Source: Lentisphaera araneosa HTCC2155
Lineage (GTDB): Bacteria > Verrucomicrobiota > Lentisphaeria > Lentisphaerales > Lentisphaeraceae
Assembly (NCBI RefSeq): GCF_000170755.1
Contig: NZ_ABCK01000001.1
Coordinates: 62,001-126,000, forward strand
Direction of reading: 5' to 3'
DNA length: 64,000 bases
The notes below the pieces were generated by a model, which had not been told where the DNA came from, searched no databases, and saw only the letters and a program-made list of their open reading frames with translations. The first letter of the stretch is position 1. Every line of letters begins with the position of its first letter. Below are positions 1 to 64,000 of this stretch, piece after piece. Both the position numbers and the translations under genes were made by a program.

Positions 1-1080
1 GCGCGAGGTTTTAGAGATGGTGTAGCAAAGTCAAAAGTACTTGCCGATCAATTTGAATTAGAAATGATTGAAATGATTGATGAACATTATAATAATCCTT
101 CAGTAGTAGTGTGGGTGATCTTCAATGAAGCTTGGGGACAATACGATACACCGCGTCTGACGGACTTAGCAAGGAAGCAAGATTCGACTCGCCTACTTGT
201 TAGTGGTAGTGGGTGGTTTCTACCTAAAGACTGCGGAGATATTATTGATAGACACGCTTATAAAAAGGCAGTGCCTGTGTCTCCAGATAAAAATCGGATT
301 GGAACTTTAGGCGAATTCGGGGGCCTTGGTTATGTAGTGCCAGGACATCTATGGATACCTAATCAAACGACATCATCTGTCTATGGTACATGTACTGATC
401 AACGTCACTATGAAACACTCTATTTAGATCTATGGCGCGATGTTTTTAAAGCTGATAAACAAGTTGGTATGTCCGCCGCAATTTACACACAATTAACTGA
501 CGTAGAGGCTGAAGTCAATGGCTTAATTACTTATGACCGGAAAATAATTAAATCGGATGTTGAGCTGTTTCGCAAAGCAGTACAGGAAAGGTCTCTTCCC
601 TCCAAGCCAAAAGTGAATATGCTACTACCGACATCTAGAGATATGGCTCAAGAATGGTTTTACACAACAGATAAACCCAGCGAAGACTGGATTCTACCTG
701 AGATGGACTTTACTATGTGGAAAAAAGGGAAGGGAGTTTTCGGTCATAAAGTCCATAGAAATCCCGCGATTGAAATAGGGACGGAATGGAAAAAGATGGA
801 TCTTTGGGTCGCTAGAAAATTTGAATTAAATGAAAAGCTTCAAAGACCAGTTCTCCGTATTGCTTATGATGATAATGCAACAGTCTACATAAATGGAGTC
901 AAAGCATTTGTACTTAAAAGTGGTAATAACACCAGGTATATAGATTTGCCATTTCCTGCTAATGCCATAGAGGCCTTGAAAGTAGGAAAGAATATTATTT
1001 CTATTCATGTGGATAATGCGAAAGGTAATTTCAGTCAATATATCGATGCTGGAATAGGTGATGAAACTCTTGAATGGTAA
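1..1080 (+). CDS. Glycoside hydrolase family 2-type enzyme, C-terminal part (5' end outside window)
   Basis: The frame is open from base 1, so this is the 3' end of a longer gene; the first ATG at 64 is internal. The fragment begins inside the TIM barrel. NEAWGQ, with Glu about visible residue 43, matches the GH2 acid/base motif, and GEFGG about residue 105 matches the nucleophile region of beta-galactosidase/glucuronidase-like enzymes. The last 130 residues look like a beta-sandwich sugar-binding domain (DDNATVYINGVKAF). GH2 enzymes are exo-acting retaining glycosidases; the substrate cannot be read from this fragment. It lies 30 bp upstream of a GH32 gene on the same strand and probably belongs to the same operon. 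The family is well supported; specificity is unknown. Confidence 0.85.
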   Translation, partial: ARGFRDGVAKSKVLADQFELEMIEMIDEHYNNPSVVVWVIFNEAWGQYDTPRLTDLARKQDSTRLLVSGSGWFLPKDCGDIIDRHAYKKAVPVSPDKNRIGTLGEFGGLGYVVPGHLWIPNQTTSSVYGTCTDQRHYETLYLDLWRDVFKADKQVGMSAAIYTQLTDVEAEVNGLITYDRKIIKSDVELFRKAVQERSLPSKPKVNMLLPTSRDMAQEWFYTTDKPSEDWILPEMDFTMWKKGKGVFGHKVHRNPAIEIGTEWKKMDLWVARKFELNEKLQRPVLRIAYDDNATVYINGVKAFVLKSGNNTRYIDLPFPANAIEALKVGKNIISIHVDNAKGNFSQYIDAGIGDETLEW

Positions 1081-1110
1081 AAACAGAACGATAAACAGGA
1101 TGGTTTTAAT

Positions 1111-2685
1111 ATGAAATTCAATCATTTTTTTGGAGCGCTATTATTTCTTTCTATGTCATGCTTTAGCTTATTTGGACAAGCACAGAAAAAGCTGCTGACT
1201 CAGGATGTTTTTGATTCAAAGTGGCGTACTTTTCAGTCTTATGAAGATACCGATTACAAGCAAAAAATGCGTCCTCAGTTTCATTTTACATCTAAGAAAA
1301 ATTGGCTTAATGACCCCAATGGCTTAGTCTACCTTGATGGTGAATGGCACATGTTTTTTCAACATAATTCATTGAGAAATGGTGATGGAGGGAAAGTATG
1401 GGGCCATGCAGTAAGTGAGGATTTGATTTCGTGGAGGCAACTCCCACATGCGATTTTACCTTATAAAAATACTAAAGGAAAATCTGGGGTTATTTGGTCT
1501 GGCAGTGCTGTGGTTGATCATAATAATAGCCTTAAGAAGCAAGTAGGTAAGACTCAAACTCTCGTCGCTTTTTTTACTCATACAACAAGTCCAATGCAAC
1601 AGTGTGCAGCTTATAGTACTGACAAAGGTAGAACTTTTACTTTAATTAATGGTGGTGATCCAGTTGTGCCTAACCAGGGGGTTTGGAAAGGAGAGAGAGA
1701 TCCTAAAGTTTTTTGGCATGAAAAAACTCAGAAATGGGTTATGGCCGTCATTATTGCAGGACCAGACAAATTAATACGCATATGGAATTCAGACAATTTA
1801 GTAAACTGGAAAAGAGTGGGGGATTTTAGCCGTGACTTTGTTGAATGCTTTGATATGTATGAGCTTGCCGTAGACGGGAATCCTCAAAAGAAAAAGTGGG
1901 TATGCAATGATGCCGCCTTCTACTACCAGATAGGAAGCTTTGATGGAACTAATTTCTCAAGTGATAATAAAATGCTCTCAGGAGACTGGGGCGGTCGACG
2001 CTTTTTTAAAGCTTTCTATGCAGGTCAAACATTTAACAACAGTCCAGATGGTAAAGTCTACCAAATAGCCTGGATGAAAGATGCCAGCAAGAAAAATCTG
2101 TTTAAACGTTTTGGTTTACCTTTTACTCAACAAATGAGTTTCCCTTGTGAACTAAGTTTAAAATCCACTGCAGAAGGCGAGCGTCTTTTTCGCTGGCCCG
2201 TTGATCAAATAAAGAAACTCTATGCAAAATCACATTTATTAGAGGACATTTCTTCGCTTAGCAAAGTTAATTCAGAGCTTAATAAGATAAGTGCAGACCT
2301 CCTAGATGTATCAATAAGCTTTGAGCCAAAAGAAAATGAAATAATGACCTTTACTGTAAGAGGTCTTGAAATTGTATATGGTAATAAAACAAGGTTTCCA
2401 GATAAGGGGGGCAAAATGGTGGAGGTTAAAAGCATAGAGTTTAGAAATATGGAAAATGATAATGAGACAATAAAAATACCCGCACCTACAATTCATGGTC
2501 AAGTTAACTTACGTATCCTACTTGATCGTATGTCTATAGAATTATTCGTGAATAAAGGAGCATATGCAGCCGCGAGCTATTGCCTACCCAAAACTGATAA
2601 AATTTCAATTAAGAGTTCGAATGGAGAGCGTGTGAAAATCAATTCTATTTTAATTAATGAATTAAATTCAATCTGGAGAAACTAG
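1111..2685 (+). CDS. Secreted GH32 beta-fructosidase (levanase/invertase type)
   Basis: 524 residues with an N-terminal signal peptide (hydrophobic to about residue 22, FGQAQ). The GH32 five-bladed propeller shows all three catalytic signatures: WLNDPNG with nucleophile Asp68, RDP with transition-state stabiliser Asp197, and ECFD with acid/base Glu245. The C-terminal beta-sandwich ends with the usual LRILLDRMSIELFVN segment. It should hydrolyse terminal or internal beta-fructosyl bonds of sucrose, levan or inulin outside the cytoplasm. AGGA lies upstream of the ATG. The next gene starts 7 bp after the stop, so the two are probably co-transcribed. It resembles the genes at 16157 and 19890 more than its direct neighbour, which has a long N-terminal extension. 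Confidence 0.93.
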   Translation: MKFNHFFGALLFLSMSCFSLFGQAQKKLLTQDVFDSKWRTFQSYEDTDYKQKMRPQFHFTSKKNWLNDPNGLVYLDGEWHMFFQHNSLRNGDGGKVWGHAVSEDLISWRQLPHAILPYKNTKGKSGVIWSGSAVVDHNNSLKKQVGKTQTLVAFFTHTTSPMQQCAAYSTDKGRTFTLINGGDPVVPNQGVWKGERDPKVFWHEKTQKWVMAVIIAGPDKLIRIWNSDNLVNWKRVGDFSRDFVECFDMYELAVDGNPQKKKWVCNDAAFYYQIGSFDGTNFSSDNKMLSGDWGGRRFFKAFYAGQTFNNSPDGKVYQIAWMKDASKKNLFKRFGLPFTQQMSFPCELSLKSTAEGERLFRWPVDQIKKLYAKSHLLEDISSLSKVNSELNKISADLLDVSISFEPKENEIMTFTVRGLEIVYGNKTRFPDKGGKMVEVKSIEFRNMENDNETIKIPAPTIHGQVNLRILLDRMSIELFVNKGAYAAASYCLPKTDKISIKSSNGERVKINSILINELNSIWRN

Positions 2686-2692
2686 AAATAAA

Positions 2693-4942
2693 ATGGAACT
2701 GCTTCACTATACCTTTACCCTTATGGTTCATACTATTGGAAAATCCTTAGTTGAGAAATCTTCTAATATGTTTCAGGTACTTGTGGTACTTTGTGTAGTG
2801 GTCTGTTGCAATCTCACCAGTGCCTTCGCTCAAGAAGCCGACATACTCATTGCAGACTTTGAAGAGAGTAGTTTTAGCAAGTGGCAACAAGAAGGATATG
2901 CGTTCAGAAAGGGACCAGCCAATATAAAGTATAAAAACACATACAAAATTAAAGGTTTTCGGGGTAAGGGTTTTGCAAGTTCTTATATGGATAAAAGCTT
3001 GAAGCATGTGGGCAGCCTAAAGAGTCCTGAATTTCTTGTTGAACGAGACTACATAAATTTACTTCTTGGGGGTTCTCCATTTGTGAATGATGCTGGAGTA
3101 AAACTTCTAGTTGACGGAAAAGAAGTTCTGAGCATAGCGGCAGTTAAAGGGTATAATCTTAACGAAACTAGTATTCCGGTCAAAAAATATAAAGGACAAA
3201 AAGCCCAAATACTAATCTACGATAAAAGCCCTGGCTATTGGGGACTTATTCTTGTAGACCATATTGTTCAAAGCAATAAGAAAATTGGCTATGAGCCCTT
3301 GGTGCTACCGATAAATATTACTGAGAAATTATTGATTTTTCCTGTGGCTAAATTTGGTACTGCTAGACAAATGGACATTAAAGTCGATGATGTAATAATT
3401 CATTCGATATCAGTTTGTTTGGCGATGAAAGATGAGGATGTCGCTTGGTGGGGATACCTAGATATGAGCGATATGATTGGCAAAAAAGCAATTATTGCCC
3501 TTGAGGCAAAAGTTAATAGTAATATTCAAAAAATGATTCAGTGTTCTGCCGAACCCCGCTTATTACAGCTGCAACATTTCGATAAATTCCGACCTCAATT
3601 TCACTTCTCACAACTTCAAGGGTGGAATAATGATCCCAATGGTATGGTCTACTACGACGGGAAATACCATCTTTTTTGGCAATGTAATCCTCTTGGGACA
3701 AGCTGGGGGAATATGTATTGGGGGCATGCATCAAGTCCTGATTTGATTGAATGGACGGAACATAAGCGTGCCTTACGTTCTGGAGGTGGCAAAGGGCTTC
3801 CATTAAATATGCGTCATGATTCGATGGCAACGGGGGCGTGTTTTTCCGGAAGTGGAAATATTGATCATAATAACTCACTCGGTTTAAATACGGCAGAGAA
3901 GAAAACTTTACTGCTCTTTAATTCAGATATGAACGCCGGTATCGCAATCTTTTCTTCTCAAGATGGAATCAACTTTAAACGTTGGATGAAACAATACCCC
4001 CTCGGACTTAGTGGGCGTGATGCAAAGGTGGTTTATCATAAACCTACTCAGCAATGGATTGCAGTGAGTTGCCTTGATAATAAGCAGCATGGTAAGCATT
4101 ATCCCATTTTTACTAGCAAGGATTTACAAAGTTGGGAATTAAAACAAAATTTTCTAGATATGCACGAATGCCCTGAGTTTTTAGAGTTAGCCATAGATGG
4201 CGACAAGAATAATAAAAAATGGGTTTTAATGGAGGCTAATGGTAAATATTTTGTAGGAGATTTTAATGGGGAGAAATTTATTCCAGACACTAAGGAGAAG
4301 CAGACTACAATAATTTCAGGAAGCTGTTATGCCGGACAATGTTTCAGTAATACTCCCGATGGCCGTGCTGTGTATATTGCTTGGGCAGGATTTGATACTG
4401 ATAATACAGTTTTTAATCAAGGCTTTACAATTCCAATGGACTTATGCCTGAAAACTGTTGATGGTGGCAAGGTTCATTTATATGCTAATCCTGTATATGA
4501 AATAAAAAAACTCCGCAGAAAAATAGAAATTGATACGAGTACAATAGAACTTAATAAGAATGTAAAGGTGTACGCTCTAGCTCTAGCTGGAGACCTTTAT
4601 GATATTTGTCTGAGTATAGAAAAAAAAGGTTCACCAAAAAGTTTCTCACTAAAGATTCAAAATATGGAAATGACCTATGATTTTGAATCACAGCGTTTTG
4701 ATGATCATCATGTTCCTATGAAAGGTGGTAAAGTTACCCTTAGGATTCTAGTAGATCGCCCCACAATTGAGTTCTTTATGGCTGATGGTTATGCATATAA
4801 ATTACATGAAAGAAAAAACCTTTCTGGTAGTCACTTAAACAAAATTACTTTTAGTGCAGAAGTTTCAGGGACTGATAAAGTCCTAATAAATAACTTTAAA
4901 GTGTATCCAATGAAATCAATTTTGAAAAAGAATGGAGAATAA
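2693..4942 (+). CDS. Secreted GH32 fructan hydrolase with N-terminal beta-sandwich modules
   Basis: 749 residues from the first ATG. A start at 2768 (Met26) would put a classical signal peptide first (MFQVLVVLCVVVCCNLTSAFA) and is at least as likely; neither start has a strong ribosome site. After the signal come about 160 residues of a jelly-roll-like module (LIADFEESSFSKW to the VDHI segment), then about 90 residues resembling the DUF4980-type domain before the GH32 propeller (WWGYLDMS). The catalytic domain has WNNDPNG (Asp314), GRDAK in place of RDP (Asp443 kept, Pro to Ala), and HECPEF (Glu492). The catalytic acids are present, so it should be active on fructans; the extra modules may bind polysaccharide. 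It overlaps or nearly touches the esterase gene downstream. Confidence 0.9.
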   Translation: MELLHYTFTLMVHTIGKSLVEKSSNMFQVLVVLCVVVCCNLTSAFAQEADILIADFEESSFSKWQQEGYAFRKGPANIKYKNTYKIKGFRGKGFASSYMDKSLKHVGSLKSPEFLVERDYINLLLGGSPFVNDAGVKLLVDGKEVLSIAAVKGYNLNETSIPVKKYKGQKAQILIYDKSPGYWGLILVDHIVQSNKKIGYEPLVLPINITEKLLIFPVAKFGTARQMDIKVDDVIIHSISVCLAMKDEDVAWWGYLDMSDMIGKKAIIALEAKVNSNIQKMIQCSAEPRLLQLQHFDKFRPQFHFSQLQGWNNDPNGMVYYDGKYHLFWQCNPLGTSWGNMYWGHASSPDLIEWTEHKRALRSGGGKGLPLNMRHDSMATGACFSGSGNIDHNNSLGLNTAEKKTLLLFNSDMNAGIAIFSSQDGINFKRWMKQYPLGLSGRDAKVVYHKPTQQWIAVSCLDNKQHGKHYPIFTSKDLQSWELKQNFLDMHECPEFLELAIDGDKNNKKWVLMEANGKYFVGDFNGEKFIPDTKEKQTTIISGSCYAGQCFSNTPDGRAVYIAWAGFDTDNTVFNQGFTIPMDLCLKTVDGGKVHLYANPVYEIKKLRRKIEIDTSTIELNKNVKVYALALAGDLYDICLSIEKKGSPKSFSLKIQNMEMTYDFESQRFDDHHVPMKGGKVTLRILVDRPTIEFFMADGYAYKLHERKNLSGSHLNKITFSAEVSGTDKVLINNFKVYPMKSILKKNGE

Positions 4943-4946
4943 AAAG

Positions 4947-6521
4947 ATGCAGACAAAACGTAAAACATCTCTATTATCACTCTTGCTGGTGTTTATGACT
5001 GCATCACTCCAAGCAGAAGTTAAAACCCCAGCTTTCTTTAATGACCATATGGTTCTCCAAAGAAATATTTCTGTTCCTATATGGGGTTGGGCTAGTCCTG
5101 GTGAATTGATAAATGTAAGTTTTGGGGATCAAAGTATAAGTACCAAGGCTGACAAAGATGGTAAGTGGCTGCTTAAGCTTAAGCCTATGGAGGCCAATCT
5201 AGAAGGGCAGACACTTACAATTGCCAATCACTCTATTAAAAATGTCTTAGTAGGGGAAGTTTGGATTTGTTCTGGCCAGTCCAATATGCAGTGGCGCCTT
5301 AGCGGTGCATTCAATTCTAAAGAAGAAATAGCGGCGGCCAAATTCCCCGCCATTAGACAACTAAACCTAACAAGAACGGCGGCCAACCTTCCACGTACGG
5401 ATGTTAAAGGTGAATGGACTGTCTGCTCTCCAGAAACAGCCAAAGATTATACCGCTGTCGGCTACTTTTTTGCTCGTTCTCTTTATAAAAGTCTAAAGAT
5501 TCCTATTGGTATTATTGATGCAAGCTGGGGTGGAACCGGAATTGAACCCTGGATACCTGAACTTGGTTTTAATATGGTTGCAGAACTGGAAAAAGATAAA
5601 ATAGAACTCCATAAAATTTTACCTGTGAATGATAAGAATAAACAGAAATGGAATGACTATTTAGATGAATTAGAAAGTTGGCTACCTGGAGCTGAAAAAC
5701 GTGTTTCTCAGGGAAGCCTCCCACTTAATATGCCGGACCGACCAGATAGTGGAATGCCAGTTACACATCACGGCATGACTAAAATATTCAATTCCATGAT
5801 ACACCCAATTATTCCCTATGGTGTTCGGGGAGTGGTATGGTATCAGGGCGAGTCAAGTTGGGGCCAGGGTGATTATTACTTCTTTAAGAAAAAAGCCTTG
5901 ATCGAGAGTTGGCGTGAACTTTGGGGACAAGGAGAATTCCCCTTTTACACAGTACAATTAGCTAATCTTCATAAATTTAATGAAAAAGCGGAAGGGGGGG
6001 ATGGTTATGCAAAAATTCGTGAAGCTCAAAAGCGTTCCTTAGAACTTCCTAACACAGGACTTGCAGTCACGTACGATATTGGCAACCCCGTCAATATTCA
6101 CCCTAAAAATAAACAGGATGTGGGCAAGCGTCTCTCATTGTGGGCACTTGCCAAAGAATATGGAAGAAAGGAACTTGTCTATAGTGGACCTCTCTTCAAA
6201 AAGCTCCATAATAGCGGGGCTGAAGCGATTGTTCATTTTAGCCATATAGGTAGTGGTCTTATGGTGGGTGAGAAAAAGGGGCTAGAACCTGTAAAGAAAA
6301 CATCAACAGCTCTTAAAGGTTTTGCGATAGCCGGTGAAGATCAAAAATGGTATTGGGCAAATGCTAGAATCAGTGCAGATGGGAAATCAGTAATCGTCAG
6401 TTCCGATAAAGTCAAAAAAGTTATGGCGGTTCGCTATGCTTACCGATGGAACCCAATTCACAGCAACCTTTATAACCGTGAAGGCCTCCCCGCAGCGCCT
6501 TTTAAATCGGATAATTGGTAA
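4947..6521 (+). CDS. Secreted sialate O-acetylesterase-like SGNH esterase
   Basis: A longer reading from 4932 is open, but GGAG at 4935-4938 sits 8 bases before the ATG at 4947, which then opens a clean signal peptide (MQTKRKTSLLSLLL to SLQA). The SASA/SGNH fold is clear: NDHMVLQR near the N-terminus, catalytic Ser in GQSNM (about residue 112), the WYQGES block, and the Asp/His pair in DIGNPVNIHP. Such enzymes remove acetyl groups from sugars; despite the name, many PVC and Bacteroidetes homologues act on plant or algal glycans. Placed behind two fructosidases, it probably de-acetylates the same polysaccharide. The SASA copy at 6531 is a diverged paralogue. Confidence 0.9.
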   Translation: MQTKRKTSLLSLLLVFMTASLQAEVKTPAFFNDHMVLQRNISVPIWGWASPGELINVSFGDQSISTKADKDGKWLLKLKPMEANLEGQTLTIANHSIKNVLVGEVWICSGQSNMQWRLSGAFNSKEEIAAAKFPAIRQLNLTRTAANLPRTDVKGEWTVCSPETAKDYTAVGYFFARSLYKSLKIPIGIIDASWGGTGIEPWIPELGFNMVAELEKDKIELHKILPVNDKNKQKWNDYLDELESWLPGAEKRVSQGSLPLNMPDRPDSGMPVTHHGMTKIFNSMIHPIIPYGVRGVVWYQGESSWGQGDYYFFKKKALIESWRELWGQGEFPFYTVQLANLHKFNEKAEGGDGYAKIREAQKRSLELPNTGLAVTYDIGNPVNIHPKNKQDVGKRLSLWALAKEYGRKELVYSGPLFKKLHNSGAEAIVHFSHIGSGLMVGEKKGLEPVKKTSTALKGFAIAGEDQKWYWANARISADGKSVIVSSDKVKKVMAVRYAYRWNPIHSNLYNREGLPAAPFKSDNW

Positions 6522-6530
6522 GGAAAAACT

Positions 6531-8744
6531 ATGCCTAAAAAAATAACCATGATGAAAATAATTACTTTCTTTCTAACACTATTTATATTTTCGACACATG
6601 CAGAAGTTAAACTGCCGGAAATTTTCTCAAATAACATGGTTATCCAAAGGAATAAAGAAATACCTATTTGGGGGACCGCCTTACCCAATGAACAAATCAA
6701 ACTTAGCTTTGCGACTCAAGAAGTCGTCACTACTGCGGATGAATACGGATGCTGGAGCGTAAAGTTTAAAGCTCTAGGGGCCAATTCTAAAGCGCAGGTT
6801 TTAACCGTAAATCACTTAAGGATACAAAACGTACTCATAGGTGAGGTTTGGCTCTGTGCAGGAATGGCGAGTATGGATTATCCTCTACGTAAATCACTGA
6901 AGGGCGCCAATGAAATTAAAAATGCAGATAAATCACTAATTCGATTGGCCTCTATAGCTAAACAACAATCTCCTCTACCCAATAAAAATGTGGAAGTGAA
7001 GTGGAAGACCGCAGATTCAGAGCATATTAAAGAATTTTCTGGGCTGGCGTATTTTTTTGGTAAAAAACTTCATCAAGAACTAGAAGTGCCTATTGGTATA
7101 ATTCAGGCAAGCCAGGGGGGGGCGCCAATGACTTCCTGGATACCCGCGGAAGGGTATCGCGATAGCCGCCAACTTCAATGGGCAATGAAACAAATATATG
7201 ATGGTAGACCCTCAAGTGAAGTTGGCAGAAAGAACTGGCAGAAATATCTAGACGATATGAAACTATGGCTTCCTAAAGCGCGTGCGGCACTGGCCAAAAA
7301 TCAAACTCCTATCGACCGTCCGGAAATCCCTTCTGAGCTTTGGATTACCAATATTGTACCTACTAAAATGTTCAATGGTATGATTCACCCATTGATTCCA
7401 TTTTCTATACGTGGTGTAATCTGGGACCAAGGAAATGTCAGGAAGCCGAAGGAATTATTTCATCTTCAAAAAGCACTCATAACTAGCTGGCGTCAGCTTT
7501 GGAACGAGAGGGAACTGCCCTTTTACTTTGTGGAACCATTAGTCAACACTGAGCCAAAGCATCTAAAGGTTGAAGTTCAGAAAGCCATTAAAAAGTGTTT
7601 GTCAATCAAAAATACCGCTATGGCAATAAGTGCAGACCTCCAAACAGCAAATCCTCAAGCTCCACAAAATAAGCGAGATCTTGCACTGCGTCTAGCTGAT
7701 ATAGCTCTTCAAAACGATTACCAAAATGAAATAAAGTCCATAAATCCCAAGCTTATTCAAGTCGTCATAGGCACGGGATCTGAAGGAGTTTATTCAGCTC
7801 GTTTTAACACCGAAAATGGCAGTCTCAGTAAAGCGACTCTTCTTTTTCAAAAACCAGGAACGGTACTCGTCAAGACATCTAGTAGAGGGCTTTTGTATAG
7901 CGCAGGTAATACTAAGGAAGGGGGGATTCTTAAATCTTTTCTAGAAAATAAAAAGACAAGTGAAATTCGAGATTTGCCAAAAGACCCTTGTTATATAGCT
8001 CTAGATAAAAGCTTAAAATTTGCGATTACCGCAAATATTCATGGGAGCTCAATTTCATCATTTTTACTCAAAGAAGATGGTTCTTTGGATAAGCTTGTTC
8101 AGAATCTGGAAATCAAAACTCCCCAAAAAGGCTTTGCGCCTCATTGTGTTATACCGTCTCCGGACAATAAATACCTTTTTGTAGCTGATATAGGAGGAGG
8201 GAGGATTTGCCGAGTGAACTTCAATGAAGACGACGGCACAATGATTTATGATGGTGATATATCTTCAAATAACTTCAATGGCCCCAGGCACATGATTTTT
8301 GGGCCTGAAGGTAAGTTTTTATATCTCCTAAATCAAATGGGAGGGGCTGTAACAGTCTTTAAGTATGAGAGTCAAGACGGTCACCTTCAAGAGATTCAGC
8401 ATATTTCTTGCCTAGCGAAAAATTTTCAAGGAAATAATCATTCTGCAGAAATAGCTATTCACCCAAGTGGAGACTTCCTTTATTGTACGAATCGTGGACC
8501 GGACAATATCTGCCTTTTTAAAAGAGATAAAGGCAATGGGACTTTAAAGTTTATTGAAACCGTTTCAAGCGGCGGTAAGACACCCGTAAGTTTCATTATT
8601 TCCCCTGATGGAAAGTACCTGCTATCTTGCAATATTCAGTCGAATAATCTCTCGCGCTTTAGTATTGATTTGAAAAATGGAATCATAACAGAGTTCGGAG
8701 AGAAGATTTCTGTGCCATCTCCGGTATCATTAAGCTTCCGGTAA
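6531..8744 (+). CDS. Inactive SASA-like esterase fused to a lactonase-type beta-propeller
   Basis: 737 residues with AAGGA before the ATG and a signal peptide ending STHA. Residues 25-400 align along their whole length with the esterase encoded at 4947, but GQSNM has become GMASM (Ser to Ala113), WYQGES has become WDQGNV, and the DxxxxxxxHP segment lacks His. The SGNH triad is therefore broken. Residues about 408-737 form a seven-bladed propeller of the YbhE/6-phosphogluconolactonase-like 'lactonase' family (repeated FxPDGKxLY-like blades, for example IHPSGDFLYCTNRG and SPDGKYLLSCN). The first half is probably a sugar-binding pseudoenzyme; whether the propeller is a lactonase or a binding scaffold cannot be told. 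It is the last gene of the operon, 9 bp after the preceding stop. Confidence 0.85.
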   Translation: MPKKITMMKIITFFLTLFIFSTHAEVKLPEIFSNNMVIQRNKEIPIWGTALPNEQIKLSFATQEVVTTADEYGCWSVKFKALGANSKAQVLTVNHLRIQNVLIGEVWLCAGMASMDYPLRKSLKGANEIKNADKSLIRLASIAKQQSPLPNKNVEVKWKTADSEHIKEFSGLAYFFGKKLHQELEVPIGIIQASQGGAPMTSWIPAEGYRDSRQLQWAMKQIYDGRPSSEVGRKNWQKYLDDMKLWLPKARAALAKNQTPIDRPEIPSELWITNIVPTKMFNGMIHPLIPFSIRGVIWDQGNVRKPKELFHLQKALITSWRQLWNERELPFYFVEPLVNTEPKHLKVEVQKAIKKCLSIKNTAMAISADLQTANPQAPQNKRDLALRLADIALQNDYQNEIKSINPKLIQVVIGTGSEGVYSARFNTENGSLSKATLLFQKPGTVLVKTSSRGLLYSAGNTKEGGILKSFLENKKTSEIRDLPKDPCYIALDKSLKFAITANIHGSSISSFLLKEDGSLDKLVQNLEIKTPQKGFAPHCVIPSPDNKYLFVADIGGGRICRVNFNEDDGTMIYDGDISSNNFNGPRHMIFGPEGKFLYLLNQMGGAVTVFKYESQDGHLQEIQHISCLAKNFQGNNHSAEIAIHPSGDFLYCTNRGPDNICLFKRDKGNGTLKFIETVSSGGKTPVSFIISPDGKYLLSCNIQSNNLSRFSIDLKNGIITEFGEKISVPSPVSLSFR

Positions 8745-9088
8745 CTGTGATTAGACAATAAAATATACATAAATCATCAACTGTTTGCACTGGAAAATAC
8801 TTGGGTTTATTTACTTGATATATCTATATTTAATAGAGCGATTCGTTCATTATATGAGCGACAAAAAGATAAACTAATCACACGATGAGTATCATTAAAT
8901 TCATCAAACCACTTGGAATTTGGACAAAATATAACGATACGCATCCATAAATGAATTTTCATCTGTATATGGATTATAGAGAACTCATTGTATTCAAGAT
9001 TTTTGAGTGGCAATTAATTTTTATTAGAATCGATGTAAAGAAATCAAATCGACAGTTGTTTAAAGCTATAACTATTCAGGAGTTTAGT
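8745..9088 (+). other. AT-rich intergenic stretch
   Basis: No gene is supported here. The reading frame of the following pseudopilin is open back to 8951, but that extension lacks any family resemblance, and the conserved prepilin leader starts at 9089. The stretch presumably holds the end of the glycan operon and the promoter of the pseudopilin. No clear hairpin terminator was found. Confidence 0.4.
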
Positions 9089-9781
9089 ATGAAGAAAAAA
9101 TTCACTTTGATTGAGTTATTAGTTGTAGTCGCGATAATTGGTATACTAGCTTCATTATTATTGCCAGTACTAGGTAAAGCTCGGCGTACATCACTAGCTA
9201 TGGCATGTAATGCAAATCTGAAAACTCAAGGCCAAGGCATCTATATGCAAGTCGAGGATAATAATGATTACTTTGTGTCGAATCATACGATTCTAGGTTT
9301 AGGAAGAACGGGCTTTAAAGGCTGGAATTATTATGAAGATGGTTCATTTCACATGAAATTATTTGGTGAATATCAAGTCAAACTTGATGATGGGTATCTA
9401 AAAAATCACGATGTTTTTATCTGTCCAGAAAGTCTCGAATCAGAAGATAAACTCTCGTATTATAGAAACTATGCGTTCAATAGTTACCTTCAGGGGTATC
9501 CAACGTCAGAAACAGAGGAAGTCCCAAGTATCAGCATTACAGATTTATCAAATACCGCAGAAACAGCGGTGCTTTGTGAGTCTGAAGAACGGCCTAATTT
9601 TTTTGAGACCAGTGTAAGTACTGTTGAAATTAGACATGTAGGTGCGAAGACTAATTTGTTATTTGCAGATGGTCACACCTCCACATTGAATTGGGCTAAG
9701 TTTTATTATAATCCTAAATGGGTCGCATGGGATAAACCTAGCCCTTCTTGGAGCGGTGGCGATGGATTTACATTTAAATAA
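9089..9781 (+). CDS. Type II pseudopilin-like secreted protein (prepilin leader, HxDG-type end)
   Basis: The start at 9089 is set by CAGGAG seven bases upstream and by the leader MKKKFTLIELLVVVAIIGIL, a textbook class III prepilin signal cleaved and N-methylated before Phe5. The body (230 residues in all) is of the DUF1559/PulG-like kind common in Lentisphaerae and planctomycetes. Near the end, RHVGAKTNLLFADG resembles the H-x9-DG motif of that family but with ten residues between His and Asp. No other type II secretion gene is nearby, so this is a lone pseudopilin rather than part of a secretion operon. Its role is unknown; surface or exopolymer structures have been suggested for such families. 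Confidence 0.88.
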   Translation: MKKKFTLIELLVVVAIIGILASLLLPVLGKARRTSLAMACNANLKTQGQGIYMQVEDNNDYFVSNHTILGLGRTGFKGWNYYEDGSFHMKLFGEYQVKLDDGYLKNHDVFICPESLESEDKLSYYRNYAFNSYLQGYPTSETEEVPSISITDLSNTAETAVLCESEERPNFFETSVSTVEIRHVGAKTNLLFADGHTSTLNWAKFYYNPKWVAWDKPSPSWSGGDGFTFK

Positions 9782-9822
9782 ATAAGTGTTTGCGGCATAT
9801 TTTGTATTAAATAAGTATGTGA

Positions 9823-9854
9823 TACATCCAAAAATAAGTATCTCCCAGTATATG
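9823..9854 (+). promoter_or_regulatory. Conserved 32-nt motif, copy 1
   Basis: TACATCCAAAA, then TAA, then CTCCCAGTATATG with fixed internal spacing. The same layout recurs at 22173-22204 with about 25 of 32 identical bases. Here it lies 168 bp before the DUF1592 cytochrome gene and 42 bp after the pseudopilin stop. It may be a promoter or operator element; function is inferred from conservation only. Confidence 0.4.
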
Positions 9855-9990
9855 GAATAAACGATTTTTGATATAGTAGTCAGTTTCATAATAAAAAGAC
9901 TTAGAACTTAACTCGTATACAAAAGGCAAACGATAAAACTAGCAGAGTATAGAGAGTATTTAATAATAGGTTTTTACGGTTATAGATTTT

Positions 9991-12984
9991 ATGGATGATA
10001 GAATACGATTTAACTGTGTCGGTTGTGGAATTGAACTTGAAGCTCCTAAAGAAATAGTGGGAGTTCATGTTCGTTGTGATCAATGTGATACGAAACAAGC
10101 AGTATTAGATAAAAATTCTGAATCATTAAATAAAGATCAAGCGACTGTTCTAAGTCAAAAAAAGACTAAGAAAAGTAGTTTCAAAGTTTCGAAGACGAGT
10201 AGTAAGCGAAAAAGAAAGAATAAACAAAAAAATAATGTAGTAATAATCTCAATTTTATTAACACTGATTTTAGCTGCTACAAGTATTTTGTTAATACTAC
10301 GATTAAAAACCCCTTTAGAACGTAAACCCTTAGAAGTAAGTTTTTCAGGAAAAGCTGTTTTTGATGAAGAACATGTCGTGAAAGCTGAAGTAGATATTCA
10401 ATTGAAGCCCTCAAGAATAGAAGAGATTGAACTGATAAGTTCATCAGAGCCCTCAAGAATAGAAGAGATTGATCTGATAAGTTCATCAGAGCCCTCAAGA
10501 ATAAAAGAGATTGAACTGATAAGTTCATCAGAGCCCTCAAGAATAGAAGAGATTGATCTGATAAGTTCATCTGAAGTATCAAGTATACAAGTAAAAGATC
10601 AGTCAACAATAAAGCTCTCAAGTTCAATAAAGCACTTTATTAAAAAACGTTGCCAGGACTGCCATGGAGAAATAAAACAAAAAGGTGACCAACGCTTTGA
10701 TAAACTTCCAGATGTACTGAATAAAGCTCATAGCATTCAATTGTTACAAGATATTTTGGATACCGTTAATTTAAGCGAAATGCCACCAGAAGATGAGCCG
10801 GATATACCACATGAAGAGTTGACCAACTTTATAGATGAACTGACACAAACGATTAGTAAAGCAAAAGATTATACTCAAAATAGAGGTCTTAATCCGCCCA
10901 TACGATTTTTAAATAAAAGAGAATTGAAACTAACTTATCGTAACCTTTTAGGTGTTAATACAAGTCTAGGTTCTATTCCCGATGCACCAGAAATCAGTCG
11001 ATTCGATACATTAGCTCAAGATCAGCTGTTTAGTGAAGTTCATTGGCAAGCATCCTTTAATGTTGCCAAAGCCCATTTGGAAAAAGCATTGCTAAGGGAA
11101 AAAAATAGTAAGGTCATTAAAATCAAGTATGAATCAGAAACTAACAAGATTAAAGATTTTCAAAAGAAGATTAATCAATGGCCAGGCTTAATAATTAAGA
11201 ATACAAAAAAACTGGAGACGGAAACAGTTACTCAGCGACGGGGAAATTTAAACAACCTCATAAAAAGTCTAGGAAATGAGCTTGAGTTTGCCAAGCAGAA
11301 TATTAATAATCCACTCTTTAAAACAGGAGCGATTTATTCTAAAAGCACTCCTATTATGACCTTGTTAGGCAAGAATATTTACAATTTTGATAAAATGAAA
11401 GAAGGTCGATACCGACTTAAAATCCGTTGTGGAACCATACATACTAAGCCAGATCAACAATCATTTATAAGTACCGCATCTCATAAACAATTAATTAATC
11501 CAGAATTTCAACCTTATGAAAACTATTATCAAGAAGTAACAGGCACAGTAAAAAATCCTGAGGTTTTATTTTTTAACTGGAATTTTGGGGGGCAGAGTAG
11601 TGGCCGTGAATTAAGGATTGATAGCGATGCGGAAATATGGATAGATTGGATTGAGCTTGAAGGTCCACTGAAGTCACAATATCTAGCTCAAGCAGAAATA
11701 GAACTATTGAGTCAGTATAGTGAATGGGATATAGCAAAGGCCGTTAAAATCGTTAAAGACTTTGCTTTTAAAGCATACCGAGGTCGCAATATAAGTTTCG
11801 CACAACTTGAGCAAATAAAAGATCATTTACTCAGCCAATCTAAATTAGAGGCAGATCCTCAGGATGCACTTGTCGATGTGCTGGCAGCGATACTCTCTTC
11901 TCCAGAGTTCATCTATATCGTACCCGAACTTAATAAAAGTAATAAAAACTTAACGGCATTGAGCTTTGTGAATAAGCTTTCTTACTTTTTGCTAAGTTCT
12001 CAACCTGATTTACAACTTCAAAAAATGGTGGCCGCAAACCAGAGTCTAAGTAAGAGAGCCGTCTTTAAAGAATGTGACAGAATACTGGACTCAGAAAAAA
12101 TCTTGCCTTTTATTGATTCCTTTGTTTTTCAGTGGTTAGAACTCTCCCGCTTTATAGCTTTGAATCCTACGATTCACGCACAAAGAACGAATCTCATAAA
12201 GTGGCCACGAAAGAAGTTTTCTATGCTGCGTGAATCAACAGAAGCGATGAGATTTATTATTAAAAATAACCGTCCAATAACAGATTTACTGAATCCGGAC
12301 TATTACTATATAAACAATACGTTAGCAAAATACTATGGTTTACCAATTTCAAATAAAAAAGGCTTTTCCGCTCGACCTTTAGTGAAATCTAATCCACGGG
12401 GAGGTATCTCAAGCCATGCATCATTTCTCATGATGACTTCACGAGGGAATAGGACTTCACCTGTAGAGCGTGGAGTTTACATTATGAGGAATTTACTCTT
12501 TAATCCACCTGCACCTGCACCACCTAATGTACCAGATTTAACCGCGTCAATCAAAAAAACAATAGAAGAAAGATTTGCTTTGAAAAAACTTAATCTATCT
12601 AATAGTCGAGAGCTTATGTTTTTTCATACAAAACAGGCTCAGTGTAACTCTTGTCACCGGAGCTTTGATCCACTGGGTTTTGTTCTTGAGGGTTTTGATC
12701 ATTATGGTTCTTGGCAAGGAGAGGAAATCAATGTCAAAAGTAAGCTTCCTTCAGGCCTTGAACTCGATGGTGTGAAAGATTTGAAAAAGTATCTTGTGAG
12801 TCGAGAAGAACAATTTGTCAAAGGTTTTATAAAAGCATTAATGAGCTACGCGATTCATCGACCAATCAGCATTGTCGACCAAGCTGAAATTGATGCGATT
12901 TATAATGCGAATAAATCTTCAAACTTTAAAATTCGCAATATTATCAAGTCGATAGTGGCATCTAAAACTTTTAGAGGATCCTGA
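9991..12984 (+). CDS. Membrane-anchored DUF1592-family planctomycete cytochrome with zinc-ribbon N-terminus
   Basis: 997 residues. Cys9, Cys12, Cys29 and Cys32 form a zinc-ribbon-like pair of CxxC motifs, followed by a very basic stretch and one membrane helix at about 81-105. Residues 140-195 are four 14-residue repeats (PSRIEEIELISSSE). A heme site CQDCH (221-225) belongs to the PSCyt cytochrome domain. Then come the DUF1587, DUF1595, DUF1592, DUF1588 (RTSPVERGVYIMRN) and DUF1585 blocks, with a second CxxCH, CNSCH, at about 885. The predicted topology is a cytoplasmic zinc ribbon with a large extracytoplasmic heme part. The family's biochemical function is unknown. The DUF1552 gene follows 3 bp after the stop, the pairing typical of planctomycetes. 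The zinc-ribbon/TM front looks like an addition; homologues normally start with a signal peptide. Confidence 0.9.
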   Translation: MDDRIRFNCVGCGIELEAPKEIVGVHVRCDQCDTKQAVLDKNSESLNKDQATVLSQKKTKKSSFKVSKTSSKRKRKNKQKNNVVIISILLTLILAATSILLILRLKTPLERKPLEVSFSGKAVFDEEHVVKAEVDIQLKPSRIEEIELISSSEPSRIEEIDLISSSEPSRIKEIELISSSEPSRIEEIDLISSSEVSSIQVKDQSTIKLSSSIKHFIKKRCQDCHGEIKQKGDQRFDKLPDVLNKAHSIQLLQDILDTVNLSEMPPEDEPDIPHEELTNFIDELTQTISKAKDYTQNRGLNPPIRFLNKRELKLTYRNLLGVNTSLGSIPDAPEISRFDTLAQDQLFSEVHWQASFNVAKAHLEKALLREKNSKVIKIKYESETNKIKDFQKKINQWPGLIIKNTKKLETETVTQRRGNLNNLIKSLGNELEFAKQNINNPLFKTGAIYSKSTPIMTLLGKNIYNFDKMKEGRYRLKIRCGTIHTKPDQQSFISTASHKQLINPEFQPYENYYQEVTGTVKNPEVLFFNWNFGGQSSGRELRIDSDAEIWIDWIELEGPLKSQYLAQAEIELLSQYSEWDIAKAVKIVKDFAFKAYRGRNISFAQLEQIKDHLLSQSKLEADPQDALVDVLAAILSSPEFIYIVPELNKSNKNLTALSFVNKLSYFLLSSQPDLQLQKMVAANQSLSKRAVFKECDRILDSEKILPFIDSFVFQWLELSRFIALNPTIHAQRTNLIKWPRKKFSMLRESTEAMRFIIKNNRPITDLLNPDYYYINNTLAKYYGLPISNKKGFSARPLVKSNPRGGISSHASFLMMTSRGNRTSPVERGVYIMRNLLFNPPAPAPPNVPDLTASIKKTIEERFALKKLNLSNSRELMFFHTKQAQCNSCHRSFDPLGFVLEGFDHYGSWQGEEINVKSKLPSGLELDGVKDLKKYLVSREEQFVKGFIKALMSYAIHRPISIVDQAEIDAIYNANKSSNFKIRNIIKSIVASKTFRGS
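10408..10575 (+). repeat. Four in-frame 42-bp tandem repeats
   Basis: Four copies of a 42-bp unit encode 14 residues each within the DUF1592 cytochrome, between the membrane helix and the first heme motif. Units 1 and 3 end in IELISSSE and units 2 and 4 in IDLISSSE, which suggests duplication of an 84-bp pair. The acidic, Ser-rich repeat probably acts as a spacer, and its copy number may vary between strains. Confidence 0.92.
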
Positions 12985-12987
12985 ATT

Positions 12988-14304
12988 ATGAGCCTTTCAT
13001 CAAGTATTAATAGAAGAAGTTTAATAAAAGCAGCGGGCCTAGGAGCTCTACTTCCTATTTTTGAGAGTAGTGCCTTAGCTAAATCTCTAACCCCACCTAA
13101 AAGAGTCATCTTTATTGCTTACGGTTATGGGCATTATGATCAGGGATGGTTTCCAAATAATGTCCAACACAAATGGCATTGCAGTAGTCAGGAAAAGGTT
13201 AAAGATTTCGAACTAAGTTCAAGTCTACAAGGTTTAGCGAACTATAAAAATGATGTATCTTTCATAAGTAATTTATCGCCGATTCATGCAAGAAGACCTC
13301 ATGCTGGTTGCGATACATTTTTGACATGTGCTAATGTCGATTCAAACCCTTTGAGGTCTTTTACCAATACCGTATCGGTAGATCAAGTGATTGCCAAAAA
13401 AGTGGGTAAGTACACCCGCATAAGTTCAATGCAGATCAATGGTAGAACAGGTAATCATGATGGTTGGGGAGGTGGAACCTCGATGTCTTGTAATGAAAAT
13501 GGAGAGTTCTTAAATGGTTTGAATAGTTTAAGTGATATATATAAAAGATCATTTGGCGACCCAGACCTTACAGTGAGTGAAAGAAGAAAGCAGCTTAGTA
13601 AGCATAGAAGTTTATTAGTCCTCTCGAATGGAGGGACCAAATCATTGGCCAGGGTTATTTCAAAAGAGGATAAAGAGAGACTTTCACAGTTTACAGATAG
13701 TTTGAGAAGTATTGAAAAAAGAATTCAAAAAGATATGGCCTGGGCAGGTAGACCTTTTCCAAAAACAAAATTTCAGATCCCTTCAGGCGCACTAAATGAA
13801 GAAGAGAAGATCAAAACATCTTTTGATCTGATGACTGAAATTTTTCGTACGGATTTAACTCGTGTCATTAGCTATAGAATGTCATCAATTGGTTTATTGC
13901 AGCAGATGGGCTATCAACAAAATACTCATGCCATGAGTCATTGGGCCAGACATAGTCAAGATTTACAATGTCAGATTGATCGCGATAAAAAATTGGCGGA
14001 ATTATTGGCATATCTCATTAGGCAATTAAAGAACACTAAAGAAATTGATGGTTCAAGTTTGCTAGATAATACGCTTATATTTTTTGGAACTGGCATAAGA
14101 GTTCATCATGTAGTCAAAAACATTCCTATGATAATGGCTGGGGGCGGTGGAGAAGGCATACAACAAGGTAAACACTACACTTATAAAGAGAATGTTACTC
14201 CCCTTGGCAACCTATGGCTTAGTACCATAAAACACTTCGGTATAAACGCTCAGAAATTTGGCGACAGTAACAATGAACTTCACAATATATTCAAATCCGT
14301 TTAA
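12988..14304 (+). CDS. DUF1552 protein with Tat-type signal
   Basis: 438 residues. The N-terminus NRRSLIKAAGLGALLP followed by ALA is a twin-arginine-type export signal. The body matches DUF1552, whose genes in planctomycetes and relatives nearly always follow DUF1592-family cytochrome genes; PKRVIFIAYGYGHYDQGWFPN and the late DNTLIFFGTGIRVHH segments are typical. DUF1552 is distantly like DUF1501 and the alkaline-phosphatase/sulfatase fold, but no activity is established. GAGG lies upstream of the ATG, and the gene starts 3 bp after the cytochrome stop, so the two are one transcription unit that ends at the hairpin at 14348. Confidence 0.92.
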   Translation: MSLSSSINRRSLIKAAGLGALLPIFESSALAKSLTPPKRVIFIAYGYGHYDQGWFPNNVQHKWHCSSQEKVKDFELSSSLQGLANYKNDVSFISNLSPIHARRPHAGCDTFLTCANVDSNPLRSFTNTVSVDQVIAKKVGKYTRISSMQINGRTGNHDGWGGGTSMSCNENGEFLNGLNSLSDIYKRSFGDPDLTVSERRKQLSKHRSLLVLSNGGTKSLARVISKEDKERLSQFTDSLRSIEKRIQKDMAWAGRPFPKTKFQIPSGALNEEEKIKTSFDLMTEIFRTDLTRVISYRMSSIGLLQQMGYQQNTHAMSHWARHSQDLQCQIDRDKKLAELLAYLIRQLKNTKEIDGSSLLDNTLIFFGTGIRVHHVVKNIPMIMAGGGGEGIQQGKHYTYKENVTPLGNLWLSTIKHFGINAQKFGDSNNELHNIFKSV

Positions 14305-14347
14305 ACAATTAACACCGCGGTAGTTTTATATTAATTAAGAGAATCAT

Positions 14348-14381
14348 AAAAACTACCATGCCAAGGCAATGGGCAGTTTTT
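14348..14381. terminator. Rho-independent terminator after the DUF1592-DUF1552 pair
   Basis: AAAAACT at 14348-14354 pairs with AGTTTTT at 14375-14381. Inner arms CCA/TGG and TGCC/GGCA enclose an AA loop, with small internal mismatches. The run of T at the end suits plus-strand termination, and the matching A run would allow it to work in both directions. Confidence 0.75.
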
Positions 14382-14501
14382 ATTTAGCAAAACAAAATAT
14401 AAAAGGCTAGAAACTTTCATGAGTATTCAACTACTTAAAAAATATCAATATTACACCTTAAAACAGTATCTATCTATGATCTTCATAGAGGGAGTGAAAT
14501 G

Positions 14502-15896
14502 ATGCGAATTTCTATGTTAGTTTTCCTGTTCATCGGAGACTTTTTTATACAGGCTGGAGAACCATTTAAACCTTATGAAATCTCATATATACAAGGAAGA
14601 CTTAAAGCTCCGACATCTTATAAAGCCTATATTCAGTCTCGAGTGAAAAAGGGGTTTAAGGATAGAATTAGAAGAGAGATTTATCTATCCGGGACAGCAA
14701 GTGGCTTTAGTGCTAATTCAAAATCAGGCAAGATGATTCTAACTGGAAAAAGTATGGGACAACTCTTTAACCGATTAGCAATAGAAAACAAAGGTAATAG
14801 CGTTGATTTTGTCTTGAAATCTGGGGAGTACATTTTAGATCAGCCACTTAAACCTCGTCAGAACCAAGTGCTAAGAGGAGAGGGGCGTGTCACTTTGATA
14901 CCAACATTGACTCTGCCTGCGGCTATCGTCCTCGACGGCGTCGATAGTGTTGTTATCTCTAACTTTACTATTGTGGGTGGTGGCATTGGAAAATGTAAGA
15001 CAAATGGAATAATGAGCGTAAATGACTCTACCAGAGTAAATATCAGTAAGGTTATTATTAGGGAGGTAGGTGCTTGTGGGATCTTGTGTAAGGGTTCGAA
15101 AAGTAAATATGTTTTAATTGAAGACTGTGACATACAAAATACAGGTAGGGCAGGGATCGCGATGTTTGACGGAGTCAGTAATGCTCTTATAACAAAAAAT
15201 GCAGTAGAACGCACAACCACGCATGGAATCATCTTCGCCAATGGAGGAAGTTTTAGTGAAGTATCCGAGAATATCATTAAAGATACGGGGCTTCTTCCAG
15301 GCGGGGATTTTGCTCATGGAGTAGCTTTTGACTCACACGGAAATTTAAACACAGGTGAAAAGAATCTCATTATAAAAAATAAGATATTAAATGCTAGGAC
15401 TGGAGGTGTTGAAATCGCTGATGGCCAGAACCATATGTATATTATAGAGAATTATATTGAGGGGTCAGGAAGAGCAAATCAGAAACGAGAGGATCAGTAT
15501 GGGATTTATTTTGGTGGCGCATTAAGTCAGGGCTACCATTGCTTGATAAAGGGTAATACAATTAAGAATTCCTATTGGAATGGTATCCGGCTAGCCGCAC
15601 CCAACGTAGAACGCCCTAATAAAAAATCACCTCTCCCTAAAGATAAGTATGGTCCAACGATGCACGTTGACATTATTGATAATATCATATCTGGATCGAT
15701 GCGATATGGCATTGAGCTTAATTGGTGCCGAGATGTGTATATTAAAGGTAATAGAATTGAGACAAGTAAGCTTGCTGATATTGGACTTATTGGTAATCGA
15801 GAGAAAAACATTGATATGCCATGCTCAAAGGTCCTGTTCAAGGGCAATGTACTTAAAAGCCAAACCAAATTAGTGAAAGATCTTTTTGAAAAATAG
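14502..15896 (+). CDS. Secreted right-handed parallel beta-helix protein (pectate-lyase-like fold)
   Basis: Two ATGs follow GGAG (14491-14494); the second, at 14502, has the better spacing and gives 464 residues. A short signal peptide (MRISMLVFLFIGDFF to QAG) is followed at about 100-455 by many imperfect coils of 20-25 residues rich in N, I and G (for example NISKVIIREVGACGI, ALITKNAVERTTTHGI, LIIKNKILNARTGGV). These are the mark of right-handed beta-helix (NosD/PbH1/pectate-lyase-3) proteins. Catalytic residues cannot be assigned. Between two clusters of fructosidases, a polysaccharide lyase or inulin-fructotransferase (GH91, also a beta-helix) role is possible but not demonstrated. Confidence 0.8.
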   Translation: MRISMLVFLFIGDFFIQAGEPFKPYEISYIQGRLKAPTSYKAYIQSRVKKGFKDRIRREIYLSGTASGFSANSKSGKMILTGKSMGQLFNRLAIENKGNSVDFVLKSGEYILDQPLKPRQNQVLRGEGRVTLIPTLTLPAAIVLDGVDSVVISNFTIVGGGIGKCKTNGIMSVNDSTRVNISKVIIREVGACGILCKGSKSKYVLIEDCDIQNTGRAGIAMFDGVSNALITKNAVERTTTHGIIFANGGSFSEVSENIIKDTGLLPGGDFAHGVAFDSHGNLNTGEKNLIIKNKILNARTGGVEIADGQNHMYIIENYIEGSGRANQKREDQYGIYFGGALSQGYHCLIKGNTIKNSYWNGIRLAAPNVERPNKKSPLPKDKYGPTMHVDIIDNIISGSMRYGIELNWCRDVYIKGNRIETSKLADIGLIGNREKNIDMPCSKVLFKGNVLKSQTKLVKDLFEK

Positions 15897-16156
15897 CAAA
15901 GCTAACTTATTTCGCTAAAAAGCTTATGTGCCACAAGTAACTAAGTTAAGCATGGTTTTAAGTTCGGAACCGCGCGTAATTAGTGTCTTTTCGAGTAGAT
16001 AAAATGTCTGATTATTATAAGACTCTAAGTTCAAGCACCACTCTAAAGCTAGAGCTTAGAATCTAGTCTTTTAATCAAACAAGCATATCTGTCTTAGTAC
16101 TAAAATATTGCGGGTTTAGATTTCTTCTTAACCCTTGAGTCATAAGTTTGGTTGCG

Positions 16157-17773
16157 TTATTCCCATGAGCTTTTTATTTCGTGGATAGTCAGTGAACTGA
16201 TTATGCTTGATTCGCCTTTGAATTGAATGTTTTTATTATTTAAGTCAGAAATTTCTGAATGCGTAAGAACTTGTTGTCCTTGATTGAAGAAGATTTCAAA
16301 GGAACCGCGATCTACTAAAATTCTCATTCCTATATTGGCGCTTGTATTTTTAACATTCGAGAAAGTGAATTGGTCTGGACGTAATTGCCAATTCTTACGA
16401 TTCTTTTGAGCTTCGGGGCGGAGCTTATCCCAATCAAGCTTTTTTATCTGGTTCTTTTGACTTATAAAATTCAACTGGTTTTTTGAGTGGTTATAACTTA
16501 AAATACTACCTCTGATAATGAGCGAGAAGTTTTCCTTAGCGCTAATAGATAGCGTCATGTCAAAACACTCCGGCGAGATCTTTTTTAGGAAGCTGTTGGC
16601 TTGCATCAGAGTTTTGGCAGAATTGAGTTTCCAGCTTTGAGTGTATAAGGATGAGATTTCCTTAACGGGCCAGCGATAAAGCAGTATTTCATTACCGACT
16701 TTTCTTAACTCCAGGGTGGCGGGAAAAGAGAGCTGTTCTGTAAAAGGCATTTTATAGCGCCAGAAGTCAGAATTTTTTAACCAGCCTATAATAACGGCAC
16801 GTCCATCAGGGCTATTATTGAAAGTTTGGGCTGCGTTCCAATGACCAAGTTTGTGATTTTTCACTTTTTGTTCAGCCTTGAAGTTCTTACCATCAAAATG
16901 TCCAATTTCGTAATCGAAGCTGCCGTCGTACATCAACCATTTGTATTGAACTTCATCAGGCATTGAACCGTCGGCGTTGAGTATAGGAAGTTTTAAAAGG
17001 TCAAAGCATTCATGAGCCCACTTTCGTGTCATGTCTGTTTCAAATTCCCAATCGACAAGATTATCAGAACTAAAAACTCTGATTTTCCCACCACTGCTTT
17101 CGCCAAGCCAAAGTAGAGTGACCCACTTTTGACTTTCTTGGTGCCAAAACAGTTTGGGATCTCGTTGAGTCCCTTTAGGATCTACATCACGTCCCTGGAA
17201 GGGGATGATAGGAGCTCCATCATTGAGTAGTTCAAAGGTCCTTCCTCGATCAGTACTATAAGCTATGCCCTGGTAGTAGGCTGTTTCTTTAGGCGGGGTG
17301 AGTGCGCCAAAATTTGGGCGAGTATCTAAGGCGTAAGAATACATAAGAACAAGTGTTTTTGTATTCTTCACCTGTTTGCCTAGTGAATTATTGTGGTCTA
17401 CCACACCTGTACCTGAAAATATATAGCCACTACCATAGGGCGTTATGGCGTGGGGCAGCTGTTCCCAGTGAACCATATCTTTACTTACGGCGTGACCCCA
17501 GGCCATGTTCCCCCAGCCGGTTCCTAGCGGATTATGCTGAAAAAAGAGATGATATTCACCGTCGTAATAGAGCATGCCATTAGGGTCATTAATCCAGTTT
17601 TTCTTAGAAGTGAAATGAAATTTTGGTCGATATGCTTGTTGGTAATCCGTATCTTTGTAGGTGTGAAAATTATCGTATTGATTTTCCGTTGCCGCTAAAG
17701 CAGAGCAACTAAATGCTATAAGTAGACTTAGCAATGAATAAATATGTATGGATTTCATATATTTAATAAGCAT
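16157..17773 (-). CDS. Secreted GH32 beta-fructosidase
   Basis: 538 residues from the ATG at 17773; Met6 at 17758 would begin the signal peptide (MKSIHIYSLLSLLIAFSCSALA) more conventionally, and neither start has a clear ribosome site. GH32 signatures are complete: WINDPNG (Asp63), QRDPKLFW (Asp205) and HECFD (Glu255), and the C-terminal sandwich has MRILVDRGSFEIFFN. Domain plan and sequence are closest to the genes at 1111 and 19890. It is the last of three GH32 genes on the minus strand, separated by 76 bp from the one before it. It is expected to act on fructans outside the cytoplasm. Confidence 0.92.
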   Translation of the reverse strand: MLIKYMKSIHIYSLLSLLIAFSCSALAATENQYDNFHTYKDTDYQQAYRPKFHFTSKKNWINDPNGMLYYDGEYHLFFQHNPLGTGWGNMAWGHAVSKDMVHWEQLPHAITPYGSGYIFSGTGVVDHNNSLGKQVKNTKTLVLMYSYALDTRPNFGALTPPKETAYYQGIAYSTDRGRTFELLNDGAPIIPFQGRDVDPKGTQRDPKLFWHQESQKWVTLLWLGESSGGKIRVFSSDNLVDWEFETDMTRKWAHECFDLLKLPILNADGSMPDEVQYKWLMYDGSFDYEIGHFDGKNFKAEQKVKNHKLGHWNAAQTFNNSPDGRAVIIGWLKNSDFWRYKMPFTEQLSFPATLELRKVGNEILLYRWPVKEISSLYTQSWKLNSAKTLMQANSFLKKISPECFDMTLSISAKENFSLIIRGSILSYNHSKNQLNFISQKNQIKKLDWDKLRPEAQKNRKNWQLRPDQFTFSNVKNTSANIGMRILVDRGSFEIFFNQGQQVLTHSEISDLNNKNIQFKGESSIISSLTIHEIKSSWE

Positions 17774-17849
17774 CTAATCAGCTAATGCTGTCGTGCTATC
17801 CTTTAAATTTATAGTTATGATCAGAGGTATCAGGAATTTGATGTACTGC

Positions 17850-19760
17850 TTACTTATTCCAAATGGATTTAAGCTCATAAACCTTAAGGCTATCAATTTT
17901 AACTGAGCCGCCAGGCGCGGTTGAAATCCTGAATTGTTTGAGGGCTTTACCCGGATCCATGCGCGCATAGTGCTGATAGCTCAGGCCTTCATTGAAAAAT
18001 AAGTTCCACTGAGCTTTATCAATAATAAATCGCATGGTAAATTTCTCGCCCGCTTTGGGTGCGCGCATGATTTTTGCTCCTTTGACTTTACCTGAATTGA
18101 TTTCATATTTCACTTCAGAAGCGCCAAATTTGACTATTATTAGATCTGTCTTAGCAGAGGCCCTTGCAATTAGTTCTACCTCAATGGTGTCCATTAGTGG
18201 ATCGAAAACCAAGTCATTACCTGAAGTTACTTGTTGATTTTTAATGGAAAAAAGCTCTTTGCCTTTTATGTTTTTCATCTCTTTGATGGGGTGGTAGCTA
18301 AGTCTTAAACCTGCCGCGGTACTCATTAATTTAAATTCAACTGGTAGGGTCATACCCTGCTGAAATGGCGGGCGTGGCTTGCTCAAGTGGGGACGGATAC
18401 GTGACCACATAAGGTAAATAGCACGACCATTAGGAGCATTTGAAAATGCCTGGCCGGCTTTCATGTCACCAAACATCCCCTGATGATATGTCTTTTCATC
18501 TGGAGTAAAAGTTTTGCCATCAAAATCGCCGACTTGATACTTCATCATGCCACCAATGAGGACCCACTTCATCTTGTTTTCATCACCATCTACCGGCAGT
18601 TGAAAAAAGTCAGGGCATTCATGAAAATCTTTTATGCTCCAGTCACTGCGCTTTTTCTTTTCTTCATAGTCTTCTGGGAAGTATTTTTCGGTCTTGGAGG
18701 CGAATTCCCAACTTTTTAAATCCTTGCTCGTATAAAAGACCATATGACCCGAGGCCATGGTGGGATCAAGGCCCATGAGGTAGCTCACCATGACCCAACT
18801 TTCGGTCGGCTCATGCCAGAAGGGCTTCGGGTCGCGACCATGACTTTTACCGGCATGGCGGTAGAATTTTTTGAATCTTTCAGGAATCGTTTTTGGCGAT
18901 GGGTGTACAAAAGCGGGGTTCGTCTCTGCCTGAGTGACGAAGCGTTTGCCACCATCAGTTGAAATGGCAATACATTCACCGAGTTGAGTATCTGTATAGG
19001 CAATGATAACTGTTTGCGGGCCACCTGATTTTTGCAGGCCGAGAACATTTTTTACATCAACCGCAGCGCCACCAGAAAAGCATTCACCAAGCGCCATCGA
19101 GGGATGACGGTTTTTATGGCCGCGTCCACCGGATCGTAAGACTCGTGGCCATTCACTACTTTCTTCCCAGTGCAGAAGATCCTTACTGACCGCATGACCC
19201 CAATACATATTTCCCCAGCCCATGTTTATGGCACTATTTTGAAAAGACATATGGTACAGGCCGTCAAGATAGTACAAGCCATTAGGGTCGTTGTTCCACA
19301 TGTGCTTAGGTGTGAAATGGAATTGTGGGCGACCGACTTCCGAGTAGAGTGGCTCTTTAAATTCACCTTGTTGATCACTGAATTTAATAAATTTTAATAA
19401 TTCCTGTTCTCCTTCACTGTTGCAAGCGAGGATAGCGGTCTTCCCGACATACTCACTCATGTCAAGATAACCCCAGGTAAAAGCATCTTTTTCCGGATTG
19501 AGCGGCAAAGTCAAGTATTGTCTATGGAGTATTTGACCATCGACAAACACGCTTAACTGAATTTTGCGGAATTGTTTTTGCTGTGCTTCTTTTGCTAGGC
19601 TTCTATTGGGGAGAATTACCGGTATAAGCATATTTTTTCCCGTAACTTTTACTTCTTGACGAAACTTGGGATAATTCGTCTCCGCCGCAAATAAGCTATT
19701 CGTCATCAGTGTAAAAAATAATAAAATCAGCAGGGCTTTATAGTGTTTTATAGGGGTCAT
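17850..19760 (-). CDS. Secreted GH32 fructan hydrolase with DUF4980-like N-terminal domain
   Basis: 636 residues; AAGGAAA stands before the ATG, and the signal peptide ends at FAA about residue 26. Residues 30-140 form an extra N-terminal beta domain containing WGYLDMSEYVGKTAIL, matching the corresponding part of the enzyme at 2693, in the manner of DUF4980 before GH32. Catalytic motifs are WNNDPNG (Asp158), HGRDPKPFW and HECPDFF. A long insertion (PERFKKFYRHAGKSHG) precedes the RDP motif. The two extended GH32 proteins in this window probably attack a polymer different from the shorter ones, perhaps longer levan chains. It is the middle gene of the minus-strand GH32 cluster. Confidence 0.92.
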   Translation of the reverse strand: MTPIKHYKALLILLFFTLMTNSLFAAETNYPKFRQEVKVTGKNMLIPVILPNRSLAKEAQQKQFRKIQLSVFVDGQILHRQYLTLPLNPEKDAFTWGYLDMSEYVGKTAILACNSEGEQELLKFIKFSDQQGEFKEPLYSEVGRPQFHFTPKHMWNNDPNGLYYLDGLYHMSFQNSAINMGWGNMYWGHAVSKDLLHWEESSEWPRVLRSGGRGHKNRHPSMALGECFSGGAAVDVKNVLGLQKSGGPQTVIIAYTDTQLGECIAISTDGGKRFVTQAETNPAFVHPSPKTIPERFKKFYRHAGKSHGRDPKPFWHEPTESWVMVSYLMGLDPTMASGHMVFYTSKDLKSWEFASKTEKYFPEDYEEKKKRSDWSIKDFHECPDFFQLPVDGDENKMKWVLIGGMMKYQVGDFDGKTFTPDEKTYHQGMFGDMKAGQAFSNAPNGRAIYLMWSRIRPHLSKPRPPFQQGMTLPVEFKLMSTAAGLRLSYHPIKEMKNIKGKELFSIKNQQVTSGNDLVFDPLMDTIEVELIARASAKTDLIIVKFGASEVKYEINSGKVKGAKIMRAPKAGEKFTMRFIIDKAQWNLFFNEGLSYQHYARMDPGKALKQFRISTAPGGSVKIDSLKVYELKSIWNK

Positions 19761-19889
19761 ATTTTTTTCCTTGGCTAAAATAGCGCTATGTTCTAGGTAT
19801 AATTAATCTTGATTAATCAGCTAGTGTTTATTTTAAAAACTAAATTTTTAGATTGTTTTGCTTGTTGAGAATGAGGCCATTAGTGAGCC

Positions 19890-21455
19890 TTATTGATGCC
19901 AAACAGATTTGAGCTGATGGAAAGTGAAAGCGTTGATAACAGTGTCATTATGACCCGAGAGTTGCACTGTTTTGTTATTCTCTTGAGTCAATCCTAGATA
20001 GGTTCCGACATGCGAGCCCTCGTTGACAAAAATCTCGATGGAAGCCTGGTCAATGAGTACACGCAGTTTAAGTTTACCACCTGAGAGCGCTGCGGGAAGT
20101 CTACGACTTTTATGATTCTTTTTAAGTATTTTTATGGGCTGTAGAGTTTGACTCTTGTGATCATATTTCACTTTAATGCCGCGGAAGTTGAATTCCAAAT
20201 CAGCCCTTGGCTGTAGTTCAACGGTGCAGTCGATTAGATCGGAATTGAGCTTTTTGAGTTGAGTATTAAGTGCCTTAAGTGTGGTAGATTCAAAACGGGT
20301 ACTTTTTATATAAAGGCTCTCAAGCTCTTTTACTGGCCAACGAAATAGGCGAATACCCTCGGGGGTTGTTCTCAGAGTCATCTTTGTCGGAATCGACATC
20401 TGCTGGTCAAAAGGCATTTTTGATTCTACAAATGGAGAGTGTTTGCGATCATTGAGCCATCCAATCATAATACTACGTCCATCGGGACTATTGTTGAAGG
20501 TTTGTGCAGCGTAATAATGGAAACCGTAATCACCTTTTAAGGTCACCTTATCAGACTTGAATTTATCGCCATCGAAATCGCCGATTTCGTAATCGAAACT
20601 GGCGTCATACAAAACCCATTTTTTATTATTGATATCGTCATCTACAGGGATCTCTACTATGTCCATGCATTCCGCAAACCATTTGCGATCTAAAGAACTA
20701 GTGGCCTTCCAATCGAGTAGGTTTTCTGAAGTAAAAAATCGCACCCCCGAGAGCTTGTCTTTATTGCCCCATTCACCTGCCTTTATCCAAATGAGCATGA
20801 CATACTTCTGGCTTGCTTCATGCCAAAAAACTTTGGGGTCGCGTTCTCCCTTGAGTAAACCTTGATTAGGAAGAATGACACCACCATCCTTGAGCAATTT
20901 GAATGTGCGTCCCTTATCGGTGCTATAAGCTGCTGCCTGAAAGAATTCTGGACGTGCCGTAGCGGTAAAGTAGGCCACCATAGTTTTTATGTTGCCTATT
21001 TGTTTACCAAGTATATTCTTGTGGTCAATAACTGTGGTTCCCGACCAAATAGCCACTTCACCATCCCATTTTTTGGCAAATTCTGCGCTAATGTGTTCAT
21101 TGGGAATTTTATAGGGTACGATGGCGTGTTCGAGTTGTGTCCAGTGTATCATATCGCTACTTACTGCATGGCCCCATGATTTTGTACCATTAGCATTTTT
21201 GAGTGCGTGATGCTGAAAAAACATGTGATATTCGCCTGCATAGTAGATCAAGCCATTGGGGTCATTGAGCCAGTTTTTACGTGAAGTGAAATGATACTGT
21301 GGACGATATTTTTGATTATAGCCAATATCTTTGTAACTTTCAAAGTTAAGATGCTTAGGGTTAAAAAGTGGGTCAGCCTGTGCGTTCAGTTCAGGGGGGC
21401 ACAAGGTACAAACCCCAAGGCCGATAAAACTGAGTAATTTTTTAGGTATCTTCAT
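19890..21455 (-). CDS. Secreted GH32 beta-fructosidase
   Basis: 521 residues; GAGGAAA lies upstream of the ATG. The first 26 residues (MKIPKKLLSFIGLGVCTLCP) make a signal peptide. GH32 motifs are WLNDPNG (Asp65), GERDPKVFWHE and AECMDI, and the beta-sandwich end has LRVLIDQASIEIFVNEG. It is similar in plan to the proteins at 1111 and 16157 and was probably produced by duplication. It is the first gene of the minus-strand cluster, 129 bp before the next. It should release fructose from levan, inulin or sucrose-type substrates in the periplasm or outside. Confidence 0.92.
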   Translation of the reverse strand: MKIPKKLLSFIGLGVCTLCPPELNAQADPLFNPKHLNFESYKDIGYNQKYRPQYHFTSRKNWLNDPNGLIYYAGEYHMFFQHHALKNANGTKSWGHAVSSDMIHWTQLEHAIVPYKIPNEHISAEFAKKWDGEVAIWSGTTVIDHKNILGKQIGNIKTMVAYFTATARPEFFQAAAYSTDKGRTFKLLKDGGVILPNQGLLKGERDPKVFWHEASQKYVMLIWIKAGEWGNKDKLSGVRFFTSENLLDWKATSSLDRKWFAECMDIVEIPVDDDINNKKWVLYDASFDYEIGDFDGDKFKSDKVTLKGDYGFHYYAAQTFNNSPDGRSIMIGWLNDRKHSPFVESKMPFDQQMSIPTKMTLRTTPEGIRLFRWPVKELESLYIKSTRFESTTLKALNTQLKKLNSDLIDCTVELQPRADLEFNFRGIKVKYDHKSQTLQPIKILKKNHKSRRLPAALSGGKLKLRVLIDQASIEIFVNEGSHVGTYLGLTQENNKTVQLSGHNDTVINAFTFHQLKSVWHQ

Positions 21456-21552
21456 TAATAATTTCCTCTATCTGTTTTATATCATATACTCAGTTTTAAT
21501 AACAATTGGATGTTTGTTCTATATTTAAATACGGCTATTTTTAATAGGACGT

Positions 21553-22057
21553 ATGTTAAAAGATCGTTTAAGCACCTTGAAAGCCTTGGTAGCTAAAGCT
21601 GTGTACAACTTGGATAACAGCTGTAGTTTAATTACCTATCTTGGATCAGCACCGACACTTCGACGTTTGTGTGGCTGGGAATTTAAGTAAAGCACCCCCA
21701 CAGGAAAGTAAGTTTTCACGTGTCTTCGCAGACATAGCGAGTACATAACTTTGTCAAAAGGTTCATGAGAAGATGGTTGTCACAAATTGTTCAGATCAAA
21801 TTATCGGCCACGTAATTCGAGACTCTACCGCTTGAGCCTTTAGAAAAAAGGCGATACAATGAACGCTCAAGCGTTGAAAGAGTTATTCTTATCTCAAGGA
21901 GTGCTATGGTGGAAAAACCATCAGAGTTAAAGAACACCGGACAGTTTTGGCGCACTAAATGTTTGGATTCATTGCCATTACCGCCAATCAGTTCTTTAAA
22001 TTCGTTTTAAAACATATCTCAAAACAAAACGTCATGATAGCATTGTGTCACAATTAG
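21553..22057 (+). pseudogene. Decayed DDE transposase (DUF772-type N-terminus), IS remnant
   Basis: Translation in shifting frames gives ordered fragments of one transposase. The first is LSTLKALVAKAVYNLDN with TLRRLCGWEFK (21553-21690). After a frameshift come KFSRVFADIAST and VVTNCSDQIIGHVIRDSTA (about 21705-21830). After a large deletion a tail reads YGGKTIRVKEHRTVLAH, then MFGFIAITANQFFKF (about 21905-22057). The order matches transposases with a DUF772-like front and a DDE core, but several stops, at least two frameshifts and loss of most of the core make it dead. IS family assignment is tentative, and the terminal inverted repeats were not found. Confidence 0.75.
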
Positions 22058-22172
22058 ACATACTTGTACAAAATTGTTTGTAAAACTAATGTGTGAGCAG
22101 GTTTTTTAAAAGTACGTGAACTTATCAATCAGAAATCAGATTTTTGCAAAAGGCTCATTTATTTAATTTTCC

Positions 22173-22204
22173 TACATCCAAAAGTAAAAAACCTCCGGTA
22201 TATG
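22173..22204 (+). promoter_or_regulatory. Conserved 32-nt motif, copy 2
   Basis: TACATCCAAAA, then TAA, then CCTCCGGTATATG, in the same order and spacing as at 9823-9854. It ends 31 bp before the pseudopilin ATG at 22236, a position suited to a promoter or operator. No protein-coding explanation was seen. Confidence 0.45.
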
Positions 22205-22235
22205 ACTATAAAGACTAATTAATGTTGAGGGTGAA

Positions 22236-23063
22236 ATGAAAATTAAACTTAAGAAAAAATTCACATTACTTGAGTTGATGGTTATAATTGCGATTATTGG
22301 TATTCTAGTATCCATACTTATTCCTGTCTTGAGTAAATCACGAGAAAAGGCACGCCTTGCTCTTTGTGGGAATAATGAAAGACAAATAGGAATAGCCTTA
22401 TTCGCTTTTTGTGAGGATAATGATAATCGTTTCCCAACGTCATATTCGGGTGCTTGGGTAGGTGGTACTTACATAAATCGTCCCGTCGCAAATAAAGACA
22501 GTTGGGATACTCAAATAGGCACTTACTTGAGTGGAAGAGAATACCCGGATGGGTTTTTGTTTACAGGTGAATATGAAAGTATTTCAACACAGGTTTTTTT
22601 ATGTCCCACAGATGAAACTAAGAGAAGTTGTGTTGATGATGCACGTTTTAGAAAAAAGACCTATGCAGCAAATAGATATATAAAAAATGATAGCCGTCAC
22701 CCTGGGGTTTTTTTAAATGCGGCCACGGATACCACTATATTTAGTCGTAAACTGACTCATATTGTGAGTCCTAGTGGTACTATTTTATTTACTGAAAAGT
22801 GGGGAGGTGCTCCAACGGCAGCAGATATGATGCTTGTAGGAAGGGTTTTAAATTACAATGAGGGGATATATTCAAAAGAATATTATGATACTTTTATTAC
22901 TTATTCATATCTATATCCTGAAATCTTTATGGGTCATGATGGAAATGGCAAAGTGAATATGGCCATGACAGATGGTTCAGTTCATTATATGAATGCAAGG
23001 TCAACTCTTGGTGAATCTAATCCAAGTGATGCTTTACTTAGTAAGTTTAACGCAGAAAGATAA
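22236..23063 (+). CDS. Type II pseudopilin-like secreted protein
   Basis: 275 residues; GAGGGTG precedes the ATG. The leader KKKFTLLELMVIIAIIGILVSILIP is a class III prepilin signal cleaved before Phe9. The body is a DUF1559/PulG-like single-domain protein with a GHDGNGKVNMAMTDGS segment near the end, as in H-x9-DG proteins. Apart from the shared leader it has little in common with the protein at 9089. It stands alone between two transposase relics, with no secretion machinery genes beside it. The function is unknown; it is presumably exported and membrane- or surface-associated after processing by a prepilin peptidase encoded elsewhere. Confidence 0.87.
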   Translation: MKIKLKKKFTLLELMVIIAIIGILVSILIPVLSKSREKARLALCGNNERQIGIALFAFCEDNDNRFPTSYSGAWVGGTYINRPVANKDSWDTQIGTYLSGREYPDGFLFTGEYESISTQVFLCPTDETKRSCVDDARFRKKTYAANRYIKNDSRHPGVFLNAATDTTIFSRKLTHIVSPSGTILFTEKWGGAPTAADMMLVGRVLNYNEGIYSKEYYDTFITYSYLYPEIFMGHDGNGKVNMAMTDGSVHYMNARSTLGESNPSDALLSKFNAER

Positions 23064-23127
23064 ATGATCTAATAATAGCTTAATTCATCGAGCTTTTTTG
23101 CTCAAGTAGCAAAGAGGATATAGAATT

Positions 23128-23162
23128 TGTAATGCCCCCTTTTTTCAAGGGGTAACATTACA
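23128..23162. repeat. Strong hairpin downstream of the pseudopilin
   Basis: TGTAATG at 23128-23134 pairs exactly with CATTACA at 23156-23162, and an inner CCCCTT/AAGGGG arm closes on TTTTC. There is no trailing T run, so it is not a classical terminator. It may be an mRNA-stabilising hairpin or part of the IS debris. A second small hairpin (TTTGCT/AGCAAA) lies just before it at 23097-23113. Confidence 0.6.
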
Positions 23163-23269
23163 TAGTGAGAGTTAAGAGTCGCAACTTGTTGTTTTAAGGT
23201 GATCATGAAACTAAACTCGCATTGAACCAAGTTTCATAATCATATGGGGTCAACTTAGTGAGTTTTCTT

Positions 23270-23460
23270 TCAACTCATAAATTCATTCCATTCTCGAGGC
23301 CAAAATTAATCCTCTTTAATGGTATGGATTACTCTTTCAGTATCCGCATTCCCTTTAGGGTTATTATAGGAAGTAAAAATCTGTTGAATACCCAAGGACT
23401 TACATTCTGAAATAAAGCGCGTTGAAGTAGGCTGACACCCATTGCCTGAGACCAGTTTTT
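23270..23460 (-). pseudogene. IS3-type transposase (integrase core) remnant
   Basis: On the minus strand one frame reads KLVSGNGCQPTSTRFISECK, then LGIQQIFTSYNNPKGNADTE, then RVIHTIKED, a stop, and WPREWNEF. This is the rve/DDE end of an IS3-family OrfB: the 'SxNG' segment, 'SYNNPKGNADTERxxxTxKE' and 'WP.W..F' are recognisable. The first aspartate of the DNG motif is already Gly (SGNG), and stops interrupt both sides. No OrfA and no terminal repeats were found. It is a dead fragment. Confidence 0.75.
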
Positions 23461-23755
23461 ATCCAATATGCTTTGTAAACACTAAGAGTTAAACTCCAGG
23501 TTTCTTTCTTTTACCAGAGTTCAGGTAAAATCCCCAAGTATGTTCCAAAGTAATACGTTCTTCATCCAATAAGCCTTTTGCTTTGGCCGTAAATTTAGCT
23601 GCTTCAACTTCATTGTTTGATTGAGATGGTTCAATATATTCTTTAGCAAGCCTTTCGGCTTCCGACTTCCGACTTCCGACTTATTTTTAGTTCTGAGAGA
23701 AATTACCTTCTTTTTTCCTTTGATGATAGCTAATGACGAATACAAGAAGGGAATA
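23461..23755 (-). other. Unassigned stretch with a short open fragment and 7-bp repeats
   Basis: The transposase-relic frame continues open upstream on the minus strand for about 50 codons (about 23490-23650, including GLLDEERITLEHTWGFYLNS). I do not recognise it; it could be older coding debris. At 23659-23679 the heptamer CTTCCGA is repeated three times. The plus-strand frame of the isomerase downstream is also open back to 23621, but its ribosome site places the real start at 23756. Confidence 0.35.
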
Positions 23756-24583
23756 ATGAAATTTAAATTTGTACGTGGTTTATGGGGAATGGCCGAACAT
23801 TCCCTTGAAGCAAACTTAAAGAAGATAAAAGAGGGCGGTTTTGACGCCATAGAAGTTCGCGCTTCTTTTGAGGCAGATGAACGTGCCGAAATGAAAGAAC
23901 TTCTAAATAAATATGAACTTGAGTTTATAGGGCAGCAGCATTCGGATTTATTTAGAACTACAGCGACAGTTCAAGATCATATTGATTACTCCAAAGAACA
24001 ACTAGATAATCACAAAGAACTCAATGCAATTTTTGTGAATCCGCATACAGGGAAAGATTACTTCACTCTTGCGGAAAACGCAAAAATCATTCGTGAGATT
24101 AATGCTTATGCAGATGCAATTGACTTAAAAGTCGTTCATGAAGTTCATCGCGGTCGCTTTAGCTTCTCTATTAACACAACTCTCGAAATGATGGAAGAGA
24201 TTCCAGAATTACGTCTCAATGCCGACTTTTCTCATTGGTGCTGTGTTCACGAATCACTCTTACAAAATCAGCAGGAGCGATTGGAGAAGACCATGGAGCG
24301 CTGCGATTATATTCATGCAAGAGTAGGGCATGAACAGGGGCCACAAATTAATGACCCTCGCTGCCCTCACAACAAAAATGCAATGGAAGCTCATTTTACT
24401 TGGTGGGATCATATTGTCGACCTTAATAAAAAGCGTCGCGTCGATAATTTTTACATTTGTCCAGAATTTGGACCTGCGGGTTATATGCCCACACTTCCCC
24501 TAAGCAACGAACCAATAACAAACCTCTGGGACGTAAACCATCACATCTTGGAGTTGCTACAAAAGCGATATAAACACTTTTAG
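23756..24583 (+). CDS. Sugar phosphate isomerase/epimerase-like TIM-barrel protein
   Basis: 275 residues from the ATG at 23756, which has AGAAGGG before it; the frame is open upstream but without a start of comparable quality. The sequence fits the xylose-isomerase-like/AP-endonuclease-2 TIM-barrel family: GGFDAIEVRASF early, VVHEVHRGRFSFS with a probable metal-binding Glu/His, LNADFSHWCCVHE, YIHARVGHEQGPQ and CPEFGPAGY. These barrels isomerise or epimerise sugars and inositols with a divalent metal. No signal peptide, so it is cytosolic. It stands alone between IS debris and the sigma factor gene. The substrate cannot be inferred. Confidence 0.85.
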   Translation: MKFKFVRGLWGMAEHSLEANLKKIKEGGFDAIEVRASFEADERAEMKELLNKYELEFIGQQHSDLFRTTATVQDHIDYSKEQLDNHKELNAIFVNPHTGKDYFTLAENAKIIREINAYADAIDLKVVHEVHRGRFSFSINTTLEMMEEIPELRLNADFSHWCCVHESLLQNQQERLEKTMERCDYIHARVGHEQGPQINDPRCPHNKNAMEAHFTWWDHIVDLNKKRRVDNFYICPEFGPAGYMPTLPLSNEPITNLWDVNHHILELLQKRYKHF

Positions 24584-25084
24584 TTTAGGGTATAATCTTT
24601 TTTGTAAATCTTATATGTATAATTAATGCGGACAAATTTATCCTCGTGGCTTTCACTTTTTTTGCAAAAAGAACTGCCCAAACTTTGATTGAATAAGACT
24701 GGGCATGACGATGAAGTCATCAAGCGTGAACTGAATGTAGCGCGATTAGCTAGGGCACAGGGTAGAAAGGGGAGGGGTGAGTTAAAGGTCAGGAGACAAA
24801 AGCTAATGACCATTGTCGTAGTTTTAAAAAGACGGTCGAGAAAGTACTTGTCGCTTTATTCTACTTTTTAATTTACAGATAGATTAAATAGTCGATCTGA
24901 CTTTAAATGCGATTTTAAGCATGATAATTAAGGTTTAAATTTGAACTGTTTATATGTATTGAATTCAAATCAGGTGAAAAAATAATAACTTTTTTCAGGT
25001 TTTGGTGGGAAAAGCTTTTAAAATACAGGGATATTTAAGTGAAAGCTTTATTATTAAATTAATGAAAAACCAAAGAATAGTTTT
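24584..25084 (+). other. Intergenic stretch before the sigma factor gene
   Basis: No gene is supported. Short open frames on both strands (such as 24689-24871) lack ribosome sites and family resemblance. TGCCCA at 24675-24680 and TGGGCA at 24700-24705 form a small inverted repeat. The AT-rich part from 24890 presumably holds the promoter of the ECF sigma gene. Confidence 0.4.
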
Positions 25085-25603
25085 ATGAACAATCAGCATG
25101 ACAAGTTTGCCCTTCTACTGGATCAAAACAGATCAGATTTAAGGCAGTATATTTATTCGCTTTGTCACAACAATGCTGATACGGAAGATATTCTTCAGGA
25201 AACTTCTTCAGCTCTTTGGCGGAAATTTGAGAGTTACGACCCCAGGCAGGCCTTTATTTACTGGGCGCTGCGATTCGCTTATTTCGAAGTGATGAAATTT
25301 CGCGATCGGCAAAAGAAAGCTGATCGCCTTTGTAAGACAACGCTGGAACTTATTGCTAAAGAATGTGAAGATAACTTAAGTGAGAATAATGATCAGAAGT
25401 ACTTTCTGAAGTTTTGTACAAATCAGCTCGAACTTAATGAAAAAGAGCTGGTCGATATGCACTATAATCAAAAGATGACCATCAAAAGTATTAACGATCA
25501 CTTTGGTGAAAAAGGAAAGAAAATTTATCGTGCTTTTGAGCGCATTCGCTTTAAGCTCTTCAAATGTATGCAAAAAGCTCGTCAGGAGGAGGCTGGAATA
25601 TGA
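25085..25603 (+). CDS. ECF RNA polymerase sigma factor (Rhodopirellula/Verrucomicrobium type)
   Basis: 172 residues, the normal length for a group 4 sigma factor. Region 2 is clear: QNRSDLRQYIYSLCHNNADTEDILQETSSALWRKFESYD (about 14-52), with YWALRFAYFEVMKFRDRQKK as region 2.4. Region 4 follows at about 115-165 (LELNEKELVDMHYNQKMTIKSI). It redirects RNA polymerase to a small promoter set. The next gene starts at the ATGA overlap (25600-25603), so the FecR-like protein is translationally coupled and is the probable anti-sigma/sensor. PVC genomes often place such pairs just before DUF1549/DUF1553-DUF1501 genes, as here. Confidence 0.92.
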   Translation: MNNQHDKFALLLDQNRSDLRQYIYSLCHNNADTEDILQETSSALWRKFESYDPRQAFIYWALRFAYFEVMKFRDRQKKADRLCKTTLELIAKECEDNLSENNDQKYFLKFCTNQLELNEKELVDMHYNQKMTIKSINDHFGEKGKKIYRAFERIRFKLFKCMQKARQEEAGI

Positions 25604-27186
25604 AGGAATTTAACGAAACACGTACTCAGCACCTCATTTCTGCTTTGATTGATGAAAATATCACAAGCGAAGAAATGAATGAGCTTAATGAATTGCTTCA
25701 ACACTCGCCCGAAGCTCTTGATATGTATCTCAGTATTACTAAAATTGATATGGAGATGCATCAGGATTCGAGTTTACTAAGTCATTATTCTGAGACAAAG
25801 CCACAAATCAAAGAAGATCTACCTGAGACGGTTAATCGTCTTAAAAAGAGCTTAAGGCTCTTTCAGCTTGTAGCTGCCTTCCTTATTGCTTTTATTACTA
25901 TAAATTACCTGGTGCCCCGCGACCAGCCAATCAAACAAGTTGTCAATGTTGATTCAGATCTTGTTCTTGCGCATGTTTTGAAAGTTTCAGAGGATATAGA
26001 ATGGAGTAAAGCTGAGACTAAGGTGGGGGACCCTATAGGTAAAGAAGTGTTGATAATCCAGAAAGGGTCGATCAACCTAAAGTATGAGAATGGTGCGGAA
26101 ATTAAACTTGTTGGTCCCGCTGAATATAAATTGAACGATCAGGATTCTGCCACTCTAAGTTACGGTCAGTTGGCAGCTCGTATTCCGGAAGCAGCACAGG
26201 GTTTTACCATTGATGCACCCAAAGCTCTTATTACAGATTTAGGTACTGAGTTTGCCCTCAATGTCAATAAGCAGGGAGAAAGCAAAATATTTGTTTACGA
26301 AGGCGAAGTCGTTGGTGCCTTGTTGGGGCCTGATGGCAACACCCTAAAGCATAGCAATCTCTATGCTAAAGATGCTGTAAGCATAGACTCAAGGAGTGGC
26401 ACTCTTAAAACTCTTAAAGATACAAAAAACTTTATTCGTATGGCGGAAAGCCCGGAAGCTTGGCTGCATATAAACCAGGCTTATGTTGATGCCGTACATA
26501 GTTCAGATCCTATTGCTTACTGGCGCTTTAATGCTGAAGATAAAGGTCTCATTCCAAACGAAATGAGCACATCGTATTCAGGGACACTCATGGGAGAAGC
26601 AAAAGTAGAAAAGGGTTCCTTAGTTTTTGATAAAGGTACAAAGGGCTCTTTTGTTGTAGAAGAACCCATTCAAAACATCAATAGCCAAGGGCATTCTATT
26701 GAAATGTGGGTCAAGCCGCTCGAGCGCTCCAAACGCATGATGGCGCTTGCATCACTCGTGGCCTTAGGTAAACCTAAAAACAATCAAACAGTTAAGCACT
26801 TGGCCTATTTTGGGCTAACGCCTCAAAGGTCATTTAATCGCCACAGTCCTTATGATTTTTGGTTTGCTTCACGCTTTCCTGCAAGATCGGGGAATTATGG
26901 AGTCAACTGTTATGCCAATCAGGCCTATAAAGGGCAGCAGTGGTACCATCTCGTTTGTATTAAAAATAAAAGTAGCCTGGATATTTATGTCAATGGTCAA
27001 TTGGCCAATAGTGTTGAACATGACCTAGGAAGTGGTGATAAGCCTTATCAGTTTTTTGTTGGTCAGATGGATTATCATAAACAGCCGTGGCAATTACACG
27101 GTAGTGTTGATGAAATCGCACTTTATGATCGCCCTCTAAGTGCCCAAGAAATAGAGAATCATTACCAAAGCATTCAAAAAAAATAA
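25600..27186 (+). CDS. FecR-domain anti-sigma/sensor with C-terminal LamG domain
   Basis: The start at 25600 overlaps the sigma stop (ATGA) and has AGGAGGA just upstream; this gives 528 residues. The first 80 residues are a cytoplasmic anti-sigma-like segment (HLISALIDENITSEEMNELNELL), followed by one membrane helix (about 84-104, LFQLVAAFLIAFITINYLV). The FecR domain covers about 130-240 (GSINLKYENGAEIKLVGPAEY and IDAPKALITDLGTEFALNV). A LamG/concanavalin-like domain fills about 300-525 (DPIAYWRFN to LYDRPLSAQEIENHY). The plausible role is to hold the sigma factor until the exterior lectin-like domain senses a glycan. The last 30 codons are duplicated at 31144. Confidence 0.9.
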   Translation: MKEFNETRTQHLISALIDENITSEEMNELNELLQHSPEALDMYLSITKIDMEMHQDSSLLSHYSETKPQIKEDLPETVNRLKKSLRLFQLVAAFLIAFITINYLVPRDQPIKQVVNVDSDLVLAHVLKVSEDIEWSKAETKVGDPIGKEVLIIQKGSINLKYENGAEIKLVGPAEYKLNDQDSATLSYGQLAARIPEAAQGFTIDAPKALITDLGTEFALNVNKQGESKIFVYEGEVVGALLGPDGNTLKHSNLYAKDAVSIDSRSGTLKTLKDTKNFIRMAESPEAWLHINQAYVDAVHSSDPIAYWRFNAEDKGLIPNEMSTSYSGTLMGEAKVEKGSLVFDKGTKGSFVVEEPIQNINSQGHSIEMWVKPLERSKRMMALASLVALGKPKNNQTVKHLAYFGLTPQRSFNRHSPYDFWFASRFPARSGNYGVNCYANQAYKGQQWYHLVCIKNKSSLDIYVNGQLANSVEHDLGSGDKPYQFFVGQMDYHKQPWQLHGSVDEIALYDRPLSAQEIENHYQSIQKK

Positions 27187-27238
27187 TATTTTTTAGTCAC
27201 GATGTGGGAATCGCTCTAAAAAGTGCGAGATATATAGC
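27091..27238 (+). repeat. Direct repeat, copy 1 (LamG tail plus intergenic)
   Basis: About 148 bp spanning the last 32 codons of the FecR-LamG gene and 52 bp after its stop. It is closely matched at 31144-31292, including the poly-A stretch, the stop codon and the GATATATAGC end. It marks one boundary of a tandem duplication of about 4 kb. Confidence 0.85.
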
Positions 27239-27290
27239 TAGGAGGCTGAGCTTAATCTTTGTTCAAAAAAATCTTGTCATGCGTAAAATA

Positions 27291-27318
27291 TACAAGTAAT
27301 AAGTTAATTTGTGCAAGT
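27291..27318 (+). promoter_or_regulatory. Candidate AraC-type operator (21-bp-period direct repeat)
   Basis: TACAAGT at 27291-27297 and TGCAAGT at 27312-27318 are direct half-sites with a period of 21 bp, two helical turns. They lie 53 bp before the ATG of the first PSCyt-DUF1553 gene. The same pair, with the same preceding AAAATA and the same spacing, occurs at 36031-36058 beside the AraC regulator gene. Binding is inferred. Confidence 0.55.
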
Positions 27319-27370
27319 ACGAAGTCAATAATTGCCTTATATCTATATTGATTAAATAAGGTTCCTTTTA

Positions 27371-29644
27371 ATGCAAAAAATTTTGTTCTTCCTATTATTC
27401 ACAACAAGTTTGTGTGCTGAAATAAGTTTCAATAAAGATATTCAGCCTATTTTATCGGATCGCTGCATTGCTTGCCATGGGCCTGATGGCGGTGAATTTG
27501 GTGAGTTGTGGGAAGGGGGCTTGAGGTTGGATACTCCCGAAGGAGCTTTTGCCAACTTGCGTGAAGTCAAGTATCAAGTCAGGGCAGCTAAACGCAAAGC
27601 TCAGGGGAAAGCACCGGGGAGCATATCGAGTTCAGAACGTTATGCCATTATTCCGGGTAAACCCGATGAGTCTTCTTTGATTGAACGCATTATGAGTGAT
27701 GATGAAGATGAGATCATGCCCCCCATTGATTCTCACTTATCCCTCAATGATAAAGAGAAAAAATTCTTATACGACTGGATTGCGCAGGGCGCAAAATATG
27801 ATAAGCATTGGGCTTTTGTGGCGCCCCAAAAAGTTAAATTGCCCGAAGTCGAAAACAAGTCCTGGGTAATAAATGAAATTGATACCTTTGTTTTAGAAAA
27901 GTTGGAAAATAAAGGTCTGACGCCTAATCCGGAGCTCAACAAGGTGGCTTGGCTGCGCAGAGTTACTCAAGACCTAACAGCTCTACCACCAAGCTTACAA
28001 GATATTAAGAACTTTCGTTCAGATCAATCAAGCAATGCTTATAAAAAAGTTGTTGACCGTCTTTTAAATTCAGTTCATTACGCCGAGCGCATGGCCAATA
28101 TTTGGATGGATAACGCGCGTTATGCCGACAGCAACGGCTATCAATTTGATAACGCCAGAACCATGTGGCCTTGGCGCGATTGGGTGATTAAAGCTTATCA
28201 GAAAAACATGCCTTGGAATGAATTTGTGACAGAACAATTGGCCGGGGATCTTTTGCCAAAACCCAGTCAAGATCAATTAATTGCCACTGGCTTTTTACGC
28301 AATCACGGCTATTCAATTGAAGGCGGAATTATTGAGGAGGAGTACCGCGTGGATTACGCCAAAGATAAGACTCACACAGTAGGAACTTTATTTCTGGGCT
28401 TAACAATGGAGTGCACCAGTTGTCACGACCACAAATACGATCCTTTGAGTATGAAGGACTATTACTCGCTTTATGCCTTTTTTAACAATAGTTCAGAAAA
28501 AGGCGCTCCGGGTGAAAACGGCCGAAAGGAAAAGGCAGCTCATCCCTATATTAATTTAAAAGAGCAGAATAATAGCAAAGATCTACGTGTCATGATCATG
28601 AAGGATCAACCACGTGAAAGCTTTATCCTCAAACAGGGACTCTATGATCAACCCGGGAAAAAAGTTACGCCGGATACACCTGAGGTGCTCAATTCTTTTG
28701 AGAACTATCAGAACAATCGCTTGGGTTTGGCTAAATGGTTGCAGTCAGCGCAAAACCCTTTGTTTTCCCGAGTCACAGTCAACCGCATTTGGCAGCAGTT
28801 TTTTGGCCTTGGTATCGTAAAAAGTGTGGATAATCTCGGCTTGCAAAGCGATGAACCTAGCCATCAAGAATTGCTGGATTGGCTAGCTGTGGACTTTAGA
28901 GAAAATAATTGGGATTTGCATCACTTAATTAAGAAGATTGTTCTCTCCGCAACTTATCGTCAGGATTCTTATTTTAGAACTGATTTTAAAGATGCAGAGA
29001 ATCGTTTTTTGGCTCGCGGCCCCAGTTTTCGTTTAGAGGCCGAGCAAATTCGTGATCAAGCTTAATTTGTGAGTGGTTTGCTGAATACGAAAGTTGGCGG
29101 TCCAAGCGTCAAACCATATCAACCCGACGGTGTATGGGAAGATTTAAATGCGCCGAAATCCCATGCCGAGATCTACGAGCAATCAAAGGGAGAAGAACTC
29201 TACCGTAAGAGTCTTTACACTTATTGGCGACGTGCAGTTCTACATCCTGCTATGGCTGTTTTTGATGCACCAAGTCGCGATGTATGCGCAGTAAAGAGAG
29301 AGTCGACCAATACACCACTTCAGGCCTTGGCGGTTCTTCATGGGCCCATTTTTATTGAAGCTGCGAGAAACCTGGCGAGTGATTATTACCGTCACCCCAA
29401 GGCTATAGAAACGGTTTTTCAAAAGGTTTTAACTCGTCCCATAGAAAAGAAAGAGTTGGAATTAATAGGGGAGTATTACGCAAGAAGAAAAGAGCATTAT
29501 GTGAAGCATCCCGAAGCTGTGAAAAAATTATTGTCTGTGGGGGAAAGTTTATTGGACCCGAATTTACATTCAGCTGAATTAGCTGCTTTAACAGATTGCT
29601 GTCATGCCATTTTAAATTTAAATGAAGCTCTTACAAGGAAGTGA
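27371..29644 (+). pseudogene. PSCyt1-DUF1549-DUF1553 cytochrome, interrupted by an in-frame TAA
   Basis: The reading frame continues across a single TAA at 29063-29065, giving 564 codons before it and 192 after. The complete product would be a secreted planctomycete-type cytochrome: signal peptide to about 16, PSCyt1 with heme motif CIACH (32-36), DUF1549 (about 155-370) with a second CxxCH (CTSCH), and DUF1553 from about 440. At the stop the sequence reads IRDQA*FVSGLL, where the paralogues have IRDNILVSSGLL and VRDNALEISGLL; TTA (Leu) to TAA is the simplest explanation. A GTG at 29069 could restart translation but would give only the tail of DUF1553. The gene is either recently inactivated or yields two pieces. 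DUF1501 follows, overlapping the stop. Confidence 0.85.
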
Positions 29645-29646
29645 TG

Positions 29647-31065
29647 ATGAATTTCAATGAAGAATTACAGAAGATGAATCGTCGTCGAGCTCTCAAATTA
29701 AGTGCCGGTGGATTGGGATATATGGCTCTGGGGAATTTGTTTGCCAATGATCGTCAATTGCCCATAGATCATGGCATAAGACCAAAAGCCAAAAGAGTCA
29801 TTTACCTCTTTCAATCAGGGGGACCGTCGCAAATGGATTTGTTTGAGCACAAACCCATGCTCAATAAGTTTCACGGTCAGGATATTTTTAAGTTCGTAAA
29901 AAAAGAAGGAAAACTCACAGGTTTTCAAAAAGGCAAAATTCAGCCAATTATAAAAAGCCAATACTCCTTTAAACAACATGGCGAATGCGGCTCTTGGGTG
30001 AGTGAACTACTTCCTCATATGGCAAAAATCTCTGATGATGTATGTACCATTCGCAGTGTGAGTACTAAACCGGTCAATCACGACCCGGCAATGACTTTTA
30101 TGCAGACCGGACATAACTTGCCCGGACGCCCAAGTATGGGCTCATGGTTGAGTTATGGACTTGGTTCGATGAATAAAAACTTACCAGATTTTGTGGTGTT
30201 GGTCTCCAAAGGTGATTTAGGGAATATGCAACCCCTCAATTCCCGCTTGTGGGGCAATGGTTTTTTACCCGGCAAGTATCAAGGTGTGCGCATGCGTTCG
30301 GGGAAGAATCCAGTCCTTTACCTCAATGACCCATCTGGGAAATCTCTAAAAGATGAAAGAGCCCATCTCGACTTAATTAAAGAACTGAATCAGGAAGAAT
30401 TGAAAAGAAGCCGAAATCCGGAAGTCGATACTCGCATTGCTCAATACGAAATGGCTTTTCGCTTACAAAGTTCCATTCCCGACTTAAGTGATTTGTCAAA
30501 TGAACCTGAATCCACCTTTAAACTCTATGGTGAAGATGCCCGCAAGCCGGGGACCTATGCTTTTAATTGCCTTATGGCACGTCGTCTTGCGGAGCGTGAT
30601 GTTCGCTATGTACAACTGTATCATTCAGGTTGGGATCATCATTTTCATCTTCCAAAACATTTGCCCAAACGATGCAAAGAAGTGGATCAGGCAAGTGCAG
30701 CACTAATCACAGATTTAAAACAGCGCGGTTTACTCGATGATACGATTGTTGTTTGGGGTGGCGAATTTGGACGCACAGCCTTTAGCCAAGATGGCAAAGT
30801 AAAAAAATCTTATGGGCGAGATCATCACGCCATGAGCTTTACTAAGCTCGTCGCAGGTGGCGGCTTTAAGGCTGGCTTAAATTACGGTCAAACAGATGAG
30901 TTTTGTTATAGCGTGGCAGAAAACGAAGTTACCGTTCACGACTTGCACGCCACAATTCTTAATCAGTTGGGGATAGATCACGAACAATTGACTTACCTAT
31001 TTCAAGGACGTCGTTTTCGATTAACGGATGTTCATGGTCACGTGGTTCACGATTTATTGAGCTGA
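29647..31065 (+). CDS. DUF1501 protein with Tat-type signal
   Basis: Three possible starts overlap the upstream stop (GTG 29641, ATG 29644, ATG 29647); AAGGA at 29635-29639 fits the last best, giving 472 residues. MNRRRALKLSAGGLGYMALG is a twin-arginine export signal. The body matches DUF1501 (alkaline-phosphatase-like fold): KRVIYLFQSGGPSQMDLFEHKP, NHDPAMTFMQTGH, a YVQLYHSGWDHH block, and [14 protein letters not shown]. Those His/Asp-rich blocks suggest metal binding. DUF1501 genes are the constant partner of DUF1549/DUF1553 cytochromes. Activity is unknown. Translation is probably coupled to the (now broken) gene upstream. Confidence 0.92.
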   Translation: MNFNEELQKMNRRRALKLSAGGLGYMALGNLFANDRQLPIDHGIRPKAKRVIYLFQSGGPSQMDLFEHKPMLNKFHGQDIFKFVKKEGKLTGFQKGKIQPIIKSQYSFKQHGECGSWVSELLPHMAKISDDVCTIRSVSTKPVNHDPAMTFMQTGHNLPGRPSMGSWLSYGLGSMNKNLPDFVVLVSKGDLGNMQPLNSRLWGNGFLPGKYQGVRMRSGKNPVLYLNDPSGKSLKDERAHLDLIKELNQEELKRSRNPEVDTRIAQYEMAFRLQSSIPDLSDLSNEPESTFKLYGEDARKPGTYAFNCLMARRLAERDVRYVQLYHSGWDHHFHLPKHLPKRCKEVDQASAALITDLKQRGLLDDTIVVWGGEFGRTAFSQDGKVKKSYGRDHHAMSFTKLVAGGGFKAGLNYGQTDEFCYSVAENEVTVHDLHATILNQLGIDHEQLTYLFQGRRFRLTDVHGHVVHDLLS

Positions 31066-31077
31066 TCAAAAATCATT

Positions 31078-31113
31078 GGAACTATGAAAGAAAAGAACAT
31101 GTTCCTTGTTTTT
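31078..31113 (+). terminator. Probable rho-independent terminator
   Basis: GGAAC at 31078-31082 pairs with GTTCC at 31101-31105. ATG/CAT extends the stem across one bulged T, and the hairpin is followed by TTGTTTTT. It lies 12 bp after the DUF1501 stop and would end the first cytochrome-DUF1501 unit. Confidence 0.55.
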
Positions 31114-31143
31114 ACTTGGATGAATTTTTATAATAATTCCTAG

Positions 31144-31292
31144 CAATTAATCGATAGTGTTGATGAAATAATGCTTTATAATCGTTCCCTAAGTGCCCAG
31201 GAAATAGAGAACCATTACCAAAGCATTCAAAAAAAATAATATTTTTTTAGTCACTAGGTGGGAATCGTTCTTAAAAACACGGGATATATAGC
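31144..31292 (+). repeat. Direct repeat, copy 2: orphan LamG tail
   Basis: A near copy of 27091-27238. In one frame it still reads SVDEIMLYNRSLSAQEIENH and on to the stop, exactly as in the FecR-LamG protein, but nothing of the gene's upstream part remains. It is the scar left when the LamG tail, cytochrome and DUF1501 unit was duplicated in tandem. Confidence 0.85.
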
Positions 31293-31333
31293 AAAGAGAT
31301 TTTATATAACCGTATAATCGGAGCCCAAAACCT

Positions 31334-33721
31334 ATGTTAAAAAGACTCATCTTTGTTACTGCATTATCCTGTAGCAGCCTTGTCGCCAAAGAAATTGATT
31401 TTAATCAAGATATACGACCCATTTTATCGGATCGTTGTTTTCACTGTCATGGACCGGATAAACACGACCGTAAAAAGAAACTTCGTCTCGATATCGCAGA
31501 AGGCGATGATGGAGCCTATCGTGAACGCCGAGGAAGGTTTGGCATTGTTCCAGGAGACTTAGAAAAGAGTACAGTATGGCAGCGCATCATTACTGATGAT
31601 GAAGATGACATCATGCCACCATTGGATTCCCATAAGAAGCCTCTCACGGATGAAGAAAAAGCTCTCATCAAGCAATGGATCGAAGAGGGCGCCAAGTACG
31701 AAGGTTTTTGGGCTTTTGAACTCCCCAAAAAAACAAGTCCAGCCAAACCAAAAACTGACTGGGGAAACTCGGATATAGACAAGTATATCCTCGCTATCTT
31801 AGATGAAAATAATTTAAGTCCCAGTGAAGAAGCTGAGAGAAGAACTTTAGTGCGCCGTTTAAGTTTTGACCTTACTGGTCTGCCTCCATCACCTGAGGAG
31901 ATTAACAAATTTATTAATGATAAATCTCCAAAGGCTTACGAAAATTTAGTGGATGATTTATTGAGCCGCCCAGCCTATGGTGAACACATGACACGTTATT
32001 GGTTGGATCTTGTGCGTGCGGCAGATACCAATGGTATGCACAAGGACTTTTACCGCAATATCATCTCGTATCGCGATTGGATAATCCGCGCTTTTAATGA
32101 AAACTTGGGCTACGATGATTTCTTAAAATATCAGCTTGCGGGTGATCTCTATGAAAAGCCCACTGATGATCAATTTATTGCTTCGGGTTTTAATCGTCTT
32201 CATTTGATTATCGATAAGGGGACAGCGCTTCCTGAAGAGAGTTATACAAAGAATGTCATTGACCGGGTCACGGCGGTAAGTACGGCCTTTATGGGGCTGA
32301 CCATGCAGTGTGCTCGTTGTCACGACCATAAATTTGACCCTATTTCTCAGAAAGACTTTTATGCGATGTTCGCATTTTTTAATAATTTAGATGGTAATCC
32401 GGAAACGATTGGTGGACCAAAAAATGGTTTGCAGGAACCTTACATCGTTTTGGGTACCGATGAGGAAAAGAAAAAGTTAGCAAGTTTGAAAAAAGCTTAT
32501 GATGCTGTAGCTCCTGAGCTCAATAAACTTCGTCGAGGAGTCAGACGAGAAAAAGATGCAACTAAGAAAACAGCAATGCAGAATAAGATTAAAGAACTGC
32601 AAAAAACTGAACATCAATACAATGTGCTTTTTCATACGCTAAATTCCGCCATGGTCATGAGGGAAAGCAAAAAAATTAAACCCTCCTACATGCTCAATCG
32701 CGGAGAATACGATCAAAAAGGCGAAGTCGTTGAACGCGATATTCCGGAGTTCTTTGGTTCGATTAAAAAAGAAAATGAACTCACGACTCGCATGGATTTG
32801 GCTGATTGGTTCCTGGCCAAAGATAACCCACTCACGGCACGTGTTGCAGTTAACCGTTTCTGGCAGCAGATATTTGGTGTTGGCTTAGTTAAAACTTCAG
32901 AGGATTTTGGAGCTCAAGGTACACCGCCAAGTCATCCGGAATTATTGGATCACCTGACAATCCAATTTGTAGAGTCTGGCTGGGATATTAAGAAATTAAT
33001 GAAAAGCATCGTCATGTCAGCCACTTATCAGCAGAGTTCTCTGGCCAATGAAAAACAGTACAAGGAAGATCCTGAAAACCGTTTGTTAGCTCGTGGATCT
33101 CGTTACCGCATGGATGCAGAAATGATTCGCGATAATATTCTCGTGAGCAGTGGTTTGCTGAATCCGCAAATGTATGGCAAGTCTGTTAAGCCACCTCAGC
33201 CCGATGGCTTATGGGCAGCCGTGAGTATGCGTAATGAACGCTTCAAGCCGGATGGTGGAGATGCCATTTATCGCCGTTCCGTTTACACCTATTGGCGTCG
33301 AGGCATGCCACCACCCCAAATGACCATTATGAATGCGCCCAGTCGTGAGTATTGCGTCGCTCGCAGAGAGCGTACAAATACACCACTTCAGGCTTTGCTT
33401 CTTCTTAATGAACCCGAATACCTCAAGGCGGCTTCTAAATTAGCTCAGAATGCTTTAGCTAAACAATTTGGCTCTGATCAGGAAAGATTGGCTTATGCTT
33501 ACGAGCGCGTTACCTCCAAAGTAGCAGATAGTGATGAGCTTAAAGCTTTAACTACGTTGATCAATGATCTCAAGAAGTCTTATGAAGACGATGCGAAATC
33601 CGCAAATGAAATGGCAACAAACTTAGGTTTTGCCAAGTCCGCAAATAAAGATGAAATCGCAGCCTGGACCATGATGGTCAACAGCCTTTACAATTTAGAT
33701 ATAACAAAGAATAGGGAGTAA
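31334..33721 (+). CDS. PSCyt1-DUF1549-DUF1553 cytochrome (second copy, intact)
   Basis: 795 residues; GGAG stands 10 bp before the ATG. Signal peptide to about 18. PSCyt1 has the heme motif CFHCH (35-39) and the acidic DDEDDIMPP block. DUF1549 covers about 155-370 with CARCHDHKFDPISQKDFYAMF carrying a second CxxCH. DUF1553 fills about 480-760 (ARVAVNRFWQQIFGVGLVKTSEDFG). A charged coiled segment of about 50 residues (KKLASLKKAYDAVAPELNKL) separates the two DUF domains. The protein is extracytoplasmic and presumably c-type heme-binding; the reaction is unknown. DUF1501 starts 4 bp after the stop. It shares the duplicated upstream block with copy 1 but lacks the TACAAGT operator. Confidence 0.93.
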   Translation: MLKRLIFVTALSCSSLVAKEIDFNQDIRPILSDRCFHCHGPDKHDRKKKLRLDIAEGDDGAYRERRGRFGIVPGDLEKSTVWQRIITDDEDDIMPPLDSHKKPLTDEEKALIKQWIEEGAKYEGFWAFELPKKTSPAKPKTDWGNSDIDKYILAILDENNLSPSEEAERRTLVRRLSFDLTGLPPSPEEINKFINDKSPKAYENLVDDLLSRPAYGEHMTRYWLDLVRAADTNGMHKDFYRNIISYRDWIIRAFNENLGYDDFLKYQLAGDLYEKPTDDQFIASGFNRLHLIIDKGTALPEESYTKNVIDRVTAVSTAFMGLTMQCARCHDHKFDPISQKDFYAMFAFFNNLDGNPETIGGPKNGLQEPYIVLGTDEEKKKLASLKKAYDAVAPELNKLRRGVRREKDATKKTAMQNKIKELQKTEHQYNVLFHTLNSAMVMRESKKIKPSYMLNRGEYDQKGEVVERDIPEFFGSIKKENELTTRMDLADWFLAKDNPLTARVAVNRFWQQIFGVGLVKTSEDFGAQGTPPSHPELLDHLTIQFVESGWDIKKLMKSIVMSATYQQSSLANEKQYKEDPENRLLARGSRYRMDAEMIRDNILVSSGLLNPQMYGKSVKPPQPDGLWAAVSMRNERFKPDGGDAIYRRSVYTYWRRGMPPPQMTIMNAPSREYCVARRERTNTPLQALLLLNEPEYLKAASKLAQNALAKQFGSDQERLAYAYERVTSKVADSDELKALTTLINDLKKSYEDDAKSANEMATNLGFAKSANKDEIAAWTMMVNSLYNLDITKNRE

Positions 33722-33725
33722 GAAG

Positions 33726-35129
33726 ATGCCAGAATTTTCACGTAGATCTTTTTTAGGTGCCATGAGCATGGGTGCTATCGGTGGTATGCTTCCTCAAAAC
33801 TTGCAAGCAGCTGGAGTTAAAGGGCTTCATCACAAGCCCAAAGCCAAGCGTGTTATAATGCTCTTTATGGCGGGTGGCCAAAGTCAGCTGGACCTCTTTG
33901 ACTATAAACCCGATTTATATAAACTTGCAGGTCAAGAACTTCCTCCATCGGTCATAGGCAACCAGCGCTTTACGGCCATGACCAAGAATGCCAAAAAAAT
34001 CATTGCCTCCTCTAAGTTTAAATTTAATCGCTATGGCTCCAATGGCATCGAAATGAGTGAGTTACTTCCGAACTTGGGCGGGGTAATGGATGATCTTTGC
34101 TTAGTTAAATCGATGTATACCGAGTCAATCAATCACGACCCTGGTAAGACCATGTTTTGTACAGGAACTGAACTTCCCGGTAATCCGAGCATGGGCTCCT
34201 GGCTTAGCTATGGTCTGGGAACGATGAATAAGGATCTTCCTGATTTCGTTGTTTTACCATCGGCTTACTGGAGTGGTAAGACAAATGTCCAGGCACTTTA
34301 TTCACGTCTCTGGGGTAGTGGCTGTCTGCCTTCTAAGCACCAAGGAACATCTTTCCAGAGTAAAGGCGACCCTGTTTTATTCCTTTCAAATCCGAAGGGT
34401 GTGAGTCCTTCCGTGCGTAGGCGCATGTTGGATACAGTAGGGCGCTTAAATAAAAAGCATTTTAATGAACTTCACGATCCGGAAATTGAAACCACTATGG
34501 CTCAGCAGGAAATGGCTTACCGCATGCAGACTTCTATACCGGAACTGACTGATATCAGTAAAGAGTCAAAAGCGACTCTCGACCTCTATGGCCCGGAAGT
34601 TATGAATCAGGGTTCCTATGCGAGAAACTGTCTCTTAGCACGTAGAATGGCCGAACGCGATGTTCGTTTTATTCAGCTCTTTCACCGTGGCTGGGATCAT
34701 CACAGTAACCTTCCAACTCACATGGATGGTCAATGTCGTGACGTAGATCATCCCACTGCAGGTCTTATCAAAGACTTAAAGCAACTGGGTTTACTGGAAG
34801 ATACCTTAGTTGTGATGGTAGGTGAATTTGGTCGTACAACTTATGGTCAGGGAAAATTAACGAAAGATCATTACGGGCGCGATCACCACCCACGCTGCTT
34901 TTCGGCATTACTTGCTGGGGGTGGTATACAGGCTGGTATTAGCTATGGCGAAACCGATGACTTTAGTTATAATGTGGTCGACAAGCCCGTTCACGTTCGC
35001 GACCTACACGCCACCATGCTTTGGCAACTCGGCTTAGATCACCACAAACTTACCTTCCCTTTCCAAGGACTCGACGTGAAACTCACTGGTGTGAATCCAG
35101 CTAATGTGGTTCAGGGGATATTAGCTTAA
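33726..35129 (+). CDS. DUF1501 protein with Tat-type signal (second copy)
   Basis: 467 residues; GGGAG precedes the ATG. The N-terminus FSRRSFLGAMSMGAIGG is a twin-arginine signal. DUF1501 blocks are complete: KRVIMLFMAGGQSQLDLFDYKP, NHDPGKTMFCTGTE, a [15 protein letters not shown] block, GEFGRTTYGQGK and GRDHHPRCFSALLAGGG. It partners the cytochrome encoded just upstream (4 bp gap). The sequence is alignable end to end with the copies at 29647 and 38925. Function is unknown; a role in handling a sulfated or phosphorylated sugar would suit the fold but is not shown. Confidence 0.92.
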   Translation: MPEFSRRSFLGAMSMGAIGGMLPQNLQAAGVKGLHHKPKAKRVIMLFMAGGQSQLDLFDYKPDLYKLAGQELPPSVIGNQRFTAMTKNAKKIIASSKFKFNRYGSNGIEMSELLPNLGGVMDDLCLVKSMYTESINHDPGKTMFCTGTELPGNPSMGSWLSYGLGTMNKDLPDFVVLPSAYWSGKTNVQALYSRLWGSGCLPSKHQGTSFQSKGDPVLFLSNPKGVSPSVRRRMLDTVGRLNKKHFNELHDPEIETTMAQQEMAYRMQTSIPELTDISKESKATLDLYGPEVMNQGSYARNCLLARRMAERDVRFIQLFHRGWDHHSNLPTHMDGQCRDVDHPTAGLIKDLKQLGLLEDTLVVMVGEFGRTTYGQGKLTKDHYGRDHHPRCFSALLAGGGIQAGISYGETDDFSYNVVDKPVHVRDLHATMLWQLGLDHHKLTFPFQGLDVKLTGVNPANVVQGILA

Positions 35130-35277
35130 AGATAGTTTTTTCGGTATTAACTAGGGCTTAGGCTGCTGATATTTTAGATTGACTTAAGGTGTGTAATGCA
35201 AGGACATATTAGTGGGATATGGGTAAAAATAGCGATAATTACCCATTTTAAAAGAGCTTAAGAGGCATGACTTAAAG

Positions 35278-36006
35278 TCATTTAAGATATTCTTTACGAT
35301 ATTGGGAAGGCGATTTACCCTTAATTTTTTTAAAGACTTTTGTGAAGTGGCTATGGTCGAAAAATCCGCAATCATAGGAGATCGATGAGAGGGTGTCATG
35401 CGTCTTGATTAAAAGTTCTGTGGCACGATCTATGCGCATTTTATTGATGAATTTAAGTGGCGTGCTACCCATAGTTGTTTTGAATCTTCGTTCAAATTGG
35501 CTGATGGAAAGATTGCAGATTTGAGCGAGTTCATCGATCTCGATTTGTCGTGAGATATTCTTCTTGATATGATTAAATACAGGTGAAAACTGAGCGTAGG
35601 GCGAGAGGTAGGCGCCCACTTTATTGGTGCTTCTCATGACGCCGATTAAGCCGATGCATTCATTAAGTTTATTATTCAGAGGATATTTGCTCGATATATA
35701 CCAGTCGACACCGCCACTGCGGTTATCAATGGCCCAGGTGCGATTGAGAACGGGTTTTTCAGTTCGAAAAAGCTCTTGGTCCTCATTATTGAAGAGCTCA
35801 GCTTGGTGAGGGCTGAAAAAGTCAGCATCCGTTTTGCCGAGGACTTCACTTTCCGAGCTTAGGTTTAGCTGCTTGAGCAAGGCTTTATTCATCATTGTAA
35901 AGCGCAGGTCCTTGTCTTTAGCAAAGACAAAAAGATCAGGAGCTTGATCGAAAAAATTTTGGATAAAGTCGTCAAGCTTAGCATGGGAGAAAAAATCTGT
36001 GTTCAT
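35278..36006 (-). CDS. PAS-domain AraC-family transcriptional regulator
   Basis: 242 residues. Residues 10-125 form a PAS fold (DLFVFAKDKDLRFTMMNKALL and VLGKTDADFFSPHQAELF), suggesting a small-ligand or redox sensor. Residues about 140-240 are an AraC double helix-turn-helix (IDELAQICNLSISQFERRFK; DTLSSISYDCGFFDHSHFTKVFKKIKGKSPSQYRKEY). AraC proteins bind direct repeats about 21 bp apart. The gene diverges from the third cytochrome gene across a 105-bp gap that holds such a repeat (36031-36058), and the same repeat precedes the first cytochrome gene. It is likely the activator of these modules. Confidence 0.92.
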   Translation of the reverse strand: MNTDFFSHAKLDDFIQNFFDQAPDLFVFAKDKDLRFTMMNKALLKQLNLSSESEVLGKTDADFFSPHQAELFNNEDQELFRTEKPVLNRTWAIDNRSGGVDWYISSKYPLNNKLNECIGLIGVMRSTNKVGAYLSPYAQFSPVFNHIKKNISRQIEIDELAQICNLSISQFERRFKTTMGSTPLKFINKMRIDRATELLIKTHDTLSSISYDCGFFDHSHFTKVFKKIKGKSPSQYRKEYLK

Positions 36007-36030
36007 AAAAACCTCATTATGCTGAAAATA

Positions 36031-36058
36031 TACAAGTGTTTGGGGGGTGTGTCCAAGT
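36031..36058 (+). promoter_or_regulatory. Candidate AraC-type operator (21-bp-period direct repeat)
   Basis: TACAAGT at 36031-36037 and TCCAAGT at 36052-36058, period 21 bp, preceded by AAAATA exactly as at 27291. The distance to the cytochrome ATG (54 bp) is almost the same as for the first module (53 bp). It lies in the divergent region beside the AraC regulator, so it may also control the regulator itself. Confidence 0.6.
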
Positions 36059-36111
36059 TTATCCGTTTAAAAGGGAGTAGTAATTATTAAGTTAATTATC
36101 AGGAATAATAA

Positions 36112-38913
36112 ATGTACAAGTTTTTAAGTGTTTTTTTACTGGCGTCTTCATTGAGCGCAGAACTTAGTTTTAATCGCGATGTAAGACCTATTTTATCCAA
36201 GTATTGTTTTCATTGTCATGGACCCGATGAAGAGAGTCGAGAGAAAAAGTTAAGGCTGGATATCACAGAAGGCGAAATGGGTGCCTACCGAACGCGACGT
36301 GGCAAGACGGCAATTAAGCCCGGCGATCCCATGGCCAGTCATGTTTATTTGCGCATGATCAGTGACGATGAAGATGATATCATGCCACCACCTGATATTA
36401 AAAAGGAAATGAAGGCGGAAGAAATTGCCATCATTAAGCAATGGATTGAAGATGGAGCCGAATATCAAGGGCATTGGGCTTTTCAAAAGCCTCAACAACA
36501 TTCCGCTCCCCAAGTGAAAAATGATAAATGGCCCGAAAATCAGATTGATAGCTTCGTTTTATCTGAATTAGAAAAGAAAGGTTTAAGTCCTGCAGCAAAG
36601 GCCGATAAAAGAACATTGATTCGTCGCCTCTACTTAGACTTGACCGGGATATCACCTTCTTTAACTGAAGTCGAGGAATTTTTGAATGATCAATCGGCCG
36701 ATGCCTACGAAAAATTGGTTGATCGGGTTTTAACTAAGGATACTCATGCAGAGAGGCTGGCTTTGGACTGGTTAGATACGGCGCGTTACGCCGACACCAA
36801 TGGTTATTCCATAGATGATCACCGCGATATGTGGGCTTGGCGCGATTGGGTCATTAAAGCCTTTATAGATAACAAGCCTTATGACGAATTTGTAACTGAG
36901 CAAGTCGCTGGGGATTTGTTGGTGAAGAAGCCTATTCAAGAAATGCCTAAGACCTCGTGGATATGGAAAAAGGAAGTTAAGCAAAACGAAAAAATCAATT
37001 TAAGAAAACGTTTCCATTTGGACAGCTTGCCCAAACAAGCCCACTTGAATGCAAGTTGTGATGACAAGTTTACTTTTATTCTTAATGGCAAAAAGCTGGG
37101 GGGCTCAGATTTATGGACTAAACCTATGTCTGTAGAGATCACTAAACAATTAAAAGTTGGTTGGAATGACATTTTAGTTAAGGCAGAAAACGTCGCATCT
37201 TTGGGAGGCTTTGTCGCCGTACTCAAACTCGACAATGATTATGTGGTTAGCGATAAATCATGGGATGTTCAATTTAACAATGGGAAATGGCTTAAAGCCA
37301 CGGAACACAAAGTTTATGGTTCAGCGCCATGGAATACAGTGCTAAAGCTACAGGAAAAACCTCAGTTGAATCAAGATGAAATTCAAAGAGTGGTCGCTAC
37401 AGGTTTTTTACGCAATGGCATGAATACCCACGAAGGTGGGACGCTTCCCCAAGAGTACATTACTTTTTATCACAACGATAAAGTGGACACTGTTTCTACA
37501 GCCTTTTTAGGTATGACAACTAAGTGTGCCCAATGCCATGATCACAAATTTGATCCTATTTCGCAAAAAGATTTCTACTCGATGTACGCCTTTTTTAACA
37601 ATTCATCAGAAAGCGGAATGGGCGCTGGACGCGGAGGGAATTCCAATCCCATCCTAAAAGTCAATTCCGCTTTAATGTCGAAAGATAAAATGCTTGCAGC
37701 CTACAATGAAAGAATAACTGAACTCAAAGAACTTCAGGTGGAGATAAAAAAACAGGAGCAGTATTTGGGATTTAAATCTATTAAAGGTGTGCAGAATATA
37801 GATAAGGAAATTCAAGTCCTAAATGCTCAGATCAAATCAGGAAAAACTTCTGTCATGATTATGGATTGGAAACCTAAGAAAACTCACATCCGTATTCGTG
37901 GGCAATATGATCAATTGGGTGAAGAAGTGCAGCCCGCTGCATTGGGACAAATCCTAGCCTTTGACGAACAATATCCGAAAAATCGCCTTGGTTTAGCGCA
38001 GTGGATTCTTGCGGAAGATAATCCTTTAACGGCACGCGTAGCGGTTAATCGTTATTGGCAGATGATTTTTGGCACGGGTCTCGTGAAAACCAGCGAGGAC
38101 TTTGGTTCTCAAGGTGAGTATCCATCCCACTTAGAATTGCTTGACGTCTTAGCTCTTGATTTCCGTAAAAATGATTGGGATATACGTCGTTTAATAAAAA
38201 AAATAGTGATGTCAGCAACTTATCAGCAAAGCTCAAGATATAATGCGATGGCCGCAAAAGTTGATCCCTACAATCGTCTCCATCACAGAGCGCCAAGTTT
38301 CCGACTGTCAGCTGAACTGGTGAGAGATAATGCTTTAGAGATTTCGGGTTTGTTGAATCATAAAGTAGGTGGGCCAAGTGTTCACCCTGTGCAACCTTTG
38401 GGGCTTTGGGCTCAGATAAGTCATTTCGGTCATGGTGGTGGCGGAGGTTTTAGTTCTCAAGCTTACTATGAAGGCAAGGCCTTGCGGCGAAGCATGTATA
38501 CAGCAATTAAACGAACCGCGGGTCATCCAGCCATGGCAGCGTTTGATGCTCCCAATAGAGAAGTTTGTACAGTGCGACGTCAGCAAACGAATACGCCGCT
38601 GCAATCCTTAGTGATGCTGAATGACCCACAGTTCATGCAAGCAGCAACTTTTCTTGCCAAGCGCATGAAAGCAAAATCTGAGCAAGTTGAAGAACAATTG
38701 ACTTACGGTTTTGAGTTAGCTACAGGACGCTTAGCCAATCGTGCTGAAATTAATTTGATAAAACAAAACTATGAAAAGCAATTGAAGTTTTATACGGAAA
38801 ATAAAGAGCACTTAGAAAAGATGATAGAAGCTGGCAATGATGCTGACCTTGGGGCCTTAATTGTAAGTGCTTCCATGATGATTAACCTTAGTGAAAGCAT
38901 GACGCGCAATTAA
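36112..38913 (+). CDS. PSCyt1-DUF1549-DUF1553 cytochrome with inserted beta-sandwich domain (third copy)
   Basis: 933 residues, about 140 longer than the copy at 31334. Signal peptide to about 16, PSCyt1 with CFHCH (32-36), and DUF1549 beginning about 150. DUF1549 is split at about residue 279 by an insertion running to about 420 (TSWIWKKEVKQNEKINL to YGSAPWNTVLKLQEKP), after which it resumes (ATGFLRNGMNTHEGGT) and contains CAQCHDHKFDP. DUF1553 fills the last 300 residues. The insertion resembles the N-terminal domain of the heme protein at 57482 and looks like a galactose-binding-type jelly roll, so this copy may bind a glycan. DUF1501 follows after 11 bp. The AraC-type operator lies upstream. 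Confidence 0.92.
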   Translation: MYKFLSVFLLASSLSAELSFNRDVRPILSKYCFHCHGPDEESREKKLRLDITEGEMGAYRTRRGKTAIKPGDPMASHVYLRMISDDEDDIMPPPDIKKEMKAEEIAIIKQWIEDGAEYQGHWAFQKPQQHSAPQVKNDKWPENQIDSFVLSELEKKGLSPAAKADKRTLIRRLYLDLTGISPSLTEVEEFLNDQSADAYEKLVDRVLTKDTHAERLALDWLDTARYADTNGYSIDDHRDMWAWRDWVIKAFIDNKPYDEFVTEQVAGDLLVKKPIQEMPKTSWIWKKEVKQNEKINLRKRFHLDSLPKQAHLNASCDDKFTFILNGKKLGGSDLWTKPMSVEITKQLKVGWNDILVKAENVASLGGFVAVLKLDNDYVVSDKSWDVQFNNGKWLKATEHKVYGSAPWNTVLKLQEKPQLNQDEIQRVVATGFLRNGMNTHEGGTLPQEYITFYHNDKVDTVSTAFLGMTTKCAQCHDHKFDPISQKDFYSMYAFFNNSSESGMGAGRGGNSNPILKVNSALMSKDKMLAAYNERITELKELQVEIKKQEQYLGFKSIKGVQNIDKEIQVLNAQIKSGKTSVMIMDWKPKKTHIRIRGQYDQLGEEVQPAALGQILAFDEQYPKNRLGLAQWILAEDNPLTARVAVNRYWQMIFGTGLVKTSEDFGSQGEYPSHLELLDVLALDFRKNDWDIRRLIKKIVMSATYQQSSRYNAMAAKVDPYNRLHHRAPSFRLSAELVRDNALEISGLLNHKVGGPSVHPVQPLGLWAQISHFGHGGGGGFSSQAYYEGKALRRSMYTAIKRTAGHPAMAAFDAPNREVCTVRRQQTNTPLQSLVMLNDPQFMQAATFLAKRMKAKSEQVEEQLTYGFELATGRLANRAEINLIKQNYEKQLKFYTENKEHLEKMIEAGNDADLGALIVSASMMINLSESMTRN

Positions 38914-38924
38914 GAGGATAAGAT

Positions 38925-40322
38925 ATGAAACTTAATAGAAGAAACTTTATGAAATCTGGAGCTTTATCACTTGGTGGTTTAGCAGCTAGTCAGCCTTCCT
39001 TTGCGGGAAACGCAAAGCATAAACTCCCTCATTTTGCGCCCAAGGCAAAATCAATCATCTACCTCTGTCAATCGGGTGGGCCTTCCCATATTGATTTGTT
39101 TGATTATCACCCCGAAATGAAAAAGCTTCACGGCACAGAATTACCAGACTCAGTTCGCCAAGGGCAACGAGTAACGGGCATGACTGCAGGGCAAAAATCA
39201 TTTCCTGTTTGTGCGCCCATCAAAGAGTTTAAGCAACGTGGTCAATGTGGAACTTGGGTGAGTGAATTACTTCCTTACACAGCCAATATTGTTGATGATA
39301 TCACTGTGATTAAATCTATGCATACCGAGGCGATTAATCACGATCCTGGTATTACTTTCCTCAATACGGGATCACAAATCCCAGGTCGACCTAGTCTCGG
39401 GGCATGGATGAGTTATGGTTTAGGAAATTTAAATAAAAATATGCCAGCCTATAATATTCTTTTATCTCAGGGGAATGGCAAGAAACCTGGTCAACCAATT
39501 TTCTCCCGCCTTTGGGGCAGTGGATTTTTACCCTCAGTTCATCAGGGTGTTCAGTTGCGCAGTACAGGTGATCCCATTTTATATCTACAAAACCCCAAGG
39601 GCATCACACGTTCGAGTCGTCGTTCCATGTTGAACTCATTAAAGACTCTCAACGAAATGTATTATAAAAACTCTCAAGATCCAGAAGTCATCACTCGCAC
39701 TGAGCAGTATGAGATGGCCTATCGCATGCAAGAATCGGCACCGGAGATTGCCGATATCTCTAAAGAACCTGAATCAACTTTTCAACTCTATGGAGAAGAA
39801 GCACGCAAGCCGGGGACATATGCCTACAACTGCCTCATGGCTCGTCGCATGATTGAACGTGGGATTCGCATGGTGCAGCTCTTTCATCGCGGTTGGGATC
39901 AACATGGGAGTTTACAAAAAGACTTACCTGCACAATGTCTCGACACCGATCAAGCATCTGCGGCCTTAGTGACGGATCTCAAACAACGTGGTTTATTAGA
40001 CGAAACCATGGTTGTCTGGGGTGGCGAATTTGGCCGCAGCGTTTATTCCCAAGGTAAACTTGGTAACGGTCGTGATCACCATGGTAAATGCTTCTCCATG
40101 TGGGCAGCTGGTGGTGGTTTTAAAGCAGGTCAATCTTATGGTCAGACAGATGAGTACGCCTATAATATTGTGGAGAGTCCCGTGAGTGTTCACGATCTCA
40201 ACGCGACGATTCTTCATAACCTAGGGATTGACCACGAACGCTTCACTTTTCCCTTCCAAGGCTTAGATAATAAACTGACTGGCGTTGACCATGCTTCTGT
40301 AATAGCTGATCTCTTAAGTTAA
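38925..40322 (+). CDS. DUF1501 protein with Tat-type signal (third copy)
   Basis: 465 residues; GAGGA precedes the [23 protein letters not shown] is a twin-arginine signal. DUF1501 blocks include [36 protein letters not shown], a [15 protein letters not shown] block, [16 protein letters not shown] and [17 protein letters not shown]. It is closest to the first copy (29647) in several blocks ([22 protein letters not shown]). It is paired with the insertion-bearing cytochrome upstream and presumably exported folded by Tat. Catalytic function is unknown. Confidence 0.92.
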
Positions 40323-40429
40323 GATTCAATGACCATTATTGATTAGGCTTATGGCTTTGATTGATTTTTTTATATCTACAAAGGATATTAGGAGCTTATA
40401 ATAAGTTTCATGATTAATCACAATGAGGG

Positions 40430-40540
40430 GCATGATGCTTCGCATACGAGAAGGACGCTGTCCCTCTCGAGCTCTCCCAGTAAGGATTTGCCAATCCTTA
40501 ACCAGGCAATTAGGGGCTTTTCCTCTCTTTATGGATAATC
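40430..40540 (+). other. Structured intergenic element (two strong hairpins)
   Basis: GAGAAGGAC at 40448-40456 pairs with GTCCCTCTC at 40460-40468 with one mismatch. TAAGGATT at 40481-40488 pairs perfectly with AATCCTTA at 40493-40500. The GC content is higher than the flanks. A short frame is open through it, but there is no ribosome site. It looks like a dispersed repeat or a small structured RNA ahead of the giant membrane-protein gene. Confidence 0.4.
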
Positions 40541-40577
40541 GTAATAAGTTTTATTAATTTATTGGTGAGGGATATTT

Positions 40578-43049
40578 TTGGGAGAGCAAAAATCAGATAA
40601 AGAAGTATTAGATAGCCTCGTCTATCTTTTGACGACAGGTAAGGTTTCAAAAGAAAAACTTATTCCCGCCTTTAAGAGCTTGAGTGAGGAAGTTTTAGAT
40701 CTCGAGGATGTCTTAGCAACACTCAAGGAAACTCCGGGTAGTGCCTTTCAAGAAATTTGTCAGCAACTAGAAGATAATCGTTTAGAAGACGCCAAGAAAT
40801 TCTATGAACTCAATCAAATCTCCTCGGTAGATAAAGCTTATTTTGCCAAGCAATTTAAAGGCTTGCCACTAGAGATCGCCAAAAATAATCAAGAGCATGG
40901 CATTTATAGTGAATTAGATGATGCCTGTGTCTTACTCAAAGATTATTTTTCACTTTTAAAGAAGCAGCATGAAGTCCCCATTCTTTTTGCTCATGTCGAG
41001 AACAAGAGCTTAAATAGAATTAATTTTTTTACTGAGAATAAACATTTTTTATCTGCTCTCAATATTGAAAATTTGGTGGCTTATTCTTGGCATCAAGCAA
41101 GTGACGACTTGCGAGTCGAACTGCGTCAACTGAAACAAGAGAGCCAAGAATCTTACGTCAAGTCTTTCGACGATGCTTTATCTGCTCTCAATGCTAAAGA
41201 AGATACATTTACCTGTTCTAGCCCTAAAGTTTTTTTAGATGCTTTAACTGTTTACCTAGGTGAGGGTGGCGAACTTTTTGATGGTTTACTTGATATTATT
41301 TTTCAATGGCCGAGTTCAGATGTTTTAAGCGTATTAAAAGTTCTGTGGCAAAAAGCTGAAGACAAATCAAAATTCTCACTGCTATTAACGATGAAGTTTG
41401 GTGATCTCGCTTCCTACAGGCTCAAGGACTGGGCGGTCTTGTCGGATAAATTCGAAGGTGAGTACCTAAGTTTTGTCGAACGCGTCAACTACCTGAGTAA
41501 AAAACACCCCATACGCTTGCTCTATATGTGGTGTATGGATCATGGTGAAGCCGACGATAAACTACTTGATCTACTGAAAGAATCTTGCTTAGAGGAAGCC
41601 GAGAAAAACAATTTCCAAGAACTCATCGAGCGTTATAGAGCCGAGTTACTTATTCCGCAAAAAGAGCAAAATAGTCTTTTAGGGATTGAGGGTGAAGTCT
41701 CCATTGAAGAAGAACAATCTATAGAAAGTGAAGCTGCTGGAAAGATTGCGGAAGTCGCAAAATCAAATGAGGCAGGGCAGCCAGCTGAGAAAGTTAGTAA
41801 AGATAAAATCATTTTAAAGGATTACTTAGCTCAAAGAGATGAAAAAGCAGGAATCGCTCAGCCAAGTAATGAAGAGCGAGAAAAGCTGAGTCATGAAAAG
41901 GCCCAAGTCACTTCAAAAAGAGAAGTTTTTGAAAAAGATCCCCTTAAAGCAGCCCCTAAAGAAGTAGAGAAGAAAAGTTCTGTTTGGCAGGAGCACATGA
42001 AGCCCTTCATCAATGAGAACTGGTTTATGATAGCGGGGTTAATGCTATTCATTGCGGGGAGTTTGATTCTCTCTTATTTCACATGGGATAAGCATTGGTT
42101 GTTTCGCTACAGTTTGATGCCGAGTTTATTGGCTTCCTTTACAATAGGCTTAGCGTATTTAGGAAAGTGGATCGAGAGTAAGGGAAAGGAGTTCACTAGT
42201 TCGGCGACGATTTTAAGGGGAGCCGCCATACAGTTACTCCCGATTAATTTCATGGCGGTAGCGCTGATGTCTGCCGATACGGCAGTGAGCTATAAACATT
42301 TCCTAATTCCCGTGATGGCCGCGCTCTATTTAAGTTTAACCTGGTTGGGCCTAAAACGTTGGTGTATGGCTGTTTCTCCGCAACTCAATCCCTTACTGCC
42401 ACGCACACTCTTGGTGATCAATAGCTTGGTCATGTTGGCACCCATCACTCAAATCATTGGTTTAGAGTCAAAGCATACTTTATTAATGATTTTGGGCACT
42501 GGTTTTTATCTGGGTTTCGCCTTGTTGAGTTACTCATTTCATTCTTTTTCTTTGCGAGTTCAGCAAATGAAAAGCCAAGTGGATCGCCGAGTTATTTGGT
42601 TCTTCACTTTAATGATTGCGGCGAGTTTTGTGCAAGTTTTTCTATGGGTCCACAGCCATCTGCGTAGTATTTCAGAGTTTTACACTTATCCAGAGATTTA
42701 TACTTATGCACCGCTCTTAGTAGTTGCGGGGGGCTTGATCTTGATGCTGGAGCGTCGTAGTGGAGAACTGATTACTCGCCTTAAATCTGAACAAGAAGAT
42801 GAGTCCTTTGTGGGTTATGCTTTGATTGTGGTGGCTTTGGTGATGAGTTTTCCCAATAGTACGTCTCGCATTATTTGTTTATTTATCGCTTCTTATGTGT
42901 GGTTTTTGCAGTCGCTACACCGTCAGAGGCACGTTCATTATTACATCACCATAAGTTTATTGAGTATAGCCTTTTTTTCCATTGGCGGACTCGAGGGTTT
43001 CAACCAAGTTTATCTGCCAAGTCTCGGGGTCTTAACGTCTTATTCTTGA
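40578..43049 (+). CDS. Giant polytopic membrane protein, N-terminal part (frameshifted; DUF2339-like)
   Basis: A TTG start at 40578 is chosen because GAGGG lies about six bases upstream and the frame has no better start. Residues 1-470 are soluble, charged and helical, with an acidic/Lys-rich linker at about 375-470. From about residue 475 (WFMIAGLMLFIAGSLILSY) there are serial membrane helices at intervals of about 25-30 residues, the plan of DUF2339-type membrane proteins (family call tentative). The frame stops at 43049 inside a membrane segment, and the same protein continues in the -1 frame (next entry). The full product would be about 2380 residues. No enzyme motif was seen; a transport or envelope role is a guess. 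Confidence 0.75.
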   Translation: MGEQKSDKEVLDSLVYLLTTGKVSKEKLIPAFKSLSEEVLDLEDVLATLKETPGSAFQEICQQLEDNRLEDAKKFYELNQISSVDKAYFAKQFKGLPLEIAKNNQEHGIYSELDDACVLLKDYFSLLKKQHEVPILFAHVENKSLNRINFFTENKHFLSALNIENLVAYSWHQASDDLRVELRQLKQESQESYVKSFDDALSALNAKEDTFTCSSPKVFLDALTVYLGEGGELFDGLLDIIFQWPSSDVLSVLKVLWQKAEDKSKFSLLLTMKFGDLASYRLKDWAVLSDKFEGEYLSFVERVNYLSKKHPIRLLYMWCMDHGEADDKLLDLLKESCLEEAEKNNFQELIERYRAELLIPQKEQNSLLGIEGEVSIEEEQSIESEAAGKIAEVAKSNEAGQPAEKVSKDKIILKDYLAQRDEKAGIAQPSNEEREKLSHEKAQVTSKREVFEKDPLKAAPKEVEKKSSVWQEHMKPFINENWFMIAGLMLFIAGSLILSYFTWDKHWLFRYSLMPSLLASFTIGLAYLGKWIESKGKEFTSSATILRGAAIQLLPINFMAVALMSADTAVSYKHFLIPVMAALYLSLTWLGLKRWCMAVSPQLNPLLPRTLLVINSLVMLAPITQIIGLESKHTLLMILGTGFYLGFALLSYSFHSFSLRVQQMKSQVDRRVIWFFTLMIAASFVQVFLWVHSHLRSISEFYTYPEIYTYAPLLVVAGGLILMLERRSGELITRLKSEQEDESFVGYALIVVALVMSFPNSTSRIICLFIASYVWFLQSLHRQRHVHYYITISLLSIAFFSIGGLEGFNQVYLPSLGVLTSYS

Positions 43050-46000
43050 GCTTCATTACTTTTCACTTCCGCAAGATCAAGCTCTATGCTTATGCTCGCG
43101 CATGTACGAGCACTCAGGTGGTGGTCTTGTTAGCCATTGTGGTCTTAGCTATGCTCAAACAATTGCATTTCCAAAACTCACTGGTCTTAACTTCGCTCTA
43201 TCTGATATTTGCCGCCTGTATGTTCATGTTCCGTGCTTACCGAGATGAAGAACTCAAGTGGATTCACATAGGAATGTTTATTTTTGCCCTTTGTCTTCCC
43301 TACATGGGCTGTGTCGATTTAAAAAATGGGACACTCGAGGGCAATACCTTAGTCTTTGGCTTGGCCACTTTGTCGATATTGTGGTTATTGGCGGTGCGTT
43401 TTGTTCCTTTCCATCTACTCAAAGAAGCGCGATCGACTGTGTTATGGTTTTATGGAACTTTAGCCCTTGTGGTTATGTTTATACGCCTCTTTTTTGAGCG
43501 TCATGTTCCCGTTGATCCAGAGTGGTACAAAGGCTTTATGGATTATACGGGGCCCTTATTAATGACTGCGGTCTTGGTGGTGGCGAGTTATTATTCTCGT
43601 TCAATTATTCCTTCGCTCATGGCGTCGCTTATTGCAGTGATTTTATTCCCAGAATTAAAAGCCAATTTTCGAGCGACTTTTGATAGCTTAGGTTTTGGTT
43701 CCGGGCTAGGTAGTGCCTGTTCAGCTTTGGGAATGATCGGCATTAGTTTCGTGCTTAGAAAACAAGAGAAGCTAAAGAGTTTAAGTGAGGGGGATAAATT
43801 TATGATGAGCTCATATTTTCCCCTGCGTCGCTATGATTACACACTTTTTACTTTGCCCTTAATTGCTTCGGCAGCATTTTTATTGATTAAAACGGCGAGT
43901 TTTAACCTTATCCGCCAAGAAATGAGTACGGGTGGAGTGCAAATGAAAGGAGCCATTGCGCTCCTTGTCTGTTCTCTTAGTGCCTTTAGTTTGTATTTAT
44001 ATCTGAGAGAGAAAAAACTGACTTGGCTCTTTCATCTAGGGTGGATTTATTTGGGCTTAGGTCTGTGTTTTGTCTTTGATTTATCTAGAGACGTTTTTCA
44101 TTGGACTGAACCCGCTTTATATACCTTGCTCATTCTTCAGGCTTATTATTTGATTGCTTATGGTTTGAGTCTTAGATATCCCTATTTAAACAAGCTTTTT
44201 GTCGAGAAATTTCAGCTGACTTTGTCTGGCTTGAGCCATGTGAGCTCCGCCTTATTGATTATTAATTATTTGGGCTTTGGTGAGTTAAGATTATCGAATT
44301 ACCTCTTAGTCTTTACGGCGGGGCAATTTTTATGGCATTTAAAAGCGCAAGGCAAAACCCATTATGGCTTCAATCTGTATTTACTGACTTGGGCTTATGC
44401 ATCTTCTTTTGGAAATGGCTCTTATGAGGCATATTTCATTCCAGGACTCTACTTGAGTTTAGCCAGTTTAGGCGTTCATCTAATCGTCAGTCGTTTAGAT
44501 GGTTTTTATGAAGAGTGTCGAGCCTTTTTCAAATCCTTTTTAACCATGGCCAGCCTTTCTAGTTTAGTGTTTTTTACTGCATCCTTGCCGTATGTGGCAC
44601 AAGGTACATCGCTTGATTCTATCTTCGTGATTTTGACGAGTCTTTTGCTCTTTTTAGCTTATGTGGAAAACCAATCAAAAATCCTTCTTACTTTTTCTGG
44701 GGTCAGTTTCTACTCCTACCTCAATTTCGATCAAATTGAGCTGATCTTAGAACCCCTGCGCTTGTCCTTTGGAGCCTTGTTCTTTGCTTTGATCGCCTAT
44801 GCTTTCATCCAATTAGAGAAGAAACATAAAACGTTCTTACAAACCGATAAAGCTTTAGATTTCTTCAAAAGTACATCTGAAAGCTATCCATATTTGGCCG
44901 CTATCCTCGTCACAAAACTTTCCATTTTCCTTCATCTTATTTACTGGCGTAATGAAAGTGAACAACTTGTCGCGACTTATGTGAGTACAGCCACGCTCTG
45001 TTTCATTGCCTGGGCATGGAGAAAGTGGGAAGTGAGTCTCTTGGCAATTATCAGCTTGTGTTTAGCCAACATCCATTTAGTTCGTTGTTTCGGAAAAAAC
45101 TATTTAAGTGACCGAGGCTTATCCGAAATCCATTTACTCTGTTTGGGGATAGGTTTGACTCTCTTGATCACAAGCTTAGTTCGAAAGTATTCACCAAATT
45201 CTGTGCTTAAATCCTTACTAGCGCATAGTGGCTTAGTGCTCTCGCTCTTAGTTCTTGTTTTTCTTGTGGGGAATTATATGAGTCACCCGAACCTCAATAC
45301 GGTGAGCCCCTTCCGCTTTTTTGTCTCGGGTGCGATGGCATTTTTAGCGGCGCTATACTTTCGAAGTGCTGCGAGGAAGCCTCAGGACGGAGAAGAAAAG
45401 TACGTCGATATTTTTGAAGGTGTTTATCACTTTGGTCTGAGTATGAGTTTTTGGTGCCTGACTCTGATGATTCCCTTTATGCGCAGTCCGCAAACTGCGA
45501 TTCTCGCATTTGGTTTACCCGCGATTTATTTCTATTACATGACCGAGTGGTATAACTCACAAGGAAAAGCCCATCACGTCTACCGCAATTCCTCATCATT
45601 ACTGATACTTGTGCTCTTGATTCTCTACGTCTTTAAAGGCTTTGTACACATGACTTTTTATCCTGAAGTTCAGATGGATAATACTTATTACCATAGCAAT
45701 GCCCCGACATTAATTGTTTATGGCTTACTCCTCTTTAGATTGCATGCCTTAGGCGGACGAATTCACTTGCCACTTTACGGTGGTTTAGCTTTGCTCTTAG
45801 GCGTCTTTTTTACTTTGTCAGCGGCGCCATCCTTTAGTCCATTTGAGAATCCGATTAAAGCGTCATTTTTAGCTGTGTTTAATGCTCATGCATGGGTCTT
45901 GCTCAATTATGAAAAGTCTCCGCTTCGCAGTTACTTTATGCGTTTTTCTAATTTAAGTGAAGATGATTGGCAAAGCTTGCGAAAAACTTGGGGTGCTTGG

Positions 46001-47719
46001 CTGATTATCCTGACTCAAGTTATGGGTTTTGTGGCATTGACTGACACTTGGGGACAAAGTCATTTATTTGCTCCCGTTTTATTTTTGAGTGCCACCGTAG
46101 TAGGTCATCTGAGCCTTAGAAAAAAATCAAAGTTCTATGGCCTAATTACTTTATGTGAAATTGTTTTTGCGATGCACGCAGGTTTCTTGATGGAGAGTTA
46201 TATAAATGCCGATGATGTTATTTGGCTAATAACGGCTCTGTGGGGAATCTTCACTTTTTATAGTCTCTATAAATTTAATAATATCCCCAGTAAAAAATGT
46301 TGGCCAATAGCTTTATTTTTCATAGCCTTGCTGATTCCCCATGTGATTTATCATGAAGTCTATTCCTACACCTCCTTATCGGTTGTTGTGTTAATCGTTG
46401 CACTTAGTTTAATCACTGCCTATCCACGCGAGTACTTGAAGAATCCAATCGAAAAAATCATGGCCTTCACTTACCTGTTAGTTCCCGCTTATTTGGCTTA
46501 CTTTAAAGTTTATGACGAAAGGGGAGGCCTTTTCCAAAAGGCCGCCTTGCCAGCGGCACTCTTTAGCTTGTTTCTTATGGCCGTATTCATGCCTTATCTG
46601 GCTAAACAAAAAAGTGATTTAATTGAAAGGCTTTTTGGGCTGCGCTACAAAGTCTTGAATTTAATCTATTTAGTTTGGAAGCAAAATTCTTCACGTATTA
46701 GCCATATTATTTTATGGAGCCTCTGTTTATTAACGACCGCTTTATTGCTACTGTTTATTGGCGAGGCTTTTACTGATCAACAATTTATCTTACTACTCTG
46801 TACTTACGGGGGCTTAGTTGTCTTGTGGTTTTATAAGGGGAAAGAAAAGCAGAGTCAATTAGCCTATTATATGATGGCTTATTCCCTGCTGATTTTCATG
46901 GCTTTTTTACGTCATCAAATGGTGATGGCGACAAACTTGTGGAGGGATGAATATGATATATGGAGTAGCTTGCTCGTTTCTCTGACAATTGCGGGTTTAA
47001 AACCCTTTGTGGACAAAAACGAAGATAAGATGCGCAATCCCTTGTTGGGAGTTTTATTCCTAATGCCATTATTAGCCATTGGGAAATCATTTTATTATGG
47101 TTTAGGAACCGATTATACCTTGATGATTATTGGTGTGAATAGCTTGGTTTTCTCTTTCCTAGGGAAAGAGGATCGTCAATCACCTTATCACTTGATTGCC
47201 ATGATAGGTTATGTGGCCTTCACCTCAATGACCCTGTGGAACAAGCTCGATTTACGAACTTTGCACGTTTATATCATTCCGTCTGGAGTTGGTGTTTTGA
47301 TTATCTTGCAACTGATGCAAAATAGTATTTCAAAAGAAAGAAGGAACCTTATACGTTTGCTCACCTTGGTGATGATGGTGTCGACTTCCATCTATTATGC
47401 GGTCATTGCGGAACCTCGTTCAATCGGCTTCAACTTAACAGTGATTATCTTATGCTTATTGGCGATGGCTTTTGGTTCGCTATGGAAAATCCGCCTCTAT
47501 CTCATTCTTGGCTTTGCGGGCTTGTTAATCGATCTCCTGTCAATCTTTACACGCCTATTAATTGACTTGCAGAGGGGGTCACGTATGGCCATCTTAGGAA
47601 GCTGTATTTTACTGATCGGCGGCTGTTTAGTCTTTGCCAACATTTATTACAAAACTCAACAAGCCAAGATTAAAGTCATCATCGAAAAATGGCGACTCAA
47701 ACTCTCCACTTGGGAATGA
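42875..47719 (+). CDS. Giant polytopic membrane protein, C-terminal part (continuation after frameshift)
   Basis: This frame is open from 42875, but the part before about 43040 is an alternative reading of the upstream gene. The natural join is near 43035-43049, where LPSLGVLTS of the first frame runs into LFLSFITFHF of this one; one missing base there would restore a single gene. About 1550 residues follow, with several dozen hydrophobic helices separated by short loops (for example VVVLLAIVVLAML, LYLILGFAGLLIDLLSIF), ending in a basic tail. There is no ribosome site or plausible independent start. I take it as the second half of one gene, split by mutation or by an assembly error. Confidence 0.72.
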   Translation: MFIYRFLCVVFAVATPSEARSLLHHHKFIEYSLFFHWRTRGFQPSLSAKSRGLNVLFLSFITFHFRKIKLYAYARACTSTQVVVLLAIVVLAMLKQLHFQNSLVLTSLYLIFAACMFMFRAYRDEELKWIHIGMFIFALCLPYMGCVDLKNGTLEGNTLVFGLATLSILWLLAVRFVPFHLLKEARSTVLWFYGTLALVVMFIRLFFERHVPVDPEWYKGFMDYTGPLLMTAVLVVASYYSRSIIPSLMASLIAVILFPELKANFRATFDSLGFGSGLGSACSALGMIGISFVLRKQEKLKSLSEGDKFMMSSYFPLRRYDYTLFTLPLIASAAFLLIKTASFNLIRQEMSTGGVQMKGAIALLVCSLSAFSLYLYLREKKLTWLFHLGWIYLGLGLCFVFDLSRDVFHWTEPALYTLLILQAYYLIAYGLSLRYPYLNKLFVEKFQLTLSGLSHVSSALLIINYLGFGELRLSNYLLVFTAGQFLWHLKAQGKTHYGFNLYLLTWAYASSFGNGSYEAYFIPGLYLSLASLGVHLIVSRLDGFYEECRAFFKSFLTMASLSSLVFFTASLPYVAQGTSLDSIFVILTSLLLFLAYVENQSKILLTFSGVSFYSYLNFDQIELILEPLRLSFGALFFALIAYAFIQLEKKHKTFLQTDKALDFFKSTSESYPYLAAILVTKLSIFLHLIYWRNESEQLVATYVSTATLCFIAWAWRKWEVSLLAIISLCLANIHLVRCFGKNYLSDRGLSEIHLLCLGIGLTLLITSLVRKYSPNSVLKSLLAHSGLVLSLLVLVFLVGNYMSHPNLNTVSPFRFFVSGAMAFLAALYFRSAARKPQDGEEKYVDIFEGVYHFGLSMSFWCLTLMIPFMRSPQTAILAFGLPAIYFYYMTEWYNSQGKAHHVYRNSSSLLILVLLILYVFKGFVHMTFYPEVQMDNTYYHSNAPTLIVYGLLLFRLHALGGRIHLPLYGGLALLLGVFFTLSAAPSFSPFENPIKASFLAVFNAHAWVLLNYEKSPLRSYFMRFSNLSEDDWQSLRKTWGAWLIILTQVMGFVALTDTWGQSHLFAPVLFLSATVVGHLSLRKKSKFYGLITLCEIVFAMHAGFLMESYINADDVIWLITALWGIFTFYSLYKFNNIPSKKCWPIALFFIALLIPHVIYHEVYSYTSLSVVVLIVALSLITAYPREYLKNPIEKIMAFTYLLVPAYLAYFKVYDERGGLFQKAALPAALFSLFLMAVFMPYLAKQKSDLIERLFGLRYKVLNLIYLVWKQNSSRISHIILWSLCLLTTALLLLFIGEAFTDQQFILLLCTYGGLVVLWFYKGKEKQSQLAYYMMAYSLLIFMAFLRHQMVMATNLWRDEYDIWSSLLVSLTIAGLKPFVDKNEDKMRNPLLGVLFLMPLLAIGKSFYYGLGTDYTLMIIGVNSLVFSFLGKEDRQSPYHLIAMIGYVAFTSMTLWNKLDLRTLHVYIIPSGVGVLIILQLMQNSISKERRNLIRLLTLVMMVSTSIYYAVIAEPRSIGFNLTVIILCLLAMAFGSLWKIRLYLILGFAGLLIDLLSIFTRLLIDLQRGSRMAILGSCILLIGGCLVFANIYYKTQQAKIKVIIEKWRLKLSTWE

Positions 47720-47741
47720 TCATCGGCTGATGATTACCTGA

Positions 47742-49097
47742 CTACTTTTTAGTGATAAAGGGGTTTCCCAGTGGATCGGCGGTTTCTCTGAGTCGCTTGC
47801 GCATTTTCTTTAAGATCTCTTTGTACTCGGGGTTCTTGGCAAAGTTTTTGAGTTGATCTGGGTCTTTTTGAAGGTCGTGAAGAAACTCATAGCCTTCTTC
47901 AGGGTAAGAGGCGTAGACATAGCGTTCGTGACGAATACCTTCCCAATTAGGGATTGTTTTGTGACGGCTGTAAAATTCACCTAAGAACTCTTTGCGCCAT
48001 TCGACTTTTTCACCTTCAATAAGGGGCTTAAGACTGCTACCATTATGTTCTTTTGGTGTTGGCATACCAGCATAATCGAGCATGGTGGCACCAAGGTCGA
48101 TATTCAGAGCTATTTGACTAAGCTTTTGACCTTTTTGATGGCGACCATCGAAAAGAATGAGTGGCACACGTAGTGATTGTTCGTAATGGGTCCATTTACC
48201 TGCGAAGCCACGATCACCAGCGTAATAACCATTGTCCGCTGTGTAAACGATCACTGTGTTATCATAGAAGTTTTTCTCTTTTAAGGCTGTAACAACTCGG
48301 CCTAGAGCGAAATCAATACCCGATGCCATGCGCAGATAATTGCGCATATTGTGTTGGTATTTTTCCGGTGTATCCCAGCGCCATTTATAACGATCGTTAT
48401 GCATAGAGTTTTGCATAAAATCTGGTTGAGATTCAAAGATCTTTCTATCGTGAAGTTTTGGTAGTGGCATAGTCATGTCAGTGTAGAGATGAGCTGCTGA
48501 CTCTGGATAGGGGAAATGATTCTTCTTATCGCCATCTTCGGCATGTGTGGCGTTAAAATTTAAGCTGACAAAGAAAGGTTTTTCTGAACTTTGTTTGTTG
48601 ATGAAATTAATGGCGTGATCCGCAATAATATCGGTCTCGTGCTTAAGTGAACCGTCAGGCATTTTTTTATGAAAGGGCCTGCGACCAACCTGAATAAATT
48701 CGTCAAACATCATCTTCTGTTGATTTTTATCCACTTTGAAGTGAGTTTTTCCAAAATAAGCTGTTTGATAGCCCGCCTTTTTTAGCCCCATAGGGTAAGA
48801 GGTGTCAATACGCTTAGGGTCAATTTTTCCTCCGGTAAAACGGTGTTTACGCATGTACATGCCGGTGAGAATTGAAGCACGACTCACCCAACAAGTGGCC
48901 GTGGTCACAAAGGCATTTTCAAACAAAGTTCCATTGTCTGCAAGCTTATCAATATTGGGAGTCTGGATCATGGGATGACCCGTACAGCCTAAAAAATCAT
49001 AACGTTGATCATCTACTAAAAAGAAGACGATATTGGGTTTATCTGCTGCGGAGACCGCAAGACTTGTTAAACTCAAAAGGAGTAATAAATATTTCAT
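47742..49097 (-). CDS. Secreted S1-family sulfatase (CWVSR-type)
   Basis: 451 residues with signal peptide MKYLLLLLSLTSLAVSA. The arylsulfatase fold is clear: metal-binding DD at 29-30, the formylglycine site CWVSRASILTG with Cys69, the GKTHFK block and the late ADNGYYAGDRGFAGKWTHYE with Asp-Asn metal ligands. The motif has Val where CxPxR has Pro; Arg73 is kept, a variant seen in PVC sulfatases. It should remove sulfate esters from a polysaccharide outside the cytoplasm. It is nearly identical in length and sequence to the gene at 53005. It is the last gene of a four-gene unit, starting 8 bp after the stop of the preceding sulfatase. Confidence 0.93.
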   Translation of the reverse strand: MKYLLLLLSLTSLAVSAADKPNIVFFLVDDQRYDFLGCTGHPMIQTPNIDKLADNGTLFENAFVTTATCWVSRASILTGMYMRKHRFTGGKIDPKRIDTSYPMGLKKAGYQTAYFGKTHFKVDKNQQKMMFDEFIQVGRRPFHKKMPDGSLKHETDIIADHAINFINKQSSEKPFFVSLNFNATHAEDGDKKNHFPYPESAAHLYTDMTMPLPKLHDRKIFESQPDFMQNSMHNDRYKWRWDTPEKYQHNMRNYLRMASGIDFALGRVVTALKEKNFYDNTVIVYTADNGYYAGDRGFAGKWTHYEQSLRVPLILFDGRHQKGQKLSQIALNIDLGATMLDYAGMPTPKEHNGSSLKPLIEGEKVEWRKEFLGEFYSRHKTIPNWEGIRHERYVYASYPEEGYEFLHDLQKDPDQLKNFAKNPEYKEILKKMRKRLRETADPLGNPFITKK

Positions 49098-49105
49098 AGT
49101 TTTCT

Positions 49106-50530
49106 CTAATTATTTTCAAATTTTTTAACTTTTTGGATCATCTTGGCCTTAAGTTCAGCGTACTCAGGATTCGAACTTAAATTGGTCCATTCACGGGGAT
49201 CTTTTTGGTGATCGTAGAGTTCGCCACTGCCGTCTTCATAAGAAATGTAGCGGTAACGCTCAGTCTGTACAGCTGTATTCCTAGGACCATAACTCAAATA
49301 GGCCGCTTCTCGCTTAGCACTGGAATCTTTTACCAAAGGAAGAATAGATTGACCTTCTAAATGTTTTGGTTTTGCGATTCCAGCAAAATCACACAAGGTA
49401 GGATAAATATCAACATGTGATATGGGCTGCTGATTCACTGTCCCGGCTTGAGTCAATCCGGGAGCTACAACAATGTAAGGTACACGAGTTGTTGTTCGCC
49501 ATAAAGCCGCTTTACACCAGTGTTCTTTTTCACCTAAATCCCAGCCGTGGTCGCTGGTAAGTATAATCACGGTGTCGTTGCCACGTGGATTGTTCTTAAG
49601 AGTTTCTAAAAAGAGGCCGATTTGTGTGTCTACATAATTAATACAGGCGAGGTAAGATTGCACCATGTACTTCCATTCATCTTCACCACCGAGGTGCAGA
49701 ATATGTTCGTGGACAGTTCTTGGTTTAAAGAGGTTTTTATGAGCGTTTGAACGAGCTAATGCTTTGCCATATTCCGGCAGGTCGGCCAAGTCATCAAATT
49801 CGGGGACCTTTGGTAATTGAATGGACTCTAAGGGAAATTTATCGAAATATTCTTTGGGTACATTAAAGGGACGGTGGGGCCTATAAAAGCCTACCGACAT
49901 CAGAAGTGGCTTGTCGCTTTTGGTGTTCCATTGCTTAATGGCCCATTGAGCTGTCTTGTAATCGCCCGTCATGGTATCGTCAATATTTTGAGGACCACCT
50001 TCACCCCAAAGATTTACTCTCTTATCAGTGAAATGTTTCACTTCTTTTGGGCGATCAAATTTATTATCTATTTTTGCTTTTAAAGAACCGTGATCAACTT
50101 TTCCTCCACTCACAACTCGGTAATTATTTTTCATGAAGTGGGTGTGAAAATCCAAGGGCTTTTTAGGTGGATTCTTGGAAGTAGCTCCCTTGAGGGGCTG
50201 ATCTTTAAAAAAGGGCATTTTCTTTGCCACATTAAAATACTTACCGGTACTTTTTGGATATAAACCCGTGAGAAAGCTCTTGCGTGAAGGCCCACACTGA
50301 GGAGCATTACAATGTGCATTAGTAAACAAGACCCCGCGGGTGGCTAAAGCATCTAAGTTAGGCGTTTTAGTTTGGGGATGGCCACCCATAGCGCCAATCC
50401 AAGTGTTGAGGTCATCAACTATGATGAAGACAATATCTTTTTTATTTGAATCAGTGTCAGCAAAAACAAAGCTGTTGAAATATAATAATGAGCTTAACAG
50501 GATAGCCGATTTCTTGAGTATATTCTTCAC
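49106..50530 (-). CDS. Secreted iduronate-2-sulfatase-like sulfatase
   Basis: 474 residues from a GTG start at 50530 that overlaps the upstream stop (GTGA) and has AAGGAAA before it. Signal peptide to about 24 (FVFA). DIVFIIVDDLNTWIGAMGGH and the canonical formylglycine motif CGPSR (Cys79) place it in the iduronate-2-sulfatase-like group of S1 sulfatases; HGWDLGEKEHWCKAALWRTT is typical of that group. It is the only sulfatase in the window with a full CxPSR site. Translation is coupled to the NHL-type protein gene upstream. Confidence 0.93.
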   Translation of the reverse strand: MKNILKKSAILLSSLLYFNSFVFADTDSNKKDIVFIIVDDLNTWIGAMGGHPQTKTPNLDALATRGVLFTNAHCNAPQCGPSRKSFLTGLYPKSTGKYFNVAKKMPFFKDQPLKGATSKNPPKKPLDFHTHFMKNNYRVVSGGKVDHGSLKAKIDNKFDRPKEVKHFTDKRVNLWGEGGPQNIDDTMTGDYKTAQWAIKQWNTKSDKPLLMSVGFYRPHRPFNVPKEYFDKFPLESIQLPKVPEFDDLADLPEYGKALARSNAHKNLFKPRTVHEHILHLGGEDEWKYMVQSYLACINYVDTQIGLFLETLKNNPRGNDTVIILTSDHGWDLGEKEHWCKAALWRTTTRVPYIVVAPGLTQAGTVNQQPISHVDIYPTLCDFAGIAKPKHLEGQSILPLVKDSSAKREAAYLSYGPRNTAVQTERYRYISYEDGSGELYDHQKDPREWTNLSSNPEYAELKAKMIQKVKKFENN

Positions 50531-51510
50531 TTTTTTCCTTTGTGTATGATTTTATAGATTGTATCACCTTTGGTCTTTGGTGCATGGTGAAAAATCGCTA
50601 GATAAAGAGCGTTGTCTTTGACAGTAAAATAGTACGGGGTTATACCGCTGGGAATTCGATGACTAAGGTCTTCCCAATCACCTTTGATAAAGTCATCGAA
50701 GCTTTTAAAACGAATGAGCTTATTTTTGTCGAAATCAGTTTGGCCTGCATAGGGCTTACAAAAATAACTACTGGCGTACCAGTAGCCATCGAAAAACTCC
50801 ACATCATTGAGAACAAGTCCCGTGCGTTCCCATGAGCCTGCAGGCCCCTGACGTTTAGACGGGTCAAAACTATCGTAGATCTTAAATTCTTTTTTGTCCC
50901 AATCGACGACCTCAACAACTCTGCCTTTTGATGAGCCAATGGCATAAAGTTTACCCTTAATCAAGCTTATGGAACGTGAATAACCATGAGTTGGAACTTT
51001 TAGAGCGCTTTCATTCTCGCCTATAGCAGTAAATCTAAAAACAGTACCCGAATTGGGATTAATTGCATAAATCCACGAACTCTCAGAGTCCACAATAATG
51101 TCGTGAGGTCTTTGTAGTTGAACTCCTGCAATAGATTTAGTCTCTGAATGTATTTCTGTTTTTGAGAGGTCTTTAACAGCGATAATACGATGGTTATCCG
51201 TATCATTGATGTAGTAGAGTTTGTCCTGCGGGTTATAAGCTACAGAATGCAGGCCCTTTAAGGCTAGTGGCGAAACCTTAAACAACTCAGAACTGTGATT
51301 GCGGTAGACGATGCGATTATTTTTTAAATCAGAAATAATTTCTTGTTCTCCAGGACCAAAGGCAATATGAGTTGGCCACTTAAACTCTATGGGATCTTGT
51401 TCAGAAATATAATTGACCGCTTCTAGTTTGTTTGATGCTTTTTCTTCGGCACCTAGGAACAAGCTTAATACAGTCAATAAACAGACTTTAGATAGAGAAA
51501 AAAGCTTCAA
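50527..51510 (-). CDS. Secreted NHL/SMP-30-like beta-propeller protein
   Basis: 327 residues from a TTG start at 51510, two bases after the upstream sulfatase stop; no strong ribosome site is seen, so translation is probably coupled. A signal peptide (KVCLLTVLSLFLGAE) is followed by a six-bladed propeller of NHL/gluconolactonase-like type (GLHSVAYNPQDKLYYINDTD, LQRPHDIIVDSESSWIYAIN, VLNDVEFFDGYWYASSYFCK). No catalytic residues are assigned. Its place inside a sulfatase operon suggests handling, binding or lactone opening of a sugar released by the sulfatases, but this is inference. Confidence 0.75.
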   Translation of the reverse strand: MKLFSLSKVCLLTVLSLFLGAEEKASNKLEAVNYISEQDPIEFKWPTHIAFGPGEQEIISDLKNNRIVYRNHSSELFKVSPLALKGLHSVAYNPQDKLYYINDTDNHRIIAVKDLSKTEIHSETKSIAGVQLQRPHDIIVDSESSWIYAINPNSGTVFRFTAIGENESALKVPTHGYSRSISLIKGKLYAIGSSKGRVVEVVDWDKKEFKIYDSFDPSKRQGPAGSWERTGLVLNDVEFFDGYWYASSYFCKPYAGQTDFDKNKLIRFKSFDDFIKGDWEDLSHRIPSGITPYYFTVKDNALYLAIFHHAPKTKGDTIYKIIHKGKK

Positions 51511-51512
51511 AG

Positions 51513-52850
51513 TTATTTGTACTCAGTTAGGGTTTTGCGTTTTGTTACTGGATACCAATCGTTGATCAATTTTGCGAGCTCCGCAACTTTCTCGGCATGG
51601 TCTTTGGCGAGATTATGTTTCTCTGATGGATCGTTGGAAAGGTCAAAAAGCTGAGGTCTTTGCTCTTTTTCTTCATATTTGGGTTTCCCTTTGTCTGTCT
51701 TGCCATCATAAGTTAAAAGAAGTTTCCACTTATCTTTAATGACCCAACGATAAAGCAAGCTGGCTTCATAATCACTAATATCGGCAATGTCATGGGCAAA
51801 GGTTTCTCCAAAAATGTGGTCGCGAGGAATTTCTTTTTGTTCGGACATGTAAGAGTTTAAGTCGAGACCCGGAAGACCTTTTGGCATACGCGCGCCGGCT
51901 GCAGCGACAATTGTGGGAAAGATATCTAGGCTAGTACATAATTCTTTACGGTCCTGAGCTTTGAATTTTTCCGGCCAAGAAAAGAAAATTGGCGTACGTG
52001 TTCCGCCTTCGAAGGGGGATCGTTTTGAACGTGGTGCATAACCGTTTTTGTCAGATTGTTGAATCCAGCCATTATCGCATACATAAGCGATAAGTGTGTT
52101 ATCTCTTACACCTTTGTCTTCGAGGTGTTTAATAAGATCGCCGCATGCTTCGTCAAACCATTCACACATGGCGTAGTATTTGGCTATTGGTAGGGTGAGG
52201 TCATACTTTTTATACTTTTCTAAAAGACGCTTAGGTGGATTATGGGGTGTATGGGGCATAAAAGGTGCATACCAGAGGAAGAAAGGCTTCTTTTTTTCAA
52301 TGGCCATATCGACAAAATCAGTGACCGGTTTATTACCTTCACGTCCAATTTTCAAACCTTCATCACCATGACGGCCTTTCTTGTGAGCCGGATAACCTTT
52401 AGTCATACCGTGAGTGAAGCCACCTCGTTGATAACTGCCTTCCCACCATTTACCACTTTGGTGAGCCAAATAGCCTTGTTCAACTAGTAGTTCTGCAATG
52501 GTATCAAACCTATCGATATTAGCTATAACAGAAGCTTTTAGGTCAGGGTTATTTGGGTTTTTGCTATCTGCCTTAGGATTATTACCCGTGACACCATTAA
52601 CGCTTGAATAACGGCCAGTTGCCAAAGTCATGAGTGATGGTCGGCACAGAGCTGTTGGCACATAAGCGCGTTTAAATAAGACGGATTCGGAAGCTAACTT
52701 ATCTAGGTGAGGCGTCTCTATATGTTTATGCCCCATAAACCCGTAATCTGTCCATGCTTGATCGTCTGAGAGGATGAGAAGAATATTGGGCTTGTCAGCT
52801 GCCTGTAAATTGATGAAAAAACTCAATAATATTAATAACTTAATTTTCAT
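51513..52850 (-). CDS. Secreted S1-type sulfatase with atypical CRPSL site
   Basis: 445 residues; GGAG precedes the ATG; signal peptide to about 18 (INLQA). The alkaline-phosphatase fold is intact (LLILSDDQAWTDYGFMGH; HQSGKWWEG; YVCDNGWIQ). The formylglycine site reads ALCRPSLMTLATG, Cys69-Arg-Pro-Ser-Leu73, so the Arg of the CxPxR recognition motif is replaced by Leu. The copies at 54618 and 55966 share this, so it is a subfamily trait rather than an error. Either the maturation enzyme accepts it, or the proteins work differently. First gene of the operon 52850-47742. Confidence 0.9.
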   Translation of the reverse strand: MKIKLLILLSFFINLQAADKPNILLILSDDQAWTDYGFMGHKHIETPHLDKLASESVLFKRAYVPTALCRPSLMTLATGRYSSVNGVTGNNPKADSKNPNNPDLKASVIANIDRFDTIAELLVEQGYLAHQSGKWWEGSYQRGGFTHGMTKGYPAHKKGRHGDEGLKIGREGNKPVTDFVDMAIEKKKPFFLWYAPFMPHTPHNPPKRLLEKYKKYDLTLPIAKYYAMCEWFDEACGDLIKHLEDKGVRDNTLIAYVCDNGWIQQSDKNGYAPRSKRSPFEGGTRTPIFFSWPEKFKAQDRKELCTSLDIFPTIVAAAGARMPKGLPGLDLNSYMSEQKEIPRDHIFGETFAHDIADISDYEASLLYRWVIKDKWKLLLTYDGKTDKGKPKYEEKEQRPQLFDLSNDPSEKHNLAKDHAEKVAELAKLINDWYPVTKRKTLTEYK

Positions 52851-52886
52851 ATAGACTCCATTTTTTTTTGAGTGAATTTTACCTTG

Positions 52887-52908
52887 TTGACTATATACCG
52901 CCAGTCAA
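52887..52908. promoter_or_regulatory. Inverted repeat upstream of the sulfatase operon
   Basis: TTGACT at 52887-52892 and AGTCAA at 52903-52908 form a perfect 6-bp inverted repeat with a 10-bp spacer, 37 bp before the sulfatase start on the minus strand. A second small palindrome (TACTG-CA-CAGTA) is at 52919-52930. These could be operator sites; TTGACT on the plus strand resembles a -35 box by chance. Confidence 0.25.
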
Positions 52909-53004
52909 TTGGATTTATTACTGCACAGTAGTTAGTTTGAGACAATACTCACATTAAGTGCCGATTTTATTATAATTTAACTTGGGGTTTAAGCGATCAC
53001 GCAA

Positions 53005-54360
53005 CTACTTTCGAGTGACGAACGGCTTTCCTTGGGGGTCGGCTGTTTCTCTGAGACGCTTACGCATTTTCTTTAAGATCTCTTTGTACTCGGGATTTTT
53101 CGCAAAGTTTTGAAGTTGATCGGGGTCTTTTTGGAGATCGTGAAGGAATTCGAAACCTTCTTCCGGATAAGAGGCGTAGACATAGCGTTCAGCTCGAATT
53201 CCTTCCCAATTGGGAATCGTTTTATGCTTACTATAAAACTCGCCCATAAACTCTTTGCGCCATTCTACTTTTTCACCTTCTATAAGAGGCTTAAGGCTGC
53301 TGCCGTTATATTGTTTTGGTGTTGGCATGCCAGCATAATCAAGCATGGTGGCACCAAGGTCGATATTAAGAGCTATTTGACTAAGCTTTTGACCTTTTTG
53401 ATTGCGACCGTCGAAAATAATAAGTGGTACGCGTAGTGATTGTTCATAATGAGTCCACTTACCTGCAAAGCCACGGTCACCGGCATAATAACCATTATCC
53501 GCTGTGTAAATAATTACGGTATTATCATTGAGGTTTTTCTCTTTTAAGGCATCAACAACTCGGCCCAGAGCAAAATCAATACCCGATGCCATGCGAAGGT
53601 AATTGCGCATATTGTGTTGGTATTTTTCCGGTGTATCCCAACGCCATTTATAACGGTCGTTATGCATAGAATTTTGCATGAATTTAGGCTGTGATTCAAA
53701 AATCTTTCTATCGTGAAGTTTTGGTAATGGCATAGTCATGTCGGTGTAGAGATGGGCTGCTGATTCCGGATAAGGAAAATGATCTTTCTTATCACTATCC
53801 TCTGCGTGAGTAGCATTGAAGTTCATGTTTACAAAAAAGGGCTTTTCTTCACTTTGTCTTTTAATGAAATCAATTGCGAGATCCGCAATGATGTCGGTCT
53901 CGTGCTTTAATGAACCATCGGGCATTTTTTTATGAAAGGGGTTTCTTCCCACTTGTTTGAACTCATCAAACATTTTCGCCTGTTGCTTTTTATCCAAACG
54001 AAAATGCGTCTTGCCAAAGTACGCCGTTTGATAGCCGGCTTTTTTTAGCCCCATGGGGTAGGAAGTCGCTATGTATTTTGGATTAATTAGACCGCCTTGG
54101 AAACGGTGCTTACGCATGTACATACCCGTAAGAATGGAAGCACGACTCACCCAGCAAGTGGCCGTAGTCACAAAAGCATTTTTAAAAAGCGTTCCTTGAT
54201 CAGCAAGCTTATCAATATTGGGAGTCTGAATGATCGGGTGTCCCGTACAGCCGAGAAAATCATTGCGTTGATCATCTACCAAAAAGAAGACAATATTAGG
54301 TTTTTCAGCTGCGCTAATCGCAAGAGTCGTTAGACTCAAAAGGAGTAATAAATATTTCAT
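53005..54360 (-). CDS. Secreted S1-family sulfatase (CWVSR-type), paralogue of 47742
   Basis: The frame is open to 54402, but the signal peptide MKYLLLLLSLTTLAISA starts at 54360, giving 451 residues, exactly the length of the paralogue at 47742. Sequence identity to that gene is very high throughout, so this is a recent duplicate. Active-site features are the same: DD at 29-30, CWVSRASILTG with Cys69, GKTHFR, and the ADNGYY/FAGKWTHYE metal and substrate region. Differences are mainly conservative. It is separated by 257 bp, including a structured element, from the next upstream sulfatase. Confidence 0.93.
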   Translation of the reverse strand: MKYLLLLLSLTTLAISAAEKPNIVFFLVDDQRNDFLGCTGHPIIQTPNIDKLADQGTLFKNAFVTTATCWVSRASILTGMYMRKHRFQGGLINPKYIATSYPMGLKKAGYQTAYFGKTHFRLDKKQQAKMFDEFKQVGRNPFHKKMPDGSLKHETDIIADLAIDFIKRQSEEKPFFVNMNFNATHAEDSDKKDHFPYPESAAHLYTDMTMPLPKLHDRKIFESQPKFMQNSMHNDRYKWRWDTPEKYQHNMRNYLRMASGIDFALGRVVDALKEKNLNDNTVIIYTADNGYYAGDRGFAGKWTHYEQSLRVPLIIFDGRNQKGQKLSQIALNIDLGATMLDYAGMPTPKQYNGSSLKPLIEGEKVEWRKEFMGEFYSKHKTIPNWEGIRAERYVYASYPEEGFEFLHDLQKDPDQLQNFAKNPEYKEILKKMRKRLRETADPQGKPFVTRK

Positions 54361-54487
54361 AGGTCTCGCTCTAATTATTTCAAAATTTTTCATGATTTCC
54401 AATATCTTTTATAGCTTATAAATTAGTTAATACAGACCTTTTTAGATTGTGGGACAGCTTAAAAAAATAAAAATTGTTTATTTGTTC

Positions 54488-54576
54488 ATGCAGCAGAGGC
54501 TGCATGCCAGTGTCGCTTGGGCTTCCAGCCCTAAGGGTGGAAGCTCGACCGAACCCAGTGTGGGGTGTGCCCCCAC
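54488..54576. repeat. GC-rich triple-hairpin element
   Basis: Three consecutive hairpins: ATGCAGC-AGAG-GCTGCAT (54488-54505), GCTTCCAGCC-CTAA-GGGTGGAAGC with one mismatch (54521-54544), and GTGGGG-TGTGC-CCCCAC (54560-54576). It is much more GC-rich than the flanking DNA and lies between two sulfatase genes. It looks like a REP/MITE-type dispersed repeat or a structured RNA; no coding sense was found. Confidence 0.55.
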
Positions 54577-54617
54577 GAAACCAAAGTTCTTAATACTCAG
54601 AAGTAGTAAGAAAGCTT

Positions 54618-55955
54618 TTATTTAAACTCAGTAATAACCTTGCGCTTTGTTACCGGGTACCAATCATTGATCATTTTTGCAAGTTCCGCAACTTTCTCAG
54701 GGTGATCCTTAGCAATGTTGTTGTGCTCCGCAGGATCTTTTGAAAGATCAAAGAGTTGTGGACGTTTCTCAGTACGCGGATGAGTTGAGATATATTTGCT
54801 GACTTTGCCGTCGTAAGTGAGTAAAAGTTTGTAATTGCCTTTGATGACCCAGCGGTAAAGTAAAGTCTTTTCGTGGTCGCTGATGTCCACAATATCGTGA
54901 GCAAAGCCCTCACCGAAGATATGATCACGGGGGATTTCTTTTTTCTCAATCATGTAGGAATTGAGATCTAAGCCAGGGAGGTTCTTTGGCATGCGAGCGC
55001 CAGCCGCTGCAATAATAGTTGGGAAAATATCAAGGCTTGTACAGAGTTCTGGGCGATCCTGAGGCTTGAGCTTGTTTGGCCAAGAAAAGAAAATTGGTGT
55101 GCGCGTGCCACCTTCATAAGCCGTTTGTTTTGAGCGTTGGTCATATCTATTAGCTTTCTCCGGGTGTTGAATCCAGCCATTATCGCAAACATAAACAATG
55201 AGTGTGTTGTCTCTTACACCTTTATCTTCGAGGTGTTGAATGAGGTCTCCGCAAGCCTCGTCAAACCATTCACACATGGCGTAGTACTTCGCTACTGGTA
55301 ATGGGAGGTCATACTTTTTATACTTGTCTAAAATGCGATTAGGTGGCGTGTGAGGAGTGTGCGGCATAAAAGGAGCGTACCAGAGGAAGAATGGCTTTTT
55401 CTTTTCAATGGCCATATCGACAAAATCAGTAACAGGCTTGTTACCTGTACGGCCAATTTTCAAACCATCATCACCGTGACGTCCGCCTTTTTGAGGATAA
55501 CCGCGAGTCATGCCGTGAGTAAAGCCACCGCGCTTGTAGTTGCCTTCCCACCATTTACCACTCTGGTGACTGAGGTAGCCTTGCTCGCCGAGGAGCTTGG
55601 CTAAAGTATCGTGTTGGTCAACCTTAGAGATTAAAGATTCGCGCAAGTCCGGATCGTTTGGATTCTTGCTATCACCCTTAGGGTCATTGCCTGTAATACC
55701 GTGCTGGTGAACGTATTTTCCCGTTGCAAAAGTCATAAGGGAAGGGCGGCAAAGAGCGGTCGGCACGTAAGCACGTTTAAAGAGTACAGACTCCGATGCC
55801 AATTTGTCGAGATGAGGTGTTTTAATCTGCTCGTGTTCCATGAAGCTATAATCAGTCCAGGCCTGATCATCTGATAAAATTAGAAGGATATTGGGTTTGT
55901 CTGCGGCCTGCAAAGAAAAGAACAGGCATAAAAATAGTGATGCTACTAAGCGCAT
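54618..55955 (-). CDS. Secreted S1-type sulfatase with atypical CRPSL site
   Basis: 445 residues; AAGGAGT precedes the ATG; signal peptide to about 17 (FFSLQA). Very similar to the protein at 51513 over its full length. The sulfatase core is present (LLILSDDQAWTDYSFMEH; SGKWWEG; VYVCDNGWIQHPE), and the modification site is CRPSL (Cys69 to Leu73). TALCRPSLMTFATG is shared almost residue for residue with the 51513 copy. It lies 10 bp after the stop of the next sulfatase upstream, so the two are co-transcribed. Probably exolytic on a sulfated glycan; specificity is unknown. Confidence 0.9.
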   Translation of the reverse strand: MRLVASLFLCLFFSLQAADKPNILLILSDDQAWTDYSFMEHEQIKTPHLDKLASESVLFKRAYVPTALCRPSLMTFATGKYVHQHGITGNDPKGDSKNPNDPDLRESLISKVDQHDTLAKLLGEQGYLSHQSGKWWEGNYKRGGFTHGMTRGYPQKGGRHGDDGLKIGRTGNKPVTDFVDMAIEKKKPFFLWYAPFMPHTPHTPPNRILDKYKKYDLPLPVAKYYAMCEWFDEACGDLIQHLEDKGVRDNTLIVYVCDNGWIQHPEKANRYDQRSKQTAYEGGTRTPIFFSWPNKLKPQDRPELCTSLDIFPTIIAAAGARMPKNLPGLDLNSYMIEKKEIPRDHIFGEGFAHDIVDISDHEKTLLYRWVIKGNYKLLLTYDGKVSKYISTHPRTEKRPQLFDLSKDPAEHNNIAKDHPEKVAELAKMINDWYPVTKRKVITEFK

Positions 55956-55965
55956 AAGTACTCCT

Positions 55966-57309
55966 TTATTTAATTGATTGTTTATTTGATTGATTGACTG
56001 GATGCCAAGATTGAATTTTTGATTTTAAATCAGCGACAATATCCGGGTATTGATCAGAAAGGTTATTGAGTTCCTGTGGATCCTTGGATAAATCATATAA
56101 GTGAATAGGAGTTTTGTCCCATTCATGAACTTTTTTATAATTTGTGGTGTCAAGCCCCTGATAGCGAATGATGAGTTTCCATTTGCCTTTAATGCACCAC
56201 AAATACTGCAGAGTTTCATCCGGATCGTTAGGGTTCATATTGTGGATTGAATTTGTACAACCAAAAATGATGTCGCGTTCGGAGCGTTGTTTCTCGTCGA
56301 GGAGGTCTATACCGGGAAGGTTTGAAGGTGCCTTAGTGTTGATCACACTAGCCAGAGTTGGGAAGAGGTCGATGGCATGGGCAAAGTCATTGGACTTTTG
56401 CGGAGTGATTGTTCCGGGCCATGATATCATAATCGGAGTTCTTATACCATTTTCATAGGGTGAGCCCTTGGATTGAGCAGCATAAGCTTTTTTAATGGAG
56501 GCTTTATGATTTCCTTTGGGTACAGACTTAGCGACCCAGCCGTTATCACAGATATAGAAAACCAGGGTGTTTTTGTAAACATCTTTCTCTTTTAAAAATG
56601 AGATTATCTCACCACAAGTTTCGTCGAACCACTCACACATGGCGAAGTATTTGGCTTCATCTAATTTAGAGGTGAGTTTTCTATATTTTTCTAGTAAACG
56701 TTTGGGGGGAGTATGAGGGTCGTGTGGTAAAAAGGGAGCATACCAAAGAAAAAAGGGTTTATTTTCTTTCTTCGCTATATTAACAAAATCTTTGATGGGT
56801 TGAATACCTTGGCGACCAATTTCCAGGCCCAGATCACCATGTCGGCCACCTTTCTTGGGATTACCATGGGTCATGCCGTGGGTGAAGCCGCCATCTTTGT
56901 GGGAGCCTTCCCACCACTTCCCAGATTGGTGAGCTAAATAGCCTTGGCTCGTAAGCATTTTTATAAAACTGGGAAGTTGGTTAAATTTTTCCTGAACGGG
57001 TTTATCTAATTCAGCTCGCTTGTTTCTTCCATCTACATCATTGCCTGTAATACCGTGATCAAAAGGGTAAAGGCCTGTAACCATGGAAGCTAAAGATGGA
57101 CGACACAGCGGAGATGCCACATAACCACGTTCAAAAACAATGGATTCCGAAGCCAACTTATCCAAATGAGGTGTCTTTATATGTTCATGCCCCATGAAGC
57201 CATAATCAGTCCAAGCCTGATCATCCGAAAGAATCAGTAGAATATTGGGTTTGTCGGCTGCATGTAAAGAAAAAATACTTATTATCGAAAGTAGTATTTT
57301 TAATTTCAC
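55966..57309 (-). CDS. Secreted S1-type sulfatase with atypical CRPSL site
   Basis: 447 residues from a GTG start (57309) with AAGGAG six bases upstream. Signal peptide MKLKILLSIISIFSLHA. Same subfamily as the two 445-residue copies but more diverged. The core reads LLILSDDQAWTDYGFMGH, then ASPLCRPSLASMVTG with Cys69 and Leu73, then HQSGKWWEG and FYICDNGWVAK. It has an extra loop (VPKGNHKASIKKAYAAQ). It is the first gene of a sulfatase pair, 172 bp after the large heme protein gene, whose terminator separates them. Confidence 0.9.
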   Translation of the reverse strand: MKLKILLSIISIFSLHAADKPNILLILSDDQAWTDYGFMGHEHIKTPHLDKLASESIVFERGYVASPLCRPSLASMVTGLYPFDHGITGNDVDGRNKRAELDKPVQEKFNQLPSFIKMLTSQGYLAHQSGKWWEGSHKDGGFTHGMTHGNPKKGGRHGDLGLEIGRQGIQPIKDFVNIAKKENKPFFLWYAPFLPHDPHTPPKRLLEKYRKLTSKLDEAKYFAMCEWFDETCGEIISFLKEKDVYKNTLVFYICDNGWVAKSVPKGNHKASIKKAYAAQSKGSPYENGIRTPIMISWPGTITPQKSNDFAHAIDLFPTLASVINTKAPSNLPGIDLLDEKQRSERDIIFGCTNSIHNMNPNDPDETLQYLWCIKGKWKLIIRYQGLDTTNYKKVHEWDKTPIHLYDLSKDPQELNNLSDQYPDIVADLKSKIQSWHPVNQSNKQSIK

Positions 57310-57422
57310 TTATGACTCCTTAGTTATTGAAATGATTTTATTCTTCATAATTGTTGTGAACTGATTAAATCTTACAAAAGACTTTAACTTTATCACCTCG
57401 ATTATATGAACTTCTTTGATGT

Positions 57423-57460
57423 AAAAAAACACTATTTACCTTTAGCAGCAAATAGTGTTT
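57423..57460 (-). terminator. Rho-independent terminator of the heme/DUF1080 gene
   Basis: AAACACTATTT at 57427-57437 pairs perfectly with AAATAGTGTTT at 57450-57460. Read on the minus strand, the stem is followed by a run of seven T. It lies 21 bp after the stop of the gene at 57482. Confidence 0.9.
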
Positions 57461-57481
57461 CGATAATTGATTCGTTCTAAT

Positions 57482-60400
57482 TTAGAACTTCTTCAATTGA
57501 ATATTTTTGAACCAAGCTTTCATGGGAACGCCGGCGTGAAGCTGCATGCCAATCATGCCTTTTTTGAGGGCTTCAGGATGATTGTCCGTAATATCAACCG
57601 TGACTTTACCGTTGATTTTGTGAATCATGCGATTGTCTTTGCAGATCACTTCATAAGTTTGCCATTGAGTCACATCAATCTGTTCTGGTGCGGTGGTTTT
57701 GCCCGTAACACGAACTTTTTGATTAGCGTCGATCTCAACTTTTTGACCGCGTCTAGCGATGATGCCGCGTTTGCCGAGACCCTCACCGTAAAGCATGGCT
57801 AAGAACTCAGGTTTTGGGTGCATATCACATTGATATCCACTGAGGCGGAAAATGCTTTGGTCTTTCCAGAAAGCGCGGTACATCATGCCTGAGTTATTAC
57901 CTTCAAATTTGCCTTCAAACTTCAGGTGGAAGTCTTGGACATCACCTCCCTCCCAAACGAGGAATGAATTGGCTTTCAACTTATTGCCATGAGTGCTGCC
58001 GTAAATGACGCCATCTTCAACTTTCCACAGTTTAGAATCACCAGCCCAGCCAGTTAGGTCTTTGCCATTAAAGAGGCTCGTTGCGCCTTCTAGTGATGAT
58101 GAGCCTTGGAAGTACTCATGGTCAGGGTTGCCAGCAGAGAAGATATAAGCAATGAGGTCGCTGAGTTCGTCGGGGTTGAGTGAGTAAATAAGTGCTGGAG
58201 GCATAGGAGATACGTGCCATTCTTTTTCACTCTTAATATCATTGACTTTGATTTCTGCAGTGTAATCAGCTGAGTAGGGGTTAGTCATGAGGTGGAGTAA
58301 ACCATCTTCCTCTGTACCTTTACGGCCGACAACTTCTGATCCATCTTTCATTTTAAAGACTTTGCTGCCGTATTGGTCAGAGATCACTTTCGAAGGTTCG
58401 ATGATATTTTCCATCATATCTTTAAGTGTGTAGCGACTTGATGAACCCGTGAGGTCAGGACCGATACCGCTTCCTGCACCAGCAAAACGGTGACAGCTCG
58501 CACAAGCAACTGCGTGGTAAAGGTTCTCGCCAGCTTTGAAGTTACGTCCTTTAAGATTGTCTATTACTGCAGCAACAGCCGATTCGACAGTCCAAATTTG
58601 ACCCGGTCCTTTTGGTGGTGTGATGGCTCTTGGTTTAATGAGAGATTTACTAGAGATTTTATCATATTTAGCCTTTTTTGCGGGGTTCGCAATATTAGCG
58701 AGGGCTTCTTTACGTGAGTTCTCGATAAAGATAGCGAAACTATTGCCACCCTGCCAAGTTTTAGCTTTAGGGAACCAAGAGAAGTATGTTGCGTAGTCAG
58801 CGTCAGTCCAGCCATTTTTGATGGAGCGAAGTGAGAAAGCTAAGGAGACTTGTTGAGTATTGGGGCGGAACTGCTCAGTTCTTTTTGCAGCAGCTGCATA
58901 ACGGTCATTACGCTGGAGGATTTCGTCTGAGAGAATCTTCTTTTGTTCCTCAGTGGCACTGACCATTTCGCGGACAGCGCGAGTAATGATATTGGGTGCA
59001 TCGAGGTAAAGAAGAACTTGAACGAGTTCACGGTTTTCAAAGTTACTTTTTGAGGGGTAGTGAGCATTAAGATTTTTTATAACAGCTTGAGCATCAGCAG
59101 AACTTGGCTTCTCTAAACGTGTGAAGGCAAGTTGGTAAGAACGAATGGCAGCCAGTTTTTGATCATCACTTAGTTTAGCATAATCAAGTTGATTAAGTTT
59201 TTTGAGGATAAGTGATTGATCAGCCTTTTCGCCCATACGAGCTAAAGCACAAGCTCCTTCGATGATTGCCCAAGAGTTATTCTCTGAGCTCAATTTATTT
59301 TTCCAATCAGCTGTTTTTTGTCTCTCGATAGCGACACGAGCAGCATGGCGAATGAAACGATCTGAATTACTGAGGTAAGGCCAAGCCTTATCTGCAATAG
59401 CTTTTGAAGCAGGTAAGGTATGAAGTACCTCGAGTTTTTTGCGCACTAACATATCTTTGTTAAGTTGATGGGCTTGCACGGGCTTAGTAGATTCTTTGCC
59501 AGTGTAAGTCACTTTATAGAGTGCAGATGCCGTGCGGCGACCACCGACTGCAAAGTACATGTTACCATCCGTGTGAATGATCACATCAGTAAGCGGAAGG
59601 GGTTTGCCCGAAATAAATTGTTCTTTTGTCGCTGTATAAGTTGCACCTTCTTGTTTGAGGTGAATCGCGTACATCGTTCCGTAAGTCCAGTCATTGATGA
59701 AATAAGAGCGTTGGTACTTTTCGGGGAATTTTGCGCCAGTACCCATTACTGTACCTGTTGGGCTACCTGGACCGATATCAAGGGTTGTTGGAACCGTGTC
59801 GGTGTAATACTCAGGCCATTTACCTGAACCATGACGCCAACCGTAGTCTGCTCCAGATACAACGTGATTAACACGACATGGACGGTACCAAGGTGAACCG
59901 ATATCGTATTCCATATCAGCATCATAAGTGAAGAGTTCGCCTTCTAAAGTGAAGCCGGCATCAAATTGGTTACGGAAGCCATGAGCAATGAGTTCGCGAT
60001 CTTTACCGTCAGGAGAAACTTTAAGGATCAAGCCGCCAGGTGCTAAGCGCCCACGATTGTGACCACGGCCATCGGCCATACGAGGAAGGATGTGATCTTC
60101 ACTCCAGTTTTTTGCCATGCGGTATTTATTGATATAATCAGGCTGGTCAGTGTTGTTACCACCAATGAGGTAGATGGATTTTTTATCAGGAGAAAGAACG
60201 GCACTGTGAATTCCGTGCTCGCCTCTAGTTTTAAATTGAATAAGGAATTCTTCTTTGTCGTATTGGTCATCACCATTTGTATCCGTAAGGCGATAGAGAC
60301 CTTTTGGGTCTTTTTCATTATTGATAACATAAAGGCTACCAAAAGCATAGAGGACACCGTGAGCATGGCTGACTTTTACATTGAGTTTTTCGACCTGTGG

Positions 60401-61048
60401 CTTGTTTCCACCTAAAGTTATACGGAAAATGCCACCGTACTGGTCACAGGCAATGAGGCGACCTTTGTTGTCTGAGCATAGACCAACCCAAGAACCTTGC
60501 GTTTTACTATCTACAGTATAAATCTTTTCTGCTTTGAAACCTGGGAGAGTTGTCACAGCTTGTATCGTTGGTGATGGAGCCACTGCGGGCTGTTTATTCT
60601 TTTCAAAAATTTTACCCCAGGGCCCTTTTCCATATTGAGCCACTTCTGCGGCAGCAGTCCACTTACCTTTAGGTGCACGAGCTTGCCAGCTTTTGTCAGA
60701 AGAGTATTTTTTGCCATCGATATCCAGAGTAAAAATAAGCCCGCCCATGCTTCCTTCATTATTGGCCTGGATGAAGAATTTATTTTTACCTTTTTTAAGG
60801 TACTGCTTTAAACTCACTGTTTGCGGCTGATTCCATTCTTTTGAACTGGCAATTTTTTTATCATTGATGAATAAGGTAAAACCATTATCACAAGTGATCA
60901 CCATCGAAGCTTTCTTTGGCTTATTAACTAAGTTGATCGTTTTCTGAAACTCGGCTTTTTCAGTTGTGATTTTACCTTGTTTCCAGACCCACATGGGCTC
61001 AGCTGCAAAAACAGTTGTACAGAAGAGTAGTGCCAATAAATACTTCAT
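57482..61048 (-). CDS. Secreted PVC-type heme-binding propeller protein with C-terminal DUF1080
   Basis: 1188 residues; AAGGA precedes the ATG; signal peptide MKYLLALLFCTTVFA. Residues about 18-150 form a jelly-roll domain (CDNGFTLFINDKKIASS, SDKSW, KGPWGKIF) like the insertion in the cytochrome at 36112. About 160-510 is the PVC beta-propeller (GLCSDNKGRLIACDQYGGIFR, GRLAPGGLILKVSPDG). About 515-800 is helical, HEAT-like. The Pirellula/Verrucomicrobium-type heme domain has CASCH at about 848 and IEPSKVISDQYGSK. The last 200 residues are DUF1080 (LFNGKDLTGW), a concanavalin-like fold of 3-keto-glycoside hydrolases. A plausible role is electron transfer coupled to sugar oxidation or cleavage outside the cell. 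Confidence 0.92.
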   Translation of the reverse strand: MKYLLALLFCTTVFAAEPMWVWKQGKITTEKAEFQKTINLVNKPKKASMVITCDNGFTLFINDKKIASSKEWNQPQTVSLKQYLKKGKNKFFIQANNEGSMGGLIFTLDIDGKKYSSDKSWQARAPKGKWTAAAEVAQYGKGPWGKIFEKNKQPAVAPSPTIQAVTTLPGFKAEKIYTVDSKTQGSWVGLCSDNKGRLIACDQYGGIFRITLGGNKPQVEKLNVKVSHAHGVLYAFGSLYVINNEKDPKGLYRLTDTNGDDQYDKEEFLIQFKTRGEHGIHSAVLSPDKKSIYLIGGNNTDQPDYINKYRMAKNWSEDHILPRMADGRGHNRGRLAPGGLILKVSPDGKDRELIAHGFRNQFDAGFTLEGELFTYDADMEYDIGSPWYRPCRVNHVVSGADYGWRHGSGKWPEYYTDTVPTTLDIGPGSPTGTVMGTGAKFPEKYQRSYFINDWTYGTMYAIHLKQEGATYTATKEQFISGKPLPLTDVIIHTDGNMYFAVGGRRTASALYKVTYTGKESTKPVQAHQLNKDMLVRKKLEVLHTLPASKAIADKAWPYLSNSDRFIRHAARVAIERQKTADWKNKLSSENNSWAIIEGACALARMGEKADQSLILKKLNQLDYAKLSDDQKLAAIRSYQLAFTRLEKPSSADAQAVIKNLNAHYPSKSNFENRELVQVLLYLDAPNIITRAVREMVSATEEQKKILSDEILQRNDRYAAAAKRTEQFRPNTQQVSLAFSLRSIKNGWTDADYATYFSWFPKAKTWQGGNSFAIFIENSRKEALANIANPAKKAKYDKISSKSLIKPRAITPPKGPGQIWTVESAVAAVIDNLKGRNFKAGENLYHAVACASCHRFAGAGSGIGPDLTGSSSRYTLKDMMENIIEPSKVISDQYGSKVFKMKDGSEVVGRKGTEEDGLLHLMTNPYSADYTAEIKVNDIKSEKEWHVSPMPPALIYSLNPDELSDLIAYIFSAGNPDHEYFQGSSSLEGATSLFNGKDLTGWAGDSKLWKVEDGVIYGSTHGNKLKANSFLVWEGGDVQDFHLKFEGKFEGNNSGMMYRAFWKDQSIFRLSGYQCDMHPKPEFLAMLYGEGLGKRGIIARRGQKVEIDANQKVRVTGKTTAPEQIDVTQWQTYEVICKDNRMIHKINGKVTVDITDNHPEALKKGMIGMQLHAGVPMKAWFKNIQLKKF

Positions 61049-61204
61049 AGTCTAATTATCCTTATTAAATACATTAATGAATTATGCATCACTCTAAGGA
61101 GTAAAGGAAGTTTTATATATGAATTATTTTGCGAAAAATATAATAAAATCGGCAAATGGTATATTTTTATACGTTTTTTGTAACGGCAGTGTAATTTTAA
61201 AGTA

Positions 61205-63121
61205 TTACAAGTATTCCTTTTCGATTTCCTGTAACTCGAGTTTGAAGCCACCAGAGAGGATGGGGAAGCGGCACCAGGTTTTTGGATCGAGGCTTTCGTC
61301 ATCTAAATGGAAGGCGGGAGCATAACGTTCACGTTTCCATTGATTACGACTCCAAAGAGTGAAGAAACGTTGCAGGTAAGCAAGACAATCCTTGTCTGTA
61401 TAGTTTTTGCGAAGTTCGCAAAAGATCTCTTTTGGGCTGAGGCGATCACGAATAGCAAGCTTTTGTATTTGATCGAGAACTTCATAGGGCATGAGGTCTT
61501 CTTCATCTTTTTGCTCTTCACCTGGAGGGCGAAGCTCGGCGGTGGGTTCCTGGGCATTGACGTAAGATAGTGCGGGTAACTTGCTGAGTCCGCAAAGTTC
61601 ATTGATTTCTATTTCTCTCAGGTATTCACGTAAGAAAACTTTCCCTATACCAGCTAAAGGAGAAAGGCCACCACAGGTATCGCCATCCATGGTTGCATAA
61701 CCCACAGCGGCTTCTGAGCGATTCGAAGTTGTGAGTAGTAAAGCGCCTTTCAGGTTAGCCATCATCCAAACACCTGGAGCACGCCCACGTGCTTGGATGT
61801 TTTGCATGGCGAGGTCATCGCTTTCCCAAGCTAGTTCACGGCCAAGGGCGTTTTGACTTAAGCCGCGATAAATTTCTAATACGGGTTCGATATTGAAAAA
61901 GTGATATTCAGCTCCAATTGACTTAGCTAATTCTTCTGCAGCGGTTTCAGTCACAGGGCCACTATTTGCCGAGGCTTGGTAGACACAGCTCAAGAGTAGC
62001 TTACAGAGGTCTTGGGCATTTTTAACACTGTCTGTACCAGGAATATAAAAGAGTTTAGCTTTTGTTTGTTCTAAGCTTAGTTCCACAATTAGGCGCTCAC
62101 ACATGTGGTACACAAGTGTGGCACAAGTAGCAGAGTCGACACCACCTGAGAGGGAAAGAATAAAGCCTTTGCTCCAACTCTTTCTCATGTAATCATAGAG
62201 TCCGAGGGTTTCGGCTAAGAGAAATTCTTCATGAGCTTCTAATTGTTTGGAAGCGGGAAAGTTGGAAACTTGATCTGATTTTACTTCTTGGAAATCATGT
62301 GAGAAATGAACGATGCAGGGAGAAGAAGTGTATTTCTCTTTTGCGGATACAGCAATATTAAATTTGTGGGTTCTGAAATCATCTAAATGAAGGCGTTCGG
62401 ATTCATAGATTAGTTTATTTGGGTCAGAGTAAAAAACAGCGCCATCGTAAATAACTCGGCCAGCTTCATTGCCATTGAGGTTAGCATAAAGGTAGTGACA
62501 GTCGAAGTTTTTGGCACCATCAATGATCAGTTGTCGACGTAGATTTTGTTTTCCTAAAGCAAAGTGAGAAGCACTCGGGTTGAGGATAAGGTCGAGTTGA
62601 AGTTCGCTAAGGTGTGAGTCAAAGCGAGTCTCTTCCCAGGCATCTTGGCATATTTCAAAAGCAAAACGGAAGTTGTTTACTTGGAAAACACAGTCGCCGA
62701 CAGGAACCATTTGGCCGGCAATATGAATCTTTTCGACATGACGATCGGGCCATGGTTCAAACCAACGTTTTTCATAATGTAGGCCATCATTAGCCAGGTG
62801 CTTTTTACAGTAAAAACCGATAATTTTTTCATTTGCGATGATCGCAACGGCATTATAAAGTTTTGATTTCACTTCGAGAGGAAGGCCAATGGCAATAATT
62901 TGATTTTTGCTATGAGGGAGTAATTCGAGAAGAAGTTCTTGGCTTCGTTCGCGCAAGTGAGGGCTTAAAAATACATCTTCACAACCGTAGGCCGTTAGAG
63001 ACATTTCGGGAAAAAGAATAAAGTCACTCGAGGGGCATTCAGCAATGGCCGATTTAATTCTATTGAGATTGTTTTCCCAATCGAGTGGAGTTTGGTTTAT
63101 GGTGATGGCAGAGAGCTGCAT
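61205..63121 (-). CDS. nadE: Glutamine-dependent NAD+ synthetase
   Basis: 638 residues; AAGGAAA lies upstream of the ATG. The N-terminal nitrilase-type glutaminase has the Glu-Lys-Cys triad: Glu39 (FILFPEMSLTAYGCED), Lys106 (KKHLAND) and Cys158 (AFEICQDAWEE). The C-terminal synthetase has the ATP P-loop SGGVDS at 325-330 and later blocks TTSNRSEAAVGYATMDGD and PTAELRPPGEEQKDEEDLMPY. It amidates nicotinic acid adenine dinucleotide to NAD+ with ammonia from glutamine in the cytosol. The length is typical of eukaryote-like two-domain NadE. It is a single-gene unit on the minus strand. Confidence 0.96.
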   Translation of the reverse strand: MQLSAITINQTPLDWENNLNRIKSAIAECPSSDFILFPEMSLTAYGCEDVFLSPHLRERSQELLLELLPHSKNQIIAIGLPLEVKSKLYNAVAIIANEKIIGFYCKKHLANDGLHYEKRWFEPWPDRHVEKIHIAGQMVPVGDCVFQVNNFRFAFEICQDAWEETRFDSHLSELQLDLILNPSASHFALGKQNLRRQLIIDGAKNFDCHYLYANLNGNEAGRVIYDGAVFYSDPNKLIYESERLHLDDFRTHKFNIAVSAKEKYTSSPCIVHFSHDFQEVKSDQVSNFPASKQLEAHEEFLLAETLGLYDYMRKSWSKGFILSLSGGVDSATCATLVYHMCERLIVELSLEQTKAKLFYIPGTDSVKNAQDLCKLLLSCVYQASANSGPVTETAAEELAKSIGAEYHFFNIEPVLEIYRGLSQNALGRELAWESDDLAMQNIQARGRAPGVWMMANLKGALLLTTSNRSEAAVGYATMDGDTCGGLSPLAGIGKVFLREYLREIEINELCGLSKLPALSYVNAQEPTAELRPPGEEQKDEEDLMPYEVLDQIQKLAIRDRLSPKEIFCELRKNYTDKDCLAYLQRFFTLWSRNQWKRERYAPAFHLDDESLDPKTWCRFPILSGGFKLELQEIEKEYL

Positions 63122-63221
63122 TTTTTAAGTTTTCCTTGGTGAATTTTGGCGAATATACACCTTTTTGAGCGGAAAGAACTCGTGGAGGTGTTAGCTTTTA
63201 AGAAAAATAAGGAAATTTATT

Positions 63222-63521
63222 ATGGCAGTAGAGTTAAATTACTTAGAAGGTCGCAGACTTTGTGTGGTGTTTTGTAAGCTTGAGGAAGAAGATGAGAAGG
63301 GCAAGTGCACCAATATGGAAGAGCCCAAATTCCAAATTAAAACAATGCATGGTCGCGCCAACGTACTCAATAATCAGTACTTAGAATGTGTAACTTCTGA
63401 AGGCGGAAATTTTAAAATTCCTCCGAGTGCTTATGACAAAATTTTTCCGAGTGATGGGACCGATATTCTGAAAGATGCAGAATATTTTGTGATGGTAAAA
63501 GTTTCGGGAATGGACTTATAG
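63222..63521 (+). CDS. Small conserved-looking protein of unknown function
   Basis: 99 residues with AAGGAAA before the ATG, so it is probably real. There is no signal peptide, membrane helix or recognisable motif. It is acidic, with a Cys-containing strand (LCVVFCKLEEEDEKGKC) followed by beta-rich sequence (NNQYLECVTSEGGNFKIPPSAYDKIF) that looks like a compact beta-barrel. It diverges from nadE across 100 bp and converges on the hydrolase gene downstream. I do not recognise the family. Confidence 0.7.
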   Translation: MAVELNYLEGRRLCVVFCKLEEEDEKGKCTNMEEPKFQIKTMHGRANVLNNQYLECVTSEGGNFKIPPSAYDKIFPSDGTDILKDAEYFVMVKVSGMDL

Positions 63522-63540
63522 TCTTTGTTGACCTAGCGTT

Positions 63541-64000
63541 TTAGGTAAGTGTTAAACTCTCTGGCGTATAGCCTTTACCTAAGAGCTGATAGTCAAAGAA
63601 ATTTCTCACTTCTTTATCTAGAATGGGGTGAGTGAATTTATGCTCGTAGTTATTTAGGGTGATAAGCTTACAATCGACACCCAAGCCGATAGCTTTATTT
63701 AAGTACGCTAAAGATTGATTATAGGGAACAGCTTCGTCTTTGGTGCCATGTGCTAAGAGGATGGGACAAGTCTCCTTGTTGAGGTGCTCATAGGGACTTG
63801 CATCAAGTAAAAGTTCCGGTGCTTGCAAAGGATCTTGACCAATCAGTTGAATCACTGGAGAGTCGGGTAGTATATGACTCTTTAGTTCATGCTCTTCGTA
63901 TTCAAGAATATCTAAGAGGGGTCTGAAATGAGAAGGTGGGCAATAGGCAAGAACGGCATTGATTCGAGAGTCGTTGGCAAGATGCAAGGCGAGGTGAGCC
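63541..64000 (-). CDS. Alpha/beta hydrolase (dienelactone-hydrolase/S9-like), C-terminal part
   Basis: The frame is open to the window edge (AHLALHLANDSRINAVLAY), so the 5' end lies outside; the TTG at 63987 is only an internal codon. The visible segment begins just after where a GxSxG nucleophile elbow would be. It has PILLAHGTKDEAVPYNQSLAYL, carrying the catalytic Asp (GTKDEAVP), and NNYEHKFTHPIL, carrying the probable catalytic His. These fit a serine hydrolase of the dienelactone hydrolase/prolyl-oligopeptidase type. The substrate is unknown. It converges with the small gene at 63222, 19 bp away. Confidence 0.75.
   Translation of the reverse strand, partial: AHLALHLANDSRINAVLAYCPPSHFRPLLDILEYEEHELKSHILPDSPVIQLIGQDPLQAPELLLDASPYEHLNKETCPILLAHGTKDEAVPYNQSLAYLNKAIGLGVDCKLITLNNYEHKFTHPILDKEVRNFFDYQLLGKGYTPESLTLT

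Follow-up and report, generated by a model that had tools for sequence, protein, structure and literature searches.

An SGNH esterase fold without its catalytic triad, fused to an altered lactonase-type propeller, in Lentisphaera araneosa HTCC2155

A single gene of Lentisphaera araneosa HTCC2155 (6531..8744, forward strand; positions refer to the 64,000-nucleotide stretch of DNA analysed, hereafter the window) encodes a protein of 737 amino acids in which a CE20-like SGNH esterase fold that has lost its whole catalytic triad is joined to a seven-bladed lactonase-type propeller with an altered conserved site. Comparison of two species shows purifying selection on both halves. Since both sites are altered, the gene is kept by selection, and it is found in only two related genomes, the product probably has a binding or accessory role, not that of an ordinary enzyme. 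The reading that we favor, to which we assign a probability of about 0.42, is that of an exported accessory protein, its esterase half without catalysis, which binds oligosaccharides or sugar acids and aids the enzymes encoded by the run of genes in which it lies.

The fusion gene is an open reading frame with matches to Pfam SASA and Pfam Lactonase and with a full-length ortholog elsewhere in the genus. Its product looks like an exported protein: residues 1–24 (6531..6602) form a putative signal peptide, called by eye from the sequence, the structure model, and the similar start of the neighboring esterase, with the mature protein starting at EVKLP. The pseudo-esterase half (residues 25–401; 6603..7733) is followed by a short junction (residues 402–407; 7734..7751; pLDDT below 50 in the model at 402–405) and by the propeller (residues 408–737; 7752..8741), which was delimited from Pfam, the model, and structure comparison. 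The SASA match is weak (29.9 bits against a gathering threshold of 24.8; the neighboring esterase scores 57.4), and the Lactonase match (PF10282) reaches 240.2 bits, with residues 415–736 covering profile positions 6–344 of 344. Two NCBIfam 6-phosphogluconolactonase models scored the fusion below their cut-offs (118.2 bits against 370 and 107.9 bits against 500). By sequence, its best solved relatives are the CE20 esterases 9h4u, 9ega, and 7kmm for the first half and the PF10282 lactonases 3scy, 3fgb, 4qrj, and 6igb for the second.

A second genome of the genus (G001) encodes an ortholog that matches the fusion in 631 of 737 residues (86% identity) and has the same junction, so the fusion is not an assembly error, and the expectation that another genome would carry it held. 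The two copies share Ala113, Asp299, Pro375, Ala377, Gln602, and Val686, and within the blocks described below and the Gly motif they differ only at residues 110, 112, 196, 198, and 376.

An AlphaFold2 model of the fusion, made with 34 aligned sequences, had a mean pLDDT of 89.6 and a pTM of 0.60, a value at which the arrangement of the halves with respect to each other is not to be trusted. It has a helix at residues 8–19, within the putative signal peptide, and pLDDT values below 50 for residues 1–22. From residue 408 onward it contains 28 strands, counted as seven four-stranded blades, the last predicted strand (731–736) being taken to close the first blade. The modeled propeller aligns with PpgL (6igb) at a Z score of 45.3 over 330 residues, in agreement with the complete seven-bladed propeller proposed in an earlier sequence-only reading of this DNA. 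More generally, the whole propeller aligns with seven-bladed lactonases of PF10282 (PpgL 6igb, BF1038 3scy, Escherichia coli Pgl/YbhE 1ri6, and Neurospora crassa CMLE 1jof) at Z scores of 38–45; the fusion differs from them in the site residues discussed below and in the esterase fold in front. The modeled esterase half aligns with the CE20 enzyme 7kmm (7kmm_B) at a Z score of 42.5 (rmsd 1.7, 318 aligned), and comparison with dog SIAE puts the SGNH core at about residues 22–402. It has the same SGNH fold as the CE20 enzymes at large (PF03629 SASA; XacXaeA 7kmm, 9h4u, PpCE20_II 9ega, and mammalian SIAE 8f9o), with Z scores of 39–43 and 24–31% identity over the aligned part. Unlike them, it is without the Ser, the His, and the anchor Asp/Asn, and has a propeller in place of the C-terminal segment.

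The losses were located by alignment with 55 relatives, drawn from this genome and from related ones. Block I (6861..6875) reads GMASM in the fusion, and GTASM in its ortholog, against GQSNM in the relatives, so that the nucleophile Ser, present in 54 of the 54 relatives that have a letter there, is replaced by Ala113. In block V (residues 369–378; 7635..7664), the catalytic His of 55 of 55 aligned relatives is replaced by Ala377 and the anchor Asp/Asn by Pro375. The Ser and His losses had been recognized from the sequence alone, and the ortholog lacks the same triad; Pro375 had been overlooked. Block III (7422..7436) reads WDQGN against WYQGE. The earlier claim that WYQGES was lost holds for Tyr, invariant in 55 of 55 aligned relatives and here Asp299, and for Glu, which is absent, but Trp298, Gln300, and Gly301 stay. 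Besides Asp299, both fusions have a second acid at a conserved position, Glu335 instead of a Gln. Among 14 further relatives, picked from the best matches in searches of the class, the phylum, and another phylum, GQSNM is present in all 14 and the anchor and His pattern is recognizable in 13, the other being L123. In the structure 9h4u, which we take to be that of Fl8CE20_II, residues 112, 515, and 513 align with Ala113, Ala377, and Pro375 of the fusion. In Fl8CE20_II, Ser112 and His515 are reported as catalytic and Asp513 as the anchor (PMC12313940). Judged by its sequence, the esterase half is dead, with the whole triad gone and the SGNH fold kept.

These losses are concentrated. Thirty-seven columns reach a conservation of 90% or more among the 55 relatives, and the fusion has lost 7 of the 14 that lie in the three active-site blocks against 2 of the 23 elsewhere (Fisher p = 0.014, with the blocks marked after the losses had been seen); the remaining 21 of the outer 23 are kept, as are Gly197 and Gln300. 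The relatives have lost a median of one such column and the neighboring esterase none of the 37; the highest count, 12, belongs to a frame without the N-terminal part, and the next highest is 3. Beyond the column of residue 399, all 55 relatives extend for 83–331 residues (median 117, and 117 in the neighbor). This C-terminal segment behind block V, a criterion taken from the relatives analysed here and not a known published one, is absent from the fusion, in which the propeller starts a few residues on. The idea that the esterase fold is kept at full length was thus ruled out, although the SGNH core is there.

The propeller was compared with 37 relatives. His538 (8142..8144), Arg586 (8286..8288), and Arg655 (8493..8495) are kept in both fusions and in all 37. 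Gln602 (8334..8336), common to both fusions, replaces a Glu found in 31 of the relatives, the other six having Gln, and Val686 (8586..8588), also common to both, occupies a position that is Arg in 29 of the 31 Glu-type relatives and Trp in six of the six Gln-type ones; the sequence-only reading had missed this altered site. In the six, the Trp stands for the Arg of a PR[NGH]F motif, and the first His of a His-x-His motif is Ala, Lys, or Arg (Ala536 in the fusion). All six are encoded as stand-alone proteins, in five genomes of the family (G000, G001, G002, G004, and G005), and in the propeller tree they form a single clade with the two fusions (support 100/99), within which the fusions branch once L091 has split off (99/96). 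Because the Gln-type change is common to stand-alone relatives, the simplest order puts it before the fusion; the loss of the esterase site was seen only in the fusions.

For CMLE of N. crassa, which has this fold, the catalytic residues are reported as His148, Arg196, Glu212, and Arg274 (PMC1360075). The spacings of 48 and 16 residues in His148–Arg196–Glu212 match those of His538–Arg586–Gln602 exactly, from which we infer that Gln602 is the probable counterpart of Glu212. Counting against this mapping, the same source puts the equivalent Glu of the YbhE homologue Bfl341 at 37 rather than 16 residues beyond the Arg (PMC1360075). The counterpart of Arg274 may be Arg655, which is kept, or the Val686 column, in which the Arg is lost.

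These residues bear on a reading in which the propeller is still an enzyme whose reaction was changed by the replacement of Glu with Gln, and in which the dead esterase half does no more than direct it to acetylated polysaccharide. With His538, Arg586, and Arg655 intact the propeller may still catalyze, and the Gln602 change is common to six stand-alone proteins that are presumably functional on their own; weighing on the other side are the importance for catalysis of Glu212 (PMC1360075), which Gln602 would replace, and two further changes, Val686 and Pro657, which are absent from the six. We consider continued catalysis by the propeller somewhat unlikely. Lactone processing, an earlier suggestion for this protein, is weakened by the position of the propeller in the Gln/Trp clade, with the three kept residues remaining in its favor. 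As a separate observation, a stand-alone Gln-type lactonase gene (L103:8478-9566, L104:9013-10164, and L105:8519-9586) lies about 1.1 kb or less from nqrF (NCBIfam TIGR01941) in all three genomes of the genus, directly behind nqrF in G002.

The fusion gene closes a run of genes on the forward strand that are no more than 30 bases apart or overlap slightly: the C-terminal part of a 751-amino-acid GH2 gene (64..1080; its start lies upstream of the window, at contig position 60825), two GH32 genes (1111..2685 and 2693..4942, the second overlapping the start of the next gene), and an esterase of the same family as the fusion's first half (4932..6521), which keeps all 37 conserved columns and ends 9 bases before the fusion. 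Three more GH32 genes are found at 16157-21455, giving five within 21 kb on both strands (1111-4942 and 16157-21455); that at 2693-4942 is extended at its N-terminus by about 300 residues and reads RDA against RDP in the other four. Elsewhere in the window (40578-47719), two frames on the same strand (823 and 1614 amino acids, both with TTG starts) overlap by 175 bases.

In G001, the esterase–fusion pair, again with a spacing of 9 bases, is conserved together with a downstream pair of genes encoding PSCyt/PSD domains and DUF1552. The latter pair (window 9991-14304) encodes a PSCyt1/PSD protein of 997 amino acids and a DUF1552 protein of 438 and lies beside the fusion in both genomes; five related genomes contain 5 to 54 matches each to the 997-amino-acid gene. 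The GH2-GH32-GH32 block is not directly upstream of the pair in G001, where a gene for 281 amino acids, with a prepilin-like start by eye and no Pfam match, lies between a sigma-70-like gene and the esterase (L020:17893-19355); the block is a variable cassette (window 1-4932 against L020:17893-19355). On the other side of the G001 fusion, two GH32 genes, one GH10 gene, and one sulfatase gene are found within about 13 kb. The esterase ortholog of G001 (L020:16320-17893) is split into two frames at a run of G (6 against 7), a difference that could reflect a sequencing error, phase variation, or disruption of the gene; if real, the frameshift counts against the fusion needing that neighbor.

Paralogous pairs of a pseudoenzyme and an enzyme are a known pattern, and the fusion might be such a partner, regulating or stabilizing the neighboring active esterase, for instance as a heteromer. 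The constant spacing of 9 bases in both genomes is consistent with this, as is the fact that, after the fusion itself, the neighbor is the best match in the genome; the frameshifted neighbor beside an intact and constrained fusion in G001 argues against it, unless the G run contains a sequencing error. The link between the two in trees was also short-lived. A first esterase tree of 53 rows (50 of the 55 relatives, selected by fragment length, plus both fusions and the N-terminal portion of the neighbor in G001) joined them weakly (88/66), and the link was gone in a second, denser tree of 60 rows, for which 14 relatives were added and 7 long-branch or related rows dropped beforehand. A partnership of this kind we regard as improbable, and a recent tandem duplication of the neighbor was rejected on the same trees.

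Between the two copies, dN/dS is 0.134 (95% interval 0.092–0.193) for the esterase half and 0.220 (0.146–0.327) for the propeller, close to the 0.10–0.22 of three other genes of the locus. At a dS of 0.42, no stop and no internal indel is present across the 737 codons of both copies; without selection, about 13 stops would be expected per lineage (minimum 5 in 500 simulations). That the gene is decaying and was kept by chance in two close relatives, as the few genomes that carry it, the alteration of both active sites, and the long stem branch of the fusions in the esterase trees (1.37 and 1.25 changes per site) might suggest, is largely refuted by these intact frames and by dN/dS values well below 1 in both halves, and we hold it to be highly improbable.

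Full-length matches were found in 2 of the 197 class genomes searched, in 2 of the 387 that evenly sample the phylum, and in 2 of the 3 genomes of the genus; frames with esterase matches reach 1256 amino acids in the class and 2058 in the phylum, and the counts are of full-length matches. The third genome of the genus (G002) has no close copy of the downstream 997-amino-acid gene (best match 1.2e-67, 29% identity), which suggests that this genome lacks the entire locus. A search of 388 related genomes with the propeller half gave no further fusion among the matches listed (to about E 3.5e-26); besides the two fusions these included ten frames of more than 500 amino acids, all of which were read, and none of the ten matched the esterase half apart from occasional alignments that ran into roughly its final 35 residues. 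Among the propeller matches listed from 296 genomes that belong to another phylum (centered on a Flavobacterium), with up to three candidates scored per genome, no frame exceeded 521 residues. A contig scan with two N-terminal peptide patterns only gave at least three matches, confined to residues 3–397. On one contig (C35 of G029) esterase and lactonase genes adjoin on opposite strands, and we estimate that one such pair is about what chance would give. As the genome sets overlap and some show only the matches listed, the rarity of the fusion holds for this neighborhood and not for all bacteria. Among the matches listed in a search of titles and abstract starts in the open-access literature, no published description of a SASA–Lactonase fusion was found.

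Two described systems offer partial parallels. In the CtCE2 domain of the cellulase CtCel5C-CE2, an SGNH esterase site is reported to bind glycan without acting on it (PMC2661963), a precedent that makes a glycan-binding SGNH esterase site plausible; CtCE2, as described there, differs in belonging to CE2 and not CE20, in keeping its Ser-His dyad and its esterase activity, and in being fused to a cellulase. A Deinococcus Cu/Zn superoxide dismutase fused to a beta-propeller lactonase likewise joins an enzyme fold to a lactonase-type propeller and is reported from one genus with its role unknown (PMC12362111); its propeller is of the six-bladed SMP-30 type with calcium, and both its halves are described as active.

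We present the accessory role of the Lentisphaera fusion as a hypothesis. The secreted pseudo-esterase with a propeller that had been proposed earlier is supported, with export judged by eye, and glycan binding is a fair inference. After export, the fusion would bind oligosaccharides, perhaps acetylated, or sugar acids in one or both of its old substrate pockets, and it would help the enzymes of the GH2-GH32-GH32-esterase run, perhaps as a holder or sensor of what they release. A connection of the substrate with fructan is conceivable, as the GH32 genes suggest; this is the weakest step of the proposal, and the link is loose because G001 lacks GH2-GH32-GH32 directly upstream and has GH10 and sulfatase genes nearby. 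A stricter version, in which two unrelated enzyme folds are both non-catalytic, with their sites rebuilt for binding, and form one exported receptor or scaffold for products of glycan breakdown that selection maintains in a single genus, is doubtful.

Annotation from domains would label this protein as esterase or lactonase; the findings argue against the former label and weaken the latter. The order of events is open to test, with the propeller change most simply placed first, as stand-alone relatives share it, and the esterase loss seen only in the fusion. Should the fusion indeed bind sugars, it would offer a clear example from nature of two catalytic pockets that were converted to binding and brought together in one protein.
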